64,000 nucleotides of DNA from Chelativorans salis. Lineage in GTDB: Bacteria; Pseudomonadota; Alphaproteobacteria; Rhizobiales; Rhizobiaceae. Location: NCBI RefSeq assembly GCF_025336525.1, contig NZ_JAOCZP010000001.1:248001-312000 (forward strand), written 5' to 3'. The notes under the pieces are model-generated. The model was not told where the DNA came from. It worked only from the letters and a program-made list of their open reading frames with translations, and made no database searches. This document shows positions 1-64,000 of the stretch, one piece after another. A program made the translations under genes and the position numbers. Within the stretch, counting starts at the first letter, position 1, and every line of letters begins with the position of its first letter.

Positions 1-554
1 TCGACATCGAGGTGCGCGCCGGCGAGATCCTCTCCGTCGTCGGCCCCAGCGGATGCGGCAAGACCACGCTCGGCAACATCCTCCTTGGGCTTGTCGAGCC
101 GGACGCGGGAACGGTCGAGCGGCGCAAGGGCATCTCCCGGCTGCGCTTCCAGAAGCTCTATCAGGATCCGCCCGCCGCCTTCCCGCCCCACCAGGCAATC
201 CGCAAGGGCTTGCGGGACTTGGTGAAGCTGCACCGGGGCCGATGGGAGGAGGTGGAGGCGCTGCTTGAACGCCTTCGGCTTCAGAACGGGCTGCTCGACC
301 GCTTACCCGGCCAGATTTCGGGAGGCGAGTTGCAGCGCTTTGCGATCCTGCGCGCCCTGCTGCTCGATCCAGTCTTCCTGTTCGCCGACGAGGCCACATC
401 CCGCCTCGATCCCGTCAGTCAGAAGGAGGTGGTCGACGTTCTGCTCGAGGTGGTCGGTGAGACCGGCCTTGGCGTCCTCCTCGTCACGCACGATCATGCC
501 CTTGCAGAGAAAATCTCAACGCGGACGGTACGGCTGGCGCGCCGTGACACATAG
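1..554 (+). CDS. Peptide/nickel-type ABC transporter ATP-binding protein, 5' end missing
   Basis: The reading frame is already open at the window edge, so the N-terminus lies outside; about 183 residues are visible. Walker A (GPSGCGKTT), the signature SGGELQR, the Walker B region ending ADEATS and the H-loop VTHD are all present, so the visible ATPase core is intact. The short form and the ADEATS/SRLDP wording fit the second ATPase (DppF/NikE type) of oligopeptide or nickel importers. It would power uptake from the cytoplasmic face together with permeases encoded upstream of the window. A decayed gamma-glutamyltransferase 2 kb downstream is compatible with a former peptide or glutathione locus, but this is inference. 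Substrate unknown. Confidence 0.85.
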   Translation, partial: DIEVRAGEILSVVGPSGCGKTTLGNILLGLVEPDAGTVERRKGISRLRFQKLYQDPPAAFPPHQAIRKGLRDLVKLHRGRWEEVEALLERLRLQNGLLDRLPGQISGGELQRFAILRALLLDPVFLFADEATSRLDPVSQKEVVDVLLEVVGETGLGVLLVTHDHALAEKISTRTVRLARRDT

Positions 555-581
555 GGCGCGCTCACCGCCGCCGGCCGCACA

Positions 582-1406
582 TTACAGAATACTTGTGATC
601 ATGCGCACGCTGGTGATGGCCAGGAACACGGCAAAGCAGTAGCGCAACGCCGTGGGCGGTATGGCGTGCGCAATCCTTGCGCCCAGAGGCGCCGTCAGCA
701 TCGACAGAGGAACGATGGCCAGCAGGCCGGCAAGGTTGACGTAGCCCAGCGACAGGGGTGGCAGGTCCGACAGCCCCCAGCCGAAATAGGCGTAGCCCAG
801 CGTGCCGGGAATCGCGATGATCAGCCCGATGGCCGAAGCCGTTCCCACGGCCAGCCGGATCGGGTAGCTGAAGAAGGACAGGATCGGCACCGACAGCGTG
901 CCGCCGCCGATGCCCATCATCACCGAGAAAACGCCGATGATCGTACCCAGGATTTCCTTGAGCGGTGTCCTCGGCATGCGCCTTTTCGCGGCCCGCTCCG
1001 CGGGCTTGAAGGCCATGTTGACCGCAACGAGGGCGGCGACAACGGCGAAGACAAGGGTGAGCACCTCGCCCGCGACGTTGCCCCCGAGGATCGTTCCCGC
1101 GACGACGCCGAAGGCGACCGCCGGTCCCCAGCTCTTGAGGAGTGCTGTGTCCACGCTCTTCTTCTTCCAGTGCGCGCGCGCCGAAATGAAACCAGTGAAG
1201 ATGATAGTCGCTAGCGAAGTGCCCACGGCGACATGCATCCTCACGTCCTCCTCTATGTCGAGCCCGATAAAGACGAAGAACAGCACCGGTACAATGACGA
1301 TGCCGCCGCCGACGCCGAGCAGCCCCGATATCACGCCGGCTATGGCGCCGGTTGCGGCGAGGATTGCGATCAGCGTGAGGGCTTCGGCAAGATCGATTTC
1401 GAGCAT
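582..1406 (-). CDS. TauE/SafE-family sulfite/anion exporter-like permease
   Basis: This is a 274-residue polytopic membrane protein. An N-terminal hydrophobic stretch includes the glycine-rich GVISGLLGVGGGIVIVPVL segment typical of TauE/SafE (DUF81) permeases, and a second matching glycine-rich half (MMGIGGGTLSVPIL) lies near residue 165, consistent with the family's internal duplication. Members move sulfite, sulfoacetate or other organic anions across the inner membrane; the substrate cannot be read from sequence. It is convergent with the ABC ATPase gene and divergent from the GntR gene, with no obvious pathway partner next to it. Confidence 0.85.
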   Translation of the reverse strand: MLEIDLAEALTLIAILAATGAIAGVISGLLGVGGGIVIVPVLFFVFIGLDIEEDVRMHVAVGTSLATIIFTGFISARAHWKKKSVDTALLKSWGPAVAFGVVAGTILGGNVAGEVLTLVFAVVAALVAVNMAFKPAERAAKRRMPRTPLKEILGTIIGVFSVMMGIGGGTLSVPILSFFSYPIRLAVGTASAIGLIIAIPGTLGYAYFGWGLSDLPPLSLGYVNLAGLLAIVPLSMLTAPLGARIAHAIPPTALRYCFAVFLAITSVRMITSIL

Positions 1407-1478
1407 GATCGAAAATTCTCAAAAAAGGCCCGAGCAGGGGCAGGATGAAGGTAAGCCGCCCTTCCCCAGCGGAACCGC

Positions 1479-1509
1479 TTGACAAGAGAGACGAAGGTGA
1501 CGTTATAGA
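1479..1509 (+). promoter_or_regulatory. Candidate sigma70 promoter for the GntR gene
   Basis: A perfect -35 hexamer TTGACA at 1479-1484 is followed 19 nt later by TATAGA (1504-1509). The imperfect inverted pair GGGGAACC / GGTCTCCC downstream (about 1511-1538) could be a GntR autoregulatory operator. The spacing is longer than ideal. Confidence 0.35.
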
Positions 1510-1553
1510 GGGGGAACCATTATAAGAAAAGGTCTCCCTTTGAGAGGTGATCC

Positions 1554-2300
1554 TTGAGCCTCGACAACGTCCGTTCCAACTCCTCCATCGCCCTGGAAAA
1601 GCTGCGCCAGATCGTGCGCGAGCACCGCGACGATGTGGAATGGCAGCTCCCGCCCGAGCGAGAACTGGCGCTTTCCATGGGGCTCGGCCGGCGTGCCGTC
1701 CGTCGCGCCATGGAGGTTCTGGAGGCCGAGGGGCTCGTATGGCGCCAGCAAGGAAAGGGGACCTTTGTCGGGCGTCGTCCCGCCCTGCAGCCGCAGTTCT
1801 TCGGCAATCTTGCCGAGCGGACCAATCCTTCCGAGGTGATGGAGGCGCGGCTGCAGATGGAGCCGGCGCTTGCCCGCATGGCCGCACTGCGCTGCTCGAA
1901 CGAGGATATCGCCGCCCTCGAGCGGCTGGCCAGGAAGACCATAGCCGCCTCCGACGACGACGGCTGGGAACTGTGGGACAGCGCCTTCCACCGCCGCATT
2001 GCCGAATGCGCCGGCAACGGGCTGATGCTGGCGCTGTTCGACATCGTGCAGCGCATCCGCCAGGAACCAGACTGGCGGCAATTGAGGGCGATGGCCAGGA
2101 CCTCGGAGCGGCGCGCCCGTTCTCATCGGGACCACGAGGAGATCGTGGCGGCGATCGCCAGCCGCGACGGCGCGGCGGCCGAGCGCGCAATGCGGAGGCA
2201 CCTGAGCGCCATCAATGCCGACCTCCAGTCGATCGTGTTGGGCAGTGAAGCGGCGGAGCCGGCGAGCGCACCTGCGGCTCGAAAGAGCTCCGTTGCGTGA
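1554..2300 (+). CDS. GntR-family transcriptional regulator, FadR/FCD type
   Basis: The product is 248 residues. An N-terminal winged helix-turn-helix (about residues 10-75) contains the GntR hallmarks LPPERELALSMGLGRRAVR and GLVWRQQGKGTFV. It is followed by an all-helical FCD effector domain (about residues 90-230) with the EARLQMEPALARMAA start and the histidines FHRRIAECAG and HLSAIN expected for metal/acid ligand binding. The start is TTG at 1554, chosen because GAGAGG lies about 8 nt upstream. FCD regulators usually respond to organic acids and control an adjacent catabolic or transport gene. The nearest candidates are the decayed gamma-glutamyltransferase gene downstream and the permease upstream. 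Confidence 0.85.
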   Translation: MSLDNVRSNSSIALEKLRQIVREHRDDVEWQLPPERELALSMGLGRRAVRRAMEVLEAEGLVWRQQGKGTFVGRRPALQPQFFGNLAERTNPSEVMEARLQMEPALARMAALRCSNEDIAALERLARKTIAASDDDGWELWDSAFHRRIAECAGNGLMLALFDIVQRIRQEPDWRQLRAMARTSERRARSHRDHEEIVAAIASRDGAAAERAMRRHLSAINADLQSIVLGSEAAEPASAPAARKSSVA

Positions 2301-2447
2301 GCAAACCCATCGCGTCTTCCCCGGCGGCGGCGCCTTCCTCGTCATGCTCGACTTCGACCGTCGGTGCGACGCGCTCGAGCCGCGCGACAACTGACTATTC
2401 AAAGAGACGGAGCGACTGATCCATATTCACCACAAGGCCAGAGCGGC

Positions 2448-2941
2448 AGCCGCCACCGCGGCGTGATCACCGCCGAGGACATGGCCGGCTGGCAGGCGAC
2501 CTACGAGGCGCCGCTCACCTACGACTATCACGGCTACACGCTCAACAAGATCGGCCCGTGGGGCCAGGGGCCGGTCTTCCTGCAGACCCTGGCGCTGCTC
2601 AAGGGTTTCGACATTGCGGCGATGGACACGCGCGGGCCTGATCTCGTGCACACGCTGACGGAGGCCATGAAGCTCGCCTTCGCCGACCGCGAAGCCTATT
2701 TCGGCGCACACCACCCACTTCCCCAGCTCCTTCTATCCGCGTGACAGGAAGCCCGGCCATCTGGCCGTCGAGGAAAGCTTTGGCGCGGAGACCATCGCTG
2801 CGCTCAAGGCGCGCGTCACCGGCTGGAGGTGGCACCGGAATGGACGATCGGGCGCATGGTCGCCGCCGCGCGCGGCGAGGACGGCCTGCTGCGTGCGGCC
2901 GCCGGCCCACGCCTGATCAGGCTTATGCGGTCGGCCGGTGA
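2448..2941 (+). pseudogene. Decayed gamma-glutamyltransferase (GGT) remnant
   Basis: From 2460 the frame reads GVITAEDMAGWQATYEAPL and continues to about 2711 (LAFADREAYFG), which is the middle of the GGT large subunit. The next base opens another frame with HFPSSFYPR and GHLAVEESFG, which in intact GGTs lies well over 100 residues further on. The signal then shifts frame again to EVAPEWTIGRMVAAARGEDG and once more to DQAYAVGR-stop at 2939-2941. So the N-terminal part is missing, there is a large internal deletion, and at least two further frameshifts are present. The autoprocessing threonine region is lost, so no active enzyme can be made. The 2301-2447 stretch has no recognisable gene. Confidence 0.8.
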
Positions 2942-2952
2942 AGACGGGGCTG

Positions 2953-3498
2953 TCAGCGCGCGCGGCGGCCCACCGCTTTAGAAGTCTCTGCGGCGAATAT
3001 CTGAACGAGAGCCTCGTTCGTCAGCACGTGCCTGACGACCCGCATGGATTCCGCCCGGACTAGCGCCTCGGCCACCGCCGCGCAGGCGACAGGCGCGGCC
3101 TCTTCCACCGGATAGCTGAAAGCGCCCGTGGAGAGCGCCGGAAAGGCGAGCGATCCGATGCCCCTCGTGTCCGCCAGCGCGATGGCCGATGCATAGCACC
3201 GCGCCAGCAGTTCGGCTTCCGGCTTGTCCACACCGTAAATCGGGCCGAGGCAGTGGATGACATGAGTGTTGGGGAGCCGGAAAGAGCCAGTGATCACCGC
3301 CTCTCCGGGCCGGATCGGAGCCAACGGACGGCAGGCCTGCGCCAGTTCCGGTCCTGCCTTGCGGTGGATGGCACCGGCCACCCCGCCGCCGGACATCAAC
3401 TCGGCGTTCGCTGCATTGACGATGGCATCCATATCCCTCTGCTCGGTAATGTCGCCGACGACGATCTCGATCGCTGCATTTTCCAGTTCGATACGCAT
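2953..3498 (-). CDS. Macrodomain protein, likely ADP-ribose / O-acetyl-ADP-ribose hydrolase
   Basis: About 181 residues. The macrodomain core is clear: VVGDITEQRDMDAIVNAANAE near the N-terminus, GGGVAGAIHRKAG at about residue 35 (ribose-binding loop), HVIHCLGPIYG, and SLAFPALSTGAFSYP (phosphate-binding loop). This matches the MacroD/YmdB type that removes the acetyl group from O-acetyl-ADP-ribose or mono-ADP-ribose from proteins. The ATG at 3498 is chosen over upstream in-frame starts because AGGAAAG lies just before it and the macrodomain begins within ten residues. It stands alone between a pseudogene and a divergent glyoxalase-fold gene. Confidence 0.88.
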   Translation of the reverse strand: MRIELENAAIEIVVGDITEQRDMDAIVNAANAELMSGGGVAGAIHRKAGPELAQACRPLAPIRPGEAVITGSFRLPNTHVIHCLGPIYGVDKPEAELLARCYASAIALADTRGIGSLAFPALSTGAFSYPVEEAAPVACAAVAEALVRAESMRVVRHVLTNEALVQIFAAETSKAVGRRAR

Positions 3499-3733
3499 CC
3501 GTCTTTCCTTTCTGCCATGCTGCGGAAAGCGCGCTTCTGCCCATAGTTTTCCGTCGACAAAGGCCGTTTGCAACCGCTACTACTGCCGACGGCCCGAGGC
3601 GGCTGGCAGCCTGCGCTCCAACAAGGGAGCATGGCGAATGCCTCGATGACGCTTCCTGACCGTTTCAACGTCGGGCGAAGACGTCGGCAATGCGGGCACT
3701 GACGAAGACTTCGCCGCGACGAAAGGAACGGAA

Positions 3734-4273
3734 ATGCGCGACTATCGCGATGCGAAGGCCATGGCAAAGGCTCTCCGGGAGGCGCTTGCCGCCCGCGAAC
3801 TGACCATCACCCACAGTCAGGCGCTGGAGATCGTTGCCCATCAATTCGGGCTGGCGAACTGGAATGTCCTGTCCACGAAGATAGAAACGTCTACAGAAGG
3901 CGATGCCGTCGCCTTCGAGCGGGCGGTTCCAATTGTGCGGATTTTCGATGTATCGAAGGCCCACGAGTTCTATCTCGGGTTCCTCGGCTTCTCGGTGGAC
4001 TGGGAACACCGCTACGGAGACGGCTTCCCGCTGTATACGCAAGTCTCGCGCGACGGCTTGAAGCTTCACCTCTCCGAGCACGCGGGCGATGCCACGCCAG
4101 GCGTCAACATGGTCGTTTACATGAAGGGTGTCCGCAGCTTCCATCGGGAGCTCACGGAGAAAAACTACCGTTACATGAAACCCGGGCTTAGGGACGAGGG
4201 AACGCGGCTTGAGGTCGAAGTCATCGACCCCTTCAACAACCGCATCCGCTTCATGGAACTCAAGGAAGGTTGA
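3734..4273 (+). CDS. Glyoxalase/bleomycin-resistance superfamily protein with N-terminal helical extension
   Basis: 179 residues in two parts. Residues 1-55 form a helical segment (ALREALAARELTITHSQAL..AHQFGLANWNVL) also found ahead of some VOC-fold proteins. Residues 60-179 show a vicinal-oxygen-chelate fold: VPIVRIFDVSKAHEFYLGFLGFSVDWEH and, at the end, EVIDPFNNRIRFME. A histidine in KLHLSEH and the terminal glutamate could be metal ligands. Such proteins bind drugs of the bleomycin type or catalyse small-molecule isomerisation. The substrate is unknown, and there is no catalytic partner nearby. Confidence 0.75.
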   Translation: MRDYRDAKAMAKALREALAARELTITHSQALEIVAHQFGLANWNVLSTKIETSTEGDAVAFERAVPIVRIFDVSKAHEFYLGFLGFSVDWEHRYGDGFPLYTQVSRDGLKLHLSEHAGDATPGVNMVVYMKGVRSFHRELTEKNYRYMKPGLRDEGTRLEVEVIDPFNNRIRFMELKEG

Positions 4274-4289
4274 CCGGGGCAGCCAGCGT

Positions 4290-5018
4290 CTACCCCGCCA
4301 GCATGTCCACCAATATCTGCACCCGGCCCGAGGCGAAGCGGGTCTGGCCGAACTCGACGGGCGTGCCGTTGCCGTCGACATTAACGGCGTCCAGGCACAG
4401 CACGGGGGTCATGCGGGCGATCCGCAGGTGGCGCATCTCGTGCGTGTCGGGCAGGCGGGCGGTGATCCTGGTGGATTTGCGCAGGTAATCCTCGACGCCG
4501 AGGCGCCGGAACATCGGCGTCACCCCACGTTCGGCCTCGAAGGCTTCGAAAAGGTGGGGGAAGCGTTCGAGCGGGAAATGGTGGGCGGCAAGGCTCACGG
4601 GCTGGCCGTCCACCATACCCACTGTCTCGATGAGTGCCACCGGGGCGCCGGGACGAACGGCGAGCGCGTCGGCCACCGTCTGGTCAGCCGGCACGCTGGC
4701 CGCGCGCAGGCAGGTGCCCGATGGGGTCTTGGCCTGGCGGCGGACGATCTCGGAAAAGCGGGTGCGCTTGCTCAAGGGATAGTCGACGATATCTTCCTGC
4801 ACGAAGGTGCCACGCCCCTGCTCGATGCGGATGAGGCCGAGATCCTGCAGCGAGGCGACGGCGCGGCGCACCGTGTGGCGGTTGACACCGAAGCGTTGCG
4901 CCAGTTCCGCCTCGGTGGGCAGCCGGTCGCCCGGCGCGTGGACGTTCTCGTGAATTTCGCGGGCGATGGAGTCGGCGATGTACTGCCAGAGGGGCGACCC
5001 CGAGGGGCGTGTTGTCAT
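4290..5018 (-). CDS. phnF: Phosphonate-utilisation transcriptional regulator PhnF
   Basis: 242 residues of the GntR/HutC subfamily. The winged helix lies at about residues 8-75 (GDRLPTEAELAQRFGVNRHT, then IRIEQGRGTFV), followed by a UbiC-like effector domain with the HutC signature HFPLERFPHLFEAFE and the closing VEFGQTRFASGRVQI. The gene is divergent from phnG, the usual place for the repressor of C-P lyase operons. The start at 5018 is chosen because CGGAGAC precedes it; longer in-frame extensions upstream would read through the promoter. It probably represses phnGHIJKLM from the palindrome at 5126-5139 and may also act upstream of phnC. Confidence 0.9.
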   Translation of the reverse strand: MTTRPSGSPLWQYIADSIAREIHENVHAPGDRLPTEAELAQRFGVNRHTVRRAVASLQDLGLIRIEQGRGTFVQEDIVDYPLSKRTRFSEIVRRQAKTPSGTCLRAASVPADQTVADALAVRPGAPVALIETVGMVDGQPVSLAAHHFPLERFPHLFEAFEAERGVTPMFRRLGVEDYLRKSTRITARLPDTHEMRHLRIARMTPVLCLDAVNVDGNGTPVEFGQTRFASGRVQILVDMLAG

Positions 5019-5047
5019 TTCGGCGTCTCCGGTTAAAATCGTCTGTC

Positions 5048-5081
5048 CTGTCATGTCGCCGTAACGAAGCGGGGGCATAAG
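5048..5081 (+). promoter_or_regulatory. PhoB box and -10 element driving phnG
   Basis: Two 7-mers, CTGTCAT (5048-5054) and CCGTAAC (5059-5065), are separated by 4 nt, the 11-nt period of a PhoB box. Exactly 10 nt after the box is CATAAG (5076-5081), a -10-like hexamer. This is the standard layout of a PhoB-activated promoter lacking a -35 element. It predicts induction by phosphate starvation. Confidence 0.65.
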
Positions 5082-5123
5082 GGAGGCGTTCGGGAAATCG
5101 ATCATAACTTCTGTGATCATAAA

Positions 5124-5140
5124 GGTATAGACGTTTATAT
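5124..5140 (+). promoter_or_regulatory. Candidate PhnF operator palindrome upstream of phnG
   Basis: TATAGAC (5126-5132) directly abuts GTTTATA (5133-5139), a 14-bp palindrome with one mismatch. The stretch AGGTATAGACGT (5123-5134) matches 9 of 12 positions of TGGTATAGACCA, the site I recall being described for mycobacterial PhnF. It lies between the predicted start of transcription and the phnG start codon, suited to repression. A direct repeat GATCATAA (5100-5107 and 5115-5122) sits just upstream. Confidence 0.5.
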
Positions 5141-5155
5141 GAATAGGTCTGCGCG

Positions 5156-5629
5156 ATGAATGCACAAGCGAAAGCGGCGCCCGATCCGCAACCGACGCGG
5201 GCGCGGTGGATGAGCACGCTCGCCCGTGCCACGAGCACGGAGCTCGAAGCGGCGTGGGAGAAGATCGAGGAGCACCCACGCTATGCCCTGCTGCGCCAAC
5301 CGGAGACCGGGCTGGTGATGGTGCGCGGACTGGCCGGTGGCACCGGCAGTCCGTTCAACCTTGGAGAGATGACGGTGACCCGCTGCGCCGTGCGGCTCGC
5401 CGACGGTACGGTCGGCCACTGCTATGCCGCCGGGCGCGACAAGCGCAAGGCGGAGCTGGCAGCGGTTTTCGACGCGCTGATGCAAGGCGCGGAGGCCGGA
5501 AGGGTCGAAGAGACGGTGATTACGCCGTTGGCGCGCCGGCAGGCGGCGGAGCGGGAACGCGTAAGCCGCAAGGCGGCGGCGACCAAGGTCGACTTTTTCA
5601 CCATGGTGCGGGGAGACAATCCGGGATGA
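5156..5629 (+). CDS. phnG: C-P lyase complex subunit PhnG
   Basis: 157 residues, the usual length of PhnG. The family pattern MTVTRCAVRLADGTVGHCYA, GRDKRKAELAAVFDAL and the C-terminal KVDFFTMVRG are present. PhnG is part of the soluble PhnGHIJ core complex. With PhnI and PhnL it helps displace adenine from ATP to give alpha-D-ribose 1-alkylphosphonate 5-triphosphate. It is the first gene of a tightly packed + strand operon; its stop overlaps the phnH start (ATGA). Confidence 0.93.
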   Translation: MNAQAKAAPDPQPTRARWMSTLARATSTELEAAWEKIEEHPRYALLRQPETGLVMVRGLAGGTGSPFNLGEMTVTRCAVRLADGTVGHCYAAGRDKRKAELAAVFDALMQGAEAGRVEETVITPLARRQAAERERVSRKAAATKVDFFTMVRGDNPG

Positions 5630-6249
5630 GTGACGGAAATCCAATGTTGACGGCCCCCGATATGGAAGGGCTGAAGCCGGGCTTCAGTGAGCCCGTATTC
5701 GAGGCGCAGGTGGCCTTCCGCACAGTGCTCAACGCCATGTCCTACGCGGGACGCGTGCACGCGCTGGAAACGAAGCTCGACCCGCCGGCGCCGCTCGATC
5801 CGGCGATGGCGGCACTGGCGCTGACGCTGTTCGATTTCGATACGCCCGTGTGGCTCGATGCAGCCGCCGCGGATGGTGGTACGCCCGACTTCCTGCGCTT
5901 CCATTGCGGAGCACCGCTAGTCGCTGCCCTAGGCGAGGCGCGCTTTGCGGTGGTCGCGGATCCTTCAAAGATGCCGCCGTTCGACCGCTTCGCCATCGGA
6001 GAAGACCGGTATCCCGACCGATCCGCAACACTCCTCATCCAGGTGCCGTCGCTGACGGGCGGCCCCGCCATGGCCTGGCGCGGCCCAGGCATCGACGGGG
6101 CAACCACTGTCGCCATTGCAGGCCTGCCGGCGGATTTCTGGGCGCAGTGGGCGGACAATCACGCGCTCTATCCGCTGGGGGTCGACGTCGTCTTCGCCGC
6201 TGGCCGAGCGCTCGTCGGCCTGCCGCGCGGCATTCAGGTGGAGGGCTGA
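5626..6249 (+). CDS. phnH: C-P lyase complex subunit PhnH
   Basis: 207 residues, typical for PhnH. Recognisable blocks are the N-terminal GFSEPVFEAQVAFRTVLNAM, a middle DTPVWLDAA, and the C-terminal NHALYPLGVDVVFAAG that ends nearly all PhnH proteins. PhnH forms part of the symmetric core complex with PhnG, PhnI and PhnJ. The start ATG at 5626 overlaps the phnG stop; an alternative in-frame ATG lies at 5644. Translational coupling with phnG is likely. Confidence 0.92.
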   Translation: MSDGNPMLTAPDMEGLKPGFSEPVFEAQVAFRTVLNAMSYAGRVHALETKLDPPAPLDPAMAALALTLFDFDTPVWLDAAAADGGTPDFLRFHCGAPLVAALGEARFAVVADPSKMPPFDRFAIGEDRYPDRSATLLIQVPSLTGGPAMAWRGPGIDGATTVAIAGLPADFWAQWADNHALYPLGVDVVFAAGRALVGLPRGIQVEG

Positions 6250-6253
6250 GGCC

Positions 6254-7354
6254 ATGTATGTTGCAGTCAAAGGCGGCGAGCGGGCCATCCTTAATTCGCA
6301 CAAGCTCATCGCCGAGACCCGACGCGGCGACGGCCAAGTGCCGGAACTTTCGGTGCGGCAGATCGGCGAGCAGTTGGGGCTTGCCGTCGACCGGGTGATG
6401 ACGGAAGGCTCCGTCTACGACAGGGAACTCGCCGCGCTCGCTATCAAGCAAGCGCAGGGCGACCTTGTGGAGGCGATCTTCCTCCTGCGGGCCTACCGCA
6501 CGACACTGCCGCGCTTCGCCGTCTCCGAACCGATAGACACTGCCACGATGCTGGTGCAGCGGCGCGTCTCGGCGGCCTACAAGGATATTCCCGGCGGGCA
6601 GGTGCTTGGCCCCACCTACGACTACACGCACCGCCTGCTCGACTTCGCGCTGGCGGCGGAGGAAGGGGTCGGCCTACCCGAGGCGCCGGAGGCCGAGGCG
6701 CCGCTGGACGAAGGCATGCCGCATGTGGCCGACATCCTCGATCATGAAGGGCTGATCGAGGAGGAGCGGCCGGACAGCGAGGGCGCCGAGGTGTTCGACC
6801 TCACCCGCGAGCCCATGTCCTTCCCCGCCGGGCGCGATCAGCGGCTGCAGAACCTGGCGCGCGGCGACGAGGGTTTTGTCCTCGCCCTCGGCTATTCCAC
6901 CCAACGCGGCTACGGCGGCAACCACCCCTTCGCCGGCGAAATCCGCATGGGCGAGGTGAGCGTCGAGATCGTACCGGAGGAACTGGGCTTTGCCATCGAC
7001 ATCGGCGACGTCGTCGTGTCCGAGTGCCAGATGATCAACCAGTTCGAGGGTTCGAAGGAGAAGCCGCCGCAGTTCACCCGTGGCTATGGCCTCTCCTTCG
7101 GCCACAACGAGCGCAAGGTGATGGCCATGGCGCTCGTCGACCGCGCACTCCGGGCGCGCGAGATGGGCGAGACGGCGATGTACCCGGCGCAGGACGAGGA
7201 GTTCGTCCTCTACCACGCCGACAACGTCGAGGCTGCGGGCTTCGTCTCGCATCTCAAGCTGCCGCACTATGTCGACTTCCAGGCCGAGCTGAACCTCATC
7301 CGCAAGCTCCGCCAGGAACACCAGGACCGCCTCGAGAAGGAAGCCGCCGAATGA
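6254..7354 (+). CDS. phnI: C-P lyase complex subunit PhnI (nucleosidase)
   Basis: 366 residues, matching the family length. It begins MYVAVKGGERAILNSHKLI, the invariant PhnI start, and later holds TREPMSFPAGRDQRLQNLARGDEGF and VSECQMINQFEG. PhnI is the nucleosidase component that couples a phosphonate to the ribose C1 of ATP, releasing adenine. It starts 4 nt after the phnH stop, and its own TGA overlaps the phnJ ATG. Confidence 0.95.
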   Translation: MYVAVKGGERAILNSHKLIAETRRGDGQVPELSVRQIGEQLGLAVDRVMTEGSVYDRELAALAIKQAQGDLVEAIFLLRAYRTTLPRFAVSEPIDTATMLVQRRVSAAYKDIPGGQVLGPTYDYTHRLLDFALAAEEGVGLPEAPEAEAPLDEGMPHVADILDHEGLIEEERPDSEGAEVFDLTREPMSFPAGRDQRLQNLARGDEGFVLALGYSTQRGYGGNHPFAGEIRMGEVSVEIVPEELGFAIDIGDVVVSECQMINQFEGSKEKPPQFTRGYGLSFGHNERKVMAMALVDRALRAREMGETAMYPAQDEEFVLYHADNVEAAGFVSHLKLPHYVDFQAELNLIRKLRQEHQDRLEKEAAE

Positions 7355-8298
7355 ACGCCGTCGCCAAGAAGGCCTCCTGGGACGAGGCTTACAACTTCGC
7401 CTATCTCGATGAGCAGACCAAGCGGATGATCCGCCGCGCCCTCCTGAAGGCGGTGGCCATTCCCGGCTACCAGGTGCCCTTCGGCGGCCGCGAGATGCCG
7501 CTCGCCTATGGCTGGGGCACCGGCGGCATGCAGGTGACGGCGAGCGTCATCGGCCCCTCCGATACGCTGAAGGTGATCGACCAAGGTGCCGACGACACCA
7601 CCAACGCCGTCTCCATCCGCCGCTTCTTCAAGCGCGTGGCGGGTGTGGCGACGACGGAGGCGACCGAGGAGGCGAGTGTTATCCAGACGCGCCACCGCAT
7701 TCCCGAGAAGCCGCTGAAGGAGGGTCAGGTGCTGGTCTATCAGGTGCCGCAGCCCGAGCCGCTGCGCAAGCTGGAGCCGCGCGAGACGGAGACGCGCAAG
7801 ATGCACGGCTATGCCGAATACGGGCTGATGCACGTGCGGCTCTACGAGGACATCTCCCGCTTCGGCCACATCGCCACCACCTACAGCTATCCGGTGATGG
7901 TCAACGGGCGCTACGTCATGTCGCCCTCGCCGATCCCGAAATTCGACAATCCGAAGATGGAGAACAACAAGGCGATCCAGCTCTTCGGCGCGGGACGCGA
8001 AAAGCGTATCTACGCCATCCCGCCCTATACGCGGGTCAAGAGCCTCGATTTCGACGACCATCCCTTCGAGGTGCAGCGCTGGCCGCAGGCCTGCGCGCTG
8101 TGCGGAGCGCGGAACAGCTATCTGGACGAGGTGGTGCTCGACGACAAGGGCGGGCGAATGTTCGTATGCTCGGACACGCACTTCTGCGCCGACCGGCAGG
8201 AAAAGGGGCATCGCGGCCCCATGGCCGCCGATCCCGCAGCCCGCGCCTTCGCCCGGTCCTCCGAGACGAGCGAACAGAAGGAGGATGACGGACGATGA
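7351..8298 (+). CDS. phnJ: Alpha-D-ribose 1-methylphosphonate 5-phosphate C-P lyase PhnJ
   Basis: 315 residues. PhnJ is the radical-SAM-type catalyst that cleaves the carbon-phosphorus bond, releasing a hydrocarbon and a ribose cyclic phosphate. The four cysteines C248, C251, C273 and C279 (CALC...CSDTHFC) reproduce the spacing of E. coli C241/C244/C266/C272, the iron-sulfur ligands and thiyl-radical site, so the enzyme looks intact. The C-terminus is extended by a lysine/glutamate-rich tail. The start at 7351 overlaps the phnI stop, and the stop overlaps the phnK start. Confidence 0.96.
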   Translation: MNAVAKKASWDEAYNFAYLDEQTKRMIRRALLKAVAIPGYQVPFGGREMPLAYGWGTGGMQVTASVIGPSDTLKVIDQGADDTTNAVSIRRFFKRVAGVATTEATEEASVIQTRHRIPEKPLKEGQVLVYQVPQPEPLRKLEPRETETRKMHGYAEYGLMHVRLYEDISRFGHIATTYSYPVMVNGRYVMSPSPIPKFDNPKMENNKAIQLFGAGREKRIYAIPPYTRVKSLDFDDHPFEVQRWPQACALCGARNSYLDEVVLDDKGGRMFVCSDTHFCADRQEKGHRGPMAADPAARAFARSSETSEQKEDDGR

Positions 8299-9107
8299 GC
8301 GCGCTGGTCCTTTCCGAATCCCTTGGCACCACCGTGCGGCAGCCGCTGATGCGGGCCACCGGCGTCAGCAAGTCCTACGGCGATACGATCGGCTGCTTGG
8401 ACGTTTCCTTCACGCTGCATCCGGGCGAAGTGATCGGCGTCGTCGGCGAGTCGGGCTCAGGCAAATCCACCCTCCTCAACGTGCTCTCCGCGCAGCTTCC
8501 GCCGGACGCCGGCACGGTGGAATACGACCTGCGCCACAGAGGCATGAGCGACATCTTCCGGCTCTCCGAGCCCGACCGCCGACGGCTGATGCGCACGGAC
8601 TGGGGCATCGTCCACCAGAACCCGCGCGACGGCCTCAGGATGGACGTCTCGGCCGGCGGCAACGTGGGCGAGCGGCTGATGGCGATCGGCGCCCGCCACT
8701 ACGGCGAGATCCGCGCCGAGGGGCTCGACTGGCTCGCCAAGGTGGAGCTGGATGCCTCCCGCGTCGATGACAAACCAAAAACCTTCTCCGGCGGCATGCA
8801 GCAGCGCCTGCAGATCGCCCGCAACTTGGTGACGCGCCCGCGGTTGATTTTCATGGACGAGCCGACGGGCGGCCTCGACGTCTCGGTGCAGGCGCGCCTG
8901 CTCGACCTGCTGCGCGGGCTGGTGCGAGAGCTTGGCATCGCCGCCATCGTCGTCACCCACGATCTTGCCGTAGTCCGGCTCCTGGCCGACCGCCTGATGG
9001 TGATGCGGCACGGTCGGGTGGTCGAGGAAGGGCTTACCGACCAGGTGCTCGACGACCCGCACCACCCCTACACCCAGCTCCTCGTTTCCTCCGTTCTACA
9101 GGTTTAG
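8295..9107 (+). CDS. phnK: Phosphonate C-P lyase ATP-binding protein PhnK
   Basis: 270 residues with the ABC-type nucleotide-binding fold: Walker A GESGSGKST, signature FSGGMQQRLQIAR, Walker B ending MDEPTGG and H-loop VVTHD. PhnK docks on PhnJ in the core complex and hydrolyses ATP during turnover; it is not a transporter subunit. It has a longer N-terminus (about 20 residues) than usual. It overlaps phnJ by 4 nt and is followed by about 105 nt before phnL, the only sizeable gap in this part of the operon. Confidence 0.93.
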   Translation: MSALVLSESLGTTVRQPLMRATGVSKSYGDTIGCLDVSFTLHPGEVIGVVGESGSGKSTLLNVLSAQLPPDAGTVEYDLRHRGMSDIFRLSEPDRRRLMRTDWGIVHQNPRDGLRMDVSAGGNVGERLMAIGARHYGEIRAEGLDWLAKVELDASRVDDKPKTFSGGMQQRLQIARNLVTRPRLIFMDEPTGGLDVSVQARLLDLLRGLVRELGIAAIVVTHDLAVVRLLADRLMVMRHGRVVEEGLTDQVLDDPHHPYTQLLVSSVLQV

Positions 9108-9212
9108 GAGGTGGATCGCACGGATTGGATATGGCACGGCCCCGTCGCGCCTAGTGAATGGGCGCCATCATCTCCAATTCGCCAAACCACCTCAAAGCCG
9201 AGGGACCAAGAC

Positions 9213-9914
9213 ATGGCACCAATGATTTCAGTCTCCGCTCTTTCCAAGGAATTCACGCTGCATACTCAGGGCGGTGCGCGTATTCCAGTCTTCGACCGGC
9301 TCGACCTCGAGGTGATGGCCGGCGAATGCGTGTGCCTGCACGGGCCGTCCGGCACCGGCAAATCGACGCTCCTGCGCTCGCTCTACGCCAACTACAAGCC
9401 GTCCTCCGGCCACGTGCGGGTGCTGCACGGGAAGGACATCGTGGAACTTGGCAGCGCCGAGCCCTGGCAAATCATCGAGGTGCGCCGCCGCACCGTCGGC
9501 TACGTTAGCCAGTTCCTGCGCGTCATCCCGCGCGTGCCGGCGCTGGAGGTGGTGGCCGAGCCCGCGCGGCTTGCCGGCGTCCCGGAGGCGGAGGCGCAGA
9601 ACCGGGCGCGCACCCTTCTTAAGCGCCTCAACATCCCCGAGCGCCTCTGGAGCTTGGCGCCGACCACGTTCTCCGGTGGCGAGCAGCAGCGCGTCAACGT
9701 CGCCCGCGGCTTCGCGCTGGACTATCCCATCCTGCTGCTCGACGAGCCGACCGCCTCCCTCGACGCGGCAAACCGGCAGGTGGTGGTCGAACTCATAAAG
9801 GAGGCGAAGGCACGAGGGGCGGCCATCGTCGGCATCTTCCACGACATGGAAGTGCGCGAGGCCGTGGCGGACCGGCTGTTCGAGGTCACGGCCTATCGGA
9901 GGGATGCGGCGTGA
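9213..9914 (+). CDS. phnL: Phosphonate C-P lyase ATP-binding protein PhnL
   Basis: 233 residues, close to the usual 226. The ABC ATPase motifs are Walker [10 protein letters not shown], signature [16 protein letters not shown] and Walker [10 protein letters not shown]. The long insertion [21 protein letters not shown] is typical of PhnL. PhnL binds the core complex as the second ABC-type subunit. The ATG at 9213 is chosen because the PhnL fold starts at once ([14 protein letters not shown]); the 34-residue upstream extension has no family similarity. Confidence 0.93.
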
Positions 9915-11059
9915 GCGGCGAGTTGATCCTGACCGGCGGGCGCATCGTGCTCGATGACGCGGTGATCGCCGGCACGGTGCAGATCGTCGACGGCCGCATC
10001 AAGAGCGTCGACATGGGCGGCACGAGCTTGCCCGGCGCGATCGATCTCGCGGGAGATTATCTCCTGCCCGGCCTCGTGGACGTTCACACGGACCACTTGG
10101 AAAAGCATGTCTTCCCGCGCGCCCATGTGCGCTGGAACATGATGCGCGCGGTGATGTCTCACGATGCGCAGATTGTCGGCGGCGGCGTGACGACGGTCTT
10201 CGATTCGCTGTGCGTCGGCGCCACCGAATGGAACTCGGAGCGGCGCGAGATCCTCGGTCCCATGATCGACGCTCTGGAGTTCGCCGGCACCAACGGCATG
10301 CTGCGGGCCGAACACTTGGTGCATCTGCGCTGCGAGATCACCGACGAGGAGACGCCGGCGCTCGCCGAAGCCAATATCGACCGCGAGATCGTGCGGGTGG
10401 TTTCGGTGATGGAGCATGTGCCGGGCAAGCGCCAGAGCCGCGACATCAGCGGTTATGTAGAACGCCGCATGGCCGAGAGCGGCAAGTCGCGCGCCGTCGT
10501 GGAGCGCGAAATACGTGCGTTTCTTGAAGAGATGGAGGCCAATTCGGCCGAGGTGCGTGCCACCGTCGTCGCGCTGGCGAAGGACCGCGCCCTGCCGCTC
10601 TTCAGCCATGACGACGCCACGCTGGAGCACATCCATATGGCTCTCGACGAGGGCATCAGGGTGGCCGAGTTCCCGGTGAGCCTGGAAGCGGCGCGCGAGG
10701 CGCGCTCCAAGGGCATGCTGACGGTGGCCGGCGCTCCCAACATGCTGCGTGGCGGCTCGCAGTCGGGCAACGTGGCGGTCCACGACCTTCTGGCGGAGCG
10801 GCTGGTGGATATCCTCGCCTCCGACTATGTGCCCCGCTCCATGCTCGACTGCGCCTTCATGGTGGCAACCGAGCGGGAACTCGACGTCGACCTGCCCATG
10901 GCGGTGCGCATGGTGACCAGCGCGCCGGCGCGCGCCTGCGGGCTGGACGATCGCGGCGAGATCCTGCCGGGCTTGCGCGCCGATCTCATCCGCGTTCATC
11001 TTGTCGACGATTTTCCCGTGATACGGTCCGTCTGGCGCAACGGGCGCCACGTCAACTGA
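9911..11059 (+). CDS. phnM: PhnM-like RPnTP diphosphatase, divergent first copy
   Basis: 382 residues of the amidohydrolase superfamily. PhnM hydrolyses alpha-D-ribose 1-methylphosphonate 5-triphosphate to the 5-monophosphate plus pyrophosphate, making the PhnJ substrate. Metal-binding signatures are kept: HTDHLEKH (about residue 59), HLVHLRCEI and FSHDDAT; so is [13 protein letters not shown]. The central region differs from classical PhnM ([19 protein letters not shown] instead of DHTPGQRQWADLSKW). The start is GTG overlapping the phnL stop. It is followed 12 nt later by a second, more E. coli-like phnM, so this copy may have a shifted substrate range. Confidence 0.85.
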
Positions 11060-11071
11060 TTCAGGTCGAAA

Positions 11072-12211
11072 ATGTCAAACCTTGCTGTCGGTAACGCCGC
11101 CCTCGTCCTGCGCGACGAGATCATTCAGGGCTCGCTAGAGGTGCGGGACGGCCTGTTCGCCGAGGTCGACGGCGGCTCCGGCCTGCCTTCGGCGGCGGTC
11201 GATTTCGAGGGCGACTATCTGTTGCCGGGCTTCATCGAAGTGCATACGGACAACCTGGAAAAGCACCTGCAGCCGCGGCCGGCCGTCATGTGGCCGTCGA
11301 GCGCCGCGGCCGTCCTGGCGCATGACGTACAGATCGCCGGTGCCGGCATCACCACCGTCTTCGACGCGGTCGCCGTCGGGGAATATTCGGCCGCCAGCGC
11401 CCGCCGTCAGATGATCGCCAGCACAGTCGAGACCGTCGGCAATCCGGCCATGCGTACGGTGCTCAAGGCCGAGCACCTGCTGCACCTGCGCTGTGAATTG
11501 GCCGATCCCGCCGTACTGGACATCTACGAACCGCTGGCCGACAACCCGCTCGTCCGGCTGGTCTCGCTGATGGACCACACGCCGGGCCAGCGTCAGTGGG
11601 CCGACCTTTCCAAATGGCGCCAGTTCAACCGCGACAAGAAATGGACCGACAAGGAGTTCGAGGAGACGGTGGAGCGGCGGCGGGCCGAGCAGGAAAGGCA
11701 TGTCGGCCGTCACCGCAGGGCCGTGGTCTCGCTCGCCCGCGAACACGGCACCGTGCTCGCCAGCCACGACGACACCACGCCGGAGCATGTCGAGGAGGCG
11801 GCGGCCGACGGCATCTCGATTTCGGAATTCCCCACCACGCTTCAGGCCGCCGATCACGCCCGCGAGCACGGCATGAAGGTGGTGATGGGCGCGCCCAACA
11901 TCGTGCGCGGCGGCTCCCATTCCGGCAACGTCTCGGCGGTCGAGCTCGCCAAGCGCGGGCTGCTCGACGGCATGTCTTCGGACTACGTGCCGTCGAGCCT
12001 CATGCAGGCGGTCTTCCAGCTCAGCCGCGAAGAAGAGATCACCCTGCCGGAGGCAGTGGCCATGGTCTCGTCCAGTCCCGCCGGCATGCTCGGCCTCACC
12101 GACCGAGGCAGCATCGAGACCGGCAAGCGTGCCGACTTCTCCCGCGTGCGGCTCGTCGATGGTGTGCCCGTGGTGCTCGGTGTCTGGCGGCAGGGACAGC
12201 GCGTGGCGTGA
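11072..12211 (+). CDS. phnM: Alpha-D-ribose 1-methylphosphonate 5-triphosphate diphosphatase PhnM, second copy
   Basis: 379 residues. Of the two tandem copies this is the closer to E. coli PhnM: LLPGFIEVHTDNLEKH, SLMDHTPGQRQWADLSKWR and APNIVRGGSHSGNVSA. The metal ligands HTD, the histidines of HLLHLRCEL and ASHDDTT are present. It should perform the canonical step between the PhnI and PhnJ reactions. It begins 12 nt after the first copy, and its stop TGA shares one base with the next ATG, so the three genes are one transcript. Confidence 0.9.
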   Translation: MSNLAVGNAALVLRDEIIQGSLEVRDGLFAEVDGGSGLPSAAVDFEGDYLLPGFIEVHTDNLEKHLQPRPAVMWPSSAAAVLAHDVQIAGAGITTVFDAVAVGEYSAASARRQMIASTVETVGNPAMRTVLKAEHLLHLRCELADPAVLDIYEPLADNPLVRLVSLMDHTPGQRQWADLSKWRQFNRDKKWTDKEFEETVERRRAEQERHVGRHRRAVVSLAREHGTVLASHDDTTPEHVEEAAADGISISEFPTTLQAADHAREHGMKVVMGAPNIVRGGSHSGNVSAVELAKRGLLDGMSSDYVPSSLMQAVFQLSREEEITLPEAVAMVSSSPAGMLGLTDRGSIETGKRADFSRVRLVDGVPVVLGVWRQGQRVA

Positions 12212-12744
12212 TGAAGCGCATCATGATCGTCGGCGGGCCGGGCTCGGGCAAGTCGACGCTCGCCCGCAGGCTGGGCGAAGCGCTCGACCTCCCGGTCTTC
12301 CACTTCGACCACATCCACTGGAAGCCAGGGTGGACGCCGCGTCCGGACGAGGAGAAACAAGCGCTGGTCGAGGAGATTATCGCCGGTGAAACCTGGGTCC
12401 TGGAGGGCAACCATTCCCGCTCCTATGTACTCAGGATGGCACGCGCGGAGATGCTCGTCTTCCTCGACCTGCCGCGCCGGCTGAGGATGACACGGCTCCT
12501 GCGCCGCTGGCTCAAATACCGCGGCCGCACCCGGCCGGACCTGCCGGAGGGTTGCCCCGAACATCTGTCGCTTGAGTTCTTACGCTGGAGCTGGAACTGG
12601 GACCGCGCGAAGCGGCCGACCGTGCTGCGGCTCGCCGAGGAGAGCGCGGACAGGTTGGTGATCCATATCCTGCGCTCGCCGGCGGAGGTGCAACAGTTCG
12701 TGGAAGATGCGGGCTCCCGCAGCGCCAGGCTCAGGACTCGTTGA
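12211..12744 (+). CDS. P-loop kinase (FlaR/adenylate-kinase-like) in the phnN position
   Basis: 177 residues. It starts MKRIMIVGGPGSGKSTLARRL (Walker A), followed by LPVFHFDHIHWKPGW, WVLEGNHSRS and a basic lid-like region RMTRLLRRWLKYRGR. This is the pattern of proteins annotated as DNA topology modulation protein FlaR or AAA-type kinases, related to adenylate and shikimate kinases. It is not the guanylate-kinase-like PhnN. It overlaps the second phnM by one base and ends the operon, where phnN (ribose 1,5-bisphosphate phosphokinase) often sits. A substitute role in recycling the ribose phosphate is possible but unproven. Confidence 0.75.
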   Translation: MKRIMIVGGPGSGKSTLARRLGEALDLPVFHFDHIHWKPGWTPRPDEEKQALVEEIIAGETWVLEGNHSRSYVLRMARAEMLVFLDLPRRLRMTRLLRRWLKYRGRTRPDLPEGCPEHLSLEFLRWSWNWDRAKRPTVLRLAEESADRLVIHILRSPAEVQQFVEDAGSRSARLRTR

Positions 12745-12836
12745 TCGGCGCCAGAAGATAACGGTCGCAGCGACGCAGATCGCCAAGATGAAGGTGTGGA
12801 CGCATGGTCATAATGCCGTTGCCATGCAGCTTCGTC

Positions 12837-15605
12837 TCACGCTATGCGCTCCTCCGGTTCCGGCGGATTAGCGGACGCCCGCGTCAGCAAACGCTGATAC
12901 AACAGCCCGATGCCGATCAGGACGATGCCGAGCCCGATGAAGGAAAGTGCCCGCCACACCCCGTCGAGCCCCGCCATGTCGAAGAGGAACACCTTGGCGA
13001 CGGCAGCCAGTACGAAGACCGCCGAGGCGAGCCTGATCATGCGGGACTGCCACCTGAGGCCTACCAGCAAGAGGGCGATGCCGAACAGAAGCCAGGCGGC
13101 CGAATAACTGTAGAGTTCCGCGTCCGTGGACACGCCCCTGTCGAGGTGGGGCCTGTGGAAATACGCCCGGACTTCGAGCGAGATCCAGACGAAGATCAGG
13201 GCGCCGCCGAGCCAGCCCGCGGCCAGCCGGTACCATTGGGGACGTTCCGCACCGGTCCATAGCGCGATGGCCGCACACAGACAGGCCGGCAGCAGGTAAG
13301 CGACAAAGAGCAGGTTGAAGACCAGCCCGCGCCCTATGGGCTCACCGGTGAAGAGCGGATTGAGCGTGAAGAGGTGAAATTGCGCGATGGTGGCGAAGCT
13401 GACGATACCGAATGCGAGGCTGGCAAAACTCAGTACAGGGCTGTGGGAGATCCGGTCGAGCCTTTGCGCGGCCAGCGCGCCCGCAAGCAGCACCAGCGTA
13501 TGAAGGCTCCACTCCCTCAGCGTATCGGCCGGCGCGTAAAAGTCGCCGCCATTCATGGCATGGTGAATGAGAACGGCTATTGCCACGAGTGCCGCGAAGA
13601 TCGCCAGTGCCTCGAAAGCCTGCTGAACCCAGTCCTGGACAGTCCGGCCGAGCGACCAGGCGCAGTAGCCGAAGGCAAGCGTCGGGACGCCATAGCCGTA
13701 GAGGAGGGCATTGAAGACCGGCGTTCGGCCAAGGCGATCAACGCCGACAATGGTCGGCTCGTAGGCGATGACCAGGCAGGTCAACACAGAGACCCCAAGG
13801 CTCACCCAGGACAGGGCGGGAAGCGGCCACTTTTCGCGGACCCACATCGTACCGGCGGCAAGAAGCGCCAGTCCGACAGGCAGCCAGCCCTGCTCCAGAA
13901 GGATCGCCATGCCGGCGGCGATCGCGCCGACGGTTCCGACCGTATAGGCGGCAAGTGCAGCCTCGCGGCCGGGGCCATCGGCCGGTAGACGCCGATCCAG
14001 GAATACAAGGGCCGCGAGAAAGGCCGCGGCCAGGATCAGTGACAGTGCGCCGAAGAATACGCTCGTCTCAAACGGTGCCACGCGCAGATAGGCGATCGCG
14101 AGCAGGGCGAGCGGCGTGGCGGCGCCTGCGGCCGCAAGCGCCCAGCGCCCCGACGATCGCAGTGTGCCCCAGAGGCCCATGCAGCCGCTCAATGCGGCGA
14201 GCAGAAGCCCGACGCTGGTAAAATTCTCCGCCGAGGGATTGGCCAGCGCGGCCGCGATCCGCGACGCGGCGGCGACATGCTGCTGAAGATCGACGGGCGA
14301 CAACGGCACCTGCCAGGAAAGATAGGCAAACGTCATGAGCACAGCCGCGCCGATGGCCGCCGCCGCGGCGGCCGGCCACTCGGTGGCAATCACCAGCAAG
14401 GCCGCCGCAACCACCACCAACGCGGAAAGGGAAACCGATCCGAACCCGTCGATCTGCAGCAGATAGATGATCAGGAACGCATGCAGGAAGAGCACGAGGG
14501 CTGCCGCCCAATCCTGCCGCTCGATCTCGTCACCGGCATTCCTGGGGTAGAGGCTGATGACGAAGACGAAGGCTGCCATTGCGAAGACCGCAAGGCTGTA
14601 AACCGCAAGCGCCCCGGCGTCCCAGGGGCCCCCGCTCGCGAAGGCGAGCACGTGCCCCCAGAACAAGGCTCCCCCTGCCGCGGCGAAAGCCAGCCAGAGC
14701 CACAGACGGACGCGCGCGACGCCATAGGCGGCAAGGCTGACGAAGATGCCGTAAAGCGCCAGCGGCCATACCGCCGGCTGGTCGGAGTGGACCAGGAACG
14801 GGATGATATAGCTGGCAATGAGACCATAGGATGCTACCGCCCGGCCATGCAGAACGGCAGCCACCAACGTCATGAGGGCGACAGCCGCGAAAAGCAGGAA
14901 GGCGGGGCCGGGCCCAACCATGCCGTAGAGCGCGTGGGCGGCGAAGACGGTCGCAAAAGCTGTGGTCGTACCGGCAAGCGTGAGGACGCCGGGAATATAG
15001 GGTGCCCCCTCCGCCACCTCGGCAGCGCCGGATAAGCTCCTCCGCCGCAGCCACTCCCCCGCACCCACTAGCACCAGGGCAAGCAACGCGCCCGAAGATA
15101 TTCGCGCCGCCGGTGTCATAAGTCCGGCTTCGATCGAATAGCGGACGAGAAAAATCCCGCCTAGGACCAGTGCGAGGCCACCGACCCAGACGGCCCAGCG
15201 CGTGCCGATCCGCTCCTCGAGGGACTGCGGCTGCGGCCGGGGTACTTCCGGCTCGTCCTCGCGCACGCCGTCTGCCGGTGGTTCCGCCGCGACGGAGGCT
15301 GCCTTCTGGACGGACGGGACGGATCCCTTTCCCGGGTGCTTTTTCCTTTCCTCGAGAACGGTCTCGTCGACCACATCGTCACTTGGTTCCCAAGGCATCT
15401 CCTCGGGCTTCGCCGGCGCAGATGGACGATCGCCCCCGCCGCGGATCAGCTCCTGCAGTTCCCCCTCGACCGATTGCAGCCGCAACTCCAGACGTCTCGT
15501 CCTCGCAGATGCACGAACGCCCATGACTGCTCCGACGAACAGGAAGCAGAGAAAGATCGCAAACAGAAGGATTAGTGTTTCCAGAATCGAATCCAAGGAC
15601 GACAA
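12837..15605 (-). CDS. DUF2339 large polytopic membrane protein
   Basis: 922 residues. An N-terminal transmembrane helix (about residues 8-28) is followed by a short coiled stretch (RTRRLELRLQSVEGELQEL), a charged proline-rich linker to about residue 125, the hallmark EERIGTRWAVWVGGLALVLGGIFLVRYSIE, and then more than 20 hydrophobic segments to the end. This is the DUF2339 architecture; the molecular function of the family is unknown. It lies between the two opposed halves of the phn regulon but nothing links it to phosphonates. It ends in a short hydrophilic tail (NPPEPEERIA). Confidence 0.88.
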   Translation of the reverse strand: MSSLDSILETLILLFAIFLCFLFVGAVMGVRASARTRRLELRLQSVEGELQELIRGGGDRPSAPAKPEEMPWEPSDDVVDETVLEERKKHPGKGSVPSVQKAASVAAEPPADGVREDEPEVPRPQPQSLEERIGTRWAVWVGGLALVLGGIFLVRYSIEAGLMTPAARISSGALLALVLVGAGEWLRRRSLSGAAEVAEGAPYIPGVLTLAGTTTAFATVFAAHALYGMVGPGPAFLLFAAVALMTLVAAVLHGRAVASYGLIASYIIPFLVHSDQPAVWPLALYGIFVSLAAYGVARVRLWLWLAFAAAGGALFWGHVLAFASGGPWDAGALAVYSLAVFAMAAFVFVISLYPRNAGDEIERQDWAAALVLFLHAFLIIYLLQIDGFGSVSLSALVVVAAALLVIATEWPAAAAAAIGAAVLMTFAYLSWQVPLSPVDLQQHVAAASRIAAALANPSAENFTSVGLLLAALSGCMGLWGTLRSSGRWALAAAGAATPLALLAIAYLRVAPFETSVFFGALSLILAAAFLAALVFLDRRLPADGPGREAALAAYTVGTVGAIAAGMAILLEQGWLPVGLALLAAGTMWVREKWPLPALSWVSLGVSVLTCLVIAYEPTIVGVDRLGRTPVFNALLYGYGVPTLAFGYCAWSLGRTVQDWVQQAFEALAIFAALVAIAVLIHHAMNGGDFYAPADTLREWSLHTLVLLAGALAAQRLDRISHSPVLSFASLAFGIVSFATIAQFHLFTLNPLFTGEPIGRGLVFNLLFVAYLLPACLCAAIALWTGAERPQWYRLAAGWLGGALIFVWISLEVRAYFHRPHLDRGVSTDAELYSYSAAWLLFGIALLLVGLRWQSRMIRLASAVFVLAAVAKVFLFDMAGLDGVWRALSFIGLGIVLIGIGLLYQRLLTRASANPPEPEERIA

Positions 15606-15703
15606 CCTGCTATTTCAAATTAAAAGCAGGACCTTACAGAGTGGGCGAGCTACAGTCCACGGATATGCGCCGCGACATGGCAATGCGGTGCCCGTTCCCA
15701 TGG

Positions 15704-16345
15704 CTAGGCGTATTTCTCGATAAACGCCTCCACGCCCAACGCCCGGATGTCCGGCAGCGCCGCCTTGAGCTTTTCGCGCGGCCAATCCCAGTAGGCGATC
15801 TTCAGGAGCGCTTCTTCCTGGGTTTCGGTGAAGCGGCGACGAAGGGGCTTGGCTGGTACGCCGCCGACGATGGTGTAGTTCGGCACGTCCTTTGAAACGA
15901 CGGCGCCGGCGCCAACCACCGCACCCGTGCCGATCGCAACGCCGGGCAGGATGGTGACGCCGTGGCCTATCCAAACGTCGTGGCCGATAGTCACCCAATG
16001 GTCGCGGCGCCACTCGAAGAATTCCGCGTCGTCCTCGCCAAGGCCGTATGCGGCGGCGCGGTAGGTCCAGTGATGCTGGCTGACGCGCCAGGTGGGGTGG
16101 TTGCCCGGATTGATCCGTGCGCCGCGGGCGATGGAGCAGAACTTGCCGATGGTGGTCCAGACGATGTGACAGTCCTCTACCGCATAGGAATAGTCGCCCA
16201 TCGAAGACTGCATCATGGTGGTGCCGGCGCCCACCTCCGTCCAGGCGCCGAGATCGCAGTCGATGACCCGGGCGGTCGGGTGGACCGTGGGCGCTTCACT
16301 GAGTCCCTGCTTCCCGGTCGGGCCTTTCAAGAGCGCTTCACTCAA
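15704..16345 (-). CDS. Hexapeptide-repeat transferase of phosphonate loci (DapH/XAT type)
   Basis: 213 residues with a left-handed beta-helix: imperfect hexapeptides run from about residue 20 to 75 and from 125 to 165 ([46 protein letters not shown]). The [13 protein letters not shown] loop and the catalytic-type histidines match the xenobiotic/chloramphenicol acetyltransferase class often found in phn clusters. It probably acetylates an amino- or hydroxyalkyl phosphonate or a sugar intermediate, by analogy with PhnO, which belongs to another fold. Its start overlaps the phnE2 stop (16342-16345), so it is the last gene of the phnC-D-E-E unit. Confidence 0.82.
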
Positions 16346-17202
16346 TGCACATTCTCCGTCTTGCCGATGATCCGCGCCCTGAGGCGGGCGGAGATGGCGT
16401 CGATGATATAGACGGTGAGAATGATGAGGAAGATGATCGTCCAGGCTTCCGGCCAGCGATAGGCGCTGATGCGGTCCGCCAGAAGGAAGCCGATGCCGCC
16501 GGCGCCGACGATGCCGAGGATCGTGCCGCTGCGGGTGTTGGATTCGAGATTGTAGAGGGTGATGGAGAGGATCACCGGCATGGCCTGCGGCAGGACCGCA
16601 TAGCGGATCGTCTGTAGGGGACCGCCGCCGGAAGCCCTGACGCCATCGACCGGCTTCTTCGATGTGTTCTCAATGGCTTCGGAGAAGAGCTTGGCGCAGG
16701 TGCCGATCTCGGAGACGGCGATCGCCAGGATGCCGGCGAGCGGGCCGAGGCCGAAAGCGCGGATGAAAATCAGCGCCAGGATGATTTGCTCCACCGCGCG
16801 CAGCGCGTCGAAGCCGCGTCTGGCGGTAAGGCGCAGGAAGCCGAAGGGCATGATGTTCTTGGCGCCCAAGAGCGCCAACGGGAATGCGACGACAGCGCCG
16901 ATGACGGTGCCCAGGAAGGCCATGGAGACGGTCTCGCCGAGACCCTGCAGGACCTCCGCCCATTCCCGCCAACTCTGCCAGATGTGCGGCGGGAACATGA
17001 AGGAGAAGATGCGGCCAAGGCGGCCGAGCCCTTCCAGGACGCGCATGGGCGAGAAGTCGAAGGCGTAGAGGCACCAGCCGGTGAGCGCGGCAAAAAGCAC
17101 GACAAGCCCCGCACGCAAGAGCCGGACGCGAAGCGGCTTGGCGAAGGCTGCCGGCGCCAGCGCCTTCGCTTCGGCAATTGTCGCGATGTCCATATTGGCC
17201 AT
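16342..17202 (-). CDS. phnE: Phosphonate ABC transporter permease PhnE, second copy
   Basis: 286 residues with about six membrane segments and the binding-protein-dependent permease loop near residue 180 ([29 protein letters not shown]), which docks to PhnC. The last part, [18 protein letters not shown], is typical PhnE. It forms the inner-membrane channel with PhnE1. The start ATG at 17202 lies 2 nt after the phnE1 stop. A much longer in-frame extension exists but overlaps phnE1 completely and is rejected. Confidence 0.92.
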
Positions 17203-17204
17203 GA

Positions 17205-18125
17205 TCAAACGCCCTTGCCGGTAATGCCGATGATGCGGTGGCGCAGCTTCTCGCTCAGGAAGTCGATCAGGATCACCGTGGCGAAGATGATGACGAAGAG
17301 CGCGGAGAGGTCCGTGTATTCCTGCAACGACATGGCGGTCCTGATCTCCTGCCCCAGCCCGCCGGCGCCGACAAAGCCGATGATAGAGGAGGCACGCACG
17401 TTGATCTCGAAGCGCAGCAGTGTGTAGCTGATGATGTTCGGGATCACCTGCGGCACCACACCGTAGCGGATCTGCTGGAACCAGTTGCCGCCGGCAGCCT
17501 TCACGCCCTCTACCGGCCGCATGTCGATGTTCTCGTTGGCCTCCGAATAGAGCTTGCCGAGCGACCCCGTGGCGTGCAGTCCGATGGCGAGCACGCCGGC
17601 CATCGGCCCGACGCCGAAGCAGAAGACGAAGATCAGCGCCCAGACCAGTTCCGGCACCGTGCGGATGATCTCCAGATAGCGGCGCGTGAGGTTGAGGACG
17701 AAGCGGTTTGGCGAGAGGTTGCGCGAGGCGGGAAAGCTCAAGACGAAGGCACCGACGACGCCGAAAAGGGTTGCCATATAGGCGATGAGGACGGTCTCCA
17801 GGAGGAGGCGCAGCCACGTCTGCCAGCGCCAGAACCACTCGGCGAGGTCTGCGCCGAGGCTCTCCCAGCGCAGGACGGGCAGCGTCTTTTCGAGATATTC
17901 GCCGAGGCGCGGAACCCCGGCCCAGATCTTCCACATACTGACGCGCTCGCCAGAGGCGAGCGTCACATCAGTCATGTCGAAGAAACCGCCCATGCGCGCG
18001 GTGAGGAAGAAGACGATCGCGAAGACCAATGTCGAGACGATCTGCACCCGTCGGGCGCGGGTGCGCAGTTGGGCATAGTCGAGCTCGAACCGGCGGATCG
18101 TAGGCGAAGCCTCAATGGCGGCCAT
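17205..18125 (-). CDS. phnE: Phosphonate ABC transporter permease PhnE, first copy
   Basis: 306 residues. An N-terminal membrane helix at about residues 30-50 is followed by a periplasmic insert and a permease domain with EANENIDMRPVEGVKAAGG as ATPase-coupling loop and RASSIIGFVGAGGLGQEI near the end. The two PhnE subunits would form a heterodimeric channel for PhnD-delivered phosphonates. It follows phnD by 70 nt and precedes the second permease gene. Confidence 0.93.
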   Translation of the reverse strand: MAAIEASPTIRRFELDYAQLRTRARRVQIVSTLVFAIVFFLTARMGGFFDMTDVTLASGERVSMWKIWAGVPRLGEYLEKTLPVLRWESLGADLAEWFWRWQTWLRLLLETVLIAYMATLFGVVGAFVLSFPASRNLSPNRFVLNLTRRYLEIIRTVPELVWALIFVFCFGVGPMAGVLAIGLHATGSLGKLYSEANENIDMRPVEGVKAAGGNWFQQIRYGVVPQVIPNIISYTLLRFEINVRASSIIGFVGAGGLGQEIRTAMSLQEYTDLSALFVIIFATVILIDFLSEKLRHRIIGITGKGV

Positions 18126-18195
18126 CTAGAAACCCGTAGCTGATGGGGCGCCGGAAGAAGCCACCAGCGCCCAGTCCGTTTTCAGGAAAGGAGCC

Positions 18196-19107
18196 TCAGC
18201 CCGAGCGACGCTGCTCTTTCAGCCACTCGCGCATCTCGATGATCCACTCGTAACGCGGATGATCGACGGTAACGAACCCCTTGCCCGTCGACGTCTCGCC
18301 GCCGTCCATCTCGCGGAAGGCTTCCGGATCCTTCTCGGGCACGGCCAGCACGGCCTTCTGCATTGCCTCGATCAGGTCCTGCGGCAGGTTGGCGCGCGCC
18401 GTGAAGGGGCCGGAGGTGATCTCGGGCGACTCCCAGATGGGGCACACGACATCCTCGTCGATCATGCCCTTGGCGACCATGCGCTGCGGAATGCCGTTGA
18501 TCTCGTTGTTCTGGTAAGTGGCAGCGGCGTCATACTGGCCGTTGACCACGCCCTGCACACCCGTCTCGTGCGCACCGGAGAAGGGAACGGCGCTGAAGAA
18601 CGTCTCGGGCTCGTAACCCTGCTTGACCATGTTGAAATAAGGCACGGCATAGCCGGAAGTGGAGTCGGGATCGGCGAAGGCCAGCACCTTTCCCTCAAGA
18701 TCGTCGAGCGACGTGTAGCCGGAATCGCAGCGCACGACGACGATGGAGTAATAGCCGGTGGAGCCGTCTTCCTGCTGCTTGGTGGTCAGCGGAATAACAC
18801 CGCCACCGGTTTCCGTATAGGCAGCCGCGTAGGCGGAGGAGCCGAGGAAGGCAAACTCGATCTGGTCGGCGGCAAGCGCCTGGATGACGCCGTCATAGGA
18901 ACCGGCCGTGAATATCTCGACCTCGACGCCCAATTCCTTCTCCAGATAGTTCTCGAAGGCGGTATAGCGGGCGATGCGGTCCTTCTCGTTCTCGCTCGAC
19001 AAGACACCGAAACGCAACGTCTTGTACTGATCCTTCCACCCTTCCGCCGCCGCATTGGCGGGAAGGAAGCCAGCGATGAGACCGGCAGTGATGACTATAT
19101 GCTTCAT
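18196..19107 (-). CDS. phnD: Periplasmic phosphonate-binding protein PhnD
   Basis: 303 residues with a Sec signal peptide (MKHIVITAGLIAGFLPANAAA, cleavage near residue 21). The mature part starts with TLRFGVLSSENEKDRIARY, the family pattern, and contains FAFLGSSAYAAA, FADPDSTSGY (phosphonate-binding serines/threonines) and TYQNNEINGI. It captures phosphonates or phosphate esters in the periplasm and delivers them to PhnE1E2. The gene lies 80 nt downstream of phnC. Confidence 0.94.
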   Translation of the reverse strand: MKHIVITAGLIAGFLPANAAAEGWKDQYKTLRFGVLSSENEKDRIARYTAFENYLEKELGVEVEIFTAGSYDGVIQALAADQIEFAFLGSSAYAAAYTETGGGVIPLTTKQQEDGSTGYYSIVVVRCDSGYTSLDDLEGKVLAFADPDSTSGYAVPYFNMVKQGYEPETFFSAVPFSGAHETGVQGVVNGQYDAAATYQNNEINGIPQRMVAKGMIDEDVVCPIWESPEITSGPFTARANLPQDLIEAMQKAVLAVPEKDPEAFREMDGGETSTGKGFVTVDHPRYEWIIEMREWLKEQRRSG

Positions 19108-19187
19108 CGGGTGCTCTCCTGTTGTCGATAGGGGCCGTGTCCACGACAGGCCGGCCCGGCCTTCAATTTCACTGCGGGTGAAAGGGA

Positions 19188-20009
19188 TCAGGCGGCTTCC
19201 GTCTCCAGCGCCGCATGCTTGCGCGCGGCGGGGATCGCGGTAGAGGTAACGAGCTCGTCGATATCCGCCTCCAGGCCGGCTTCCCCGTAGATCCCGCGCA
19301 CCCGGGCCTGCGTCAGTTCACGAGCGGCGCCGTCGAAATGGACCCTGCCGGCACGCATGGCGACGATGCGGTCGCAATAGCTGCGAGCGGTATCGAGGGT
19401 GTGCAGGTTGACGAGCACGGTGATGCCGTCCTCGCGGTTGATCACCTTCAGCGCATCCATCACCCGCGTCGCGTTGGCCGGGTCGAGCGAGGCGATCGGC
19501 TCGTCGGCCAGAAGGATCTTCGGGTTCTGCACCAGCGCCTTGGCGATCGCCACCCGCTGCTGCTGGCCGCCCGAAAGCGTGCCGGCCCGCTGCAGGGCCT
19601 GGGGCACGAGGTCCACCCGATCGAGCGCCCGGATGGCAGCGGCGCGGTCCGCCTCGCTGAAATGAACCGCCATGGAGGACAGGAAGCCCTGGTGCGCGAG
19701 GCGCCCGATCAGGACGTTGGTCAAGACGTCCATACGCTCCACCAGATTGAACTGCTGGAAGATCATGCCGCAGGAGGCGCGCCACAGGCGCAGCTCGCGG
19801 CCCCCGAGGCCGGTAATATCGCGACCACAAAAGGCGATCCTGCCCTGCGTCGGGTCGATCAGGCGGTTGATGAGGCGCAGCAGCGTCGACTTGCCTGCGC
19901 CGGAACGGCCGATGACACCCACCATCTGGCCCGGCGTGATTTCCAAGGAGACTTCATCGACAGCCGAAATATCTCCGAACTTCTTCGTGATTCCATCAAT
20001 CTCAAGCAT
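19188..20009 (-). CDS. phnC: Phosphonate ABC transporter ATP-binding protein PhnC
   Basis: 273 residues. Walker [10 protein letters not shown], a PhnC-type insert [26 protein letters not shown] (in part), signature [15 protein letters not shown] and Walker [13 protein letters not shown] are all clear. PhnC energises phosphonate uptake from the cytoplasmic side. The ATG at 20009 is preferred over the GTG at 20024, because GGGAGG lies between the two, 7 nt before the ATG. It is the first gene of the minus-strand transporter unit, under the PhoB-box promoter at 20099-20132. Confidence 0.94.
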
Positions 20010-20060
20010 CTCAACGCCTCCCACTGCGTCGATATGGTCATAATTGGATTATTACTAATA

Positions 20061-20102
20061 GTAAGTACTTACGTTATTTCGCTCTGTGATCTGAATAGAC
20101 CA
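20061..20102 (-). promoter_or_regulatory. Palindrome and PhnF-like half-site in the phnC leader
   Basis: GTAAGTACTTAC (20061-20072) is a perfect 12-bp palindrome. The sequence CTGAATAGACCA (20091-20102, read on +) matches 9 of 12 positions of the PhnF-type motif TGGTATAGACCA and covers the predicted -10 region of the phnC promoter. Either could be where PhnF represses the transporter operon. No experimental basis. Confidence 0.35.
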
Positions 20103-20132
20103 TACAGGCGCAATATGACAGTGGTATTTCAG
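20099..20132 (-). promoter_or_regulatory. PhoB box and -10 element driving phnC
   Basis: On the minus strand CTGAAAT (20132-20126) and CTGTCAT (20121-20115) are separated by 4 nt, the 11-nt PhoB-box period. Exactly 10 nt further is TATGGT (20104-20099) as -10. The layout is identical to the one upstream of phnG, which supports both assignments and predicts phosphate-starvation control of both halves of the regulon. Confidence 0.65.
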
Positions 20133-20364
20133 GTGATCCGGATCAGTGGATAAGTAAAACTTATACAAATACCGGATTGGTATAGATGGAGGCGTGATGG
20201 GCTGAGGCGCTCGACGGCCGATGCGAGGCGGCCGCCGCAACAGGCCCGCGGTTCGTCCTTATGGTTAAAGTTAGGATTTAGTTTTTCTTGGTAATTTCCC
20301 GTTAGCAATGCACGCAAGGGGCCGGCTTTGTCGCCGGTCCGTTTTGTTCTGCGTACAGGTGCTC
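20133..20364. other. Palindrome-rich intergenic stretch between phnC and the GH25 gene
   Basis: With the phnC leader this gene-free stretch spans about 350 nt. It holds TGATCCGGATCA (20134-20145, perfect palindrome), ATAAGT-AAA-ACTTAT (20150-20164, perfect inverted repeat), and ATACC-GGATT-GGTAT (20169-20183). The last runs into TGGTATAGATGG (20178-20189), whose first nine bases equal the PhnF-type motif. A terminator-like hairpin (20318-20340) followed by GTTTTGTTCT lies just upstream of the GH25 start. The functions are not known. Confidence 0.4.
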
Positions 20365-21345
20365 ATGCGTTTCCCAGGCTTGCCAGCAGTCTTCTCCGCC
20401 TGCATCGCCGTTATCGGCTGCACCTCCAACGGCCCGAGCGTGGACGATCTTCTTGCGCGGCCGTCGCAGGAGACAACGAGTTCCGTCACAAGGCAGGACA
20501 ATGTGGTACCACCGGCAGCGATCGGCTCAGCATCCTCGGACGGAAGAGAGCCGCAACAGATGCTGGCGATGGCGCCGTCCGATCCCGCACCGGAAGTCAT
20601 GACGGCCGCGTTTGCAATGCCGACGCCGTCGGTAAAGCCTTCCATGCGCGGGCAGATCTACAAGCAACGTTTCCGCGATGCCAAGCCCATCAACTTCGGC
20701 TCCACATCGCCGGATTCGCTGGCCGTACACGGCGTCGACGTCTCGCGCTGGCAAGGCGAGATCGACTGGGCCACGCTGCGCGCGCACGGCGCAAACTTCG
20801 CCTATATCAAGGCGACGGATGGCGGCGACCACCTCGACCCGATGTTCAAGAAGAACTGGCGTGCCGCCGCGGAGGCAGGCTTGAGGCGCGGCGCCTACCA
20901 CTTCTTCTATTGGTGCCGGACAGCCAGCGAACAGGCCGACTGGTTCATCCGCAACGTGCCGAAGGTGCAGGGAGCACTGCCGCCCGTTCTCGATGTCGAA
21001 TGGAACGGTACCTCCCGCTGCAAGAAGCGTCCGTCGCGTAGCCAGGTCCTGGAAAAGATGCAGGTCTTCATGGACAAGCTGGAGAGGCACTACGGCCAGC
21101 GCCCGATCATCTACACCGCACCGGACTTCTACCGCGACAACCTGCGCGGCGAGTTCTCGGACTACCCGTTCTGGCTTCGCTCGGTGGCCGCGCACCCCTC
21201 CAAGGTTTACCCGGATCGGAAGTGGCTATTCTGGCAATATTCCGGCTCCGGCCTCTCGAACGGCGTCGACGGCAAGATCGATCTCAACGCCTTCCACGGC
21301 GGCGAAGACGAATGGCACCGTTGGATCGCCGCGCATGCGGGCTGA
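20365..21345 (+). CDS. GH25-family lysozyme (N-acetylmuramidase) lipoprotein
   Basis: About 326 residues. The N-terminus MRFPGLPAVFSACIAVIGC is a lipoprotein signal with the lipobox ending at C19, so the protein is probably anchored in a membrane facing the periplasm. A disordered Ser/Pro-rich linker leads to a GH25 domain (about residues 125-326): GVDVSRWQGEIDW carries the first catalytic aspartate, AYIKATDG the sheet, and PPVLDVEWNG the DxE acid pair. GH25 enzymes cleave the MurNAc-GlcNAc bond of peptidoglycan. The ATG at 20365 is chosen because it gives a clean lipoprotein signal; an ATG at 20308 would add 19 residues. Confidence 0.87.
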   Translation: MRFPGLPAVFSACIAVIGCTSNGPSVDDLLARPSQETTSSVTRQDNVVPPAAIGSASSDGREPQQMLAMAPSDPAPEVMTAAFAMPTPSVKPSMRGQIYKQRFRDAKPINFGSTSPDSLAVHGVDVSRWQGEIDWATLRAHGANFAYIKATDGGDHLDPMFKKNWRAAAEAGLRRGAYHFFYWCRTASEQADWFIRNVPKVQGALPPVLDVEWNGTSRCKKRPSRSQVLEKMQVFMDKLERHYGQRPIIYTAPDFYRDNLRGEFSDYPFWLRSVAAHPSKVYPDRKWLFWQYSGSGLSNGVDGKIDLNAFHGGEDEWHRWIAAHAG

Positions 21346-21375
21346 CCGGCACCGTCCAGCGTTTCCGCCCGCGTT

Positions 21376-22971
21376 TCACGACGGATTTCCGTCGCCCCTT
21401 CGCCACTGATACATCCAGGTCTCGGAGAGGCGGCGGTCTTCACTGTTCAGGAAGGCGCTGATCTCGACGGGATCACCACCGTTCGGCCGGACGTCGACTG
21501 CAAGCCGCCATGTATCGTCCAGGACCGGCGAGACGGTGGAGTGCTCTATTTTGCCGTTGCCGACACTGATGCTCGCCGAGATGCCGGGGTCGTCGGAAAA
21601 CTTGCGCAGGATATCCCCCTCGAAGTCTATGACGAATTTGCGCACCGCCTTGTCGACCTTGTCCTCCTCGAGACCGGAGACGCCGCCGATCCCGGTCCTC
21701 AGGCCGAGGACGCGAGCCATGCCATCCCCCCGCTCTCCGATCGCGCCCCAGGTCAGCCGGTAGCTGAACTCCAGTGTGCGGCCGGGCGTGAACTCACCTT
21801 CCGGAACCCAATAGGCGACGATGTTGTCGTTGATCTCGAGGCTGGTCGGAATCTCGATGAGATGCACGAAGCCCTTGCCCCACTCGCCGAGCGGCTCCAC
21901 CAGCAATGAGGGGCGCCGGTGATAGGCGGCTCCACCGTCCTGATAATCCTCGAAATTCCTGTCCCTCTGGAAAAGCCCGAAGGCTTCCGGGTTCTCCTCC
22001 TCGAAAAAGGAATTGGCGAGCACGGAGGGGTTGTTGAGGCTGCGCCAGATCTCCTCCCCGCCGGCGCGCACGATCTTCAATCCGTCGCTGTCATGGACTT
22101 CCGCACGATAGTCGTCGAAAGCTCGGCTGTTGTTTTCGCCAAAGAAGAACATGGAGGTCATCGGGGCGATCCCGAGCCGTTCGACCTTGCGGCGCATATA
22201 AAGCCGCGTCGTCACCTCCATCTGCGTGTTGTCGCCGGGCATGATGCGGAATGCATAGGCGCCCGTCACGCTGGGCCCGTCAAGCGCCGCGTAGAGCGTG
22301 ACGTCTTTGTCGCGGTGGCCTGGAAGCTCGATATAGAAATCCGTGAAGCGCGGAAACTCCTCGCCTTTCGTCGTCGCGGTATCGACCGCTATCCCCCGCG
22401 CCGACAGTCCGTAGACGTTGCCGCGTCCGAGCGCGCGAAAATAGCTCGCCCCCAGAAAGGCAACGAGCTCGTCCATGATCTCGGGGTCGTTGAGCGGATG
22501 GTGCAGCCGGAAACCGGCGACGCCGGGCATGGAGAGGCCCTTGAAACGGTCTGCCTTGAGCGGCGGCCGGTACTCAAAATCATCTCCACTGAATACAAGA
22601 GGTCTGGCAGCGCCGCCTTCCACTACATGGAGGTTCACCGGCTCCTTGAACAGCCAGCCCAAATGAAATGCCTGCAGCCCGAACGGCGCCTCACCTTTCC
22701 ATAAGGCGCGCTCCGGCCGATAGCGGATGGCGCGATGCTGATCGTAGGTGAGGTCGGCCAATATCTTGGGCAGATCGGCACTCGGCGCCTCGTAAGGCTC
22801 GGTCGCCCGCGCCTCCATCGCCTCGCTCAGTATATCGAACGAAAAAGGTACGGCCTCATCACGGGTCTTGGGTGCCCCTTCGGAAGCCAGCGCCCGGGAG
22901 GTCTTCAGCGAAGCGGAAGAGCTCGACAGCACGCCGAATACGGCGCTCAACAACAGGGTCCTCCGGTGCAT
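21376..22971 (-). CDS. Glucan biosynthesis protein of the OpgG/OpgD (MdoG) family
   Basis: 531 residues with an N-terminal signal sequence (MHRRTLLLSAVFGVLSSSSA; RR present, so Tat export as in OpgD is possible). The family core is clear: AIRYRPERALWKGEAPFGLQ, NVYGLSARGIAVDTA, FPRFTDFYIELPG, PMTSMFFFGEN and YHRRPSLLVEPLGEWGKG. These periplasmic proteins act on beta-1,2-linked glucan backbones of osmoregulated periplasmic glucans. The ATG at 22971 follows GAGGGG by 6 nt. No opgH-like synthase is in the window; the gene is divergent from an arylsulfotransferase-like operon. Confidence 0.9.
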   Translation of the reverse strand: MHRRTLLLSAVFGVLSSSSASLKTSRALASEGAPKTRDEAVPFSFDILSEAMEARATEPYEAPSADLPKILADLTYDQHRAIRYRPERALWKGEAPFGLQAFHLGWLFKEPVNLHVVEGGAARPLVFSGDDFEYRPPLKADRFKGLSMPGVAGFRLHHPLNDPEIMDELVAFLGASYFRALGRGNVYGLSARGIAVDTATTKGEEFPRFTDFYIELPGHRDKDVTLYAALDGPSVTGAYAFRIMPGDNTQMEVTTRLYMRRKVERLGIAPMTSMFFFGENNSRAFDDYRAEVHDSDGLKIVRAGGEEIWRSLNNPSVLANSFFEEENPEAFGLFQRDRNFEDYQDGGAAYHRRPSLLVEPLGEWGKGFVHLIEIPTSLEINDNIVAYWVPEGEFTPGRTLEFSYRLTWGAIGERGDGMARVLGLRTGIGGVSGLEEDKVDKAVRKFVIDFEGDILRKFSDDPGISASISVGNGKIEHSTVSPVLDDTWRLAVDVRPNGGDPVEISAFLNSEDRRLSETWMYQWRRGDGNPS

Positions 22972-23427
22972 CACCTACCCCTCACCCAGTTTGGCTGCTT
23001 TTCAGCAATGAAATAGCTGAGAGGTTCCGGCAGTTCTCATAAACTTGCAATAAGGCCGTTAACAAGCCGACTGAAGCCGGGGGGCCGCGCATGCTCATTT
23101 CCCCAAGAAAGTGCATTTCCGAGCATAAAATTGATATCAACATTCGGATTTTCACAATTGATTTTCAAGTGTAACTCTTCAATTCCTCTATGGACTTGTT
23201 AGGTTTTGCGATTTTTGAAGAATACATTTTTTGGTAAATGCAACCACTTCATGGAGATCATGACAACACAATAATACCCCCTTGATCCATAACTGTTACC
23301 GTCTGAATAAATGTTTGAATTCAGATCGTTTCACCATCGAACTGAAGCCACATTCAGGTGGGATTGATTTCCATGCGTCGCCTCAGCCGAGGGCTCGGCG
23401 CGAAGCTAACGTCGCGCCAGGGCAACC
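22972..23427. other. AT-rich intergenic region, no gene seen
   Basis: About 455 nt separate the divergent opgG-like and arylsulfotransferase-like genes. The middle (about 23100-23310) is far more AT-rich than its surroundings. A perfect hairpin GGCGCGA-AGCTAACG-TCGCGCC occupies 23397-23418, directly against the AGGG ribosome-binding site of the next gene, and could affect translation. No open frame with recognisable similarity is present. Confidence 0.5.
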
Positions 23428-24861
23428 ATGCGGTGTCCCTACGCAGTCATTCTGGGAGTCCACGGTCACACGATGAACATCCACAATGCGAAACAAAAGC
23501 ATGTTGATGTCGGCGGCACGCAGACGCGCTCCGACAAGCTGTTCTATGCCGCCTTCATCGCCGGCCTCGCCATCCTGATCTTCCTCTTCGGATCATTCCT
23601 GACCATAGCCGGATACTTCCCCGGGCCGCAGATCTCGCGTGCCTATGAAGGGGGCAAGGCGCTTTACGCCAGATACAACGAGACCAAGAACGTCTACGGC
23701 ACCGACCTATGGTATCCCGAGCGCCGCAAGGACAAGGGAGTCACCGTCAAGCGCGAACAACTGATGCAAGCAGGGCCAACCGTTTACATGTCGGGGAGTG
23801 AGCCCACGGTCTACCTGATCGACGCGGACGGAAACGTGCTGCATTCCTGGACGAAGCAGTTCAGCGAGATTTGGTCGGCGGATCCGGACGCCGGCTGGAT
23901 GCCGGAGCCGCAGCCCGACTCGCACGTCTATATCCGCCGGGCCCATGTCTTTCCCAACGGCGACGTCGTCGCCATCTACGAAGGCGCCGGCGATACACCC
24001 TATGGCTATGGCGTCGTGAAGCTCGACCGGAATTCAGAGGTGATTTGGAGCTATCCCGGCCGCGCCCATCATCAGTTCGACATCGGGCCGGACGGCCGAA
24101 TTTACGTGCTTACGCACGAATTCGTCGAGGACGACGTCGGCGGATTTGCGCATCTCGACAAGCCACGTCTGGAGGATTTTCTGGTCGTCCTCTCGCCGGA
24201 CGGCGAGGAGTTGAAGAAGATCAGGCTCTTTACCGCGTTGGCCGACTCGGAGTTCCGCCAGACCCTCTACACCATTTCCAGCTGGGGGCTCGGCGACCCC
24301 ACCCACACCAACACCGTCGAATATATCAGCGACGAAGCGGCGGCCAATTTCCCCTTCGGCGAGGCCGGGCAGATCATGCTTTCGTTCCGTGGCATCAACA
24401 CTATCGCCGTGCTCGACACCGAAACTGAGCAGATCAAGTGGGCGGCCATAGGGCCATGGCTCGGGCAGCACGATCCCGACGTCCTTCCCAACGGCAACAT
24501 CCTCTTGTTCGACAACTTCGGGAACTTCAACCGCCCGAACGGCATTTCCCGCGTGATCGAGTTTGATCCGAAGACCATGGAAATCGTGTGGCAATACGCC
24601 GGCACGCCGCAGTCCCCGCTCGCCAGCACCATTCGCTCCGATCAGCAGCGGTTGGCGAATGGCAACACGCTGATCACAGAATCGGACGGCGGGCGTATCG
24701 TCGAGGTGACGCCGGATGGCGAGATCGCATGGGAGTTCGTGAACCCCGTCCGCGGCGGACCGGATGGCGACAGGATTCCCATAATGGCTTGGACGGAGCG
24801 GCTGGACCCCGACAGCCTGGATCCCTCGCTGCTGCAACCCCGGCAGCAGTTGACGCAATAA
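23428..24861 (+). CDS. Membrane-anchored arylsulfotransferase (ASST)-like beta-propeller protein
   Basis: 477 residues. One membrane helix (about residues 38-62, AAFIAGLAILIFLFGSFLTI) anchors a large periplasmic domain with repeated blade motifs: VYLIDADGNVLHSW, VVKLDRNSEVIWSY, HHQFDIGPDGRIYVLTH, QHDPDVLPNGNILLFDN, NGNTLITESDGGRIVEV. This is the ASST-type six-bladed propeller; classical members transfer sulfate from aryl sulfates without PAPS. The histidines in HHQFD and GQHDP are candidate active-site residues. ATG 23428 has AGGG 5 nt upstream; ATG 23473 is an alternative start. It heads an operon with two small membrane proteins and a sulfotransferase. Activity is not proven for this subfamily. 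Confidence 0.8.
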   Translation: MRCPYAVILGVHGHTMNIHNAKQKHVDVGGTQTRSDKLFYAAFIAGLAILIFLFGSFLTIAGYFPGPQISRAYEGGKALYARYNETKNVYGTDLWYPERRKDKGVTVKREQLMQAGPTVYMSGSEPTVYLIDADGNVLHSWTKQFSEIWSADPDAGWMPEPQPDSHVYIRRAHVFPNGDVVAIYEGAGDTPYGYGVVKLDRNSEVIWSYPGRAHHQFDIGPDGRIYVLTHEFVEDDVGGFAHLDKPRLEDFLVVLSPDGEELKKIRLFTALADSEFRQTLYTISSWGLGDPTHTNTVEYISDEAAANFPFGEAGQIMLSFRGINTIAVLDTETEQIKWAAIGPWLGQHDPDVLPNGNILLFDNFGNFNRPNGISRVIEFDPKTMEIVWQYAGTPQSPLASTIRSDQQRLANGNTLITESDGGRIVEVTPDGEIAWEFVNPVRGGPDGDRIPIMAWTERLDPDSLDPSLLQPRQQLTQ

Positions 24862-24878
24862 CAAACGGAGACCCCTCC

Positions 24879-25139
24879 ATGAAGAAAATTGCGGCATTGA
24901 TTTCCTTCGCACTCGCCGCCCTCGTGCCGACGGCAGCCTTCGCCTATGTCGGCCCCGGCGCCGGGCTGAGCCTGTTGGGCGCGCTTTGGGCGCTGATCGC
25001 AGCGGTCGGCACCGTCCTGATCTTCATCGTCGCCTGGCCGGTGCGCAGGATGCTGCGCCGGCGCCGCGCGGCCAACAACGCGGACGCCCGGCAAATGGAA
25101 GCGGCACCCCAAGCCCAGGCGGATAAACAGAGCCGCTGA
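24879..25139 (+). CDS. Small exported membrane protein with YVGPGAG motif
   Basis: 86 residues: a signal sequence (MKKIAALISFALAALVPTAAFA), the motif YVGPGAGLSLLGALW directly after the predicted cleavage site, one membrane helix (about residues 35-57), then a basic tail (RRMLRRRRAANN). The YVGPGAG start recurs, as far as I recall, in short proteins next to sulfotransferase or phosphodiesterase genes, but no function is known to me. It starts 17 nt after the ASST-like gene, with GGAG upstream, and is followed 9 nt later by another membrane protein, so co-translation with both is likely. Confidence 0.75.
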   Translation: MKKIAALISFALAALVPTAAFAYVGPGAGLSLLGALWALIAAVGTVLIFIVAWPVRRMLRRRRAANNADARQMEAAPQAQADKQSR

Positions 25140-25148
25140 GGCTAGTCC

Positions 25149-25868
25149 ATGGGCCTACTGAATCTGCCTTCGCCAACCCTTTCGGCGATCGATGGGTGGC
25201 TGAGCCCGTTCCTCCCGCCGGCGGCAAGGCTGCTCGTGTGGGCGGCCTTGGGCGCCGTCCTGTCCATGGAGATCTACCGTCTCCTGTCGCCGCAGTCACG
25301 CATCGTGCAGATCAAGCGTTCCTTCGAGGAGATGAGGCGGCGTGTCGCCGATTTCGACGGCGAATTCGAGGACGTATGGCCGGACATGCGAAGAATGATA
25401 TCATTGGCCCTGCGCCGCATCATGCTGGTCTTTCCCGCCACTATCGCTGCGTCCCTGCCCCTGCTCGTCGTCATCGTCTGGATTTCCACCCAATACGGCG
25501 CCACCTATCCGCCGGCGAATGCGCCGGTCGCGGTGTCCGTGCCTGGCGGTTTCGAGGGGCGTTGGGTCGGTGCCGACGCTGGCACGCCGCACGCCCGGGT
25601 GATGGACCGCGACGGCCGTTCCGTGGCCGATATCGCCGTCCTTGAGCCGGTGCCGATAATCCACAAGCGGCTGTGGTGGAATGCGCTCATCGGCAATCCA
25701 GCCGGCTACCTCGACGACGCCCTTCCCTTCGACCAGATCGACATCGCGCTGCCGCGCCGGCAGATCCTCTCCTTCGGGCCAATGTGGCTGCGTGGATGGG
25801 AGGTAACCTTCTTTGCCGCGATGATCGCTTTCGCCCTAATATACAAATCTGCCCGGCGGATCACATGA
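25149..25868 (+). CDS. Unknown membrane protein, EMC3/DUF106-like layout
   Basis: 239 residues. One membrane helix at about 25-45, then a charged helical stretch (RIVQIKRSFEEMRRRVADFDGEFED), a second helix at about 95-115 (PATIAASLPLLVVIVWIS), a hydrophilic domain of about 100 residues, and a C-terminal helix at about 215-235. The pattern of helix, coiled cytoplasmic hairpin and helix resembles EMC3/DUF106 members of the YidC/Oxa1 insertase superfamily, but this is a resemblance of layout only. It overlaps the downstream sulfotransferase by 4 nt (ATGA). Confidence 0.6.
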   Translation: MGLLNLPSPTLSAIDGWLSPFLPPAARLLVWAALGAVLSMEIYRLLSPQSRIVQIKRSFEEMRRRVADFDGEFEDVWPDMRRMISLALRRIMLVFPATIAASLPLLVVIVWISTQYGATYPPANAPVAVSVPGGFEGRWVGADAGTPHARVMDRDGRSVADIAVLEPVPIIHKRLWWNALIGNPAGYLDDALPFDQIDIALPRRQILSFGPMWLRGWEVTFFAAMIAFALIYKSARRIT

Positions 25869-26992
25869 CGGCGGTGGCGCACGCAACGAAACCGCAGGGC
25901 AAGTCCCCTCCCCCGGAAATCGACCCATGGACGCACAGGGTCGGCGGTCTTATCGAGCGCTATCCCCGTTTCTGGATCGGGCTGGGGGATCGAGAGACGC
26001 GCCTCATGGAGGAGCGGATCGAGAAGGTGTCGGTCGACCGGCCGATCTATATCGCCGGCCTCGCCCGTTCGGGCAGCACGATCCTGCTCGAACTGCTCGC
26101 CCGCCACCCCGATACGGCGAGCCACCGCTACCGTGATTTTCCGCTCGTCCTCACGCCCTGGCTGTGGAACTGGTTCGTCGACCGCGCCGGCAACCAGCAG
26201 CGGGAGGCGGCCGAGCGCGCGCATCGCGACCGGATCAAGGTAACACCGGAAAGCCCCGAGGCCTTCGAGGAGGTCATCTGGATGGCCTTCTTCCAAGATC
26301 TGCATGACGCCTCGACAGGCATCGCTTTCGATAAAAACGCGCACCACCCACGCTTCGAAACCTTCTATCGCGACCATATCCGCAAGCTCCTCGCCCTGCG
26401 GGGCGCCTCGCGCTATCTCTCCAAGGGAAACTACAACGTCACCCGCCTGGGCTACCTGAAAAAACTCTTTCCCGACGCACGCTTCGTCGTCCCCATCCGC
26501 GATCCCGTCTGGCACGTCGCCTCGCTGATGAAGCAGCACCGGCTCTTCGCCTCGTGGGAAAGCGAGGATCAGCGGGTGCGCGCTCACATGCGCCGCAGCG
26601 GACATTTCGAGTTCGGGCTCGACCGCAGACCTGCCAATGTCGGCGACGGCCAGGCGGCAGCCGAGATTGCGCAACTGTGGGACGACGGCGATGAGGTCGC
26701 GGGCTGGGCCGCCCACTGGGCCTCGGTCTACGGCTATGTCGCAAGCCAGCTTGAGGACCCGGAACTGGCCGCGGCCACGCTTGTCGTTCGCTACGAAGAC
26801 CTGTGCAACAACCCCGCCGCCACGCTTGCCGCCATCCTGGACCACTGCGCATTGGCGGATGACGGCCTGACTGAGGCCGCCCGCGCAATGATCAGCGCCC
26901 CGACCTATTACGAGCCGTCATTCACCGAGGCCGACCGGCAGGCAATCAGCGACCGCACCGGCGCAGTGGCCCGGTTGTTCGGGTATGACTAA
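25865..26992 (+). CDS. Sulfotransferase-family protein (PAPS-dependent type)
   Basis: 375 residues. The 5'-phosphosulfate-binding loop is visible as YIAGLARSGSTILLELLARHP (about residues 58-78), and the 3'-phosphate-binding region as FVVPIRDPVWHVASLM (about residue 210), followed by VRYEDLCNNP. These are the PAPS-binding signatures of the sulfotransferase superfamily. The enzyme is cytosolic or membrane-associated and would transfer sulfate to a sugar, lipid or protein hydroxyl. It ends the ASST-like operon, overlapping the gene before by 4 nt, and its stop overlaps the convergent methyltransferase stop. Confidence 0.87.
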   Translation: MTAVAHATKPQGKSPPPEIDPWTHRVGGLIERYPRFWIGLGDRETRLMEERIEKVSVDRPIYIAGLARSGSTILLELLARHPDTASHRYRDFPLVLTPWLWNWFVDRAGNQQREAAERAHRDRIKVTPESPEAFEEVIWMAFFQDLHDASTGIAFDKNAHHPRFETFYRDHIRKLLALRGASRYLSKGNYNVTRLGYLKKLFPDARFVVPIRDPVWHVASLMKQHRLFASWESEDQRVRAHMRRSGHFEFGLDRRPANVGDGQAAAEIAQLWDDGDEVAGWAAHWASVYGYVASQLEDPELAAATLVVRYEDLCNNPAATLAAILDHCALADDGLTEAARAMISAPTYYEPSFTEADRQAISDRTGAVARLFGYD

Positions 26993-27675
26993 GCGGCTTC
27001 GCCCGGCTTGCGCATCAGCGCCACGTCCTTCGCCGGCACCTCGCAACTCCATCCCCGGCTCCCAGCGATAAAGCCCATCGTCGCCTCCCGATAAAAGACG
27101 ACATGTGTTGGGTCCCTCCGGTAATGCCAGCCGGCAAACCGCGCATCCTCGGTCTGGAAGCAGGTCATGATCGCCAGCCAGCCCCCCGGCCGAAGCAGCT
27201 TGCTAAGCCGGTCGAACTCCTCCGCCGGATAGTGAAAGTGTTCGGCAGTCTCCGTGCAGGTCACGAAGTCATACACCTGGTCCAGCGCCGCAGGATCGGG
27301 ATGAAAGAACGGATCGTAGAGCGCCATGGGATGTCCAGCTTCCTCCAGCATCGCCGCCAATGCCGGACCGGGACCGCAGCCGTAATCAAGCCCCTTCGCC
27401 CCTGGTTCCAGCCGCTCCATCAGCGGAACGGCGGCCTTTGAAAGAAAACGGCGGTACGCTGGATCGTCGGCGCGGTTCTCGTGGTTCAGATAATATGCTC
27501 GTTCCGCTTCAGGCTGGGGCCGCTGGCGCGGGTCGAGAAAGCTGGCCTCGCAGGTCGCGCACCGCCAATAGTCTCGGCCGTCCACCGACAGGAACGGTTT
27601 TGGTGCGGGCGCGCGGCACACTGGACAGGCGTCTGGAGCTCGGGCTGCCACTCCGCTCGCCGCTGCTGTCGTCAT
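26989..27675 (-). CDS. Class I SAM-dependent methyltransferase with N-terminal zinc ribbon
   Basis: 228 residues. Residues 15-50 contain two CxxC pairs (CPVC, CATC), a zinc ribbon. A Rossmann methyltransferase follows with the SAM motif GLDYGCGPGPALAAMLEEAG, CTETAEHFHYP (motif II region) and LLRPGGWLAIMT. Such zinc-ribbon methyltransferases act on small molecules, sugars or tRNA-like substrates; the target is unknown. Its start is overlapped by the stop of the upstream gene (4 nt), so the two are co-expressed; it is convergent with the sulfotransferase gene. Confidence 0.83.
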   Translation of the reverse strand: MTTAAASGVAARAPDACPVCRAPAPKPFLSVDGRDYWRCATCEASFLDPRQRPQPEAERAYYLNHENRADDPAYRRFLSKAAVPLMERLEPGAKGLDYGCGPGPALAAMLEEAGHPMALYDPFFHPDPAALDQVYDFVTCTETAEHFHYPAEEFDRLSKLLRPGGWLAIMTCFQTEDARFAGWHYRRDPTHVVFYREATMGFIAGSRGWSCEVPAKDVALMRKPGEAA

Positions 27676-28409
27676 GCCGCCTCGTTGGACCCGACACCGG
27701 TGCGGGCAAGATAGACCGTTTGCGTAAAGGGGCGGTCCTGCAACGGGTTATAAAAGGTCACCGGCTCCGCCCACGCTTCAGCAAAGACGCTTCCCAGCCG
27801 GTCGACGAATGACTGGTCCGGCCTATCGTTCGACCAGAGCCCGAAAACACCTCCAGGCTTGATATGAGCGGACAGCGCACGGAGCCCTTGCGGCCGATAG
27901 AAGCCGGTGCTGCGGTCATCGAGCAGCGCATTGGGCGAATGGTCGATATCGACGAGGACTCCATCGAAGCGGCGCCCCGGCCTATCCGGATCGAACCCGC
28001 CCTCGCCGCCGGCCATGGCGAAGAAATCGCCCTGGACCAGACGGCAGCGCTCGTCTGCAACAAGCTCGGGACCAAGCGGCAGCAATCCCGTCCGATGCCA
28101 GTCGATTACCGCGTCTAGCATCTCCACCACGATCAGCGAGCCAACCGTGTCGTGCTCCAGTACGGCCTGCGCCGTATAGCCGAGACCAAGCCCGCCGACG
28201 ACTATATCCAGATCGGCGCCTTCAAGCGCCCCAAGACCAAGCCGAGCCAGCGCGATCTCCGACGCGGTGAACAGGCTGGACATGAGATGTTCTTCGCCGA
28301 GCTTGATCTCGAATACATCGACGCCAAGCGACAGCTCGCGCCGACGCCGAAGGCTCAACGCCCCGATCGGCGTGGGGCGATAGTCCAGTTCCTCGAACAA
28401 AAAGCTCAT
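27672..28409 (-). CDS. Spermidine-synthase-fold (aminopropyltransferase-like) protein
   Basis: 245 residues. The Rossmann core carries LDIVVGGLGLGYTAQAVLEHD (nucleotide-binding glycine loop), LIVVEMLDAVIDWH (acidic residue that binds the ribose), FDGVLVDIDHSPN (motif with the catalytic-type aspartates) and LSAHIKPGGVFGLWS. This resembles SpeE-like spermidine synthases, but it is short and lacks the N-terminal beta-domain of true spermidine synthases, so another methyl- or aminopropyl-transfer is possible. Tight coupling (4-nt overlap) with the zinc-ribbon methyltransferase gene suggests a joint pathway. Confidence 0.75.
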   Translation of the reverse strand: MSFLFEELDYRPTPIGALSLRRRRELSLGVDVFEIKLGEEHLMSSLFTASEIALARLGLGALEGADLDIVVGGLGLGYTAQAVLEHDTVGSLIVVEMLDAVIDWHRTGLLPLGPELVADERCRLVQGDFFAMAGGEGGFDPDRPGRRFDGVLVDIDHSPNALLDDRSTGFYRPQGLRALSAHIKPGGVFGLWSNDRPDQSFVDRLGSVFAEAWAEPVTFYNPLQDRPFTQTVYLARTGVGSNEAA

Positions 28410-28469
28410 GGTTCGCTCCGTGTCCCCCGGCGGCCGACAGTGAATGGGAACGGCCGGCTTGTCGATCCT

Positions 28470-29273
28470 TCATTCGAACTCAAGAACCAACGGGCAATGG
28501 TCCGACACCTCCGGTTCCCTGACCACATCGAAGAACGCAACGTTCACCGCTGCATTGACCAGCATGTAGTCCGCGTACCGCCCGGATTTCCTGTAGTGAG
28601 ACGTCCTCGTGCCTGCGAAGCCACGTGTCGTCACCAGGTCGGCGAGGCCGATTGCGCGCAATATGTCAAAGGTCCTGCTTTCGGGAAGCACATTGAAATC
28701 GCCGCAGACGATCACACCATCGCCCTGCCCAGCAACGGACTGGACGAGGTCTGCCAGTCTTTGAGCCTGGATCAGGCGAGCCTCGGTGTCATGCTTGCCA
28801 TCGACGTCCCTTAGCCCATGCATGTGCGCGATCACGACCGAGTGCCCTTTGCCGAAGTCGTAAAGCCTGACTGCGTGCGCGCTACGCGGGCGCGGGTGGT
28901 TGCCGTATCCGTCCGCTGAGAATTCACCGTGCACGAATCCCTGCTTCTGGCCGATGATCGGAATCGATCTGCGCACGAACGTCGCGAGGCCCCATTGGGA
29001 ATCATAGCGCCTTTCGGCGTCCCAAAGGTCTCCCCGTGCGGCGGGGCAGAAGACAGCGACATGATCAGGAAGAGCGCGACATACTTCGCTAAAGAAATTC
29101 GCCCGCTGCGGAAGCTCAACTCCGTCATGCCAATAGGTCAGCCAAGCTTGGTCGGCGGTCGGAGTATGGATGACCTCCTGGAGGCACAAGACATCCGGGT
29201 CCGACACTTTCAGGTAGGGGATCAACAAATCGTGGAGCTTGCCGCCCCACCCGTTCAGACACATCAGGCGCAA
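28470..29273 (-). CDS. Endonuclease/exonuclease/phosphatase (EEP) family protein
   Basis: About 267 residues. EEP motifs occur in order: LMCLNGWGG (metal-binding Asn), VLCLQEVIH (catalytic-site glutamate), VVIAHMHGL, GVIVCGDFNVLPES and the final VSDHCPLVLEFE (catalytic His with Asp). The fold includes exonuclease III-type nucleases, sphingomyelinases and inositol phosphatases; this gene's substrate is unknown. TTG at 29273 is taken as start because GAGGGG lies 6 nt upstream; ATG at 29264 is the next choice. It lies 60 nt ahead of the SpeE-like gene on the same strand. Confidence 0.85.
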   Translation of the reverse strand: MRLMCLNGWGGKLHDLLIPYLKVSDPDVLCLQEVIHTPTADQAWLTYWHDGVELPQRANFFSEVCRALPDHVAVFCPAARGDLWDAERRYDSQWGLATFVRRSIPIIGQKQGFVHGEFSADGYGNHPRPRSAHAVRLYDFGKGHSVVIAHMHGLRDVDGKHDTEARLIQAQRLADLVQSVAGQGDGVIVCGDFNVLPESRTFDILRAIGLADLVTTRGFAGTRTSHYRKSGRYADYMLVNAAVNVAFFDVVREPEVSDHCPLVLEFE

Positions 29274-29517
29274 ATAAAACCCCTCGCAACCGACGAGACG
29301 AAGAGCGCGGACGATAGCCTCCACAAGAGCAGAATCAAAGGCATGCGGTCAGATAACCAGGCTCAGTTATCACCGCTAGGCCCGAACCGCCGCGCCAGGT
29401 AGTATGGCGGGAGAAGCCTCGGGCGCGCATCCTATCGTTTCCGGCGTAGGCAGACCCGAAACAACAGAGGCCGCGCCGTCAAAGCGACGCGGCCCCAGCC
29501 GCTGCTCAGCCCCTCCT

Positions 29518-30720
29518 TCAGACGGCTTTCGGCACGGCGCGGGTCTCGACCCTGACCAGGATCATTGCCGTGGCGATGACGAGCACCACACCGCTCGTCA
29601 GGAAAACGGTCTCGACACCGCTAACGTCGAAGATGAGACCGCCCGCCGCCGCCCCGGTAGCGATGGCGAAGTTGATTGCCGCGACGAAGAGGCCGCCCGC
29701 ACTCTCAGCCTCGTCGGGCACGGCGCGCGTGATCCAGGTGGACCAGGCGACAGGAACCGCACCGAAGGCGAGGCCCCAGAGCGCCACCATCGCCGCGTCG
29801 GCGGCCACATTGCCGCCAAGCGTGGAAAGCGACAGCGCCAGCGTGCCCATGGTCAGCGGCATAATGGCGAGCGTCAGCCGCATCGAGCGCTCCAGCAGGA
29901 AAGCGCCGACGTAGTTGCCGAGCAAGTTGGCGATGCCGAAGGCCAGGAGGATAGCGGAGATACCCGCCACGCCAACGCCGGTCACCGTCTCCAAGAACGG
30001 CCGTATATAGGTGAAGAATGCGAAGTGGCCGACGAAGACCAGCAGGATTGCCGCCATGGCAAGACCGACCGTCCGTCGTGAAAGCACCTCGATCAGCGTG
30101 CCGAAGCGCGACTGCCCGCGCGACGGCAAATCCGGCAGGGTGGCGAACTGCACGGCGAATGCCAGCACGCCCAGACCCGCCGCCGCCACGAAGACGATGC
30201 GCCATCCGGCGACGGCGCCGAGATAGCTGCCCATCGGCGCGGCAAAAATCGTCGCCGCCGACACACCGGAAAACAATATCGAAAGGGCGCGCGGCACATA
30301 CCGCTCCGGCACCAACCGCATAATGGTCGCAGCCGAGAGCGTCCAGAACCCGCCGAGCGCGATGCCGAGCAGGATACGGCCGGCGAGCAGCAAGGGCAGG
30401 TTGGGAGCGATCGCCACCAAAAGGTTCGATAGGATAAGCAGGAGTGAGAAGCCGAGGAGGACAAGGCGACGGTTGAGCTTCCGCGTCACCGCCGTGATCG
30501 ACAGGCTGGTGATGAGCGCCACCGCCGCGGTCGCCGTCACCGCCTGTCCGGCCATTCCCTCCGTCACGCCGAGTTCCCCGGCTATTGGTGTCAGCAGGCT
30601 GGCGGGCAGGAACTCAGCCCCCACCAGTCCGAATACGCCGAGGCTCATGGAAACCACGGCCCCCCACGCCGGCTGGGACTCGGCGTCTTCCCCCCTCTCC
30701 GCAATCGTCGCGTCGTGCAT
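29518..30720 (-). CDS. MFS efflux transporter, DHA1 type (NepI/YdhP-like)
   Basis: 400 residues with 12 hydrophobic segments. The N-terminal half holds FLPASLLTPIAGELGVTEG and GRILLGIALGGFWTLSAATIMRLVP, the cluster typical of DHA1-family arabinose/purine-nucleoside exporters such as NepI. It probably exports a small toxic or signalling compound with proton antiport. It is divergent from an AraC regulator with only 80 nt between, the usual arrangement for local control. Confidence 0.85.
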   Translation of the reverse strand: MHDATIAERGEDAESQPAWGAVVSMSLGVFGLVGAEFLPASLLTPIAGELGVTEGMAGQAVTATAAVALITSLSITAVTRKLNRRLVLLGFSLLLILSNLLVAIAPNLPLLLAGRILLGIALGGFWTLSAATIMRLVPERYVPRALSILFSGVSAATIFAAPMGSYLGAVAGWRIVFVAAAGLGVLAFAVQFATLPDLPSRGQSRFGTLIEVLSRRTVGLAMAAILLVFVGHFAFFTYIRPFLETVTGVGVAGISAILLAFGIANLLGNYVGAFLLERSMRLTLAIMPLTMGTLALSLSTLGGNVAADAAMVALWGLAFGAVPVAWSTWITRAVPDEAESAGGLFVAAINFAIATGAAAGGLIFDVSGVETVFLTSGVVLVIATAMILVRVETRAVPKAV

Positions 30721-30800
30721 CTGCAGGATCCTCTGGTTGATAAAGTCGATCGCTTGCAGATGGGTGGCGGTTTCGGACGATCCATGCCATAATCTCCGGA

Positions 30801-31808
30801 ATGCTTGACCGAAACTCCGAAATACACACTGAAGCGGCCCACGCCGATCCGATCAGCGATCTGCTTATGGGCATGCGCCTTCGCGGCGCCAGCTATGGCA
30901 AGCTGCGGCTTGCACCGCCCTTCGGCATCCACTTCCCCGCCGCTCGCGAAGCGCGTTTTCAGTTTATCGCCGCCGGAAAAGTCTACCTCCAGTCGGAAGG
31001 GCTTGAACCGAGGCCGCTCGCCTGCGGCGATGCGATCCTGCTGCCGCGTGGCGACGGCCATTCCCTCGTCTCCGCGCCGGGCGTCGCGGTTCGCCCCGTC
31101 GACAGCTTCGAGAGGACGCCGCTGTGTGCCGACGTCTGCGCCGTGAGCCAAGCTCCGGAGGAGGCGAACCGTACCAGCGAGGTTCTGATCTTCACCGGCC
31201 GCATGGAGTTCGAGTTGGACACGCTTCATCCGCTGGTCGGGCTTATGCCGCAAGTCATGTCGGTCGGCGCGCTTCTCGCCAGGCAGCCGGAGATATTGCC
31301 TCTATTGGCGGCGATGGAGCGTGAGATGGCAACCGAGCGTGCGGGTTCGGCCGGCATTCTTGCGCGGCTTGCCGATGTCGTCGCGGCGACCATCGTCCGC
31401 GGCTGGGTGGAATGCGGCTGCGGCGACGCGACCGGGTGGATCGAGGCATTGCGCGATCCGCGCTTGGGTCGCGTCATTGCCGCCCTGCACCGCGATCCCG
31501 GCCGCGCCTGGACGGTGGCCGAGATGGCGGCAGAGATGGGCAGTTCGCGCTCGGTCTTTGCCGAACGCTTCGCAGCCGCCACCGGCACCACGCCGCTGCG
31601 CTACGTCGCCGCTTTGCGCATGCGCCTCGCCAGGCAGTGGATCGGGCGTGACCGGATGGCGATCGATACCGTCGCAAGACGCCTTGGCTACGGCTCGCAA
31701 GCTGCATTCGCCCGCGCATATAAACGCGTCACCGGCCACCCGCCGGGAAAGGCCCGCACGTCGACACCGCCTACGTCGCAAGAGGCAGCAGCCGCCCCCC
31801 TCTTGTAG
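30801..31808 (+). CDS. AraC-family regulator with N-terminal cupin domain
   Basis: 335 residues. The N-terminal ligand-binding cupin (about 20-190) has the AraC-binding-type block ACGDAILLPRGDGHSL. The C-terminal double helix-turn-helix (about 225-320) reads WTVAEMAAEMGSSRSVFAERF and IDTVARRLGYGSQAAFARAYKR, ending VTGHPPGKAR. It most likely controls the divergent MFS transporter gene. The arrangement resembles other AraC-MFS pairs for efflux of aromatic or nucleoside compounds. Confidence 0.9.
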   Translation: MLDRNSEIHTEAAHADPISDLLMGMRLRGASYGKLRLAPPFGIHFPAAREARFQFIAAGKVYLQSEGLEPRPLACGDAILLPRGDGHSLVSAPGVAVRPVDSFERTPLCADVCAVSQAPEEANRTSEVLIFTGRMEFELDTLHPLVGLMPQVMSVGALLARQPEILPLLAAMEREMATERAGSAGILARLADVVAATIVRGWVECGCGDATGWIEALRDPRLGRVIAALHRDPGRAWTVAEMAAEMGSSRSVFAERFAAATGTTPLRYVAALRMRLARQWIGRDRMAIDTVARRLGYGSQAAFARAYKRVTGHPPGKARTSTPPTSQEAAAAPLL

Positions 31809-31888
31809 CTGGCGCCCTCCGACAGATTGGAACGAATTCTGGAAGTGCGGGTTACTCGCCCAGACCCGCAACCAGAGGAATGCCGGCG

Positions 31889-32809
31889 ATGCAGAGCGTT
31901 CGCATCCACGCGTTCGGCGGTCCAGAGGTGCTGGTGCTGGACACGCTTCCCGTGCCGAACCCACAGCCGGACGAAATCCTGATCCGCGTCCATGCGGCAG
32001 GCATCAATCCGATCGATTACAAGATACGCAACGGCGGCTACTTCCCCGAGGACCGGCTGCCGATCACCCTTGGGCGTGATGTCTCGGGTGTGGTTGAGCG
32101 CTGCGGAGACGATGTCGATGCCTTCAAACCCGGCGACGCGGTATATGCCATGCTGGCATATGACCGCGGCGGCTATGCCGAGCTGGTGGCCACAAGGGCG
32201 ACCGATTGCGCAATCAAGCCGCAGCGTCTCGACCACGCTCACGCCGCCGCCGTCCCGCTCGCCGCGCTGACTGCCTGGCAAGGCATTTTCGACCATGGCG
32301 GTCTGCGCGCGGGGCACCGAATCCTGGTGCACGGCGCGACCGGCGGAGTAGGCCACTTCGCGGTTCAGTTCGCCCGGACGCGCGGCGCGACCGTCTTTGC
32401 CACGTGTTCCGGCCGCGACGTCGACTTTGCGCGGAGCCTCGGTGCCGAACAGGCAATCGATTATAAGACACAGCGCTTCGAGGACATCGTGCGCGATATA
32501 GATGTCGTCTTCGACCTCATCGGAGGCGAGACGCAGGAGCGATCCTGGACTGTCCTCAACGAGGGCGGGCGCATCGTCTCGACCGTTCAGCAACCCTCGA
32601 AGGAAAAGGCGGCCGAGCGCAACGCAAGCGGCACGCGCTACATGACGAAGCCGAACGGCGTCCAGCTCGCCGAGATCGCACGGCTGATCGACGACCGCAG
32701 CGTCCGCGTGGAAGTCGACAAGGTGTTCCCCCTTCAGGAGGCGGCGAACGCCGAACGCACGCTTGAGCAGGAACATGTGCGCGGCAAGGTGGTTCTGAAG
32801 GTCGCCTGA
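31889..32809 (+). CDS. NADPH:quinone-reductase-like medium-chain oxidoreductase
   Basis: 306 residues of the MDR superfamily without structural zinc ligands. The N-terminal GroES-like part starts MQSVRIHAFGGPEVL; the nucleotide-binding motif VHGATGGVGHFAVQFAR lies near residue 150, and VFDLIGGETQERS follows. It probably reduces quinones or enones with NADPH. ATG 31889 is chosen because GAGGA ends 9 nt upstream; another in-frame ATG (31880) is too close to that site. The next gene downstream is an aldehyde dehydrogenase, 116 nt away. Confidence 0.87.
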   Translation: MQSVRIHAFGGPEVLVLDTLPVPNPQPDEILIRVHAAGINPIDYKIRNGGYFPEDRLPITLGRDVSGVVERCGDDVDAFKPGDAVYAMLAYDRGGYAELVATRATDCAIKPQRLDHAHAAAVPLAALTAWQGIFDHGGLRAGHRILVHGATGGVGHFAVQFARTRGATVFATCSGRDVDFARSLGAEQAIDYKTQRFEDIVRDIDVVFDLIGGETQERSWTVLNEGGRIVSTVQQPSKEKAAERNASGTRYMTKPNGVQLAEIARLIDDRSVRVEVDKVFPLQEAANAERTLEQEHVRGKVVLKVA

Positions 32810-32925
32810 AGCCTTCACTGTCGCTGGAGACGATGATGCGGGCTGAAAAACAAACCGACGAAAAGCCGGCTGCTGTGAACCGCCGCGACACCGACGAGTG
32901 AATGACTGCCTGTGAGGCGAAACCG

Positions 32926-34344
32926 ATGACCATCACCTCGATCAATCCCGCGACTGGCGAGAACATCGCCGATTATGAAGAAACCTCGTCCGCCGATGTC
33001 CGGGAAGCCGTCGAGCAGGCCCATGAAGCCTCGCAGCGGTGGCGCGGCCGCGACCTCGCCGAACGGGCGGCGTTGATGGGTGCGGCGGCGCGCGTGCTGC
33101 GCGATGGCGCACGTGACTACGGGCGGTTGATGGCCGAGGAGATGGGCAAGCCCATCAGCCAGGGCATCGCGGAGGCGGAGAAATGTGCTTCGGGCTGCGA
33201 CTATTTCGCCGAGAACGCGGCAAACTTCCTTGCGCCGGAGGTCGTTGACATCGGACGCCGAAAGAGCTTCGTCACCTTTCAGCCTCTCGGGGTCATTCTG
33301 GCAGTCATGCCTTGGAACTTCCCCTTCTGGCAAGTCTTCCGCTTCGCCGCGCCGGCCCTGATGGCAGGAAACGCCGCCGTGTTGAAGCATTCCTCGAACG
33401 TGCCGGCCTGCGCACTGGCGGCCGAGGAGGTCTTCCTCAAGGCTGGTTTCCCCGAAAATCTCTTCCGCACGCTCCTGATAGGCTCCGGCACCGTCGAGTC
33501 CGTCATCGAGCATCCGCTCGTTCGCGCCGTCACGCTTACCGGCAGCGGCCCGGCCGGCCGCGCGGTGGCACGCAAGGCCGGCGAAATGCTGAAAAAGACG
33601 GTCCTCGAGCTTGGCGGCAGCGACGCCTATCTCGTCCTCGACGATGCGGATGTTTCCTTTGCCGCCAAAACAAGCGCGCAGGGCCGCCTCATCAATTCCG
33701 GCCAGAGCTGCATCGCCGCCAAGCGCTTCATCGTCCTTGAAAGCGTGCGTTCCAGTTTCGAGGAAGCCTTCGTCGAGGAAATGCGGGCGGCGAAGATGGG
33801 CGATCCCTTGTCAGAGGATACCGCGGTCGGGCCGCTCGCCCGCCACGACCTGCGCGACGCCCTGCACCGCCAGGTCGAGACAAGCATCGCCAAGGGAGCG
33901 CGCAGCCTTCTGGGCGGCAAGATCCCGGATGGGCCGGGAGCCTATTATCCGCCCACGGTCCTGACGGACGTGAAACCCGGCATGCCGGCGTACCATGAGG
34001 AGATGTTCGGGCCGGTGGCCGCCGTTATTCCGGTTGCCGACGAGGCGGAGGCGGTCGAGGTGGCGAACGGTTCTCCATTCGGCCTGGGCGGCGGGATCTT
34101 CACGCGCGACCTCGATCGCGGCGAACGCCTCGCCAGCGCCGACATCGAGGCCGGCTCCGTCTTCGTGAACGCCACCGTGCAATCCCATCCCAAGCTTCCC
34201 TTCGGCGGCGTCAAGGAAAGCGGTTACGGCCGGGAGCTTTCGCACTACGGGATCAGAGAATTCGTCAACATCAAGACGATCGTGGTGGCGGATAGCGGCG
34301 GCGCACGCGAAGCCTCGCAATCGCCTGGGGTGCGAAGCGAATAA
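32926..34344 (+). CDS. NAD(P)-dependent succinate-semialdehyde dehydrogenase-like
   Basis: 472 residues. Aldehyde-dehydrogenase motifs are intact: MPWNFPFWQVFRFAAPAL (cofactor binding), VLELGGSDAYLVL (general-base glutamate) and NSGQSCIAAKRF (catalytic cysteine). The length and the MPWNFPFWQ form match the Sad/YneI branch of succinate-semialdehyde dehydrogenases. It oxidises an aldehyde to the acid with NAD(P)+. ATG 32926 is preceded by GAGG at 8 nt spacing. Confidence 0.87.
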   Translation: MTITSINPATGENIADYEETSSADVREAVEQAHEASQRWRGRDLAERAALMGAAARVLRDGARDYGRLMAEEMGKPISQGIAEAEKCASGCDYFAENAANFLAPEVVDIGRRKSFVTFQPLGVILAVMPWNFPFWQVFRFAAPALMAGNAAVLKHSSNVPACALAAEEVFLKAGFPENLFRTLLIGSGTVESVIEHPLVRAVTLTGSGPAGRAVARKAGEMLKKTVLELGGSDAYLVLDDADVSFAAKTSAQGRLINSGQSCIAAKRFIVLESVRSSFEEAFVEEMRAAKMGDPLSEDTAVGPLARHDLRDALHRQVETSIAKGARSLLGGKIPDGPGAYYPPTVLTDVKPGMPAYHEEMFGPVAAVIPVADEAEAVEVANGSPFGLGGGIFTRDLDRGERLASADIEAGSVFVNATVQSHPKLPFGGVKESGYGRELSHYGIREFVNIKTIVVADSGGAREASQSPGVRSE

Positions 34345-34410
34345 CCGCCGGTGCAACGCAAGAAGGGACTGGGTTGGGCCTCCGCTGCAGGAGGTCTCCC
34401 AGAGGCTGCC

Positions 34411-34908
34411 ATGTTCGATCTGCTCCAAGTCGTCACAGTCATGATCGTCGCGCTTCCCGCGGCGCTTTCGATCGCACACGCCCTGGAGCTTCCCGGCAAG
34501 ATGCGGCTCGACGAGGAAACCTACCGCGCGGTGCAGCGGATCTACTATCCCGGTTTCACCATTGGCGGCGCCGCCGAACCATTGAGCGTAATCGCGACCG
34601 GCCTCCTGCTGTTCCTGACACCGGCGGGAACGGCGGCCTTCTGGCTCGTGCTCGTCGCCTTTCTCGCGATGCTCGCCACGGGAGCGATCTATTGGCTGGC
34701 AGTTCACCCGGTGAACAAGCACTGGATGGAAGGCCAGCCGGTGAGCGCCTCCAGTGCCCGTTTCTTTGGAGCCGGAGCCAAACGCGAAGATCGCGAGCCG
34801 GAGTGGACGGAACTGCGCGATCGCTGGGAATACGCACATGTCGCGCGAGCGGTCGTCACCAGCGTCGGCCTGCTGGCGCTGGTGGTCTCGCTCGTCACCC
34901 GGCCATAG
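34411..34908 (+). CDS. DUF1772-like membrane protein
   Basis: 165 residues with four hydrophobic segments. The motif PGFTIGGAAEPLS and the juxtamembrane VHPVNKHWMEG, where DUF1772 proteins have a conserved NK, support the family call. It may be involved in a small redox or transport role; no function is established. ATG 34411 has AGAGG upstream. It lies 67 nt after the aldehyde dehydrogenase gene on the same strand. Confidence 0.65.
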   Translation: MFDLLQVVTVMIVALPAALSIAHALELPGKMRLDEETYRAVQRIYYPGFTIGGAAEPLSVIATGLLLFLTPAGTAAFWLVLVAFLAMLATGAIYWLAVHPVNKHWMEGQPVSASSARFFGAGAKREDREPEWTELRDRWEYAHVARAVVTSVGLLALVVSLVTRP

Positions 34909-35061
34909 GCGCTCCCCCGCCCCGGGCGGACAACCCGATCCGGCGCTCGATGTGCAGCCGCAGCGGCGGTATTGTTCACACCAGGAGGAACAACGTCAGC
35001 GCGTCGAGCCGATCCTCAGCAAGTACAATCCTGCGCGGCCGACCATATATGGATGTGTGAT

Positions 35062-35532
35062 ATGGACATGAGAAAGCTCTACGAAAATGCGGCGTTCGCC
35101 TACTTCCTGGTGTCCACGGTCACCTTGCTGATTTCAGCCTTCCTTTTGGTGAGCTTTGCTGTGTGGGAGGTGGCGAGCGGCATCTTTTCCACCGAAGTCG
35201 CATCGGCCGACCGCGTCCGACGGGCACTGGACGGCGTAGGATTGATGATCATCGGTTTTGCCGTCGTTGAGGCGGGGACGTTCATCGCCGAGGAGGAGCT
35301 TTTTCGCAAAAGGGAGCTGCGCTCGACGCGAGAGTCGCGGCGCTCGATCACCAAATTCATCACCATCATCGTCATCGCGGCCAGCCTGGAGGCGCTGGTG
35401 ATGGTCTTCAAGACCAGCCGCGAGAACATCCCCGCCGTCATCTACCCCGCCGCCCTGTTCGCCTCGGCCATGATGGCGCTCGTCGCGCTGGGCATCTATC
35501 AGTGGCTGTCCAGCCGCGTCGAGAACGACTAG
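35062..35532 (+). CDS. Small membrane protein of unknown function (four helices)
   Basis: 156 residues with four likely membrane helices at about 12-35, 55-75, 95-112 and 122-145. The loop between helices two and three is strongly charged (EEEELFRKRELRSTRESRR). I do not recognise the family. No clear ribosome-binding site precedes any of the in-frame ATGs (35053, 35062, 35068). It lies between a DUF1772-like gene and a convergent 2H phosphoesterase gene. Confidence 0.6.
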   Translation: MDMRKLYENAAFAYFLVSTVTLLISAFLLVSFAVWEVASGIFSTEVASADRVRRALDGVGLMIIGFAVVEAGTFIAEEELFRKRELRSTRESRRSITKFITIIVIAASLEALVMVFKTSRENIPAVIYPAALFASAMMALVALGIYQWLSSRVEND

Positions 35533-35549
35533 CCGAGCGTCACGGGCGC

Positions 35550-36146
35550 TCAACCTTGCAACGGCCAGCAATCGACCACGTTGTATCGCGTGAGACCCCG
35601 TTCGCTGTGGATGAGCGCGAATTTCCTCGCCATGAAGCGGATCGGTTCGATCGCCTGCATGGGCACCAGCTTCGGCCCGTAGAGCAACGTCATATGCGGC
35701 GTGAAAAGCCGTGCGGCCCTCAAGCCGGTTTTCTCCATGGCGGTGCCAAGGGACTTGTGAAGCTCCGACAGAGCATCTCCCTCGCCGAGCAGAACCAGCG
35801 GCCGTCTGCGCGGCCTACCGCTGCTCGAAGGAGCGCCCTCGAAACTTTTGATGAAGTGAAATGCCACCTCGAACGGATGTACCGAAACGGCTTTCCCGGC
35901 CTGCCTCGCCGCATAAACGAATTTGGTCCGCAGATACCCGTAATCCCCGACATGCTGCAGCGAGACGTGGAAACGCGGCGGCTGAAGCAGCCTCCCCTCC
36001 AGATGATGTTCGCGAACGAAGCGCTCTGCGAACCGTCGCGCGCAGACGGCTGTATCGGTATCCGGAAACAAGCAGAAGAAGAGCCGCTCCGGCAGCACGG
36101 GCCGCCTGGGCCCACGAGGCAAGCAAAACTCGAATACGCCTTGCAT
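35550..36146 (-). CDS. 2'-5' RNA ligase / 2H phosphoesterase family (ThpR-like)
   Basis: About 198 residues. The two HxT/S motifs of the 2H superfamily are present: PRFHVSLQHVG near residue 58 and PHMTLLYG near residue 155, separated by the usual distance. An RLFFCLFPD segment starts the fold. ThpR proteins hydrolyse RNA 2',3'-cyclic phosphates. The start is uncertain; ATG 36146 is chosen because longer forms have no similarity, but no clear ribosome-binding site is visible. Confidence 0.78.
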   Translation of the reverse strand: MQGVFEFCLPRGPRRPVLPERLFFCLFPDTDTAVCARRFAERFVREHHLEGRLLQPPRFHVSLQHVGDYGYLRTKFVYAARQAGKAVSVHPFEVAFHFIKSFEGAPSSSGRPRRRPLVLLGEGDALSELHKSLGTAMEKTGLRAARLFTPHMTLLYGPKLVPMQAIEPIRFMARKFALIHSERGLTRYNVVDCWPLQG

Positions 36147-36302
36147 ATGCGTACGCCACAACCAGACACACCCACGCCCGCTTTCACAAGAGGTGATTAG
36201 AACATACCATGAACAAACTTGCAAGACCTAACGGAAAGACCGCAGATTCCACCGGCTACAGCGCCAGCACAGGCCATAGACTGGCCGGCTGGCCGCCTCC
36301 CA

Positions 36303-37046
36303 TCAGGCGACCGCCTTTGACGGTGCAAACCCGGCGAGTGCGCCCGTATATGCTTTGCGTGCGGGAAAGGCGTAGGCGCCCCTCTTGCCGGTCGTAAGCC
36401 CGAGCGTGACGAGCGCCTCGGCCTGCTTGACGGCCGCACCGACCCCGTCAACCACCGGCACGCCGAACTCGCCCTGAAGCTCGGCGGCAAGGTCGGCCAT
36501 GCCGGCGCAGCCCAGCACGATCGCCTCCGCCCGGTCGTCCTCGAGCGCGCGAACGATCTCGGCGCGCAGCTTGGCGGCGGCGTTCGAAGCCGGGTCCTCC
36601 AGGGAAAGCACGGGAATGTCGGCGGCCCTGACGCGGGCGCGCAGTCCCATCCCATAGCGCGCCACCAGCCCCTCCACCGGCACGCGCGAGCGCTCCGTGG
36701 TGGTGACCACCGTGAAGCGCTGGGCGATGAAAGCAGCGAGGCTGAGCGCAGCCTCGCAGATGCCGATGACCGGAATGCCCGCCATGGCGCGCGCTGCGTC
36801 GAGGCCCGTGTCGTCGAAGCAGGCGATGATAGCCGCATCGGCGTCCGCCTCTTCGCCGCGCGCGATCTCCTCGAGCAGCCCCGGCACGGCCAGCGCCTCG
36901 TCGTAGTAGCCCTCTATCGAGGCCGGGCCCATGCTGGACGTGACCGCTTCGATCACAGTCGTGCCGGCTGCCGCCCGGCGCGCGGCGGCCTCGATGGTGG
37001 CCGTCATGCTGGCGGTCGTGTTCGGGTTGACAACGAGGATGCGCAT
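36303..37046 (-). CDS. Asp/Glu/hydantoin racemase family protein
   Basis: 247 residues. MRILVVNPNTTASMTATIE is the classical start of hydantoin racemases; the two catalytic cysteines lie in AIIACFDDTGLDAAR (about residue 76) and VLGCAGMADLA (about residue 180), both conserved. The enzyme interconverts stereoisomers of a hydantoin, allantoin or amino acid through a two-cysteine mechanism. It is the last gene of a polyamine-type ABC operon (potC-like stop 19 nt upstream), which suggests that the imported compound is a chiral hydantoin- or amino-acid-like nitrogen source. Confidence 0.87.
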   Translation of the reverse strand: MRILVVNPNTTASMTATIEAAARRAAAGTTVIEAVTSSMGPASIEGYYDEALAVPGLLEEIARGEEADADAAIIACFDDTGLDAARAMAGIPVIGICEAALSLAAFIAQRFTVVTTTERSRVPVEGLVARYGMGLRARVRAADIPVLSLEDPASNAAAKLRAEIVRALEDDRAEAIVLGCAGMADLAAELQGEFGVPVVDGVGAAVKQAEALVTLGLTTGKRGAYAFPARKAYTGALAGFAPSKAVA

Positions 37047-37064
37047 TGCGTGGATGAAACTCCC

Positions 37065-37883
37065 TTAGCCGCGCGCGCGGCGGCGGCCGAGATAGACGAT
37101 GCCACCGAGGGTGGCCAGGATGACGAGGAGGGAGAAAACCGTGGTGACCGTGCCAAGTGCGTAGAGCACGGGCGTCGTCACATTGGTTGTCATGCCGTAG
37201 ATCTCCAGCGGCAGCGTGTTGTAGGTGCCGGCCGTCATGAGGCTGCGAGCGAACTCGTCGTAGGACAGCGTGAAGCCGAAAAGGCCGACGCCGATCAGGC
37301 TCGGTGCGATCATCGGCAGGACAACATGGCGGAAGGTCTGCCACGGCGCGGCGCCCAGGTCGCGCGCGGCCTCCTCATAGGCGGGCGAGAAGCGGTTGAA
37401 GACGGCAAACATGATCAGCACGCCAAAGGGCAGCGTCCAGGTCAGATGCGCGCCGAACGCAGAGGTGTACCAGGAGGGGCGGAAGCCGATCTGCTGGAAC
37501 ATGACGCCGATGCCGAGCGAGATGATAATGGAAGGCACGACAAGGCTGGCGACAGCCACATAGAACAGCGCCGTGGAGCCAAAGAACCGGCGCCGGAAGG
37601 CAAGGCCGGCAAGCAGTGAGACGAACACCGTCACGCTCATCACCATCAGGCCGAGGATGAAGGAGCGCCGGAAACTGCCTCCGAAATCGCCGACCGCCTG
37701 CTGCTCGAAGAGATTGGCGAACCAGTGCAGCGACATGCCGTTGAGCGGAAAGGTCAGCCCGCCGCTTGGCCCCTGGAAGGACAGGATCAGGACCGCCGAA
37801 AGAGGCCCGTAGAGGAACAGCACGAAGAGAATGAAGAAGGCTGCGAGGAGGTAGAACCCGCCGGTGCGTTTCTCGTGGTCCAT
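37065..37883 (-). CDS. Polyamine/opine-type ABC transporter permease (PotC-like)
   Basis: 272 residues with about six membrane helices. The EAA loop near residue 170 (EEAARDLGAAPWQTFRHVVLPMIAPS) identifies it as a binding-protein-dependent permease of the spermidine/putrescine class. It pairs with the permease gene 4 nt upstream. Its substrate is inferred only from operon context: the racemase downstream argues against plain polyamines. Confidence 0.88.
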   Translation of the reverse strand: MDHEKRTGGFYLLAAFFILFVLFLYGPLSAVLILSFQGPSGGLTFPLNGMSLHWFANLFEQQAVGDFGGSFRRSFILGLMVMSVTVFVSLLAGLAFRRRFFGSTALFYVAVASLVVPSIIISLGIGVMFQQIGFRPSWYTSAFGAHLTWTLPFGVLIMFAVFNRFSPAYEEAARDLGAAPWQTFRHVVLPMIAPSLIGVGLFGFTLSYDEFARSLMTAGTYNTLPLEIYGMTTNVTTPVLYALGTVTTVFSLLVILATLGGIVYLGRRRARG

Positions 37884-37886
37884 CGT

Positions 37887-38795
37887 TCAGAGCTCCTTGC
37901 GGATGTCGACAACCCGCAGGATGCCGGCGACGAGAAGGAGGACGAGAACGAGCAGCACCACCGCATTGGCGGCGGCAGCCGGATACTGCAGCAGCGACAT
38001 CTGGTTCTTCATGATGAGCGCGACGGATGCACTCTGGCCGCCGGACATCACCTGCACCGTGATAAAATCTGCCATCACCAACGTGACAACGAAGATGGTG
38101 CCAATGGCCATGCCCGGCTTGGCCAGCGGGATAATGACATTCCACAGGATCTGCCAGCCATTGGCGCCAGCATCGCGCGCCGCCTCGATCAGCGAGCGGT
38201 CGATGCGCATCAGCGTATTGAAGATCGGTACCACCATGAACAGTGTGTAGAGATGGACCATGGCGAGAACCACCGCGAACTCGGAGTAGAGCAGCCATTC
38301 GAGCGGCGCCGGCACAAGGCCGCTCTCCACCAGCGCCGCATTGATCAACCCGTTGCGACCGAGCACCGGGATCCACGAGATCATGCGGATGATGTTGGAG
38401 GTGAGGAAGGGCACGGTGCAGACCAGGAACAGCACGATCTGCATCGCCGTCGTGCGGATGTGGAATGCCAGGAAATAGGCCACCCAGAAGCCGATGCAGA
38501 GCGTCAGCGCCCAGACGATGGCCGAGAATTTGAGCGTGTTGAGATAGGTCTTCCATGTGACCCAGGAGCCGAGTGTCTCGGTATAGTTGTAGGTCACGAA
38601 ATCGGGATAGAGCCGGGCAAAGTCATAGTCCCAGAAGCTCACCACGACGATCATGAGAATGGGCGCCACGAGGAACGCACCCAGGATCAGCGTCAGCGGC
38701 GCGGCCTGGAGATAGGGCGCGAGGCGGGCGAGGCTGACGCGGCGCTTCATCCCAGGGGTGGGTTCCGCAATCGAGTGCTCAGCGGTGGCGGACAT
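37887..38795 (-). CDS. Polyamine/opine-type ABC transporter permease (PotB-like)
   Basis: 302 residues. A cytoplasmic N-terminus leads to a first membrane helix (AAPLTLILGAFLVAPILMIVV), five more helices, and the EAA loop LIEAARDAGANGWQILWNVIIPLAKPG. It forms the channel with the PotC-like protein. The ATG at 38795 is preferred; the frame is open further upstream only because it runs through the hairpin repeat at 38825-38938. The promoter-proximal neighbour is the binding-protein gene, separated by that repeat. Confidence 0.88.
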   Translation of the reverse strand: MSATAEHSIAEPTPGMKRRVSLARLAPYLQAAPLTLILGAFLVAPILMIVVVSFWDYDFARLYPDFVTYNYTETLGSWVTWKTYLNTLKFSAIVWALTLCIGFWVAYFLAFHIRTTAMQIVLFLVCTVPFLTSNIIRMISWIPVLGRNGLINAALVESGLVPAPLEWLLYSEFAVVLAMVHLYTLFMVVPIFNTLMRIDRSLIEAARDAGANGWQILWNVIIPLAKPGMAIGTIFVVTLVMADFITVQVMSGGQSASVALIMKNQMSLLQYPAAAANAVVLLVLVLLLVAGILRVVDIRKEL

Positions 38796-38824
38796 GGCTG
38801 CTATCCCGGACGGCAATGCGCAGA

Positions 38825-38938
38825 GATTCCCCTCCCCCTTGTGGGGAGGGGGTGGGGGTTGCCCGAAGGGCAAAGGGAAAGATATTCGTTCATAGCGCGT
38901 TGCGCCGACCCCCTCCCCCCAAGGGGAGGGGAGATTGG
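38825..38938. repeat. Triple-hairpin REP-like intergenic element
   Basis: Three hairpins follow each other: CCCCTCCCC-CTTGT-GGGGAGGGG (about 38829-38852), TTGCCC-GAA-GGGCAA (38859-38873) and CCCCTCCCC-CCAA-GGGGAGGGG (about 38910-38931). The outer two are reverse-complementary to each other, so the whole element can also fold into one large stem. It lies within an operon, between the binding-protein stop and the PotB-like start. Such elements in rhizobial genomes are repeated; here one copy is seen. Confidence 0.7.
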
Positions 38939-38950
38939 AAACACCGCGCC

Positions 38951-40240
38951 TTACGAAGCAATGAACTCGTTCCAGCGCCGCACCATGTAGCGGTCCTCGT
39001 CCATCACCGAGTTCCAGCAGGCGACCTTGCCCATGCGCTCCTCGAACGAGCCGCCGTCGCGCACCGCACCCGCCTTCTCCATCACCTTTCCATCGGGCGC
39101 GAGAATGTCGCCCTCTGCCGGCTTGCCCTCGACCCAGTAGCCCCACTCGTCCTCCGACATGTACTCCTTGGCCGTTTCCATGGCGGCGGAGTAATAACCT
39201 TGGCGATTGAGATAGGCGCCGACCCAGCCCGAGAGGTACCAGTCGATATATTCGTAGGCCGCGTCGAGCCTGGCGCCCTTCAGATGTGCGGCAAGGCCAA
39301 GGCCGCCGCCCCAGGCGCGGTAGCCTTCCTTGAGCGGCTGGTAGACACAGGGGATGCCCTTGGCGCGGACGGCGGCGACGGCCGGCGACCACATGGACTG
39401 GATCACCACCTCGCCCGAGGACATGAGATTGACGCTCTCGTCGAAGGACTTCCAGAAAGCGCGGAACTGGCCGTCGGCCTTGGCCTTGATGAGGAACTCG
39501 ATGGTCTTGTCGATCTCCTCGGTCGTCATGTTGCCCTTGTCGGCATAGGTGATCTCGCCCATCGCCTCCATGATCATGGCGGCATCCATGATGCCGATGG
39601 AGGGGATGTTGAGGATCGAGGTCTTGCCCTTGAAGGCGGGGTCCATGATGTCGGCCCAGGTGGTGATCTCGCGGCCGACGAGGTCCGGGCGGATGCCCAG
39701 CGTGTCGGCGTTGTAGATGGTGGGCACCATGGTCAGCCAGTCGGTCGGCTCAGTGGCGAACGTCGCGGACCCCTGCGCCTCCACGAAGCCGACCGTGTGT
39801 GGCGCCGTGCCCTGCGCGATCTCGCTGTCCGGCGTCAGCTTCCCATCGATGAAGAGCGGGACGATCTTGTCGTAATATTTGAGGCGGTACACCTCCATCG
39901 GCTGCATGACACCGGCCGGGAACACCTTCTTGGCAATCCAGTATTCGATGTCGGCGATGTCGTAGCTGTCGGGCTGGGTGACGGCGCGCTGCGCGGCGGC
40001 GTCGGAATCCGTCGCCGTCATCTCAAGCGTGATGCCGAGGTCTTCCTTGCACTTCTCGGCGATCGCATTGAGGTTCGAGACGCCGGTGCCGAACTGGCGC
40101 AGCGTGATCGGATTCTGCGCCCAGATGGTCGGGAAGCCGGTGATGGCGCCCGAGCCGGCGGCAAGGCCGGCAGCGGCCGCGCCGGTTTTCAGCAGTGAGC
40201 GGCGTGAGATTCCTTTTTGTCCGGTTGTCGTCCTGGTCAT
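38951..40240 (-). CDS. Tat-exported periplasmic binding protein of a polyamine-type ABC transporter (PotD-like)
   Basis: 429 residues. The N-terminus carries a twin-arginine signal (ISRRSLLKTGAAAAGLAAGS), so export of a folded protein by Tat is predicted. The mature part has family-1/PotD-like blocks such as TWADIMDPAFKGKTSIL and AYEYIDWYLSGWVGAYLNRQGY. It captures the substrate for the PotA/B/C-like components. ATG 40240 is preceded by GGGGAA; upstream frame extension is ignored. It lies 33 nt after the ATPase gene. Confidence 0.87.
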   Translation of the reverse strand: MTRTTTGQKGISRRSLLKTGAAAAGLAAGSGAITGFPTIWAQNPITLRQFGTGVSNLNAIAEKCKEDLGITLEMTATDSDAAAQRAVTQPDSYDIADIEYWIAKKVFPAGVMQPMEVYRLKYYDKIVPLFIDGKLTPDSEIAQGTAPHTVGFVEAQGSATFATEPTDWLTMVPTIYNADTLGIRPDLVGREITTWADIMDPAFKGKTSILNIPSIGIMDAAMIMEAMGEITYADKGNMTTEEIDKTIEFLIKAKADGQFRAFWKSFDESVNLMSSGEVVIQSMWSPAVAAVRAKGIPCVYQPLKEGYRAWGGGLGLAAHLKGARLDAAYEYIDWYLSGWVGAYLNRQGYYSAAMETAKEYMSEDEWGYWVEGKPAEGDILAPDGKVMEKAGAVRDGGSFEERMGKVACWNSVMDEDRYMVRRWNEFIAS

Positions 40241-40272
40241 AGCTGTTCCCCTTTTTTCGGATGGTTGTTTCT

Positions 40273-41361
40273 TCAGGCGTCGAGGCGGCCGAGGACGATG
40301 GCGTCTTCGGCGGACCATGCCAGCGGCACGGTGTCGCCGACCCTGATGGGCCGGGCGAAGAACGCCGTGTCGCCGACGATCGCGGTGAAATCGTCGATGC
40401 CCGGACCGGCGAACGACAGTTTCACGGAAGAACCGCGATATTCGATGTTGGAAACCGTACCGGTGAAACCGAGCGCGGGATCGTCCGCCTCGCCGATCCT
40501 TACCCGGTCGGTGCGGATGGCGATGTCGGCGGCTTCTCCGGCCGCGCGCCCACCGCCGCTCGCCACGAAGGCGCCGCCGCCTTCCATGCCGATGGTCGCG
40601 GATTTTTCAGTGGCCTCGGTCACCGTGCCGCTGAGCACGTTATGATCGCCCATGAAACGCGCCACGAAGGCGGTCGCGGGGCGTTCGAACACAGTACGAG
40701 GCACCGCCGCCTGCTCGATGCGCCCGTCATTCATCACAACAACCATATCGGCCAGCGCCATGGCCTCCTCCTGGCTGTGGGTGACGTGAACGAAGGTGAT
40801 ACCGAGCTCGGATTGCAGCTTCTTGAGCTCGGCGCGCATCCTGATCTTCAGGAACGGGTCGAGCGCCGAAAGCGGCTCGTCGAGAAGCAGCGCCTCGGGA
40901 TCGGTGATGAGCGCGCGGGCGAGCGCCACCCGCTGCTGCTGGCCGCCCGACAGTTGCGCCGGCCGGCGCGCGGCATACTCTTCCATATGCGTCAGCCGCA
41001 GCATCTCCAGCGCCCTTTTATGACGCTCCGCCTTGGGCACGCCCTTCATCTTGAGGCTGAAGGCGACGTTCTCCGCCACGTCGAGATGGGGAAAGAGCGC
41101 ATAAGACTGGAACATCATCGCCGTGCCGCGGCGCGCCGGCGGCAGGTCGGTCACCACCGTGTTGCCGAGCCTGATGTCACCCGACGTGATGCTCTCGTGG
41201 CCGGCGATCATGCGCAGCGTGGAAGACTTGCCGCAGCCTGACGGGCCGAGCAGGCAGCAATAGCTGCCGGCCGGAATCTTGAGGCTGACCGCGCGAACCG
41301 CCGTCGTCGCACCATAGGTCTTGGTCACGGAGACGATGTCGATCGCTGCGGCCTTGCTCAT
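40273..41361 (-). CDS. Polyamine/opine-type ABC transporter ATP-binding protein (PotA-like)
   Basis: 362 residues. Walker A GPSGCGKSS, signature [15 protein letters not shown], Walker B LLLDEPLSALDP and H-loop VTHSQEEAM are present. A C-terminal TOBE regulatory domain (about residues 245-362) follows. This is the MalK/PotA class. It is the first gene of the five-gene import operon and is divergent from the GntR regulator at 41640. Confidence 0.92.
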   Translation of the reverse strand: MSKAAAIDIVSVTKTYGATTAVRAVSLKIPAGSYCCLLGPSGCGKSSTLRMIAGHESITSGDIRLGNTVVTDLPPARRGTAMMFQSYALFPHLDVAENVAFSLKMKGVPKAERHKRALEMLRLTHMEEYAARRPAQLSGGQQQRVALARALITDPEALLLDEPLSALDPFLKIRMRAELKKLQSELGITFVHVTHSQEEAMALADMVVVMNDGRIEQAAVPRTVFERPATAFVARFMGDHNVLSGTVTEATEKSATIGMEGGGAFVASGGGRAAGEAADIAIRTDRVRIGEADDPALGFTGTVSNIEYRGSSVKLSFAGPGIDDFTAIVGDTAFFARPIRVGDTVPLAWSAEDAIVLGRLDA

Positions 41362-41639
41362 ACGCTTTCCCTTTGCCCGGGCCCTTTGCTCGGGAAAGGC
41401 AATGCATTATGTGTGCCAGTTGGGTGGAATACGGCTAAGCCCTTGCTCTATCGCCTGTTTTCATGAACATCGTAGTAGGGAAAAAACTTGGCGCACAAAA
41501 CAGCAATGCCCAAAATATGAGCACATTGTCTTCTATTTTGGCAGGGATTGTATCCAATCTTGGGTGTTATCGCATTCAAATTGCCCCTTCCATCCGCGGC
41601 AATTCAGGCTAGAACAGGATGACTTGAGCTCCGGGGGCC
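41362..41639. promoter_or_regulatory. Divergent promoter region between ABC operon and GntR gene
   Basis: The 278 nt are AT-richer than the genes and probably contain both promoters. A self-complementary AATGCATT at 41401-41408 and a hairpin-like CCCGGGCC..CTCGGG next to the ABC operon start are visible. No confident -35/-10 pair was found. Confidence 0.3.
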
Positions 41640-42356
41640 ATGACCATCACCGACCATAAGCCTGCTCACAATGACCGTGCCCCCGAGGATCGCGCACAGA
41701 TCATCCGCGAGCATTTCCGCAACGCCATCATCGAGCGGCGGCTGGCGCCGGGCACGAAATTGTCGGAGAGCGAGGTCGGCGGCCTTTTCGACGTCAGCCG
41801 CACGGTGGTGCGCTCCGCCCTGCAGATGCTGGCCCTCGAAGGGCTGGTGCGCAGCGAGCGCAACCGGGGCGCCTTCGTTGCCACCCCCTCGCCCGACGAG
41901 GCCCGGCAGATCTTCTCCGCCCGCAGGCTGGTCGAGCCCGGCATGGCGGCCGCGGCTTGCGACCGCGTCGCGCCGGCGGACATCGCCGCCTTCCGGACGC
42001 ATCTACGCGGCGAGGCCGGCCTCATGGCGGAGCGTGGGCCGAGCGCCCGGCGCGCGGAGATCAGGGCCTCGGGCGAGTTCCACCTCTTGCTGGCGTCGGT
42101 TGCGGGAAACGACATCCTCTACCGCTTCCTGGAAGAACTGACCGCCCGCTCCTCACTGGTGATCGCTCTTTACGGCCGCTCGGGCGCATCGAGCTGCGGC
42201 CATGACGAGCACCAAGGCATCGTCGAGGCTCTGGAAGCCGGCGATGCGCAACGCGCAAGCGCGCTCATGCTGCAGCACATCGACCACATCGAGGCCGATC
42301 TGGACTTGCGGCTTACGGAAGGCCTCCCCCTGAGCGAGGCGCTGCACCTGCCGTAG
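41640..42356 (+). CDS. GntR-family regulator, FadR/FCD type, likely controller of the ABC-racemase operon
   Basis: 238 residues. The winged helix (about 15-80) reads LAPGTKLSESEVGGLFDVSRTVVRSAL and GLVRSERNRGAFVATPS. The FCD domain follows with EPGMAAAACDRV, ASGEFHLLLASVAGN and a HDEHQGIVEALEAGD histidine pair that would bind metal and an acid ligand. It is divergently transcribed from the five-gene importer/racemase operon with 278 nt between, the classic position of a ligand-responsive repressor. Confidence 0.88.
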   Translation: MTITDHKPAHNDRAPEDRAQIIREHFRNAIIERRLAPGTKLSESEVGGLFDVSRTVVRSALQMLALEGLVRSERNRGAFVATPSPDEARQIFSARRLVEPGMAAAACDRVAPADIAAFRTHLRGEAGLMAERGPSARRAEIRASGEFHLLLASVAGNDILYRFLEELTARSSLVIALYGRSGASSCGHDEHQGIVEALEAGDAQRASALMLQHIDHIEADLDLRLTEGLPLSEALHLP

Positions 42357-42365
42357 CGGGTGCGG

Positions 42366-42380
42366 CGCCCCCAGGGGGCG
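42366..42380. terminator. Candidate hairpin between convergent genes
   Basis: CGCCCCCAGGGGGCG is a perfect palindrome located between the GntR stop (42356) and the SCO stop (42381). It could terminate either transcript, but there is no T-tract on either side, so termination efficiency is doubtful. Confidence 0.35.
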
Positions 42381-42992
42381 TCACGTTCCAGCCACCAGAC
42401 GCTTCAGCTTGTCGTGCATCACCTCCGGATCCTCGCCATAGCCGAGCGTGCCGAAGAAGCGTCCCTCCTCGTCCATCAGGAGCACCGAAGCGGTGTGGTT
42501 GATCGTGTAGTCGTCGCCGTCCTCGGTCGGGACCCGCTCGTAGAAGACCTTATAAGCCTTGGTGACCGTTTCGATCTGCTCCTCGGTTCCGGAGAAGCCG
42601 CGGATCCTCTCGTCGAAAGCATTGAGATACTCCCTCAGTTCCTCCGGGCCATCCCGCTGCCAGTCGACGGAGACGAACACCCAGTTCACCCTGTCGGCGT
42701 CCTGGCCGAGCTTGTCGATCAGGCCCGACATCTCGTAGAGTGTCGTCGGGCAGACGTCGGGGCAGAAGGTGAAGCCGAAGAAGATTGCGCTTGGCTTGCC
42801 GAGGAGATCGGCTTCCGTAACGGTCTTTCCCGTCTCGTCAGTCAGGGTGAAGGGGCCGCCGACATCGGCGACCCCCGAGACCTGCTGGACGCCGGTGGTC
42901 GTCCTCTTCCCCACCAGAAGCGTGAACGCGGTGAGGGTAGCGGCGGTAACGAAGACGGCCACCGCCGCAAGCACAACGACACGCGCGCGCAT
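42381..42992 (-). CDS. SCO1/SenC-family copper metallochaperone
   Basis: 203 residues. An N-terminal membrane anchor (about 5-27) is followed by a thioredoxin-like fold with GFTFCPDVCPTTL, giving the copper-binding CxxxC, and the distal histidine in YTINHTASVLL. SCO proteins deliver copper to the CuA site of cytochrome c oxidase and act in the periplasm. The stop of the upstream PCu(A)C gene overlaps its ATG (42992). Confidence 0.93.
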   Translation of the reverse strand: MRARVVVLAAVAVFVTAATLTAFTLLVGKRTTTGVQQVSGVADVGGPFTLTDETGKTVTEADLLGKPSAIFFGFTFCPDVCPTTLYEMSGLIDKLGQDADRVNWVFVSVDWQRDGPEELREYLNAFDERIRGFSGTEEQIETVTKAYKVFYERVPTEDGDDYTINHTASVLLMDEEGRFFGTLGYGEDPEVMHDKLKRLVAGT

Positions 42993-43480
42993 CAATGCCC
43001 TCCCCCGTGATCATGGCTGTCCTCTGACGCCGGAGCGCCGGCCGGGGCGACGGCCATTTCCACCTCGATCGACCCGGCCTTCTCGAAGGTCAGGGTAAGC
43101 GGCACCCGCTCGCCCTCCTCAATCGGGCCGATAAGATCGCGGAACATGATGTGGAAGGCGCCGGGCTTCAGCTCCACGGTCTCGCCCGCGGGGATTGCGA
43201 TGCCGTCGGGCATCGGTCGCATTTTCATGATGCTGTCGGTCACCTCCATTTTATGGAGTTCGGCCCGCCCGGCCACGGGTGAGGCCGCGCCAACCAGCCG
43301 GTCGGCCTCCTCCCCGTTATTGGTCAGCGTGACGAAGCCACCGCCGGAAGGAGCCGAAGGCGGCGTTGCTCGGGCCCAGGGGTGGATGATGTCGATGGTG
43401 CCGAGCTTATACTCATGAGCGAAGGCGGCGGTGCCGGCGAGGGTCAACGCGGCGGCCAGAAAGATTGGAAGGGTTCGCAT
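42992..43480 (-). CDS. Periplasmic PCu(A)C copper chaperone
   Basis: 162 residues with a signal peptide (MRTLPIFLAAALTLAGTAAFA). The copper motif H(M)x10Mx21HxM is visible as ELHKMEV...MRPMPDG...FHIMF. A His-rich tail (SEDSHDHGGGH) may bind additional copper. PCu(A)C works with SCO in loading cytochrome oxidase. ATG 43480 is chosen because GGAG lies 8 nt upstream. Confidence 0.92.
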   Translation of the reverse strand: MRTLPIFLAAALTLAGTAAFAHEYKLGTIDIIHPWARATPPSAPSGGGFVTLTNNGEEADRLVGAASPVAGRAELHKMEVTDSIMKMRPMPDGIAIPAGETVELKPGAFHIMFRDLIGPIEEGERVPLTLTFEKAGSIEVEMAVAPAGAPASEDSHDHGGGH

Positions 43481-43553
43481 GTTCATTTCTCCATAAGCGC
43501 AAAGACATGAGGCCGGGCGCATCATTCCGCGCAGCGGCCTCAGGGATCAGGCG

Positions 43554-43964
43554 TCAGACGGAGAGGAGCGGCGGTGCGCGGGCTTCGGACGACAGGCCCA
43601 GCGCATCTGGCCGGGGCGGAATCTCCGGTGCCGTAAAATGCAGCGGCGTCGGCCCTTCCGGTGCGAAGGCAGGACCGAGATCAGCGGTAGGAAGCGCGGG
43701 GCTATGAGACGCGGCGGCATGGCACAGTGCCGCGCAGCAATGGTGGGCCGCCCGCTCTAGCGGGTCACCCCCGACAGTGCCCTCAGTGCCTGGAGCCGCG
43801 CCGGTCAGAGAGCAGATGATGAAGGTCGATCCAGGCTGCGGCGCCGCCAAGGCGCCTTGCGCGAACGCGGAGACAAGCCCCTGCAGCAACATCACATAGG
43901 CGACCAGGGCAGCCAGAATGCCTCCCCTCAGCCGATCGCCCAGCATGCCGCGCATAGTCCTCAT
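43554..43964 (-). CDS. DUF2946-like small membrane/exported protein of copper loci
   Basis: About 136 residues. A hydrophobic helix at about 15-35 (GGILAALVAYVMLLQGLVSAFA) is followed by a region with CSLTG and HHCCAALCHAA, a cysteine/histidine motif expected in DUF2946 proteins, then a proline-rich tail. The Cys/His cluster could bind copper. It is upstream of PCu(A)C and SCO on the same strand with a 73-nt gap. The exact start is uncertain (43979, 43964 or 43955). Confidence 0.65.
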   Translation of the reverse strand: MRTMRGMLGDRLRGGILAALVAYVMLLQGLVSAFAQGALAAPQPGSTFIICSLTGAAPGTEGTVGGDPLERAAHHCCAALCHAAASHSPALPTADLGPAFAPEGPTPLHFTAPEIPPRPDALGLSSEARAPPLLSV

Positions 43965-44102
43965 ACTCCCCCATCGCACAGTTGCGCCATGGAGTCACTG
44001 CGGCGAAACGGGCCAGCGGGAAGAGATCGCCGAGATGAAGGTGCTTGTTGACGATTTGAAAGACACGCCCTTACAGGAGGTCGAGCGCGTAGGACCGAAT
44101 GC

Positions 44103-45122
44103 TCATGTTGGCCCGGTTTCCACGGGGAAGCGCACAATGGCCGTTGTGCCGGAACCATCCTGGCGTGGGCCAAACTCGAAAGAGCCACCATACTGGGCCG
44201 CCAACGACCGGACCAGTCGTTGGCCCAAGCCCTTTGACTTCAGTTGCGTACCCTCGGCGAAACCAACTCCGTTGTCGGTGACCGTCAGCCGAAAATCGTC
44301 GCCTTCCCTGGCGAATACCACGCTGATTTCTCCGGCTTGATCCTGCGGGAAGGCATATTTCAGTGTGTTTGTCAGAAGCTCGTTAACGCACAGTCCTATC
44401 GAGACTGCGGTTGATTGGGGGACGTGATGCCTCTCCACCTCGACAGTCAGACTAATCGGCCTCAGGCCCATCAAGGAGGCTCTCAGATCATCACACAAAT
44501 CCGTAACAAACGTGTAGGTGTCGATGACCGCCTCCCCGCTCGCCTGCATCAGCCGATCATGCACCTTCACCATCACCTGTACGCGCTCTCCAATGGAAGT
44601 CAGGGCGGATCGCGCGGCCGGTTCCTCTACTCCATGTTCCTGAAGCCGGATCATGGAAGCGAGCATGGCGAGATGATTACGGGTTCTGTGGTTGCAGTCC
44701 CGCAGGAGGATATCTTTCTCGCGTTCCGAAATCGTCAGCCTTTGATTTCCGAGGTAAAGCCTATGAACTGCAACGTGCATCATCTCAATGCTTGAGGCGA
44801 TCAGGAGGCCCACGGCCGAGAACAGGATAAGCACGAAAAAGTCCCGTTCTTCTGCAATCGTCAGTTCTTGGTAGGGCGCGAGAAACAGGTAAGCCAGGGC
44901 GGCAATGCTCAACACGAGTGCAAAGAATCCGCTCCCACGATCGAACAGCAGAGCCGTTACTACGACGGCGAGTATAAAGATAAGAAACGGATAGCCGTTC
45001 AGCCGGGGCCAAAGCCATAAATCCAAAGCCGTGGCCGCCGCAACAATAAGGAACGTTGTGACGTAACGAGCCCACACCGGCCAGGTTCGGGTGGGGAGAG
45101 GTTCATTTAACAGCCAGTTCAT
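44103..45122 (-). CDS. Sensor histidine kinase, HWE/HisKA_2 type with N-terminal DUF4118
   Basis: 339 residues. Four membrane helices (about 20-125) form a KdpD-like DUF4118 sensor. The kinase part has RDCNHRTRNHLAMLASMI, where H of NHRTRNH is the phospho-acceptor in the HisKA_2 class, and an ATPase lid with NELLTNTLKYAFP and VTDNGVGF. Such kinases are abundant in alphaproteobacteria and often act in the general stress or light response. No response regulator is adjacent, so its partner is elsewhere. Confidence 0.88.
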   Translation of the reverse strand: MNWLLNEPLPTRTWPVWARYVTTFLIVAAATALDLWLWPRLNGYPFLIFILAVVVTALLFDRGSGFFALVLSIAALAYLFLAPYQELTIAEERDFFVLILFSAVGLLIASSIEMMHVAVHRLYLGNQRLTISEREKDILLRDCNHRTRNHLAMLASMIRLQEHGVEEPAARSALTSIGERVQVMVKVHDRLMQASGEAVIDTYTFVTDLCDDLRASLMGLRPISLTVEVERHHVPQSTAVSIGLCVNELLTNTLKYAFPQDQAGEISVVFAREGDDFRLTVTDNGVGFAEGTQLKSKGLGQRLVRSLAAQYGGSFEFGPRQDGSGTTAIVRFPVETGPT

Positions 45123-45289
45123 GAAATCTTCAACGCACTCATCCCGCCAACGTTCATCTAAAATTTGTTTGAGTTGGTCTTCGTGAACATCTGACAGCCA
45201 TATCGCTGCACCCTAGCGCGCTGAAACCGAGATACCGGCTTTCGCCAACGGCTCGACAAACAGGCGACAGTGCGTCTGTCTTCGGCGGT

Positions 45290-45410
45290 CAGATTTTTTG
45301 CCAATAAAAACCATAGCAATACCACATTTCAATGAAATGAATACCAATATGTCCGAGTATCACGGAATTAATACCAACGTATACAAAAATTTATACTACA
45401 AGGCTGGACG
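45290..45410 (+). other. AT-rich leader of the flippase/arabinose operon
   Basis: The stretch around the flippase start is strongly AT-rich, with repeated AATACCA elements (about 45315, 45341 and 45371) and a low-GC first 20 codons. No convincing Shine-Dalgarno site is present. It resembles the AT-rich islands upstream of other surface genes in this window (23100-23310, 54170-54265). Confidence 0.4.
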
Positions 45411-46338
45411 CATATTGCTTCCAGCCATGATCGTCGGTGCTGTCTTGGGCACCTTGCTTCTGGCTCCTTTGGACATCAGCGAGACCATACGCGCTGTCGC
45501 GGCTGTTGATCTTTGGACGCTGTTCCTTGTGCTTGTCTTGTCGCTCGTGAATTATGCCTTCCGCTTCTGGCGTTGGACCATGTTTTTGGGTGGGCGCAAC
45601 GCCCCGGTCTCCGTCGGTCGGCACCTTGCCATCTATGTTGCTGGCTTCGCGCTTACGGCCACACCCGGTAAAGCCGGCGAGACCATGCGCAGCCTTTACC
45701 TCCGCCCGTTCGGCATCCCGCCGAGCAAAAGCCTTGCCGCCTTCTATGCAGAACGCCTGCTCGACCTGATCGTCATCAGCGCGCTGGCGATGCTCCTCAT
45801 CACGCATTCGGACCCGGTCGTGCGGGCACTCGGGCTCACCGGCGCGGTAATCGCCATGGGCCTCCTCGCCATGCAGTATCCAAGGGTCACGGCGCTGGTC
45901 GAAGGCGCCGCGACCGCATGGCCGGCACGCGGAGCAAGGTTCGCCTCCGCCGCGGCCGGTTTCCTGCGCGATGTCCGCGCGATGATGACGCCACGCATCG
46001 CTCTTTGCGGAACGCTCCTAGGCCTTGCTGCCTGGGCGGGCGAGGGCCTGGGAACGTATCTCGTGGTTCGCTCCATGGGGTTCGATATCGACCTGTCGCT
46101 GGCAGTCGGAATCTACGCCACGGCGATGATCGCCGGCGTGCTGTCTTTTTTGCCGGGCGGTCTGGGCGGGACCGAAGTGGTGATGACGTCGCTGTTGATC
46201 TACGCCGGCGCCTCCGCGCCGGTCGCAGTCGCCGCCACCATCGTCGTTCGCCTTGCAACGCTCTGGTTCGCCGTGGTGCTCGGATTGGGTGCGTGGCTGG
46301 GCCTCGAGGCCGCCCGCGGCCTCAAACCGCGCGAATAG
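45337..46338 (+). CDS. LPG-synthase-TM / UPF0104 flippase-like membrane protein
   Basis: About 333 residues with eight or more membrane helices. The signature AFALTATPGKAGETMRSLYL and FYAERLLDLIVISALA, plus SFLPGGLGGTEVVMTSLL near the end, are typical of the lysylphosphatidylglycerol synthetase transmembrane domain (UPF0104). Members translocate or transfer lipid-linked groups; here it lies 30 nt ahead of the prenyl-phospho-sugar genes and could flip polyprenyl-phosphoryl-arabinose to the periplasm. That role is inferred from position. The start could be 45298 (TTG), 45337 or 45349. Confidence 0.75.
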   Translation: MNTNMSEYHGINTNVYKNLYYKAGRILLPAMIVGAVLGTLLLAPLDISETIRAVAAVDLWTLFLVLVLSLVNYAFRFWRWTMFLGGRNAPVSVGRHLAIYVAGFALTATPGKAGETMRSLYLRPFGIPPSKSLAAFYAERLLDLIVISALAMLLITHSDPVVRALGLTGAVIAMGLLAMQYPRVTALVEGAATAWPARGARFASAAAGFLRDVRAMMTPRIALCGTLLGLAAWAGEGLGTYLVVRSMGFDIDLSLAVGIYATAMIAGVLSFLPGGLGGTEVVMTSLLIYAGASAPVAVAATIVVRLATLWFAVVLGLGAWLGLEAARGLKPRE

Positions 46339-46368
46339 AAACGTCTTCAGCGAAGGGATGCAGTCGTC

Positions 46369-47844
46369 ATGACCGATCTCGACATACTCCCGAGTGCCGG
46401 ACCGATCGAGCCGCCGCCACCAAAGGCGCCGCCGGTTCCGCTGGTTGTGGATCTCGATGGAACGCTGGTCCGCACAAATCTGTTGCTGGAGTCCGTCATC
46501 GCGTTGGTGAAACAGTCGCTGCTGACGGTTTTCCTGCTGCCCCTTTGGCTGATGCGCGGCAAGGCCGTCCTGAAGGAAGAGGTCACCAGGCGCGTCAAGC
46601 TCGACCTGTCGGTGCTGCCGCTCAACGTGCAACTCCTCGATCATCTGAGACGGAAAAAGGCGCACGGCCACCGGCTGATTCTGGCGACAGGCACTCATGA
46701 AACGCTGGCGCGGCGAATTGCCGACCAGCTCGGTCTCTTCGATGACGTGCTTGCCACGAACGGCCGCCACAACCTTACGGGTTCGAACAAGCTCACGGTC
46801 TTGCGCCACCGGTTCGGGGCGAGTGGCTTCGACTACGCCGGAAACGCTATGGACGACCGTCCGATCTGGTGCGCGGCCCGCCAGGCAACCGTCGTCGACG
46901 CCCCCTCCCGCCTTGTCGGCTGGGCGAAGCGAAATGCCAATGTCACTCATGTTTTTCCGCGCCAAAAGCCGCCGCTCTGGCTTTATGTGCGCGCCCTTCG
47001 CCTCCACCAATGGCTCAAGAACATTCTCCTGTTTGCGCCGTTGGTCGCCGCGCTGCGGTTCACCGATGTCGGTGCGCTGACAGACCTGATGATCGGCTTC
47101 TTCGCCTTCGGCCTCTGCGCTTCCAGCGTCTATCTCGTCAACGATATAATCGACCTGGAGGACGACCGCCTCCATCCCAACAAGCGGAACCGCCCCTTTG
47201 CCTCGGGCGCGCTGCCGGTTTCCCACGGACTGATATTGGTCCCGCTTCTCTTGGCCGCCTCGGCGGCCCTGTGCCTCTTCCTGCCCTGGCAGTTCGCCGC
47301 GGTCCTTGCCCTCTACTACGCCGCGACGCTCGCATACACCTTCGGCCTCAAGCGTCTGGAGGCCATCGATATCGTAACGCTGGCACTGCTCTACACAACA
47401 CGCATATTTGCCGGTGCCGCCGCGGCCCAGCTGCCGCTCTCGGTATGGCTCCTCACCTTCTCCATCTTCCTGTTCTTGAGCCTTGCGATCGCAAAGCGGT
47501 ACGCTGAACTCATGTTGATGCATAAGAACGGCAAGCAGGCGAGCGCGGGACGCGGCTATCGGTTCGCAGACCTGCCGATATTGCGCAGCATGGGCGTGGG
47601 ATCGGGCTACGTCGCGGCCGTCGTCCTCGCGGTCTACTTGGACACGCCGCAGGTCGCCGCCGCCTACGCCCACCCGCACATCCTGTGGGTCTTCGTGCCC
47701 GTCCTCGTTCTGTGGCTGACGCGGGTGTGGATCAAGACCGGCCGCGCCGAGATGCATGACGATCCGCTGGTCTTCGCCGCGCGGGACCGTGTCAGCCTCG
47801 CCTTCGCCGTCCTGAGCGGCACCGTCATAGGGCTGGCGCTGTGA
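46369..47844 (+). CDS. HAD phosphatase-UbiA prenyltransferase fusion (decaprenyl-phosphate phosphoribosyltransferase-like)
   Basis: 491 residues. Residues 1-200 form a HAD hydrolase with the nucleophile motif VVDLDGTLV (D28, D30) and a GNAMDDRPIWCAAR-type acidic motif near 165. Residues 205-491 are a UbiA prenyltransferase with LHQWLKNILLFAPL, then NDIIDLEDDRLHP (N258-D266) and KRNRPFASGALPV, closely resembling mycobacterial DPPR synthase (Rv3806c). The UbiA part would attach phosphoribose from PRPP to polyprenyl phosphate; the HAD part may remove the 5-phosphate, a step done by a separate phosphatase in mycobacteria. Its stop overlaps the next GTG start. Confidence 0.85.
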   Translation: MTDLDILPSAGPIEPPPPKAPPVPLVVDLDGTLVRTNLLLESVIALVKQSLLTVFLLPLWLMRGKAVLKEEVTRRVKLDLSVLPLNVQLLDHLRRKKAHGHRLILATGTHETLARRIADQLGLFDDVLATNGRHNLTGSNKLTVLRHRFGASGFDYAGNAMDDRPIWCAARQATVVDAPSRLVGWAKRNANVTHVFPRQKPPLWLYVRALRLHQWLKNILLFAPLVAALRFTDVGALTDLMIGFFAFGLCASSVYLVNDIIDLEDDRLHPNKRNRPFASGALPVSHGLILVPLLLAASAALCLFLPWQFAAVLALYYAATLAYTFGLKRLEAIDIVTLALLYTTRIFAGAAAAQLPLSVWLLTFSIFLFLSLAIAKRYAELMLMHKNGKQASAGRGYRFADLPILRSMGVGSGYVAAVVLAVYLDTPQVAAAYAHPHILWVFVPVLVLWLTRVWIKTGRAEMHDDPLVFAARDRVSLAFAVLSGTVIGLAL

Positions 47845-49154
47845 CGAGCGTCGACGCAGCATACAGCTCCTGGGGGCGGCCACGGGTGGAAGCGGGCAAG
47901 CGTGTCGTCCGGCTCTGGTGGCGCGATCAGGGTTTCCCTGCCGACCGCCCTGCCCTGCCCTTCGGCAACGGGCGCAGCTACGGCGACAGTTGTCTTATCC
48001 GCGAGGGAGCCATTATAGACCTGCGCGGTCTCGACCGCTTCATCTCGTTCGACAACGACACCGGGCTCCTTCGCTGCGAGGCGGGCGTCCTTCTGTCGGA
48101 TATCCTCGCCCACTTTGTCCCGAAGGGTTGGTTCCTGCCGGTCACGCCGGGCACGCGGTTCGTCACGCTCGGCGGCGCGATCGCCAATGACGTGCACGGC
48201 AAGAACCACCATCGCGCCGGCAGCTTCGGCCATCATGTGCGGCGTCTCGAACTTCTGCGCTCCGACGGCACACGCATCGTCTGCTCTCCCCACGAAAGCG
48301 CCGACTGGTTCACCGCCACGATCGGCGGCTGCGGGCTGACCGGCATCATCCTGTGGGCCGAGATCGCCCTGCAACGGGTGCCGGGACCGGCAATGGAGGT
48401 CGAAACCCTGCGCTTTTCTGGCGTGGACGAGTTCCTCGAGTTAAGCCGCTCCTCGCACAACTCGCACGAATACACGGTGGCATGGATCGATGCCCTCAAC
48501 CCCGGAAGCGACGGCGCGCGCGGGCTCTTCTTCCGCAGCAATTTCGCAGCAGACCAGCGCCCCGTCGCAGCCCCCCGGCCAAAGCCGGGATTGCCCTTCA
48601 CTCCACCCGTCTCGCTGCTGCCGAAGGCGGCGGTCCGGCTCTTCAACGCGGCCCACCACCACTGGCCGCGCCGGTCCAGGCAATATGTCCACTACGAGCG
48701 GAGCTTCTATCCGCTCGACGCCGTGCCGAACTGGAACCGCCTGTTCGGCCGCAGGGGTTTTTTTCAGTATCAGTGTGTCGTTCCCTACAGCGCCGCCGAG
48801 GCAATCGGCGCGCTGATCGCGCGCGTCGCGCGTGCCGGCGAGGGATCGTTCCTTTCGGTGCTGAAGGTCTTCGGCGATCACAAACCGGCCGGCTGGCTGT
48901 CCTTCCCCCGACCCGGCCTGACGCTCGCACTCGATTTTCCCGATCGCGGCGAGCAGACGCTGAAGCTGCTCGACACGCTGGACGAGATCACCGTGGAAGC
49001 CGGCGGCGCGGTCTATCCCGCTAAGGATGCACGGATGAATGCGCAAACCTTCCGCCGCGGCTTTCCATCCTGGCAGCGACTCGAAGACTACCGCGATCCG
49101 GCCATCTGCTCGGATTTCTGGCGCCGCGTCGCCGTTCCGCAACCCGGTGAATGA
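47841..49154 (+). CDS. DprE1-like decaprenylphosphoryl-ribose 2'-oxidase (FAD)
   Basis: 437 residues of the VAO flavoprotein fold. PFGNGRSYGDS binds FAD; GGAIANDVHGKNHHRAGSFG matches the mycobacterial DprE1 active-site segment almost word for word; YPAKDARM holds the lysine equivalent to Mtb K418. The position of Mtb C387 (target of benzothiazinones) is alanine here (A363, in TLALDFPD). The enzyme should oxidise the 2-hydroxyl of polyprenyl-phosphoryl-ribose to the keto intermediate. GTG start overlaps the UbiA gene stop; the DprE2-like gene follows 4 nt after its stop. Confidence 0.88.
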   Translation: MTSVDAAYSSWGRPRVEAGKRVVRLWWRDQGFPADRPALPFGNGRSYGDSCLIREGAIIDLRGLDRFISFDNDTGLLRCEAGVLLSDILAHFVPKGWFLPVTPGTRFVTLGGAIANDVHGKNHHRAGSFGHHVRRLELLRSDGTRIVCSPHESADWFTATIGGCGLTGIILWAEIALQRVPGPAMEVETLRFSGVDEFLELSRSSHNSHEYTVAWIDALNPGSDGARGLFFRSNFAADQRPVAAPRPKPGLPFTPPVSLLPKAAVRLFNAAHHHWPRRSRQYVHYERSFYPLDAVPNWNRLFGRRGFFQYQCVVPYSAAEAIGALIARVARAGEGSFLSVLKVFGDHKPAGWLSFPRPGLTLALDFPDRGEQTLKLLDTLDEITVEAGGAVYPAKDARMNAQTFRRGFPSWQRLEDYRDPAICSDFWRRVAVPQPGE

Positions 49155-49158
49155 CGCG

Positions 49159-49896
49159 ATGCGCAAGGTCCTGATCATCGGTGCCACTTCAGCGATCGCT
49201 GCGGCCATCGCCCGCCTCTTCGCAAAGGACGGCGACCGCGTGTTCCTCATCGCCCGCAACGAGGAGCACCTGAAGGCCACCGCCGACGACATCGCCGTGC
49301 GGGGCGCCAGCGTTGCGGGTTATCGGAGCCTCGACGTCAACGCGCTCGACGAGCACAGGGCCGTTCTCGAGGAGGCGGAGGGGGCGCTGGGCGGCATCGA
49401 TCTCGCGCTCATCGCCCACGGCACCCTGCCGGTCCAGATCGACTGCGAGCGCTCGCCGGGCCTGACTGCCCAGGAATTGCAGACGAACGCGGTAAGCACC
49501 ATCGCCCTCCTTACCCGCCTCGCCGAGCGGATGGAAGAGAGGCGCAGCGGCAGGATCGCCGTCATCACGTCCGTTGCGGGCGACCGCGGCCGGCAGAGCA
49601 ACTATGTCTACGGTGCGGCAAAGGCCGCCGTCGATACCTTCCTCGAAGGCCTGCGCCAGCGGCTCCACAAATCCGGCGTCGGCGTGACCACCGTCAGACC
49701 GGGTTTTATCGACACTCCGATGACCGCCGGGTTCCGGAAGGGATTGCTGTGGGCCAAGCCCGAAACGGCCGCGAAACGCATTCATGCGGCGATCGGCAAG
49801 GGCACCGACGTCGTCTACGTGCCGTGGTTCTGGGGGTGGATCATGCTGGTGATACGCTTCCTGCCGCGCAGCATCTTCAAACGCATCAAGCTTTGA
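49159..49896 (+). CDS. DprE2-like decaprenylphosphoryl-2-keto-arabinose reductase (SDR)
   Basis: 245 residues. The NAD-binding loop GATSAIAAAIARLF, a serine in ITSVAGDRG and the catalytic YVYGAAKAAVD (Tyr-x3-Lys) are present. The C-terminus MLVIRFLPRSIFKRIKL matches mycobacterial DprE2 (VLRHIPRSIFRKL), a better family marker than the SDR core. It would reduce the keto intermediate to polyprenyl-phosphoryl-D-arabinose, the donor for arabinosyl transfer. It is the last gene of the flippase/UbiA/DprE1/DprE2 operon and convergent with the GT-C/ASST fusion gene. Confidence 0.85.
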   Translation: MRKVLIIGATSAIAAAIARLFAKDGDRVFLIARNEEHLKATADDIAVRGASVAGYRSLDVNALDEHRAVLEEAEGALGGIDLALIAHGTLPVQIDCERSPGLTAQELQTNAVSTIALLTRLAERMEERRSGRIAVITSVAGDRGRQSNYVYGAAKAAVDTFLEGLRQRLHKSGVGVTTVRPGFIDTPMTAGFRKGLLWAKPETAAKRIHAAIGKGTDVVYVPWFWGWIMLVIRFLPRSIFKRIKL

Positions 49897-49917
49897 GGAC
49901 CGGCAGGAAGGCGCAGC

Positions 49918-52422
49918 TTATCGCCGTCGCGGCGCGGCCGGCTGCGCGAGCTTATGGCGGAATCCCGGCTCGAAATAGTCCACCCCGATCCTTTGGGCAC
50001 CGTTGATGATGGGGATAAGGTGCTGCCGGTCCCCGCGTCGGATCGGATTGACATAGCTCCACACCACGTCCCCTTCCCGCGTCACCTCCAGGAGCCGCCC
50101 GCCGTCGGATTCGGTGATCAGCGTGTTTCCATTCGGCAGCCGCTCCGCGTTCGAGCGCAAGAAACTATAGAGGGGATGGTCGGACGTGCCGCCGAAGCTC
50201 CATTCGATGTTGGAGGTGCGCGGATCGATCTCGATGACCCGCGAACTGTTGCCGCCATCCAGGCCGCCCAGATTGTCGAACATCAGTATGTTGCCGTTCG
50301 GCAGTATGCTCGGGTCGTGCTGCCGCAGCCATGCTCCTGTCATCGCCCACTTTATCTCGCCGGTCTCCATGGAAACGACGGCGAGCAGCGACTGCTCCCT
50401 GATTGAGACAAGAAGGTCGCCTTCTTCACCGAACGGGAAATTCCGCGCCGCCTCCGCGTCGATATACTTGACATTGTTCGGATGCAGCGGATCGCCGAGG
50501 GTGGAATAGGGCAGGAATCGGAGGAGCCCGCCGTATCGCGAATTCACCAGCGCTTCCGTCAGCGATATCCTCCTCAGCTCCTCTCCCTCCGGCGAGAGTT
50601 CGACAAGGAAATCCTCCAGGTAGGGACGATCGAACTGCCTCGCCCCGCGCTGCGGTTCCTGGTTGAACTGATGGACGAGCGTGTAGATGCGGCCGTCCGG
50701 CGCAATCGACATCTCGTGATGCACATGATCGAGATAACTCCAGATAACGCGGGAATTGCGGTCCATCTTGACCATCCCGTAGCCCCACGGCGTATCGGCG
50801 GACGAAATGTAGATCGCCAGCAGATCCCCGTTCGGGAAGACCTTGGCGCGATCCATGTAGATGACGGAGCCGGGCTGCGGCTCGGCGACCGCCGCCCCCA
50901 CTTCCCACACCCTCTCATATGGCAGCCGCCACTCGTGCACGACCCGCCCATCCATGGCGACCAGGCGGGCAACCTGATCGTCGCCCGACGTGAACAGCGT
51001 GTAACCGGGAAAAGCGCGGGCGGGATTGTGGATGGTGACGCCGCGCTCGTCCGTGCGGGCACGCTCATAGAGGTTGGTCAGGATGGGATTGCTGAGGATC
51101 CGTTGCTGGAGCCGTAACGCGTCCCAGGCCCGGTAGGCATCGCTGAAGAACTGGTGCGGAAAGACCCGCGCCTGCATCACCATCGCGCCTCCCACGAAGG
51201 CAAGAAACATCAGCATGAGCACGAAAGCCGTCGTGCCGGCTCTTTCCGCAACGCCTTGCGCCTCCCCTCTGGGAGCGCTGGTGGCGACCGCCCGTGGTCC
51301 GGAAAGCTGACTAACGGCGGAACCGCGATGGCTGGCATTCCAGGCGGTAATCGCCTGCACCGCCGCCAGCCAAATGATTGGCATGATCTCGACAACCACG
51401 CGCTGCTCGGGCAAGCGGCCGAAATATACGGCCAAAGCCAAAAACGGCAGACCGAACCAGATCAACGTCCGCCCCAGAACGGGAGACAGGTAGCGGCGCA
51501 ACAGCAGCACCGGCAGATAGAGGCCGGCACCGAATCGCGCGAAATAGGTCACCAGGTAGAGTGGGCTGGCAAACAGCGCGAGATTGTGCACGAGGTGGTT
51601 TTCGTATTCCGATCCCGCAACATTGGCGTGAGGGTTTTCAATGTTCGGGATGAGCCATACCGCCGAACCGTAGACAGCGGCAAAGACGAGAACTTGAGCC
51701 GCCAGCGTCTTCAAGAGCAGCTCACGGCTGATACGGTCGTAGCAGACGGCAAGGAACGCCGGGATCATGCATACCGTCGTCTCGCGGTTCAGCGTGGCGA
51801 CGGCGAACAGCCCGAGATAGGCGGCGAAACGGTGCATATCGGGGCGCCGCTCGAAGCGTGCGAGCAGAATCACCAGCGCGAGCGTGAAGACGGCGGCGGG
51901 CAGGTCGTACACATAGCGGAAGAGCCTGACTGTTCTCCACTCGCCCAGTTCCAGAAGCCCGCCTTCCTGCTGAAACGTTGACGAGAACCTCAGGTCCGGC
52001 ACGATCAGATGCATCGCAACTGGAATGACGACGGTTATCGCCAGGAGCCGGCGCACCGGTGGCGAGACATCTGGACAGAAAAAGTCCAAACCGCGCAGCG
52101 CGACGACGATCAGCAGCATCCACACGCCGACCTCGATGGCGGCAAAGACGAGATCGGCATCGAGCCATGGAACGCCCTGACTGATCCCCGCCACGAGGAT
52201 GGGCAACAGCGTCCGATACTGAAACGGCGCCGCGGCGTTGAAATCGGCCATGCGCCACGGGCTGGCGAGCCACCAGGGCAACGTCGCGACGTAGTGAAAT
52301 GCCGTCAAGAGAACGGCGATCCACAAGAGCGCAAGGATCCAAAGCGTGCGCGAGGCGTACCCGCGATCAATGCCCGGCACAGTCCCCCGCACCCCTCCCG
52401 CCGATGATGGGACAGCTTCCAC
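49918..52422 (-). CDS. Fusion of a polytopic GT-C-like membrane domain and an arylsulfotransferase-like domain
   Basis: 834 residues in one uninterrupted frame. Residues 30-370 have about ten membrane helices with FQYRTLLPILV in the first large loop, TLNRETTVCMIPAF and RVVVEIMPIIW, a pattern seen in predicted GT-C-type glycosyltransferases. A further helix (about 415-435) precedes an ASST-like propeller domain (470-834): VKMDRNSRVIWSY, HHEMSIAPDGRIYTLVH, QHDPSILPNGNILMFDN and NGNTLITESDGGRLLEV. The second half is a full-length paralogue of the ASST-like protein at 23428, including its membrane anchor. The combination of sugar transfer and sulfate transfer in one protein is unusual; neither activity is proven. 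Confidence 0.78.
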   Translation of the reverse strand: MEAVPSSAGGVRGTVPGIDRGYASRTLWILALLWIAVLLTAFHYVATLPWWLASPWRMADFNAAAPFQYRTLLPILVAGISQGVPWLDADLVFAAIEVGVWMLLIVVALRGLDFFCPDVSPPVRRLLAITVVIPVAMHLIVPDLRFSSTFQQEGGLLELGEWRTVRLFRYVYDLPAAVFTLALVILLARFERRPDMHRFAAYLGLFAVATLNRETTVCMIPAFLAVCYDRISRELLLKTLAAQVLVFAAVYGSAVWLIPNIENPHANVAGSEYENHLVHNLALFASPLYLVTYFARFGAGLYLPVLLLRRYLSPVLGRTLIWFGLPFLALAVYFGRLPEQRVVVEIMPIIWLAAVQAITAWNASHRGSAVSQLSGPRAVATSAPRGEAQGVAERAGTTAFVLMLMFLAFVGGAMVMQARVFPHQFFSDAYRAWDALRLQQRILSNPILTNLYERARTDERGVTIHNPARAFPGYTLFTSGDDQVARLVAMDGRVVHEWRLPYERVWEVGAAVAEPQPGSVIYMDRAKVFPNGDLLAIYISSADTPWGYGMVKMDRNSRVIWSYLDHVHHEMSIAPDGRIYTLVHQFNQEPQRGARQFDRPYLEDFLVELSPEGEELRRISLTEALVNSRYGGLLRFLPYSTLGDPLHPNNVKYIDAEAARNFPFGEEGDLLVSIREQSLLAVVSMETGEIKWAMTGAWLRQHDPSILPNGNILMFDNLGGLDGGNSSRVIEIDPRTSNIEWSFGGTSDHPLYSFLRSNAERLPNGNTLITESDGGRLLEVTREGDVVWSYVNPIRRGDRQHLIPIINGAQRIGVDYFEPGFRHKLAQPAAPRRR

Positions 52423-52901
52423 GAGCGCCTCCGCAACCGTCTTGCCTCGCCCCCCCGATCACCTTGGCCGGCGCCGGGCGCTACAATTGACTATGGTTCA
52501 GTGGCCGGCCGCTCGAACGAGCGGCCAGCGGAACAACAACGGCAGGTGGTGGAGAGGGTTCCATCATATGGAATTAACGGGTGCAACATGAGCGTATACG
52601 CCAGGCACGTGCGATTTCAATGCGTTAGCATACAGTCGCGGGAAATGTCTTTGCCTCTTCGCGCCCCCTCTGGCCTGCCGACCATCTCCCCACGAGGGGG
52701 GATCGGCCGACACGGGCCGCTTTCGCCAAACCGCCGACGTTCTAGAACGGCGAGGCATAAGCGAAGGCTGGTCTACCCCCCTTTGGGGGAGATGGCCGGC
52801 AGGCCAGAGGGAGGCGCGAAGGGGCGCAAAATCCGCAACTGTAGCGTTAGCTGAAAGCCAGGTGTTTGAAATCGGCAGCGAGGGGTATAACAGAAGCGCT
52901 G
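52423..52901. other. Gene-free stretch carrying a large palindromic repeat
   Basis: 479 nt between the ASST fusion gene and the DUF4185 gene. About a third is the inverted-repeat element listed separately. The rest, including 52500-52645 and 52830-52901, contains no frame that I recognise. Confidence 0.5.
52655..52824. repeat. Large RIME-like palindromic intergenic element
   Basis: The left arm at 52658-52691 (TTCGCGCCCCCTCTGGCCTG..CCATCTCCCC) is matched by the reverse complement of 52786-52820 with only a few mismatches. Inside are nested hairpins: ATCTCCCC..GGGGGGAT on the left, ACCCCCC..GGGGGAGAT on the right, CTTTCGC..GCGAAGG, and a central TTCTAGAA palindrome (about 52740-52747). It resembles the RIME or REP elements dispersed in Rhizobium genomes. 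It carries no gene. Confidence 0.65.
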
Positions 52902-54071
52902 CTACCCGTCTTCGGACGGTGCCTCGGGAACGGCCGCGATTGCCGGTGCCGGCCACTCCAGCGTCGTGCGCATAAGGAAGACGTTGTACGGCGTCCACTG
53001 CGACATCGTGTAGTAGAGTTCGGTGTCGATGTCGCTGCCAGGGACGATGTAGGGCGCATAGAGACCCGGATAATCCTGCGCACCGACAACGACCTGCGCC
53101 TCGCCCCAGGGGCCGGTCATGTCGCGCGCAAGCCGCAGGACGATGGCTTTGCGCTCCGGGTCGAAATACATCATGACCCAGCTTTGATGCGCCTTGCTCC
53201 AGGCGACGGATAGTTCGCCGACCGGCGCCGGCACGATCAGGCTGGCGGCGGCGGGATCGGCGACCCACTCGGTGCCGGTCCAGTATTCGTAAGCGTCCCG
53301 CGCCAGTATCTGCTCGGCCGCGACACGGCGCAGCCTGACGCCGCCGAACCGCCCCTCCGGAATCCCGAACGTGTAAAGCGTGTCCTCGTCACGGACGAAG
53401 GCGACCTGCTCAAACCCGATCGCCTGGTTCTGGACGGCCTCAGGCGGGACCTCCCAGGTGTGCCCGTCGTCGTCGGAAAAGGCTATACCGGAATGGCGGA
53501 CGTCCCACCGCCCCGGCTCACCCCACCGCTTGACCGACATGTAGTGAAGATACATGCGGCTGCCGATGGAAATGCCATTGGTCGGGATCACGGTCTTCTC
53601 GATGCCGCCGATCTTGCGCGAATGGAGCAGTTCCTTCGCGGCGCCGTTCGCGCCGGTGATCATGGTCTCTATCGGCAGGCCGTTGCGCGGATCGGGGTCG
53701 GCGATGCGGGCAATCGTGTTGCTGCGCCAATTCTTCAGGCCGAATACGCTCCTCTGGCCGAACGTATCGCCAAAGACCATGTAAAGCGCGTCGTTGTGCA
53801 GGAACATATGCCCAAGGTCGGTGCCATGGACGTCCCACCGGCGCGCGGTATCGTTCACTGCGTCGCGGCCGGTCACCTGGCTTACGACCTCGCTTCCGGC
53901 AATATGCACCATAAGCGGCGATACGGCAGCTTGATCACCCGTCTTCACGTCCGGCTGCAATGAAGCATCCTGCATTTCCATGACGGGTATTTCGGTCGGG
54001 GGACCGGCAGAGGCAACGGAGGAAAGTGCAAAAAACGCACTGCAAAGAAGGATCGCTGACCGATTGCGCAT
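52902..54071 (-). CDS. Secreted DUF4185 protein, candidate GH183 endo-D-arabinanase
   Basis: 389 residues with a signal peptide (about 1-22, MRNRSAILLCSAFFALSSVASAG). DUF4185 hallmarks are visible: RRWDVHGTDLGHMFLHNDAL and MVFGDTFGQ near the start, TNGISIGSRMYLHYMSVK, WVMMYFDPERKAIVLR, and GLYAPYIVPGS plus YYTMSQWTPYNVFLMRT at the end. The family has been shown to include endo-acting D-arabinofuranases (CAZy GH183) that cut mycobacterial arabinan. With a D-arabinose donor pathway 3-9 kb away, a role in trimming a D-arabinan in the periplasm or outside is plausible. ATG 54071 follows GGGAG; catalytic residues were not assigned. Confidence 0.8.
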   Translation of the reverse strand: MRNRSAILLCSAFFALSSVASAGPPTEIPVMEMQDASLQPDVKTGDQAAVSPLMVHIAGSEVVSQVTGRDAVNDTARRWDVHGTDLGHMFLHNDALYMVFGDTFGQRSVFGLKNWRSNTIARIADPDPRNGLPIETMITGANGAAKELLHSRKIGGIEKTVIPTNGISIGSRMYLHYMSVKRWGEPGRWDVRHSGIAFSDDDGHTWEVPPEAVQNQAIGFEQVAFVRDEDTLYTFGIPEGRFGGVRLRRVAAEQILARDAYEYWTGTEWVADPAAASLIVPAPVGELSVAWSKAHQSWVMMYFDPERKAIVLRLARDMTGPWGEAQVVVGAQDYPGLYAPYIVPGSDIDTELYYTMSQWTPYNVFLMRTTLEWPAPAIAAVPEAPSEDG

Positions 54072-54674
54072 CCGTGACTCCCGACGTGAGCCGAGAGCCC
54101 CGCCGGCTGCGGACGCAAGTCCGCCGCGCAACCACGAATCGGAGGCCCCCCGCCCGGTTAAGTTGATCAGCGTCCATATAGTGGATTTTCACCTCACATA
54201 CAATTAATTTCCGTAATAAATTTATCGTTATAAAAATTTTTCTCTTTTTTCTTAATGACTTATGACAACGTCTTCTCACGAGGTTCGGCAGATCCTTGGA
54301 GCTCGTACGGGGTCAACAGAGGGTAGATTCATCCAGACAACCTTCGCTAACTCTTTGAATCGGCGAAACATTCAAACTTTTCTCGCGGGAAAATTCGCCC
54401 CCCTGCCCAAGCCGCTCCTATCATAGCCCCATCGCTCTCGCGGGAACCGGATGCGCACCGGGTGTTCGGGAGAGCGGCGGCAGCCTCCCCCTTCAGGAAC
54501 GGTACCTGGAGGCATGTGAGGGCCCGCGAACAGGCCGGAGTCCGGCAGGCCCATCGCAGATGGGCGATACCGGATGCGGAAAAGCCGCGGGGTTCGGCAA
54601 AGGCGCTTCACTGCGTGTGTCCGTCCGGAGCCAGAAAGAGCCCTTAGACCGGTCGAATGTCGGGACAGCGGCCG

Positions 54675-54732
54675 GCGGGGCGCGTTGCCCGCGCCTTAAA
54701 ATGAATAGAGTGGCACGGACAACGCGCCCCGC
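54675..54732. repeat. 13-bp perfect inverted repeat
   Basis: GCGGGGCGCGTTG (54675-54687) and CAACGCGCCCCGC (54720-54732) are perfect reverse complements around a 32-nt AT-richer loop. The function is unknown; it could be part of a mobile or REP-type element. Confidence 0.6.
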
Positions 54733-54792
54733 TTCCCAACCAATCAAAGGCCAGACGGTGCAGCCGGGCGTGGCAGCGATGGCGTACGTCCG

Positions 54793-54839
54793 TCTCACTC
54801 TGAGCTTGTCGATGGGCGGGCTTGTCGAAGGGGCGAAGG
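54793..54839. repeat. REP-like motif (TGAGCTTGTCGA family)
   Basis: CTCACTCTGAGCTTGTCGA is followed after nine bases by TTGTCGAAGGGGCGAAGG. This is the wording of a dispersed repeat common in many proteobacterial genomes (TGAGCTTGTCGAAGG). Only one copy is in the window, so the repeat status rests on recall. Confidence 0.5.
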
Positions 54840-54878
54840 CAAAATCGCTGGCGAACAGGCAAAGCCAGCCGCCCATAG

Positions 54879-54895
54879 CCCTCCGCAGCGGAGGG
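54879..54895 (-). terminator. Hairpin after the DUF2723 gene
   Basis: CCCTCCG-CAG-CGGAGGG is a perfect stem located about 10 nt beyond the stop of the minus-strand DUF2723 gene. No T-tract follows, so intrinsic termination is uncertain. Confidence 0.35.
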
Positions 54896-54904
54896 AGAAC
54901 TACG

Positions 54905-56572
54905 CTATTGCCCCACAGTCGGCGCCGACACCTTGAACGTTGCACCTCCCGGCGGCGGAGCCGAGCCGCTATGGCAAACGAAGGCGTAGGCCGGCCATCG
55001 CCTTTCCTGCAGGGGCACCTCGCGGGTCGTGCACCGCAGTTCGGGTCTTTCGTGCTCGATCCACTGCACGAATTGGAAGCCGTCGGTCGGCACGACGACC
55101 CCGCCGACCTCGGCCCGGTGTTTGATTTCCGGCACTGCGCGCCACCACACCCGATAGGCGGGAGATCGTGGGAGCTCGCCCGACAGCTCGTAATAGAGCG
55201 CCGCCATGCGCAGCCCGTAGGGCATGACGAACAAGGGATGTTCGACTGGCGCATCGGCGACCATCTGCCTGATCGACGGCTTCAGACCGTCGAAAAGGGG
55301 TTCGCGATCCTGAAGCAGGTTGGCGACGTGCTCCCCCCTGACGATCCCGATGACCAACAGCAACGTAGCCACCGCGTCGCGAAAAATGGGACGGCGCGCA
55401 AGCCACCATGCCGACGTCGCCACGACCGCGACCAGAAGCGGCCCCAGAACCGGGAGATGGAAGGCCCGGATGTCATAGGCGCCGTACCACAGCATGAAAG
55501 GCGTGAAGCAAAGCGCCGCTCCGTAAACGAGCGCCAGGCCCCGCCAGCCCGCATCGCGACGCTTGTAGCCGACGACGAAAAGGGCGATGCCGATGACGAT
55601 AAGCGGCGCCGAGACCCACGGATGGGCGGAGCGGAGCGTGTCGACCAGGACTTCCAGCGTCCGCGTCGAATCCAGCCCGGACCCGTAGAGATCTGCGAAA
55701 TAGGTCCCGCGGATATACTCGACCAGCTCCATGGGCGGCGGCGGCAGCGGCATATATTCCGAATAGGCCGTGTGCGGACTGTAGGCGGTGTAGGCGAGAT
55801 AGAGGTACTGGCTGGCCCCGAGCAGGATGAAGAACGCAACCGCGGCTATCGTCCGGGGACGCATGATCAGGCGGAAATGCAGGGCCGTCACCCCAATGAA
55901 GAGTGGCAACAACATGATCATCATCAGATGGTTGCCGAAAGAGGCCGCGTAGACGGCGCATGCGGCGATGAAGAAGCCCACCCTCCGGCTTTCCACGAAA
56001 AGAAGGAGCAGAAAAACAGTCGTCAGGATGAAGGCGAGCGCGAGCGGGTAGACTTCCGCTTCCGTCGCCTGGATGGCCATCAGGCTGGATGTGCCGAGCA
56101 GGAGCGCGGCGGCGATGGCGGTGCGGATATGACGCGTCAAACGATAGACGATCAGGACGGCGACGGCATTGGCAAATGCTGCCGGGACGACGGCAAGCGC
56201 GAATGTCATCGTCCACCACGGCGGCAGCGGCAGCCCGAGCGCGCGTACCCCTGCCCCAAGCAGCAGCACGGACGGATATCCCGGCCCGTGCAGCATGATC
56301 GGCGTGTGGCCGAGGATCTGGATTTTCGTCGAATCGCCGGCGTTCAACTCCCCGCCCAAGCCGGGAAACATGCACAGGCCGTAATAGACGAGCGACGCCA
56401 GGAAAATGGCCACCGCGGCCGCCGATGCGCTCCGCCAGCCATCCCGGTCCGCGGATTGCTGACCACCTGTCAAGAGCCGGTGAAGCAGCCCTGGCGCAGC
56501 TTGAGGCAAATCCGCGGTTGCCGTACCCCCCTGTCGATCCATTACGTTACCGGTTTCCTTCGCCAGCCGCAT
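54905..56572 (-). CDS. GT-C-type membrane glycosyltransferase, DUF2723-like
   Basis: 555 residues. After a 45-residue cytoplasmic part there are about eleven membrane helices to residue 430, then a periplasmic C-terminal domain (about 435-555). The first outer loop contains GGELNAGDSTKIQILGHTP and MLHGPGYPSVLLLG, the DUF2723 counterpart of the catalytic acidic loop of GT-C enzymes, and EAEVYPLALAF follows. Such proteins transfer sugars from polyprenyl-phosphate donors. With a polyprenyl-phosphoryl-arabinose pathway nearby, arabinosyl transfer is a fair hypothesis. The ATG at 56572 shares ATGA with the stop of the AsmA-like gene. Confidence 0.8.
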   Translation of the reverse strand: MRLAKETGNVMDRQGGTATADLPQAAPGLLHRLLTGGQQSADRDGWRSASAAAVAIFLASLVYYGLCMFPGLGGELNAGDSTKIQILGHTPIMLHGPGYPSVLLLGAGVRALGLPLPPWWTMTFALAVVPAAFANAVAVLIVYRLTRHIRTAIAAALLLGTSSLMAIQATEAEVYPLALAFILTTVFLLLLFVESRRVGFFIAACAVYAASFGNHLMMIMLLPLFIGVTALHFRLIMRPRTIAAVAFFILLGASQYLYLAYTAYSPHTAYSEYMPLPPPPMELVEYIRGTYFADLYGSGLDSTRTLEVLVDTLRSAHPWVSAPLIVIGIALFVVGYKRRDAGWRGLALVYGAALCFTPFMLWYGAYDIRAFHLPVLGPLLVAVVATSAWWLARRPIFRDAVATLLLVIGIVRGEHVANLLQDREPLFDGLKPSIRQMVADAPVEHPLFVMPYGLRMAALYYELSGELPRSPAYRVWWRAVPEIKHRAEVGGVVVPTDGFQFVQWIEHERPELRCTTREVPLQERRWPAYAFVCHSGSAPPPGGATFKVSAPTVGQ

Positions 56573-58422
56573 CAATTGGCACCTGCATTTTCCGTCGGAA
56601 TGATATCGTCCGCCGAGATCGATGCGGAACGGGCGCCGATGCGCGGGATACCTGGAGCGATCATCGGCTCGCGCATCGTGCCGCCCACACCGAAGGGAAG
56701 TTCGACAAGCGGTATTTGCAGAGGCTCCGGCGCATCGGCGGCATGGAGGGCGGCGACCCCCTTTGCCTCAACCTCGCCGTCGACCAGCTTTCCGCGGCCC
56801 GACAGGCTGATCTCGAAACGATCGCCCTCGAAGCGGACCCGCGGCACATGGACGACGCCGTCCCGCACGTCGGCCGAGGCAATGAGGGTCGAAAACGATG
56901 TCCGTCCGGCAGCGGGTATGAAGGGCTTGCCGGTGCCAAGGTTCACTGTGCCGGAGGCCAGCCGCTGCAGCGTCGAGACGATGTCGGCACCATCGAGGCT
57001 ACCGTCGCGGACGACGGCGACGCCCCAGCCGTCAAGCGAGGCGATAACGGCGCCGAGCGTCTTCCCCCGACCGGTAAGCTCGGTCGCCGCCGTGACGATG
57101 CCATCGGGCGGATCGTCCTGGCCGATGGGCAGGCTGATGGTTTCCGGCCAAAGCGCCCGACCGATATCGCTCACCGATATGCTATCGACACGGCTTGCCA
57201 GACGTACGGATGCCCCCCCTTCCACCGGTGTGATAAGCAGTGTGCCCTGCACCAGTCCGCCAGCCAGTTCCGTCTCCTCCAACGTCACGCTCATCCGCCC
57301 AGCGCGGTTGCGAAATTTTACGGTAGGATACGAGACGCTGAACCGTCCGAAGTTGCTCGCCGGAGCCCCGGCGGTAAGGTCGATGTCGATGCTGCGCAGT
57401 TGGTGGGGCACGGCGGGGAGCCTCAGCAATTGCGCCAGTTTCTCCGGAAGGAGTGCGTTCAGGTAGGAGCCGAAATCCAGTTCCTCGAATTCGAGCGATC
57501 CGGCGAGCCGCGGTCGCTCGCCTCCCCATCCGAAGACGAGACTGCCAGATGCCGACGTTCCGGGCAGCTCGAAAGTCGCATCCTCGAGCGCCACCGTATC
57601 GCCTTCGGCCGCCTTGAACATGCCGGTCATTTCGAGCGGACCGAAAGCCTGGTCCGGCTCAAGCAGCGAGATCGCTCGCGTCTGCCTGCGCGGGCCCGGC
57701 CAAATATCCACGAAATCAAGCGCGCCCGCCGACAGTGTCGCCGGCCTTGCGGCGATCGTCAGATAGCCTTGGCTTCCCGTCGTGAGGATGCTTTGCGGAT
57801 CATCGAGCCCCGCATTGACGTCTACCCGTCGATGGCGCCACTCCAACGAGCCGGCAAGCCTGACGAGCGGCTCGGCGGCTCCCCGCGTAAACTTCATGTT
57901 GACGCCGGTGATCTCCTCTGCTCGCCCGGTAGCCTCATCTTCCAACCGGACGACACCGTTCTGCAGGATGACTTCGCCAATGCCATTATCCCCGGCATTG
58001 GCGAACAAGGGATGCCGCGCATAGCCTGCCAATCTGGACAACAGCTTTCGCGGCCCTTCGCTGCTCGCGTTCCAGTTCACGCGGATCCGCGCGTTACCCA
58101 ATGTCAGGCTGCGAGGCTCGATCCGCCCGCTGAGCAGCGGGAGAACCCGAAGCGATGCGCTAAGAGATGTGATCCTGAAGCGCGGCGGCTCGTCAGGGCG
58201 ACTGTTTCCCCTTACCTCCACGTCCTCCATGGTGACGGTGGGAAAAGGCAGAACAGCGACCGTCGTGTTGCCGCGAATATGGACCTTTTCACCGGTCGAG
58301 GCTTGGATAAAGCTGGCAATCCGCTCTTCGGCAAAACGTGCCGAAGCATGCGGAAGTATGGCTACGAGTGCTGCCGCTGTGAAAGCGGCTATTGCCAGCA
58401 CTATGAAGATCGACGTTCTCAT
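56572..58422 (-). CDS. AsmA-family envelope protein
   Basis: 616 residues. An N-terminal membrane helix (about 5-25) is followed by SARFAEERIASFIQASTGEKVHIRG and VAVLPFPTVTMEDVEVRG, the AsmA N-terminal pattern, and a long beta-rich periplasmic part with DLTAGAPASNFGRFSV near the middle. AsmA-like proteins form bridge-like structures between inner and outer membrane thought to move phospholipids or help outer-membrane assembly. The stop overlaps the downstream GT-C gene, so envelope polymer export and sugar transfer may be linked. ATG 58422 gives the clean membrane anchor. Confidence 0.82.
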   Translation of the reverse strand: MRTSIFIVLAIAAFTAAALVAILPHASARFAEERIASFIQASTGEKVHIRGNTTVAVLPFPTVTMEDVEVRGNSRPDEPPRFRITSLSASLRVLPLLSGRIEPRSLTLGNARIRVNWNASSEGPRKLLSRLAGYARHPLFANAGDNGIGEVILQNGVVRLEDEATGRAEEITGVNMKFTRGAAEPLVRLAGSLEWRHRRVDVNAGLDDPQSILTTGSQGYLTIAARPATLSAGALDFVDIWPGPRRQTRAISLLEPDQAFGPLEMTGMFKAAEGDTVALEDATFELPGTSASGSLVFGWGGERPRLAGSLEFEELDFGSYLNALLPEKLAQLLRLPAVPHQLRSIDIDLTAGAPASNFGRFSVSYPTVKFRNRAGRMSVTLEETELAGGLVQGTLLITPVEGGASVRLASRVDSISVSDIGRALWPETISLPIGQDDPPDGIVTAATELTGRGKTLGAVIASLDGWGVAVVRDGSLDGADIVSTLQRLASGTVNLGTGKPFIPAAGRTSFSTLIASADVRDGVVHVPRVRFEGDRFEISLSGRGKLVDGEVEAKGVAALHAADAPEPLQIPLVELPFGVGGTMREPMIAPGIPRIGARSASISADDIIPTENAGAN

Positions 58423-58736
58423 GGCAGCAATTCTGTTGCCCCGCCACATGACAATCTAACGCGACGAAGAAAGCAAAAATAGGGTCGGCCGGCATGATGT
58501 TGAAAAACCTAGCCAATGCGGCGAGAGGACAGAACAGCCGATGCCGCGAGAAGCCGGCCTCCCGTAGCCTCTCGGACGGCCCGTCATGGCCATATGGCGC
58601 CGCAGCGAGGACACGGTGGAAGTGGCCGCGTGTGCCGCACAGCGGCTGCATCGGGAATTTTCTGACAACGCGATCGATCGTCTCGCTCAGGCCGCAGTTC
58701 GGCAGATAATGACGGCAAGGAAAACGGATACAATCC
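58423..58736. other. Intergenic region between AsmA-like and S41 genes
   Basis: About 314 nt between divergent genes. I see no recognisable coding region, RNA or repeat here; it should hold both promoters. Confidence 0.4.
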
Positions 58737-59987
58737 ATGAAAGCGAAGACGCTCGGCCTCTTTACAGCGCTCCTGCTTCTTCTCACGCCGGTGGCGGCGC
58801 TCGCCGACGACCCGCCCCAGTCTGGGCAGCCGGTGTTCGACCGTATCGTCGAGCTTGTTATGGAGCGCTTCTACGACGCGACGGCACTCGACCGCTTCGC
58901 CGCGGCGGTACGAGACGAGATAGAGGACCATGAAGCACCGCTGAGGGCCGGCAGTTCCGAGGCGCGGGTCGACGCAGCGATCGATGCCGTGCTTGCCAGC
59001 CTCAACGTATCGCACACGGGGCGCTACAAGCCGGATGGGATCGATTATTTCGAGCTCATCGACATCTTTCGCTTCGCGGTTCGGGACCACATGAGGCGGT
59101 TGTTCCCGCCCGAAGGCGAGGCGAGCTATCACGGCATAGGCATGGTTGCGCAGGAGCTCGACGGGACGCTTTTCGTCAGCGACGTCTATGACGGTTCGCC
59201 GGCGGATCGCGCCGGAATACTGGCCGGCGACGAGATCGTCTCGGTAGACGGTGCGCCCTACCAGGAGATCGAGTCTTTTCGGGACAAGGCCGGCGAAACC
59301 GTCGAAGTGCGCTTGCGCCGGAATGAAAGCGCAGAGCCGTTCACAGTCGAAGTCACGGTGGAGCGGCTGCGGCCGCTGCGGAGCTTTTCGGAGGCAATCG
59401 AGGAGAGCGCGACCGTCACTGAGCATGACGGCCAGCGGATCGGCTATGTCCGGCTATGGACGCTCGCCAGCCGCGATGCAATGGACATCGTCGCCCGGGA
59501 GCTTGCGGCCGGCCGGCTCGAGGATGCGGATGGGGTGATTGTCGACCTGCGCGGCCGCTGGGGCGGCGGCCGTTCCGATGCAGCTGAGCTTTTTGTCGGC
59601 GGCACGGCACCGTTCCGGCTTATCCCGCGTAGCGGCGAGGAAATTCTCGCCAATGTGCGCTGGAACCGGCCAGTCGTCGCCATCATCGACGAGGGATCGA
59701 GAAGCGGCCTCGAAGTCTTCGCGTATTCACTAAAGACGAACGGCATACCGCTCGTGGGAGCGCGGACGGCGGGTGCATTGCTGGCCGGCCGCGGCTATCT
59801 CCTGCCCGACGATAGCCTGCTTGTTCTAGCGGTCTCCGATGCTGTGATCGGCGAGGACACGCGCCTCGAAGGGCGCGGCATAGGACCGGATGTCCCGGTG
59901 TCGTTCAGCCTGCCATATTCAGCGGGCCGCGACCCTCAACGCGACGCTGCCATCGTGGAGATGCGGCGGATCCTTGCTGAGGATTGA
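58737..59987 (+). CDS. Exported S41-family peptidase with PDZ domain
   Basis: 416 residues with a signal peptide (MKAKTLGLFTALLLLLTPVAALA). A PDZ domain lies at about 125-205 (YHGIGMVAQEL, SPADRAGILAGDEIVSVDG), then the S41 core with GVIVDLRGRWGG and VVAIIDEGSRSGLEVFAYSLK, where the serine of SRSG is the likely nucleophile. The lysine normally found in GxxTxGK of CtpA-type enzymes is not seen (GARTAGALL), so this belongs to a divergent or inactive branch. It is divergent from the AsmA-like gene, 314 nt away. Confidence 0.8.
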   Translation: MKAKTLGLFTALLLLLTPVAALADDPPQSGQPVFDRIVELVMERFYDATALDRFAAAVRDEIEDHEAPLRAGSSEARVDAAIDAVLASLNVSHTGRYKPDGIDYFELIDIFRFAVRDHMRRLFPPEGEASYHGIGMVAQELDGTLFVSDVYDGSPADRAGILAGDEIVSVDGAPYQEIESFRDKAGETVEVRLRRNESAEPFTVEVTVERLRPLRSFSEAIEESATVTEHDGQRIGYVRLWTLASRDAMDIVARELAAGRLEDADGVIVDLRGRWGGGRSDAAELFVGGTAPFRLIPRSGEEILANVRWNRPVVAIIDEGSRSGLEVFAYSLKTNGIPLVGARTAGALLAGRGYLLPDDSLLVLAVSDAVIGEDTRLEGRGIGPDVPVSFSLPYSAGRDPQRDAAIVEMRRILAED

Positions 59988-60046
59988 GAGCATGAAGGTG
60001 AAGCCGCCGACCGGCACACCTGGCTGAGGCCGCTGGATCCTATAGA

Positions 60047-60850
60047 TCACCTTGTCAGAGACCTGACGGAAGCGCGCATTGCATCGGCAAACTCGGGATG
60101 GCCATAGATGTCGTTGTGGCCGGCGCCCTGGATGGCTATGTCGCTGCGCAGATCGCGGGCTGCCTCGCGCAAGGGCGCCACACGCGCGGCGGGAACGATG
60201 ATATCGTCATCGGCCGTGATGATCGCGACGGGCACATCCAAGCCACGCAGGGTGTCGGCCGCATCCATTCGGTGGCGCAACAAAAGGCGCACCGGCAGCC
60301 AGGGATAATGGGAGGCAGCCAGTTCCACCAGCGAGTCGAAGGGCGTCACCATAACGATGCCCTGCAGGCGGCGCGTTGCCGCAAGGTCGACGGCAACCGA
60401 GGCGCCAAGGCTGAGGCCAATCGCAACGATGCCATCTTGGGCCTCATCGGCAAGGCGATCGAAGGCGCGCCGGGCATCGTCGAACAGGGCGGCTGCCGAT
60501 GGGCGGCCGCTGCTCGGCCCATAACCGCGGTAGTGCAGCGCGGCGACCTCATGTTCGGGGAATATCTGATATAGCATGCGGGCGAGCGCGTTGGCGTTCC
60601 ACGCATTGCCGCCGAAGCCGAGCAGGAGCGGACGTGGCTCGCCTATCGTCTGCGTTGCCGGCAGGCGCACCAGAACGATGCGCTCGCCGTCCTCCGTCGC
60701 CAGCTCGACATGGCGCGCGTCGGCAGGCAGTTCGGGTCCAAACGCCGCCAGGCCGGTGGGGAAAATCAGCCACGTCTGAAGCATATACGCGGCCGCGATG
60801 ATCGCCGCGTACAGCCCGGCAAGCGCCAGCGCCAGTTTCAGAAACCACAT
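60047..60850 (-). CDS. Membrane-anchored alpha/beta hydrolase (BEM46/ABHD13-like)
   Basis: 267 residues. An N-terminal membrane helix (about 5-28) precedes an alpha/beta hydrolase domain: LLLGFGGNAWNANALARML (oxyanion region), ALHYRGYGPSSGRPS, the nucleophile elbow AIGLSLGASVAVDLA (Ser of GLSLG), ADDDIIVPAARV (acid) and AGHNDIYGHPEF (His). Substrate unknown. It lies 87 nt downstream of the nitrile hydratase genes on the same strand but is not an amidase, so a direct role in nitrile breakdown is not supported. Confidence 0.87.
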   Translation of the reverse strand: MWFLKLALALAGLYAAIIAAAYMLQTWLIFPTGLAAFGPELPADARHVELATEDGERIVLVRLPATQTIGEPRPLLLGFGGNAWNANALARMLYQIFPEHEVAALHYRGYGPSSGRPSAAALFDDARRAFDRLADEAQDGIVAIGLSLGASVAVDLAATRRLQGIVMVTPFDSLVELAASHYPWLPVRLLLRHRMDAADTLRGLDVPVAIITADDDIIVPAARVAPLREAARDLRSDIAIQGAGHNDIYGHPEFADAMRASVRSLTR

Positions 60851-60937
60851 TGGCGGAATGTCGACCGAAATCGGCGACTTGACAACAGCACAATGGCAGA
60901 ATGCGCCTCGCGGCAGTTGCCTCGTTCTCGAAATTCC

Positions 60938-61297
60938 TCAGAAAGTATTATGCCGGTCGACGTGCTGGGGATCGTTCTCGAGCAAGATCGGCGTGCCATG
61001 CGGCGTCGCGTGGGCCGCGCGCTGCCAGGCCGCGGCCAAGGCATCGACATCGCTTAGCGCAGTGATACTTTTGGCCGCGAGGAGTTTTTCGAGGGCGGCG
61101 AGCCAGCAGGTGTAGTAATCGCTGCCGTCTTCAGCTCCGCTATTCTCCAATTCCTTTGACAGGCTTTCAGCCCACTCGCTCCAGGAAAACACACCTTTCT
61201 GGTGGAGTGCGAGCGTCATCGCAAAAGCTTGTGCCTGCCATGGTTCGGAGAATACGCGATCGTCGTCGGCCTGTGGAAGCAGATCACGCGGGTTCAA
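60938..61297 (-). CDS. Nitrile hydratase accessory protein (P14K-like)
   Basis: 119 residues resembling the N-terminal half of the beta subunit, as expected for the small activator that loads cobalt: FSEPWQAQAFAMTLALHQKGVFSWSEWAESLS and DYYTCWLAALEKLL. It overlaps the beta-subunit gene by 14 nt. In cobalt-type nitrile hydratases this protein escorts the alpha subunit for metal insertion and cysteine oxidation. Confidence 0.88.
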   Translation of the reverse strand: MNPRDLLPQADDDRVFSEPWQAQAFAMTLALHQKGVFSWSEWAESLSKELENSGAEDGSDYYTCWLAALEKLLAAKSITALSDVDALAAAWQRAAHATPHGTPILLENDPQHVDRHNTF

Positions 61298-61943
61298 GAT
61301 AGCTCTCCCACGCGTCGACAGAGACGGTCAGTGCCGGATCACCCGTCTCACCCCATATCTCACGCCCGTCGAAGACCACGGTGTAGACCCATTGCGGGTT
61401 TTCCCCTTTCCCGTGGGCGTTTGTATCCGGGAAGACGAACCCACCCCGTACAGCTTCGATAATGCCGAGCTTGCCGCGCGCGTAGCGCGGCAGCCGCGTA
61501 TGGTCCTGGGTGTGGAAATTCCTCGTTCGCACACGATCACCGGCCTTGAAGCGCGCCGGGGCCGGAACAGGCCTGTCGCACGGCCCGCCTTTCGCCAGAG
61601 CCGCTGCAACGTCAGCTGCTTTCAGCGTCCGTTTTGGCCTGGTGCCTTCGACCTGTGCCCGCCCCTCTGCCAACTCATCCGCGGTGACGAAGCCGTGGCG
61701 CTGAAGCAGGACCTCCAGCGCCTTGATCCAGATCTCGTAGTAGCTGGAGGCGTAATAGTCCGCCGGGTGCAGGCATTCCCGCGCATGGCGGCTTTCATCG
61801 ATGGTCCAGGCGCCCATTGCACCGGCGGCAAGTGTCACGCCGAGCGCCCGCTTCTCCCACTCGGCGTGGAAAACGGGTTCGTCCTTTTCGGGCGCGACCG
61901 CTCCGAAGCCCATCTGTCCGCCGAGATCCTGGGGCCCGTTCAT
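61284..61943 (-). CDS. nthB: Nitrile hydratase beta subunit
   Basis: 219 residues. [19 protein letters not shown] starts nearly all beta subunits; [21 protein letters not shown] and [14 protein letters not shown] follow. The C-terminal SH3-like barrel contains [23 protein letters not shown] (in part) and [14 protein letters not shown]. It pairs with the alpha subunit to hydrate nitriles to amides. Its ATG overlaps the alpha-subunit stop (4 nt). Confidence 0.95.
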
Positions 61944-62551
61944 GGCTGGTGTGACTCCAGCGCCAAGCCGGTGCCAATCATGGAATCGCGCGTGACCAGT
62001 GCCGCCAACTCCTCCTCGCTCAGGCCTTCCGTGCCTTTCGGCCGCAGCGGCACGACGAGATAGCGCAGTTCCGCGGTCGAATCCCAGACCCGGATATTCG
62101 TCTCAGCCGGCAAATGCACGCCGAGTTCCTCAAGCACGCCGCGCGGATCCATGACGGCTCGGCTGCGATAGGCCGGCGCCTTGTACCAGACTGGCGGTAG
62201 GCCCAATACCGACCAGGGATAGCAGGAGCAGAGCGTGCAGACGACGAGATTGTGCGTATCCGGGGTATTGAAAACGGCCTGCATGTGCTCGCCCTGCCGG
62301 CCGGCAAAACCCAGCGAGGCGATCGCCGCGGTGGCGTCTTGCTTCAACCAGTCGGAATACTCCGGATCGCACCATGCCCTTGCAACGACCTTCGCGCCGT
62401 TCCGCGGGCCGACCTTGGTTTCGTATGTGTCGACTATGGCGTCGATCGCAGCGGGTTCGACCAGCCCCTTCTGGGTCAGGATCGTCTCCAGGGCGCGCAC
62501 TCGCGCGGCCATGGGGTCGAGGTCGTTGTCATGGTCATGGGCATGAGACAT
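61940..62551 (-). CDS. nthA: Nitrile hydratase alpha subunit, cobalt type
   Basis: 203 residues. The metal site is [11 protein letters not shown], with C105, C108 and C110; CTLC rather than CSLC indicates a cobalt enzyme. [19 protein letters not shown] and [13 protein letters not shown] are family blocks. A His/Asp-rich N-terminus ([10 protein letters not shown]) may help metal capture. The enzyme converts R-CN to the amide in the cytoplasm. ATG 62551 is chosen by family length; no strong ribosome-binding site is seen. No amidase or aldoxime dehydratase gene is present in the window. Confidence 0.95.
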
Positions 62552-62799
62552 GGACGAAAGGATATGCGTCGAATCCGAGAAGGACAAGGCCAGCAACGCG
62601 ATGGTGTGACGCGACAGTGGGTGACGATGACGCTCGACAAATTCCGGAAGCGGGGCCTTATCTCGGTCAGCCACCAGCGGATCGTCATAGAGCAATACGA
62701 CATGCTGCACGGACTGACGGAGGGTGTCCGGGATGGGGCCCCTTGCCACCGTGAAACGCCTCTATCACGGCTCCGCCGACACCTGCCGCCCGTCCCCGT

Positions 62800-63507
62800 T
62801 CATTGCTTGTCGTACTGGTCGTGCCGGCGTAGCCACTCCATGGAGAATTTGAAGCCGTCCTCGTCGCGGCCTTTGGGCACGAGATCGAGGAACTGGTAGG
62901 CGCCGTTGACCATATCGACGCCGCGCTCATAGGTGGAATAGGTGTGGAAGACCTCGCCCCTCTCGTTCTGGCAGAAAACGCTGATCCCCGGCCATTCCGA
63001 CCCGTCAATCGGGCGGATGTCGTAGTTGTAGCACGCTTTGCCCTCGGCAATCTCCTCGGGCGTATGCGACACCTGATAGTCGAAATTGAAATCGCTCCCG
63101 TGAGACGACACCCACGGGAAGCTCCAGCCCATGCGCCTCTTGTAGGCGTTGATCTTCTCCAGCGGTGCGCGGGAGACAGCTGAGAATGTCACGTCACGGT
63201 GGTGGAGGTGGACTGGAATGCCATCGAAGTTGTCGGCCCAGAAAGAGCACGACTTGCAACCCTCTTCCCAATCGGGGGCGAACATGAAGTGATAGACGAT
63301 CAGCTGGGAGCGCCCGTCGAAGAGATCGGCGAGCGAAAGCGCACCATTCGGCCCCTCGAACTGGTATGGCTTTCCCACGCGCTCCCAGGGCATCGCCATT
63401 CGGCGGCGCGTCAGCGCATCACGCTGGCGCGTAAACTCCTTCTCGGCAGCAAGCAGTTCAAGGCGCGCCTTCAACCATTCCTCGTGCGAAACGACTTGAT
63501 TCCGCAT
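62800..63507 (-). CDS. DUF899-family thioredoxin-like protein
   Basis: 235 residues. The DUF899 pattern is clear: VVSHEEWLKARLELLAAEKEFTR, then LSLADLFDGRSQLIVYHFMF and EGCKSCSFWADNF (a CxxC in a thioredoxin-like position), DYQVSHTPEE, and GEVFHTYSTYERGVD. These proteins are of unknown function, possibly redox-linked. ATG 63507 follows AGGAG by 7 nt. It lies 97 nt from the AHSA1 gene on the same strand. Confidence 0.9.
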   Translation of the reverse strand: MRNQVVSHEEWLKARLELLAAEKEFTRQRDALTRRRMAMPWERVGKPYQFEGPNGALSLADLFDGRSQLIVYHFMFAPDWEEGCKSCSFWADNFDGIPVHLHHRDVTFSAVSRAPLEKINAYKRRMGWSFPWVSSHGSDFNFDYQVSHTPEEIAEGKACYNYDIRPIDGSEWPGISVFCQNERGEVFHTYSTYERGVDMVNGAYQFLDLVPKGRDEDGFKFSMEWLRRHDQYDKQ

Positions 63508-63604
63508 AACCAGTCTCCTGTTCATCAAGCTCTTGTTGCGTGCGATATCGACTCCGGTCGAGCAGTCGGGGTCAGCCGGTTGACCGACCCGCGACCCCTC
63601 GGCG

Positions 63605-64000
63605 TTATTTCCAGTTGTCGATCAAGACGTCGTTTGGATGGGGGGCACCTTTGCCGGTTTCGATGAGCGACTTCAGGCTCATCAGAAACACCCCCCACTT
63701 GGTGCTGCAATGATGCATGAACTCCACCGGCTCCTTCCAGCCTTGGTGCTTGAAGAGAACGATGGTGAAGTCGCCTTCCTGCTTGAGTTCGAAACTTATC
63801 CTGGTGCCGATCCATTCTTCTGGCCCGTCGATAACCTGCCATAGCACCCACTTGGTGGGATCAAGCTCAAGGACCTGCATGTCGAAACCGCCGTTGGGGC
63901 CAAAACGGAACTGGAGTACTCCATCGGCTTTGGTTTCCCCTTGCGTTTCCTCCGTCCACCATTTGGAAAGACCTTCAATTGTGGTCAACGCCTTATAGGT
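63605..64000 (-). CDS. AHSA1/SRPBCC-domain protein, N-terminus outside the window
   Basis: About 131 C-terminal residues are seen; the frame is open at the window edge (..TYKALTTIEGLSKWWTEET), so the start lies beyond 64000. KALTTIEGLSKWWT and the later WIGTRISFELKQEGDFTIVLFKHQGW match the Bet v1-like hydrophobic-cavity fold of AHSA1/SRPBCC proteins. Such proteins bind small hydrophobic ligands or assist chaperones; no specific role can be given. The same fold often lies next to ArsR regulators, but the upstream gene is not visible. Confidence 0.8.
   Translation of the reverse strand, partial: TYKALTTIEGLSKWWTEETQGETKADGVLQFRFGPNGGFDMQVLELDPTKWVLWQVIDGPEEWIGTRISFELKQEGDFTIVLFKHQGWKEPVEFMHHCSTKWGVFLMSLKSLIETGKGAPHPNDVLIDNWK

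Follow-up and report, generated by a model that had tools for sequence, protein, structure and literature searches.

Why would an alphaproteobacterium keep a gene for a predicted endo-D-arabinanase next to predicted genes for an arabinose donor, when D-arabinose is typical of mycobacterial cell walls and D-arabinan is regarded as a distinguishing feature of mycobacteria and their relatives? This question is raised by the window analysed here, a 64,000-nt stretch of Chelativorans salis DNA. A sequence-only reading had described a DUF4185 protein, two membrane proteins of GT-C layout (one fused to an ASST domain, one of DUF2723 type) and an AsmA protein beside the donor genes, and all of these parts were found by profile searches of the open reading frames (ORFs) and by hydropathy. 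Our answer is that the locus probably makes and remodels a D-arabinofuranose (D-Araf)-containing envelope glycan of the organism's own.

The donor operon lies on the forward strand. The HAD phosphatase-UbiA fusion (46369..47844; PF01040 and PF12710) reaches 625 bits against NF006088, with a cut-off of 351, and is predicted to be a phosphoribosyl synthase with a phosphatase domain, that is, a candidate polyprenyl-phosphate phosphoribosyl synthase and 5-phosphatase. The DprE1-like oxidase (47841..49154) is a clear homologue by profile and tree; its 349 bits against NF053785 fall under the equivalog cut-off of 500, which was reached by none of the 385 alphaproteobacterial genomes sampled. The DprE2-like reductase (49159..49896, in an ORF that opens at 49039) is likewise a clear homologue, with 318 bits against NF005489, above the cut-off, and 184 bits against NF053786, under the cut-off of 250. 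Since the DprE1 and DprE2 scores fall under the NCBI equivalog cut-offs, the sugar may be another pentofuranose. The candidate flippase for the lipid-linked arabinose donor (45298..46338; PF03706, 145 bits) belongs to the LPG_synthase_TM/TIGR00374 flippase-like family and not to MATE. Nitrococcus has a homologue, 46% identical, at the corresponding position (L058, 7000-7986), and a GtrA protein stands in its place in the donor operons of Roseobacter H9 and Tateyamaria.

The DUF4185 gene (52902..54131, reverse strand) lies 3 kb from the HAD-UbiA/DprE1/DprE2 operon. Its product covers positions 2-309 of the 309 of PF13810 with 339.1 bits (cut-off 39.5) and thus has a full-length domain, and the likely start at ATG 54071 gives an N-terminus that resembles a signal peptide by eye and by hydrophobicity, so we predict that the protein is secreted. 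It is a strong homologue of the GH183 enzyme EndoMA1 (E 2.9e-71), in which Asp33 is the nucleophile and Asp51 the acid/base, with Arg198 and Glu243 also compared (PMC10509167). D105, D122, R261 and E306 of the window protein correspond to D33, D51, R198 and E243 of EndoMA1, as counted by hand on the alignment, and the equivalents of these four residues are invariant in all 19 aligned DUF4185 sequences. The seven proteobacterial DUF4185 proteins in the alignment form one clade with support of 100/100.

Two candidate GT-C proteins flank this gene on the same strand. A simple hydropathy scan of the fusion (49918..52422) shows eight hydrophobic segments, then a ninth, and then an Arylsulfotran_2 domain. 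In Nitrococcus L058, GT-C and ASST are encoded by two adjacent genes, whereas they are fused in Chelativorans. The AlphaFold model of the GT-C half has a pLDDT of 37 and was left unused. The DUF2723-type protein (54905..56575) scores 21.2 bits against PF11028, now named TMEM260-like, just under the cut-off of 24.2; its Roseobacter homologue reaches 43.7 bits and one in Tateyamaria is annotated as DUF2723. Its AlphaFold model is poor (pLDDT 47.8) and gives weak fold matches to GT-C enzymes (E at least 1.8e-3). Membrane layout and these weak matches of a poor model lend weak support to the GT-C assignment. Neither the fusion nor the DUF2723-type protein matched a Pfam family of the mycobacterial Emb/Aft arabinosyltransferases up to E 0.1. 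A 534-residue membrane protein of the Rhodobacterales was compared with the window's GT-C proteins, and no likeness to either was detectable (hhalign probability 0.2 and 0.1%, in a weak test with 2-4 sequences per side). Next to the DUF2723-type gene lies an AsmA-family gene (56572..58449, reverse strand; 46 bits against PF05170, cut-off 29.8); the end at 58422 in the sequence-only reading is an ATG downstream within the same ORF and a possible alternative start.

The ASST half of the fusion scores 102.8 bits against Arylsulfotran_2 (PF14269; cut-off 27), and a second, stand-alone ASST (23428..24861, forward strand; 94.3 bits) is 45% identical to it; both copies are above the cut-offs of PF14269 and PF05935. 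When the ASST half was searched against the PDB with phmmer, no match was significant (best E 0.36), and a profile built from seven ASST sequences matched the solved sulfotransferase 9KF6 (1.1e-10). The catalytic site was judged by His436 of EcAST with supporting His and Arg residues: H176, H177, H255, R283 and H310 are invariant in all seven ASST sequences, in ASST-fragment numbering and with EcAST outside the alignment.

The stand-alone copy belongs to a second set of genes (21376-26992), about 20 kb away, which the sequence-only reading had left unlinked and which is part of the cassette in Rhodobacterales. This set comprises a MdoG/OpgG-type periplasmic glucan protein (21376..22974, reverse strand; PF04349, 610 bits) and, on the forward strand after the ASST, a small GPGAGL membrane protein (24879..25139) that occurs with sulfation genes, a two-segment membrane protein (25149..25868) and a PAPS-type sulfotransferase (25865..26992; Sulfotransfer_3, PF13469, 88.5 bits when the longer ORF 25673-26992 is scored). 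The small protein is 40% identical to its Tateyamaria counterpart and has homologues also in L152, L153 and L155; homologues of the two-segment protein adjoin the sulfotransferase in L151, L152, L154 and L155; and the sulfotransferase is 40% identical over 283 residues to that of the Tateyamaria cassette. We dropped the idea that the sulfation set is generally tied to DUF4185 or to donor operons, since the sulfation genes occur without DUF4185 in other alphaproteobacteria: seven sulfotransferase neighbourhoods, from the nine other genomes having the gene, held no DUF4185, DUF2723-type or UbiA/DprE1 match and one weak SDR match (24%).

In Roseobacter H9 (L096) and Tateyamaria (L094) the cassette has OpgG beside it, and in the window OpgG adjoins the sulfation set, an arrangement that would fit a periplasmic glucan as the acceptor, with an OpgG-type oligoglucan decorated with D-Araf and sulfate and trimmed by DUF4185. 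However, some 22 kb separate the window OpgG from the donor operon, no OpgG match was found in the 7.7 kb on that side of the cassette in genome G767, and OpgG is common among Proteobacteria generally, so we regard this acceptor as quite improbable.

The survey of genome samples showed how rare and how closely linked these genes are. The DUF2723-type gene was found in 1 of 385 sampled alphaproteobacteria (C. salis itself), in 1 of 72,556 plasmids and, with the H9 protein as query, in 2 of the 198 genomes sampled from the H9 family (H9 and G767). Every one of the six genomes or records that match it strongly also has DUF4185, at most 3.5 kb away in five of them. Within 13 kb, Roseobacter H9 carries homologues of the DUF2723-type protein (59% identical), DUF4185 (54%), AsmA (29%), ASST (29%) and the donor enzymes (38-44%), and the Tateyamaria plasmid has the same gene set; the AsmA homologue adjoins the DUF2723-type gene in H9, Tateyamaria and G767. 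In the G767 cassette DprE1 is absent and DprE2 is largely missing, and DprE1 lies elsewhere in that genome. Much of the set also occurs in Nitrococcus, in whose metagenome-assembled genome DUF4185 and the donor operon are on different contigs and the DUF2723-type gene was not found. The six cassette-linked DprE1 sequences are not one clade in the tree, and a single DprE1 clade was rejected (p-AU 6e-41).

Could the genes be adjacent by accident? The two halves of the locus, donor genes on one side and DUF4185 and GT-C genes on the other, are convergent on opposite strands, and about 770 bases, including an AT-rich stretch, lie between DUF4185 and the DUF2723-type gene. Promoter and terminator scans gave no excess over shuffled sequence. 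Against accident, the linkage recurs in three Chelativorans genomes and, among Rhodobacterales, in three genomes or plasmids, and it involves two donor lineages that are distant from each other; the DUF2723/DUF4185/AsmA/ASST module was found in none of 40 other donor-operon neighbourhoods (13 further ones were outside the count). The grouping is not chance, and we give an accidental neighbourhood hardly any credence. The co-occurrence of DUF4185 with dprE1/dprE2, which the sequence-only reading had raised, is non-random in the samples, and this association also supports its proposal that one locus would synthesise, transfer, modify and trim a single polymer; the chemistry of this proposal stays an inference.

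A second possibility is that DUF4185 degrades foreign D-arabinan, as food or in an attack on actinobacteria, and that the donor operon adjoins it by coincidence. DUF4185 has such a role in the Microbacterium and Dysgonomonas loci (PMC10509167, PMC10115798), and the window shares GH183 with the locus by which Microbacterium arabinogalactanolyticum uses D-arabinan (PMC10509167). The window also has an SBP_bac_8 ABC importer at about 37-41.4 kb, 4-8 kb from the donor operon; this binding-protein family occurs in the Microbacterium locus too. However, because a hydantoin-racemase gene adjoins the importer, another substrate is suggested. The Microbacterium locus has GH172 and GH116 (PMC10509167), whereas the window's genome has no GH172 match, and GH172 was not found in any of the six proteobacterial genomes with DUF4185 or in the one plasmid record, compared to 10 of 10 actinobacterial or chloroflexotal DUF4185 genomes (one a fragment with a stop). 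In contrast, true DprE1 is present in 6/6 of these proteobacterial genomes and 1/1 plasmid and in 1/10 of the actinobacterial or chloroflexotal ones, a count that leaves aside six alphaproteobacteria with weak partial DUF4185 matches (two above cut-off), among which only G091 has a DprE1 match above 150 bits. The linkage also repeats with distant donor lineages. From the survey, we judge the degradation of foreign arabinan to be very unlikely.

The closest described systems are the three-component extracytoplasmic pentofuranose systems, such as Citrobacter youngae O1/O2 with GT136 (Kelly et al. 2024, PMC11127046). They comprise a phosphoribosyl synthase with a phosphatase domain, a flippase and a GT-C, to which homologues of DprE1/E2 are added in systems for Araf, and the window has candidates for each of these; it differs by a candidate flippase of another family and by its second GT-C-type gene, GH183, AsmA, ASST/sulfotransferase and OpgG. 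The window locus may overlap with candidate systems in the supplementary lists of that paper. A plain system of this kind would decorate a polysaccharide or protein with single side residues of D-Araf, with DUF4185 acting on short D-Araf motifs or having shifted specificity, and would make no arabinan polymer. Donor enzymes, flippase and one GT-C are the very gene set of PMC11127046, DprE1 without full-length DUF4185 is the usual state in the class (DprE1 in 54 of 385 genomes, full-length DUF4185 in 1 of 385), and a subset of tested GH183 enzymes also cleaves short pilin oligosaccharides (PMC10115798). However, the GH183 enzymes assayed to date cleave arabinan in endo fashion (PMC10115798, PMC10509167), which makes a polymer plausible; GH183 was in none of the 40 other donor neighbourhoods; and two GT-C-type genes with a conserved GH183 exceed what side residues need. 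We therefore consider plain side residues unlikely, while the product may be a short D-Araf oligosaccharide rather than a polymer.

The best reading is that the locus combines the known three-component pentofuranose pathway with a self-trimming endo-D-arabinanase and probably with sulfation. We infer the enzymatic steps, their order, the acceptor, the sulfation and the chain length from sequence. At the inner membrane, HAD-UbiA, DprE1 and DprE2 would make polyprenyl-phosphate D-Araf, to be flipped by the LPG_synthase_TM protein (by the GtrA protein in Rhodobacterales). D-Araf would then be transferred outside the cytoplasm by the DUF2723-type protein and the N-terminal GT-C domain of the fusion, one perhaps beginning the chain and the other lengthening it, and the secreted GH183 would cut or size the chain, as proposed for mycobacterial GH183 enzymes that act on the wall of the cell itself. 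Sulfate would be added outside the cytoplasm by the ASST domain, which in Chelativorans is tethered to the GT-C, and the sulfotransferase in the cytoplasm would charge the donor for this step; AsmA would help to move the product toward the outer membrane.

Candidate genes for a D-arabinose donor beside predicted genes to attach, trim and sulfate it, in a few unrelated Gram-negative bacteria, suggest an undescribed surface glycan. A bolder version, possible though rather doubtful, is that some Alphaproteobacteria, and Nitrococcus too, produce a D-arabinan that is sulfated and is a counterpart of mycobacterial arabinans, built by new GT-C arabinosyltransferases (one fused to a sulfotransferase), sized by their own GH183 and encoded by a plasmid-mobile cassette that joins different donor operons. 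Mycobacterial arabinan synthesis (DPPR synthase, DprE1/DprE2, Emb/Aft; PMC10115798) shares with the window the predicted donor pathway and a GH183 encoded by the maker, whereas the window has candidate GT-Cs without an Emb/Aft Pfam match, a Gram-negative envelope, clustered genes and sulfation genes. If a Gram-negative locus does combine donor synthesis, new GT-C candidates and an endo-D-arabinanase for the cell's own glycan, arabinan and its remodelling would have arisen or spread beyond mycobacteria and their kin, and environmental model organisms would be available for arabinosyltransferases and DprE1-type enzymes; Chelativorans, Roseobacter H9 and Tateyamaria are named strains with sequenced genomes and are not known to be pathogens. 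DUF4185 would have an own-glycan role in Proteobacteria, and there would be candidate periplasmic glycan sulfotransferases.

Proteobacterial D-arabinose donor genes are also described for Azorhizobium noeCHOP (PMC2443382) and P. aeruginosa pilin (PMC11127046, PMC10115798); the acceptors there are the Nod factor and pilin, and neither is mentioned with GH183 or sulfation genes in the available portions of these papers. Among the literature matches listed, which comprised titles and beginnings of abstracts and few subscription papers, none described this locus, and none was found on DprE1 with alphaproteobacteria and arabinose. New in this analysis are the separate GT-C and ASST genes of Nitrococcus, which are joined in the window, and the presence of OpgG and sulfation genes in the Rhodobacterales cassette.

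The donor operon lies on the forward strand and encodes an LPG_synthase_TM flippase-like protein (45298-46338), a HAD-UbiA fusion (46369-47844), a DprE1-like protein (47841-49154) and a DprE2-like protein (ending at 49896). The reverse-strand genes that converge on it encode AsmA (56572-58449), a membrane protein of DUF2723/TMEM260 type (54905-56575), the DUF4185 protein (52902-54131) and, at 49918-52422, a membrane protein carrying a fused ASST domain; the sequence-only reading had proposed that the whole is a D-arabinan locus. At its core the locus probably has the Araf variant of the three-component pathway outlined by Kelly et al. (PMC11127046), and donor genes of the same kind are already reported for Azorhizobium (PMC2443382). 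In a literature search, mostly of titles and abstracts, no description was found of a donor operon together with GH183, AsmA, sulfation genes and a second GT-C. The genome containing the window measures 5.66 Mb in 19 contigs, and DUF4185 and the donor genes are present at 80-93% identity in two Chelativorans species. Immediately upstream of DUF4185, positions 54150-54300 have 31-32% GC, against about 62% in the surrounding region; this stretch is possibly a promoter region of DUF4185's own, so that DUF4185 may be transcribed separately from the DUF2723-type gene. Between DUF4185 and the GT-C/ASST gene lies an inverted repeat (52666-52811) whose 36-base arms are 89% complementary and separated by 74 bases; it resembles an intergenic palindromic repeat element. 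The genes for nitrile hydratase alpha and beta subunits at 61284-62749 have no relation to the finding.

Residues 81-392 of the DUF4185 protein match EndoMA1, the GH183 endo-D-arabinanase of Microbacterium (8HHV, E 2.9e-71), and translation from the ATG at 54071 gives a signal-peptide-like N-terminus. In section 8 of PMC10509167, Asp33 of EndoMA1 is given as the nucleophile and Asp51 as the acid/base. By hand count along the 8HHV alignment, D105 corresponds to Asp33, D122 to Asp51, R261 to Arg198 and E306 to Glu243, and the equivalents of these four residues are unchanged in 19 of 19 aligned DUF4185 sequences. Trp138 is retained in 18 of the 19, while Pro141 differs in four proteobacterial members and Leu292 in four others. 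The taxa mentioned for the DUF4185 phylogeny in PMC10115798 are actinobacteria, Bacteroides, Myxococcus, phage and a predatory bacterium; "proteobacteria" does not appear as a word in the main text of that paper.

DUF4185 is rare in the class. PF13810 matched 6/385 sampled class genomes at E <= 1e-3 and reached the cut-off in three, of which only the window's own genome has a full-length match (340 bits), the other two being partial (54 and 47 bits). In the order sample, 2/249 genomes had a match and one, again the window's, reached the cut-off; the 9 other same-family genomes of this sample gave no DUF4185 match. DprE1 was found in 54/385 class genomes at E <= 1e-40. The DUF2723-type protein occurs in 1/385 class genomes (the window's own), in 2/198 genomes of the family of Roseobacter H9 when the H9 homologue is the query (H9 itself and a further Rhodobacterales genome, G767), and in 1/72,556 plasmids (Tateyamaria omphalii pDOK1-4-1). 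With two further Chelativorans, the genomes or records with a strong match number six; all six carry DUF4185, which lies within 3.5 kb of the DUF2723-type gene in five. An AbiEi/AbiEii toxin-antitoxin pair (7597-9127 of locus L009) separates the two genes in C. alearense, and in C. xinjiangense they are on separate contigs, with 271 bases between the DUF2723-type gene and the end of its contig. A Chloroflexia genome with a weak DUF2723-type match (29%, E 3.5e-7, 147 residues) also has DUF4185.

On the Tateyamaria plasmid, OpgG, a 531-residue membrane protein, DprE2, DprE1, GtrA and HAD-UbiA are followed by a divergent part with AsmA, DUF2723, DUF4185, a small protein, a sulfotransferase, ASST and GT61, and then by further polysaccharide genes. 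Roseobacter H9 shows the same genes and order in the stretch that runs from a 534-residue protein to ASST, and its OpgG lies outside that stretch. The G767 cassette (locus L095:7700-10000) has these genes too within the stretch examined, except that the N-terminal portion of DprE2 is missing, as is DprE1; a DprE1 gene outside the cassette in this genome may therefore provide the donor step. The 7.7 kb examined beside the G767 cassette gave no OpgG match. Adjoining the Tateyamaria cassette is a larger polysaccharide set (NZ_CP019313.1 16137-57552; GT61, DegT, GT2, FdtA/QdtA cupin and ABC transporter), which may make the acceptor glycan. The enzymatic activity, glycan structure and acceptor that we infer for the locus are predictions.

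The donor operons to which the module is linked belong to two lineages. In a 48-row DprE1 tree, rooted at midpoint, a 13-row group (100/100) contains the Chelativorans and Nitrococcus rows; the remaining 35 include Roseobacter H9 and Tateyamaria. Forcing the six cassette-linked rows, a group set by gene content and tested after the tree was seen, into one clade was 168 log units worse (p-AU 6e-41). The seven proteobacterial DUF4185 sequences aligned form a single clade (100/100) in a 19-row tree drawn from one similarity search and two added loci, with weak partial alphaproteobacterial matches left out. Between H9 and the window, DUF2723 (59%) and DUF4185 (54%) are closer than the donor enzymes (38-44%), so the module has become attached to different donor operons or been retained beside them. 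By tblastn at 1e-5, the donor neighbourhoods of 40 of the 53 other DprE1 class genomes (up to about 9 kb per side, shortened by some contig ends to a minimum of 3.2 kb) lacked homologues of DUF4185, the DUF2723-type protein, the GT-C half, ASST, sulfotransferase and OpgG, and gave a single weak AsmA match (24%).

In a Nitrococcus MAG, the donor operon (flippase-like 46%, HAD-UbiA 56%, DprE1 65% and DprE2 60% identical to the window) sits on a different contig than DUF4185 (60%); the DUF4185 contig, 10 kb long, also carries ABC transporter parts and a GT2 (L010:3-8620). The donor contig has a GT-C gene that matches residues 23-394 of the fusion in the window at 50% identity and, next to it on the opposite strand, a distinct ASST gene that matches residues 394-827 at 48%. 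The simplest account of the window gene is therefore that two genes of the cassette have become fused, an argument for joint action of GT-C and ASST. A search of this MAG for the DUF2723-type gene gave no match. Neither membrane protein of the window matched the mycobacterial arabinosyltransferase Pfam families up to E 0.1. The predicted model of the DUF2723-type protein is poor (pLDDT 47.8, pTM 0.45); among the first eleven PDB matches, the titles of ten name oligosaccharyltransferase complexes, DPY19 or Pmt4 and that of one a secretory translocon, with EmbA, ALG9, AftA and ArnT appearing later amid unrelated transporters (best E 1.8e-3). A NAGDS motif ahead of HGPGYP, unchanged in four aligned homologues, is probably in the first periplasmic loop.

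In arabinan degradation as known so far, GH172 is the exo-acting partner; it acts on other substrates as well. In the DUF4185 similarity search, DprE1 (>300 bits) was present in 4/4 proteobacterial versus 1/10 actinobacterial or chloroflexotal DUF4185 genomes (Actinomycetospora), non-independent samples that leave out six alphaproteobacterial genomes with weak partial DUF4185 matches (two over cut-off); among those six, only G091 has a DprE1 match above 150 bits (158), and G123 has none. Adding the window genome, G767 and the Tateyamaria plasmid gives DprE1 in 6/6 proteobacterial genomes and 1/1 plasmid record. GH172, searched in these 6 genomes, the plasmid and the 10 others, was present in 0/6, 0/1 and 10/10 respectively (the G634 copy is only a fragment with a stop). 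The contrast favours a role of DUF4185 on a self-glycan. An ABC importer at about 37-41.4 kb, within a few kb of the donor operon, counts against this role: it comprises an SBP_bac_8 binding protein, two permease components and an ATPase, and the Microbacterium arabinan-use locus has a binding protein of the SBP_bac_8 family too (PMC10509167). The importer genes lie at 36303-42356 together with those for an Asp/Glu/hydantoin racemase and a GntR regulator.

A sulfation set at 21376-26992 encodes OpgG and another ASST, along with a small GPGAGL protein, a membrane protein of two segments and a Sulfotransfer_3 protein. In Tateyamaria and Roseobacter H9 the cassette includes homologues of OpgG, ASST, the sulfotransferase and the small protein. 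The sulfotransferase matched 10/289 sampled class genomes, the window's own counted. Neighbourhoods in seven of the nine others had the two-segment protein in 4/7, the small protein in 5/7 and an ASST-type match in 5/7, with DUF4185 and OpgG in 0/7 each, so sulfation is a separate module, which in some lineages accompanies this locus. The two ASST Pfam models scored over their cut-offs, and the ASST profile matches the solved sulfotransferase 9KF6 (E 1.1e-10). All 7/7 aligned sequences keep two adjacent His, an H-x-N, an Arg and a QHD motif, which resemble, by description rather than by alignment to EcAST itself, the EcAST residue set His252/His356/Asn358/Arg374/His436 (PMC13426309); according to the same source, some ASSTs sulfate sugars. 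A GH25 lysozyme-family gene (20308-21345) directly adjoins OpgG of the sulfation set.
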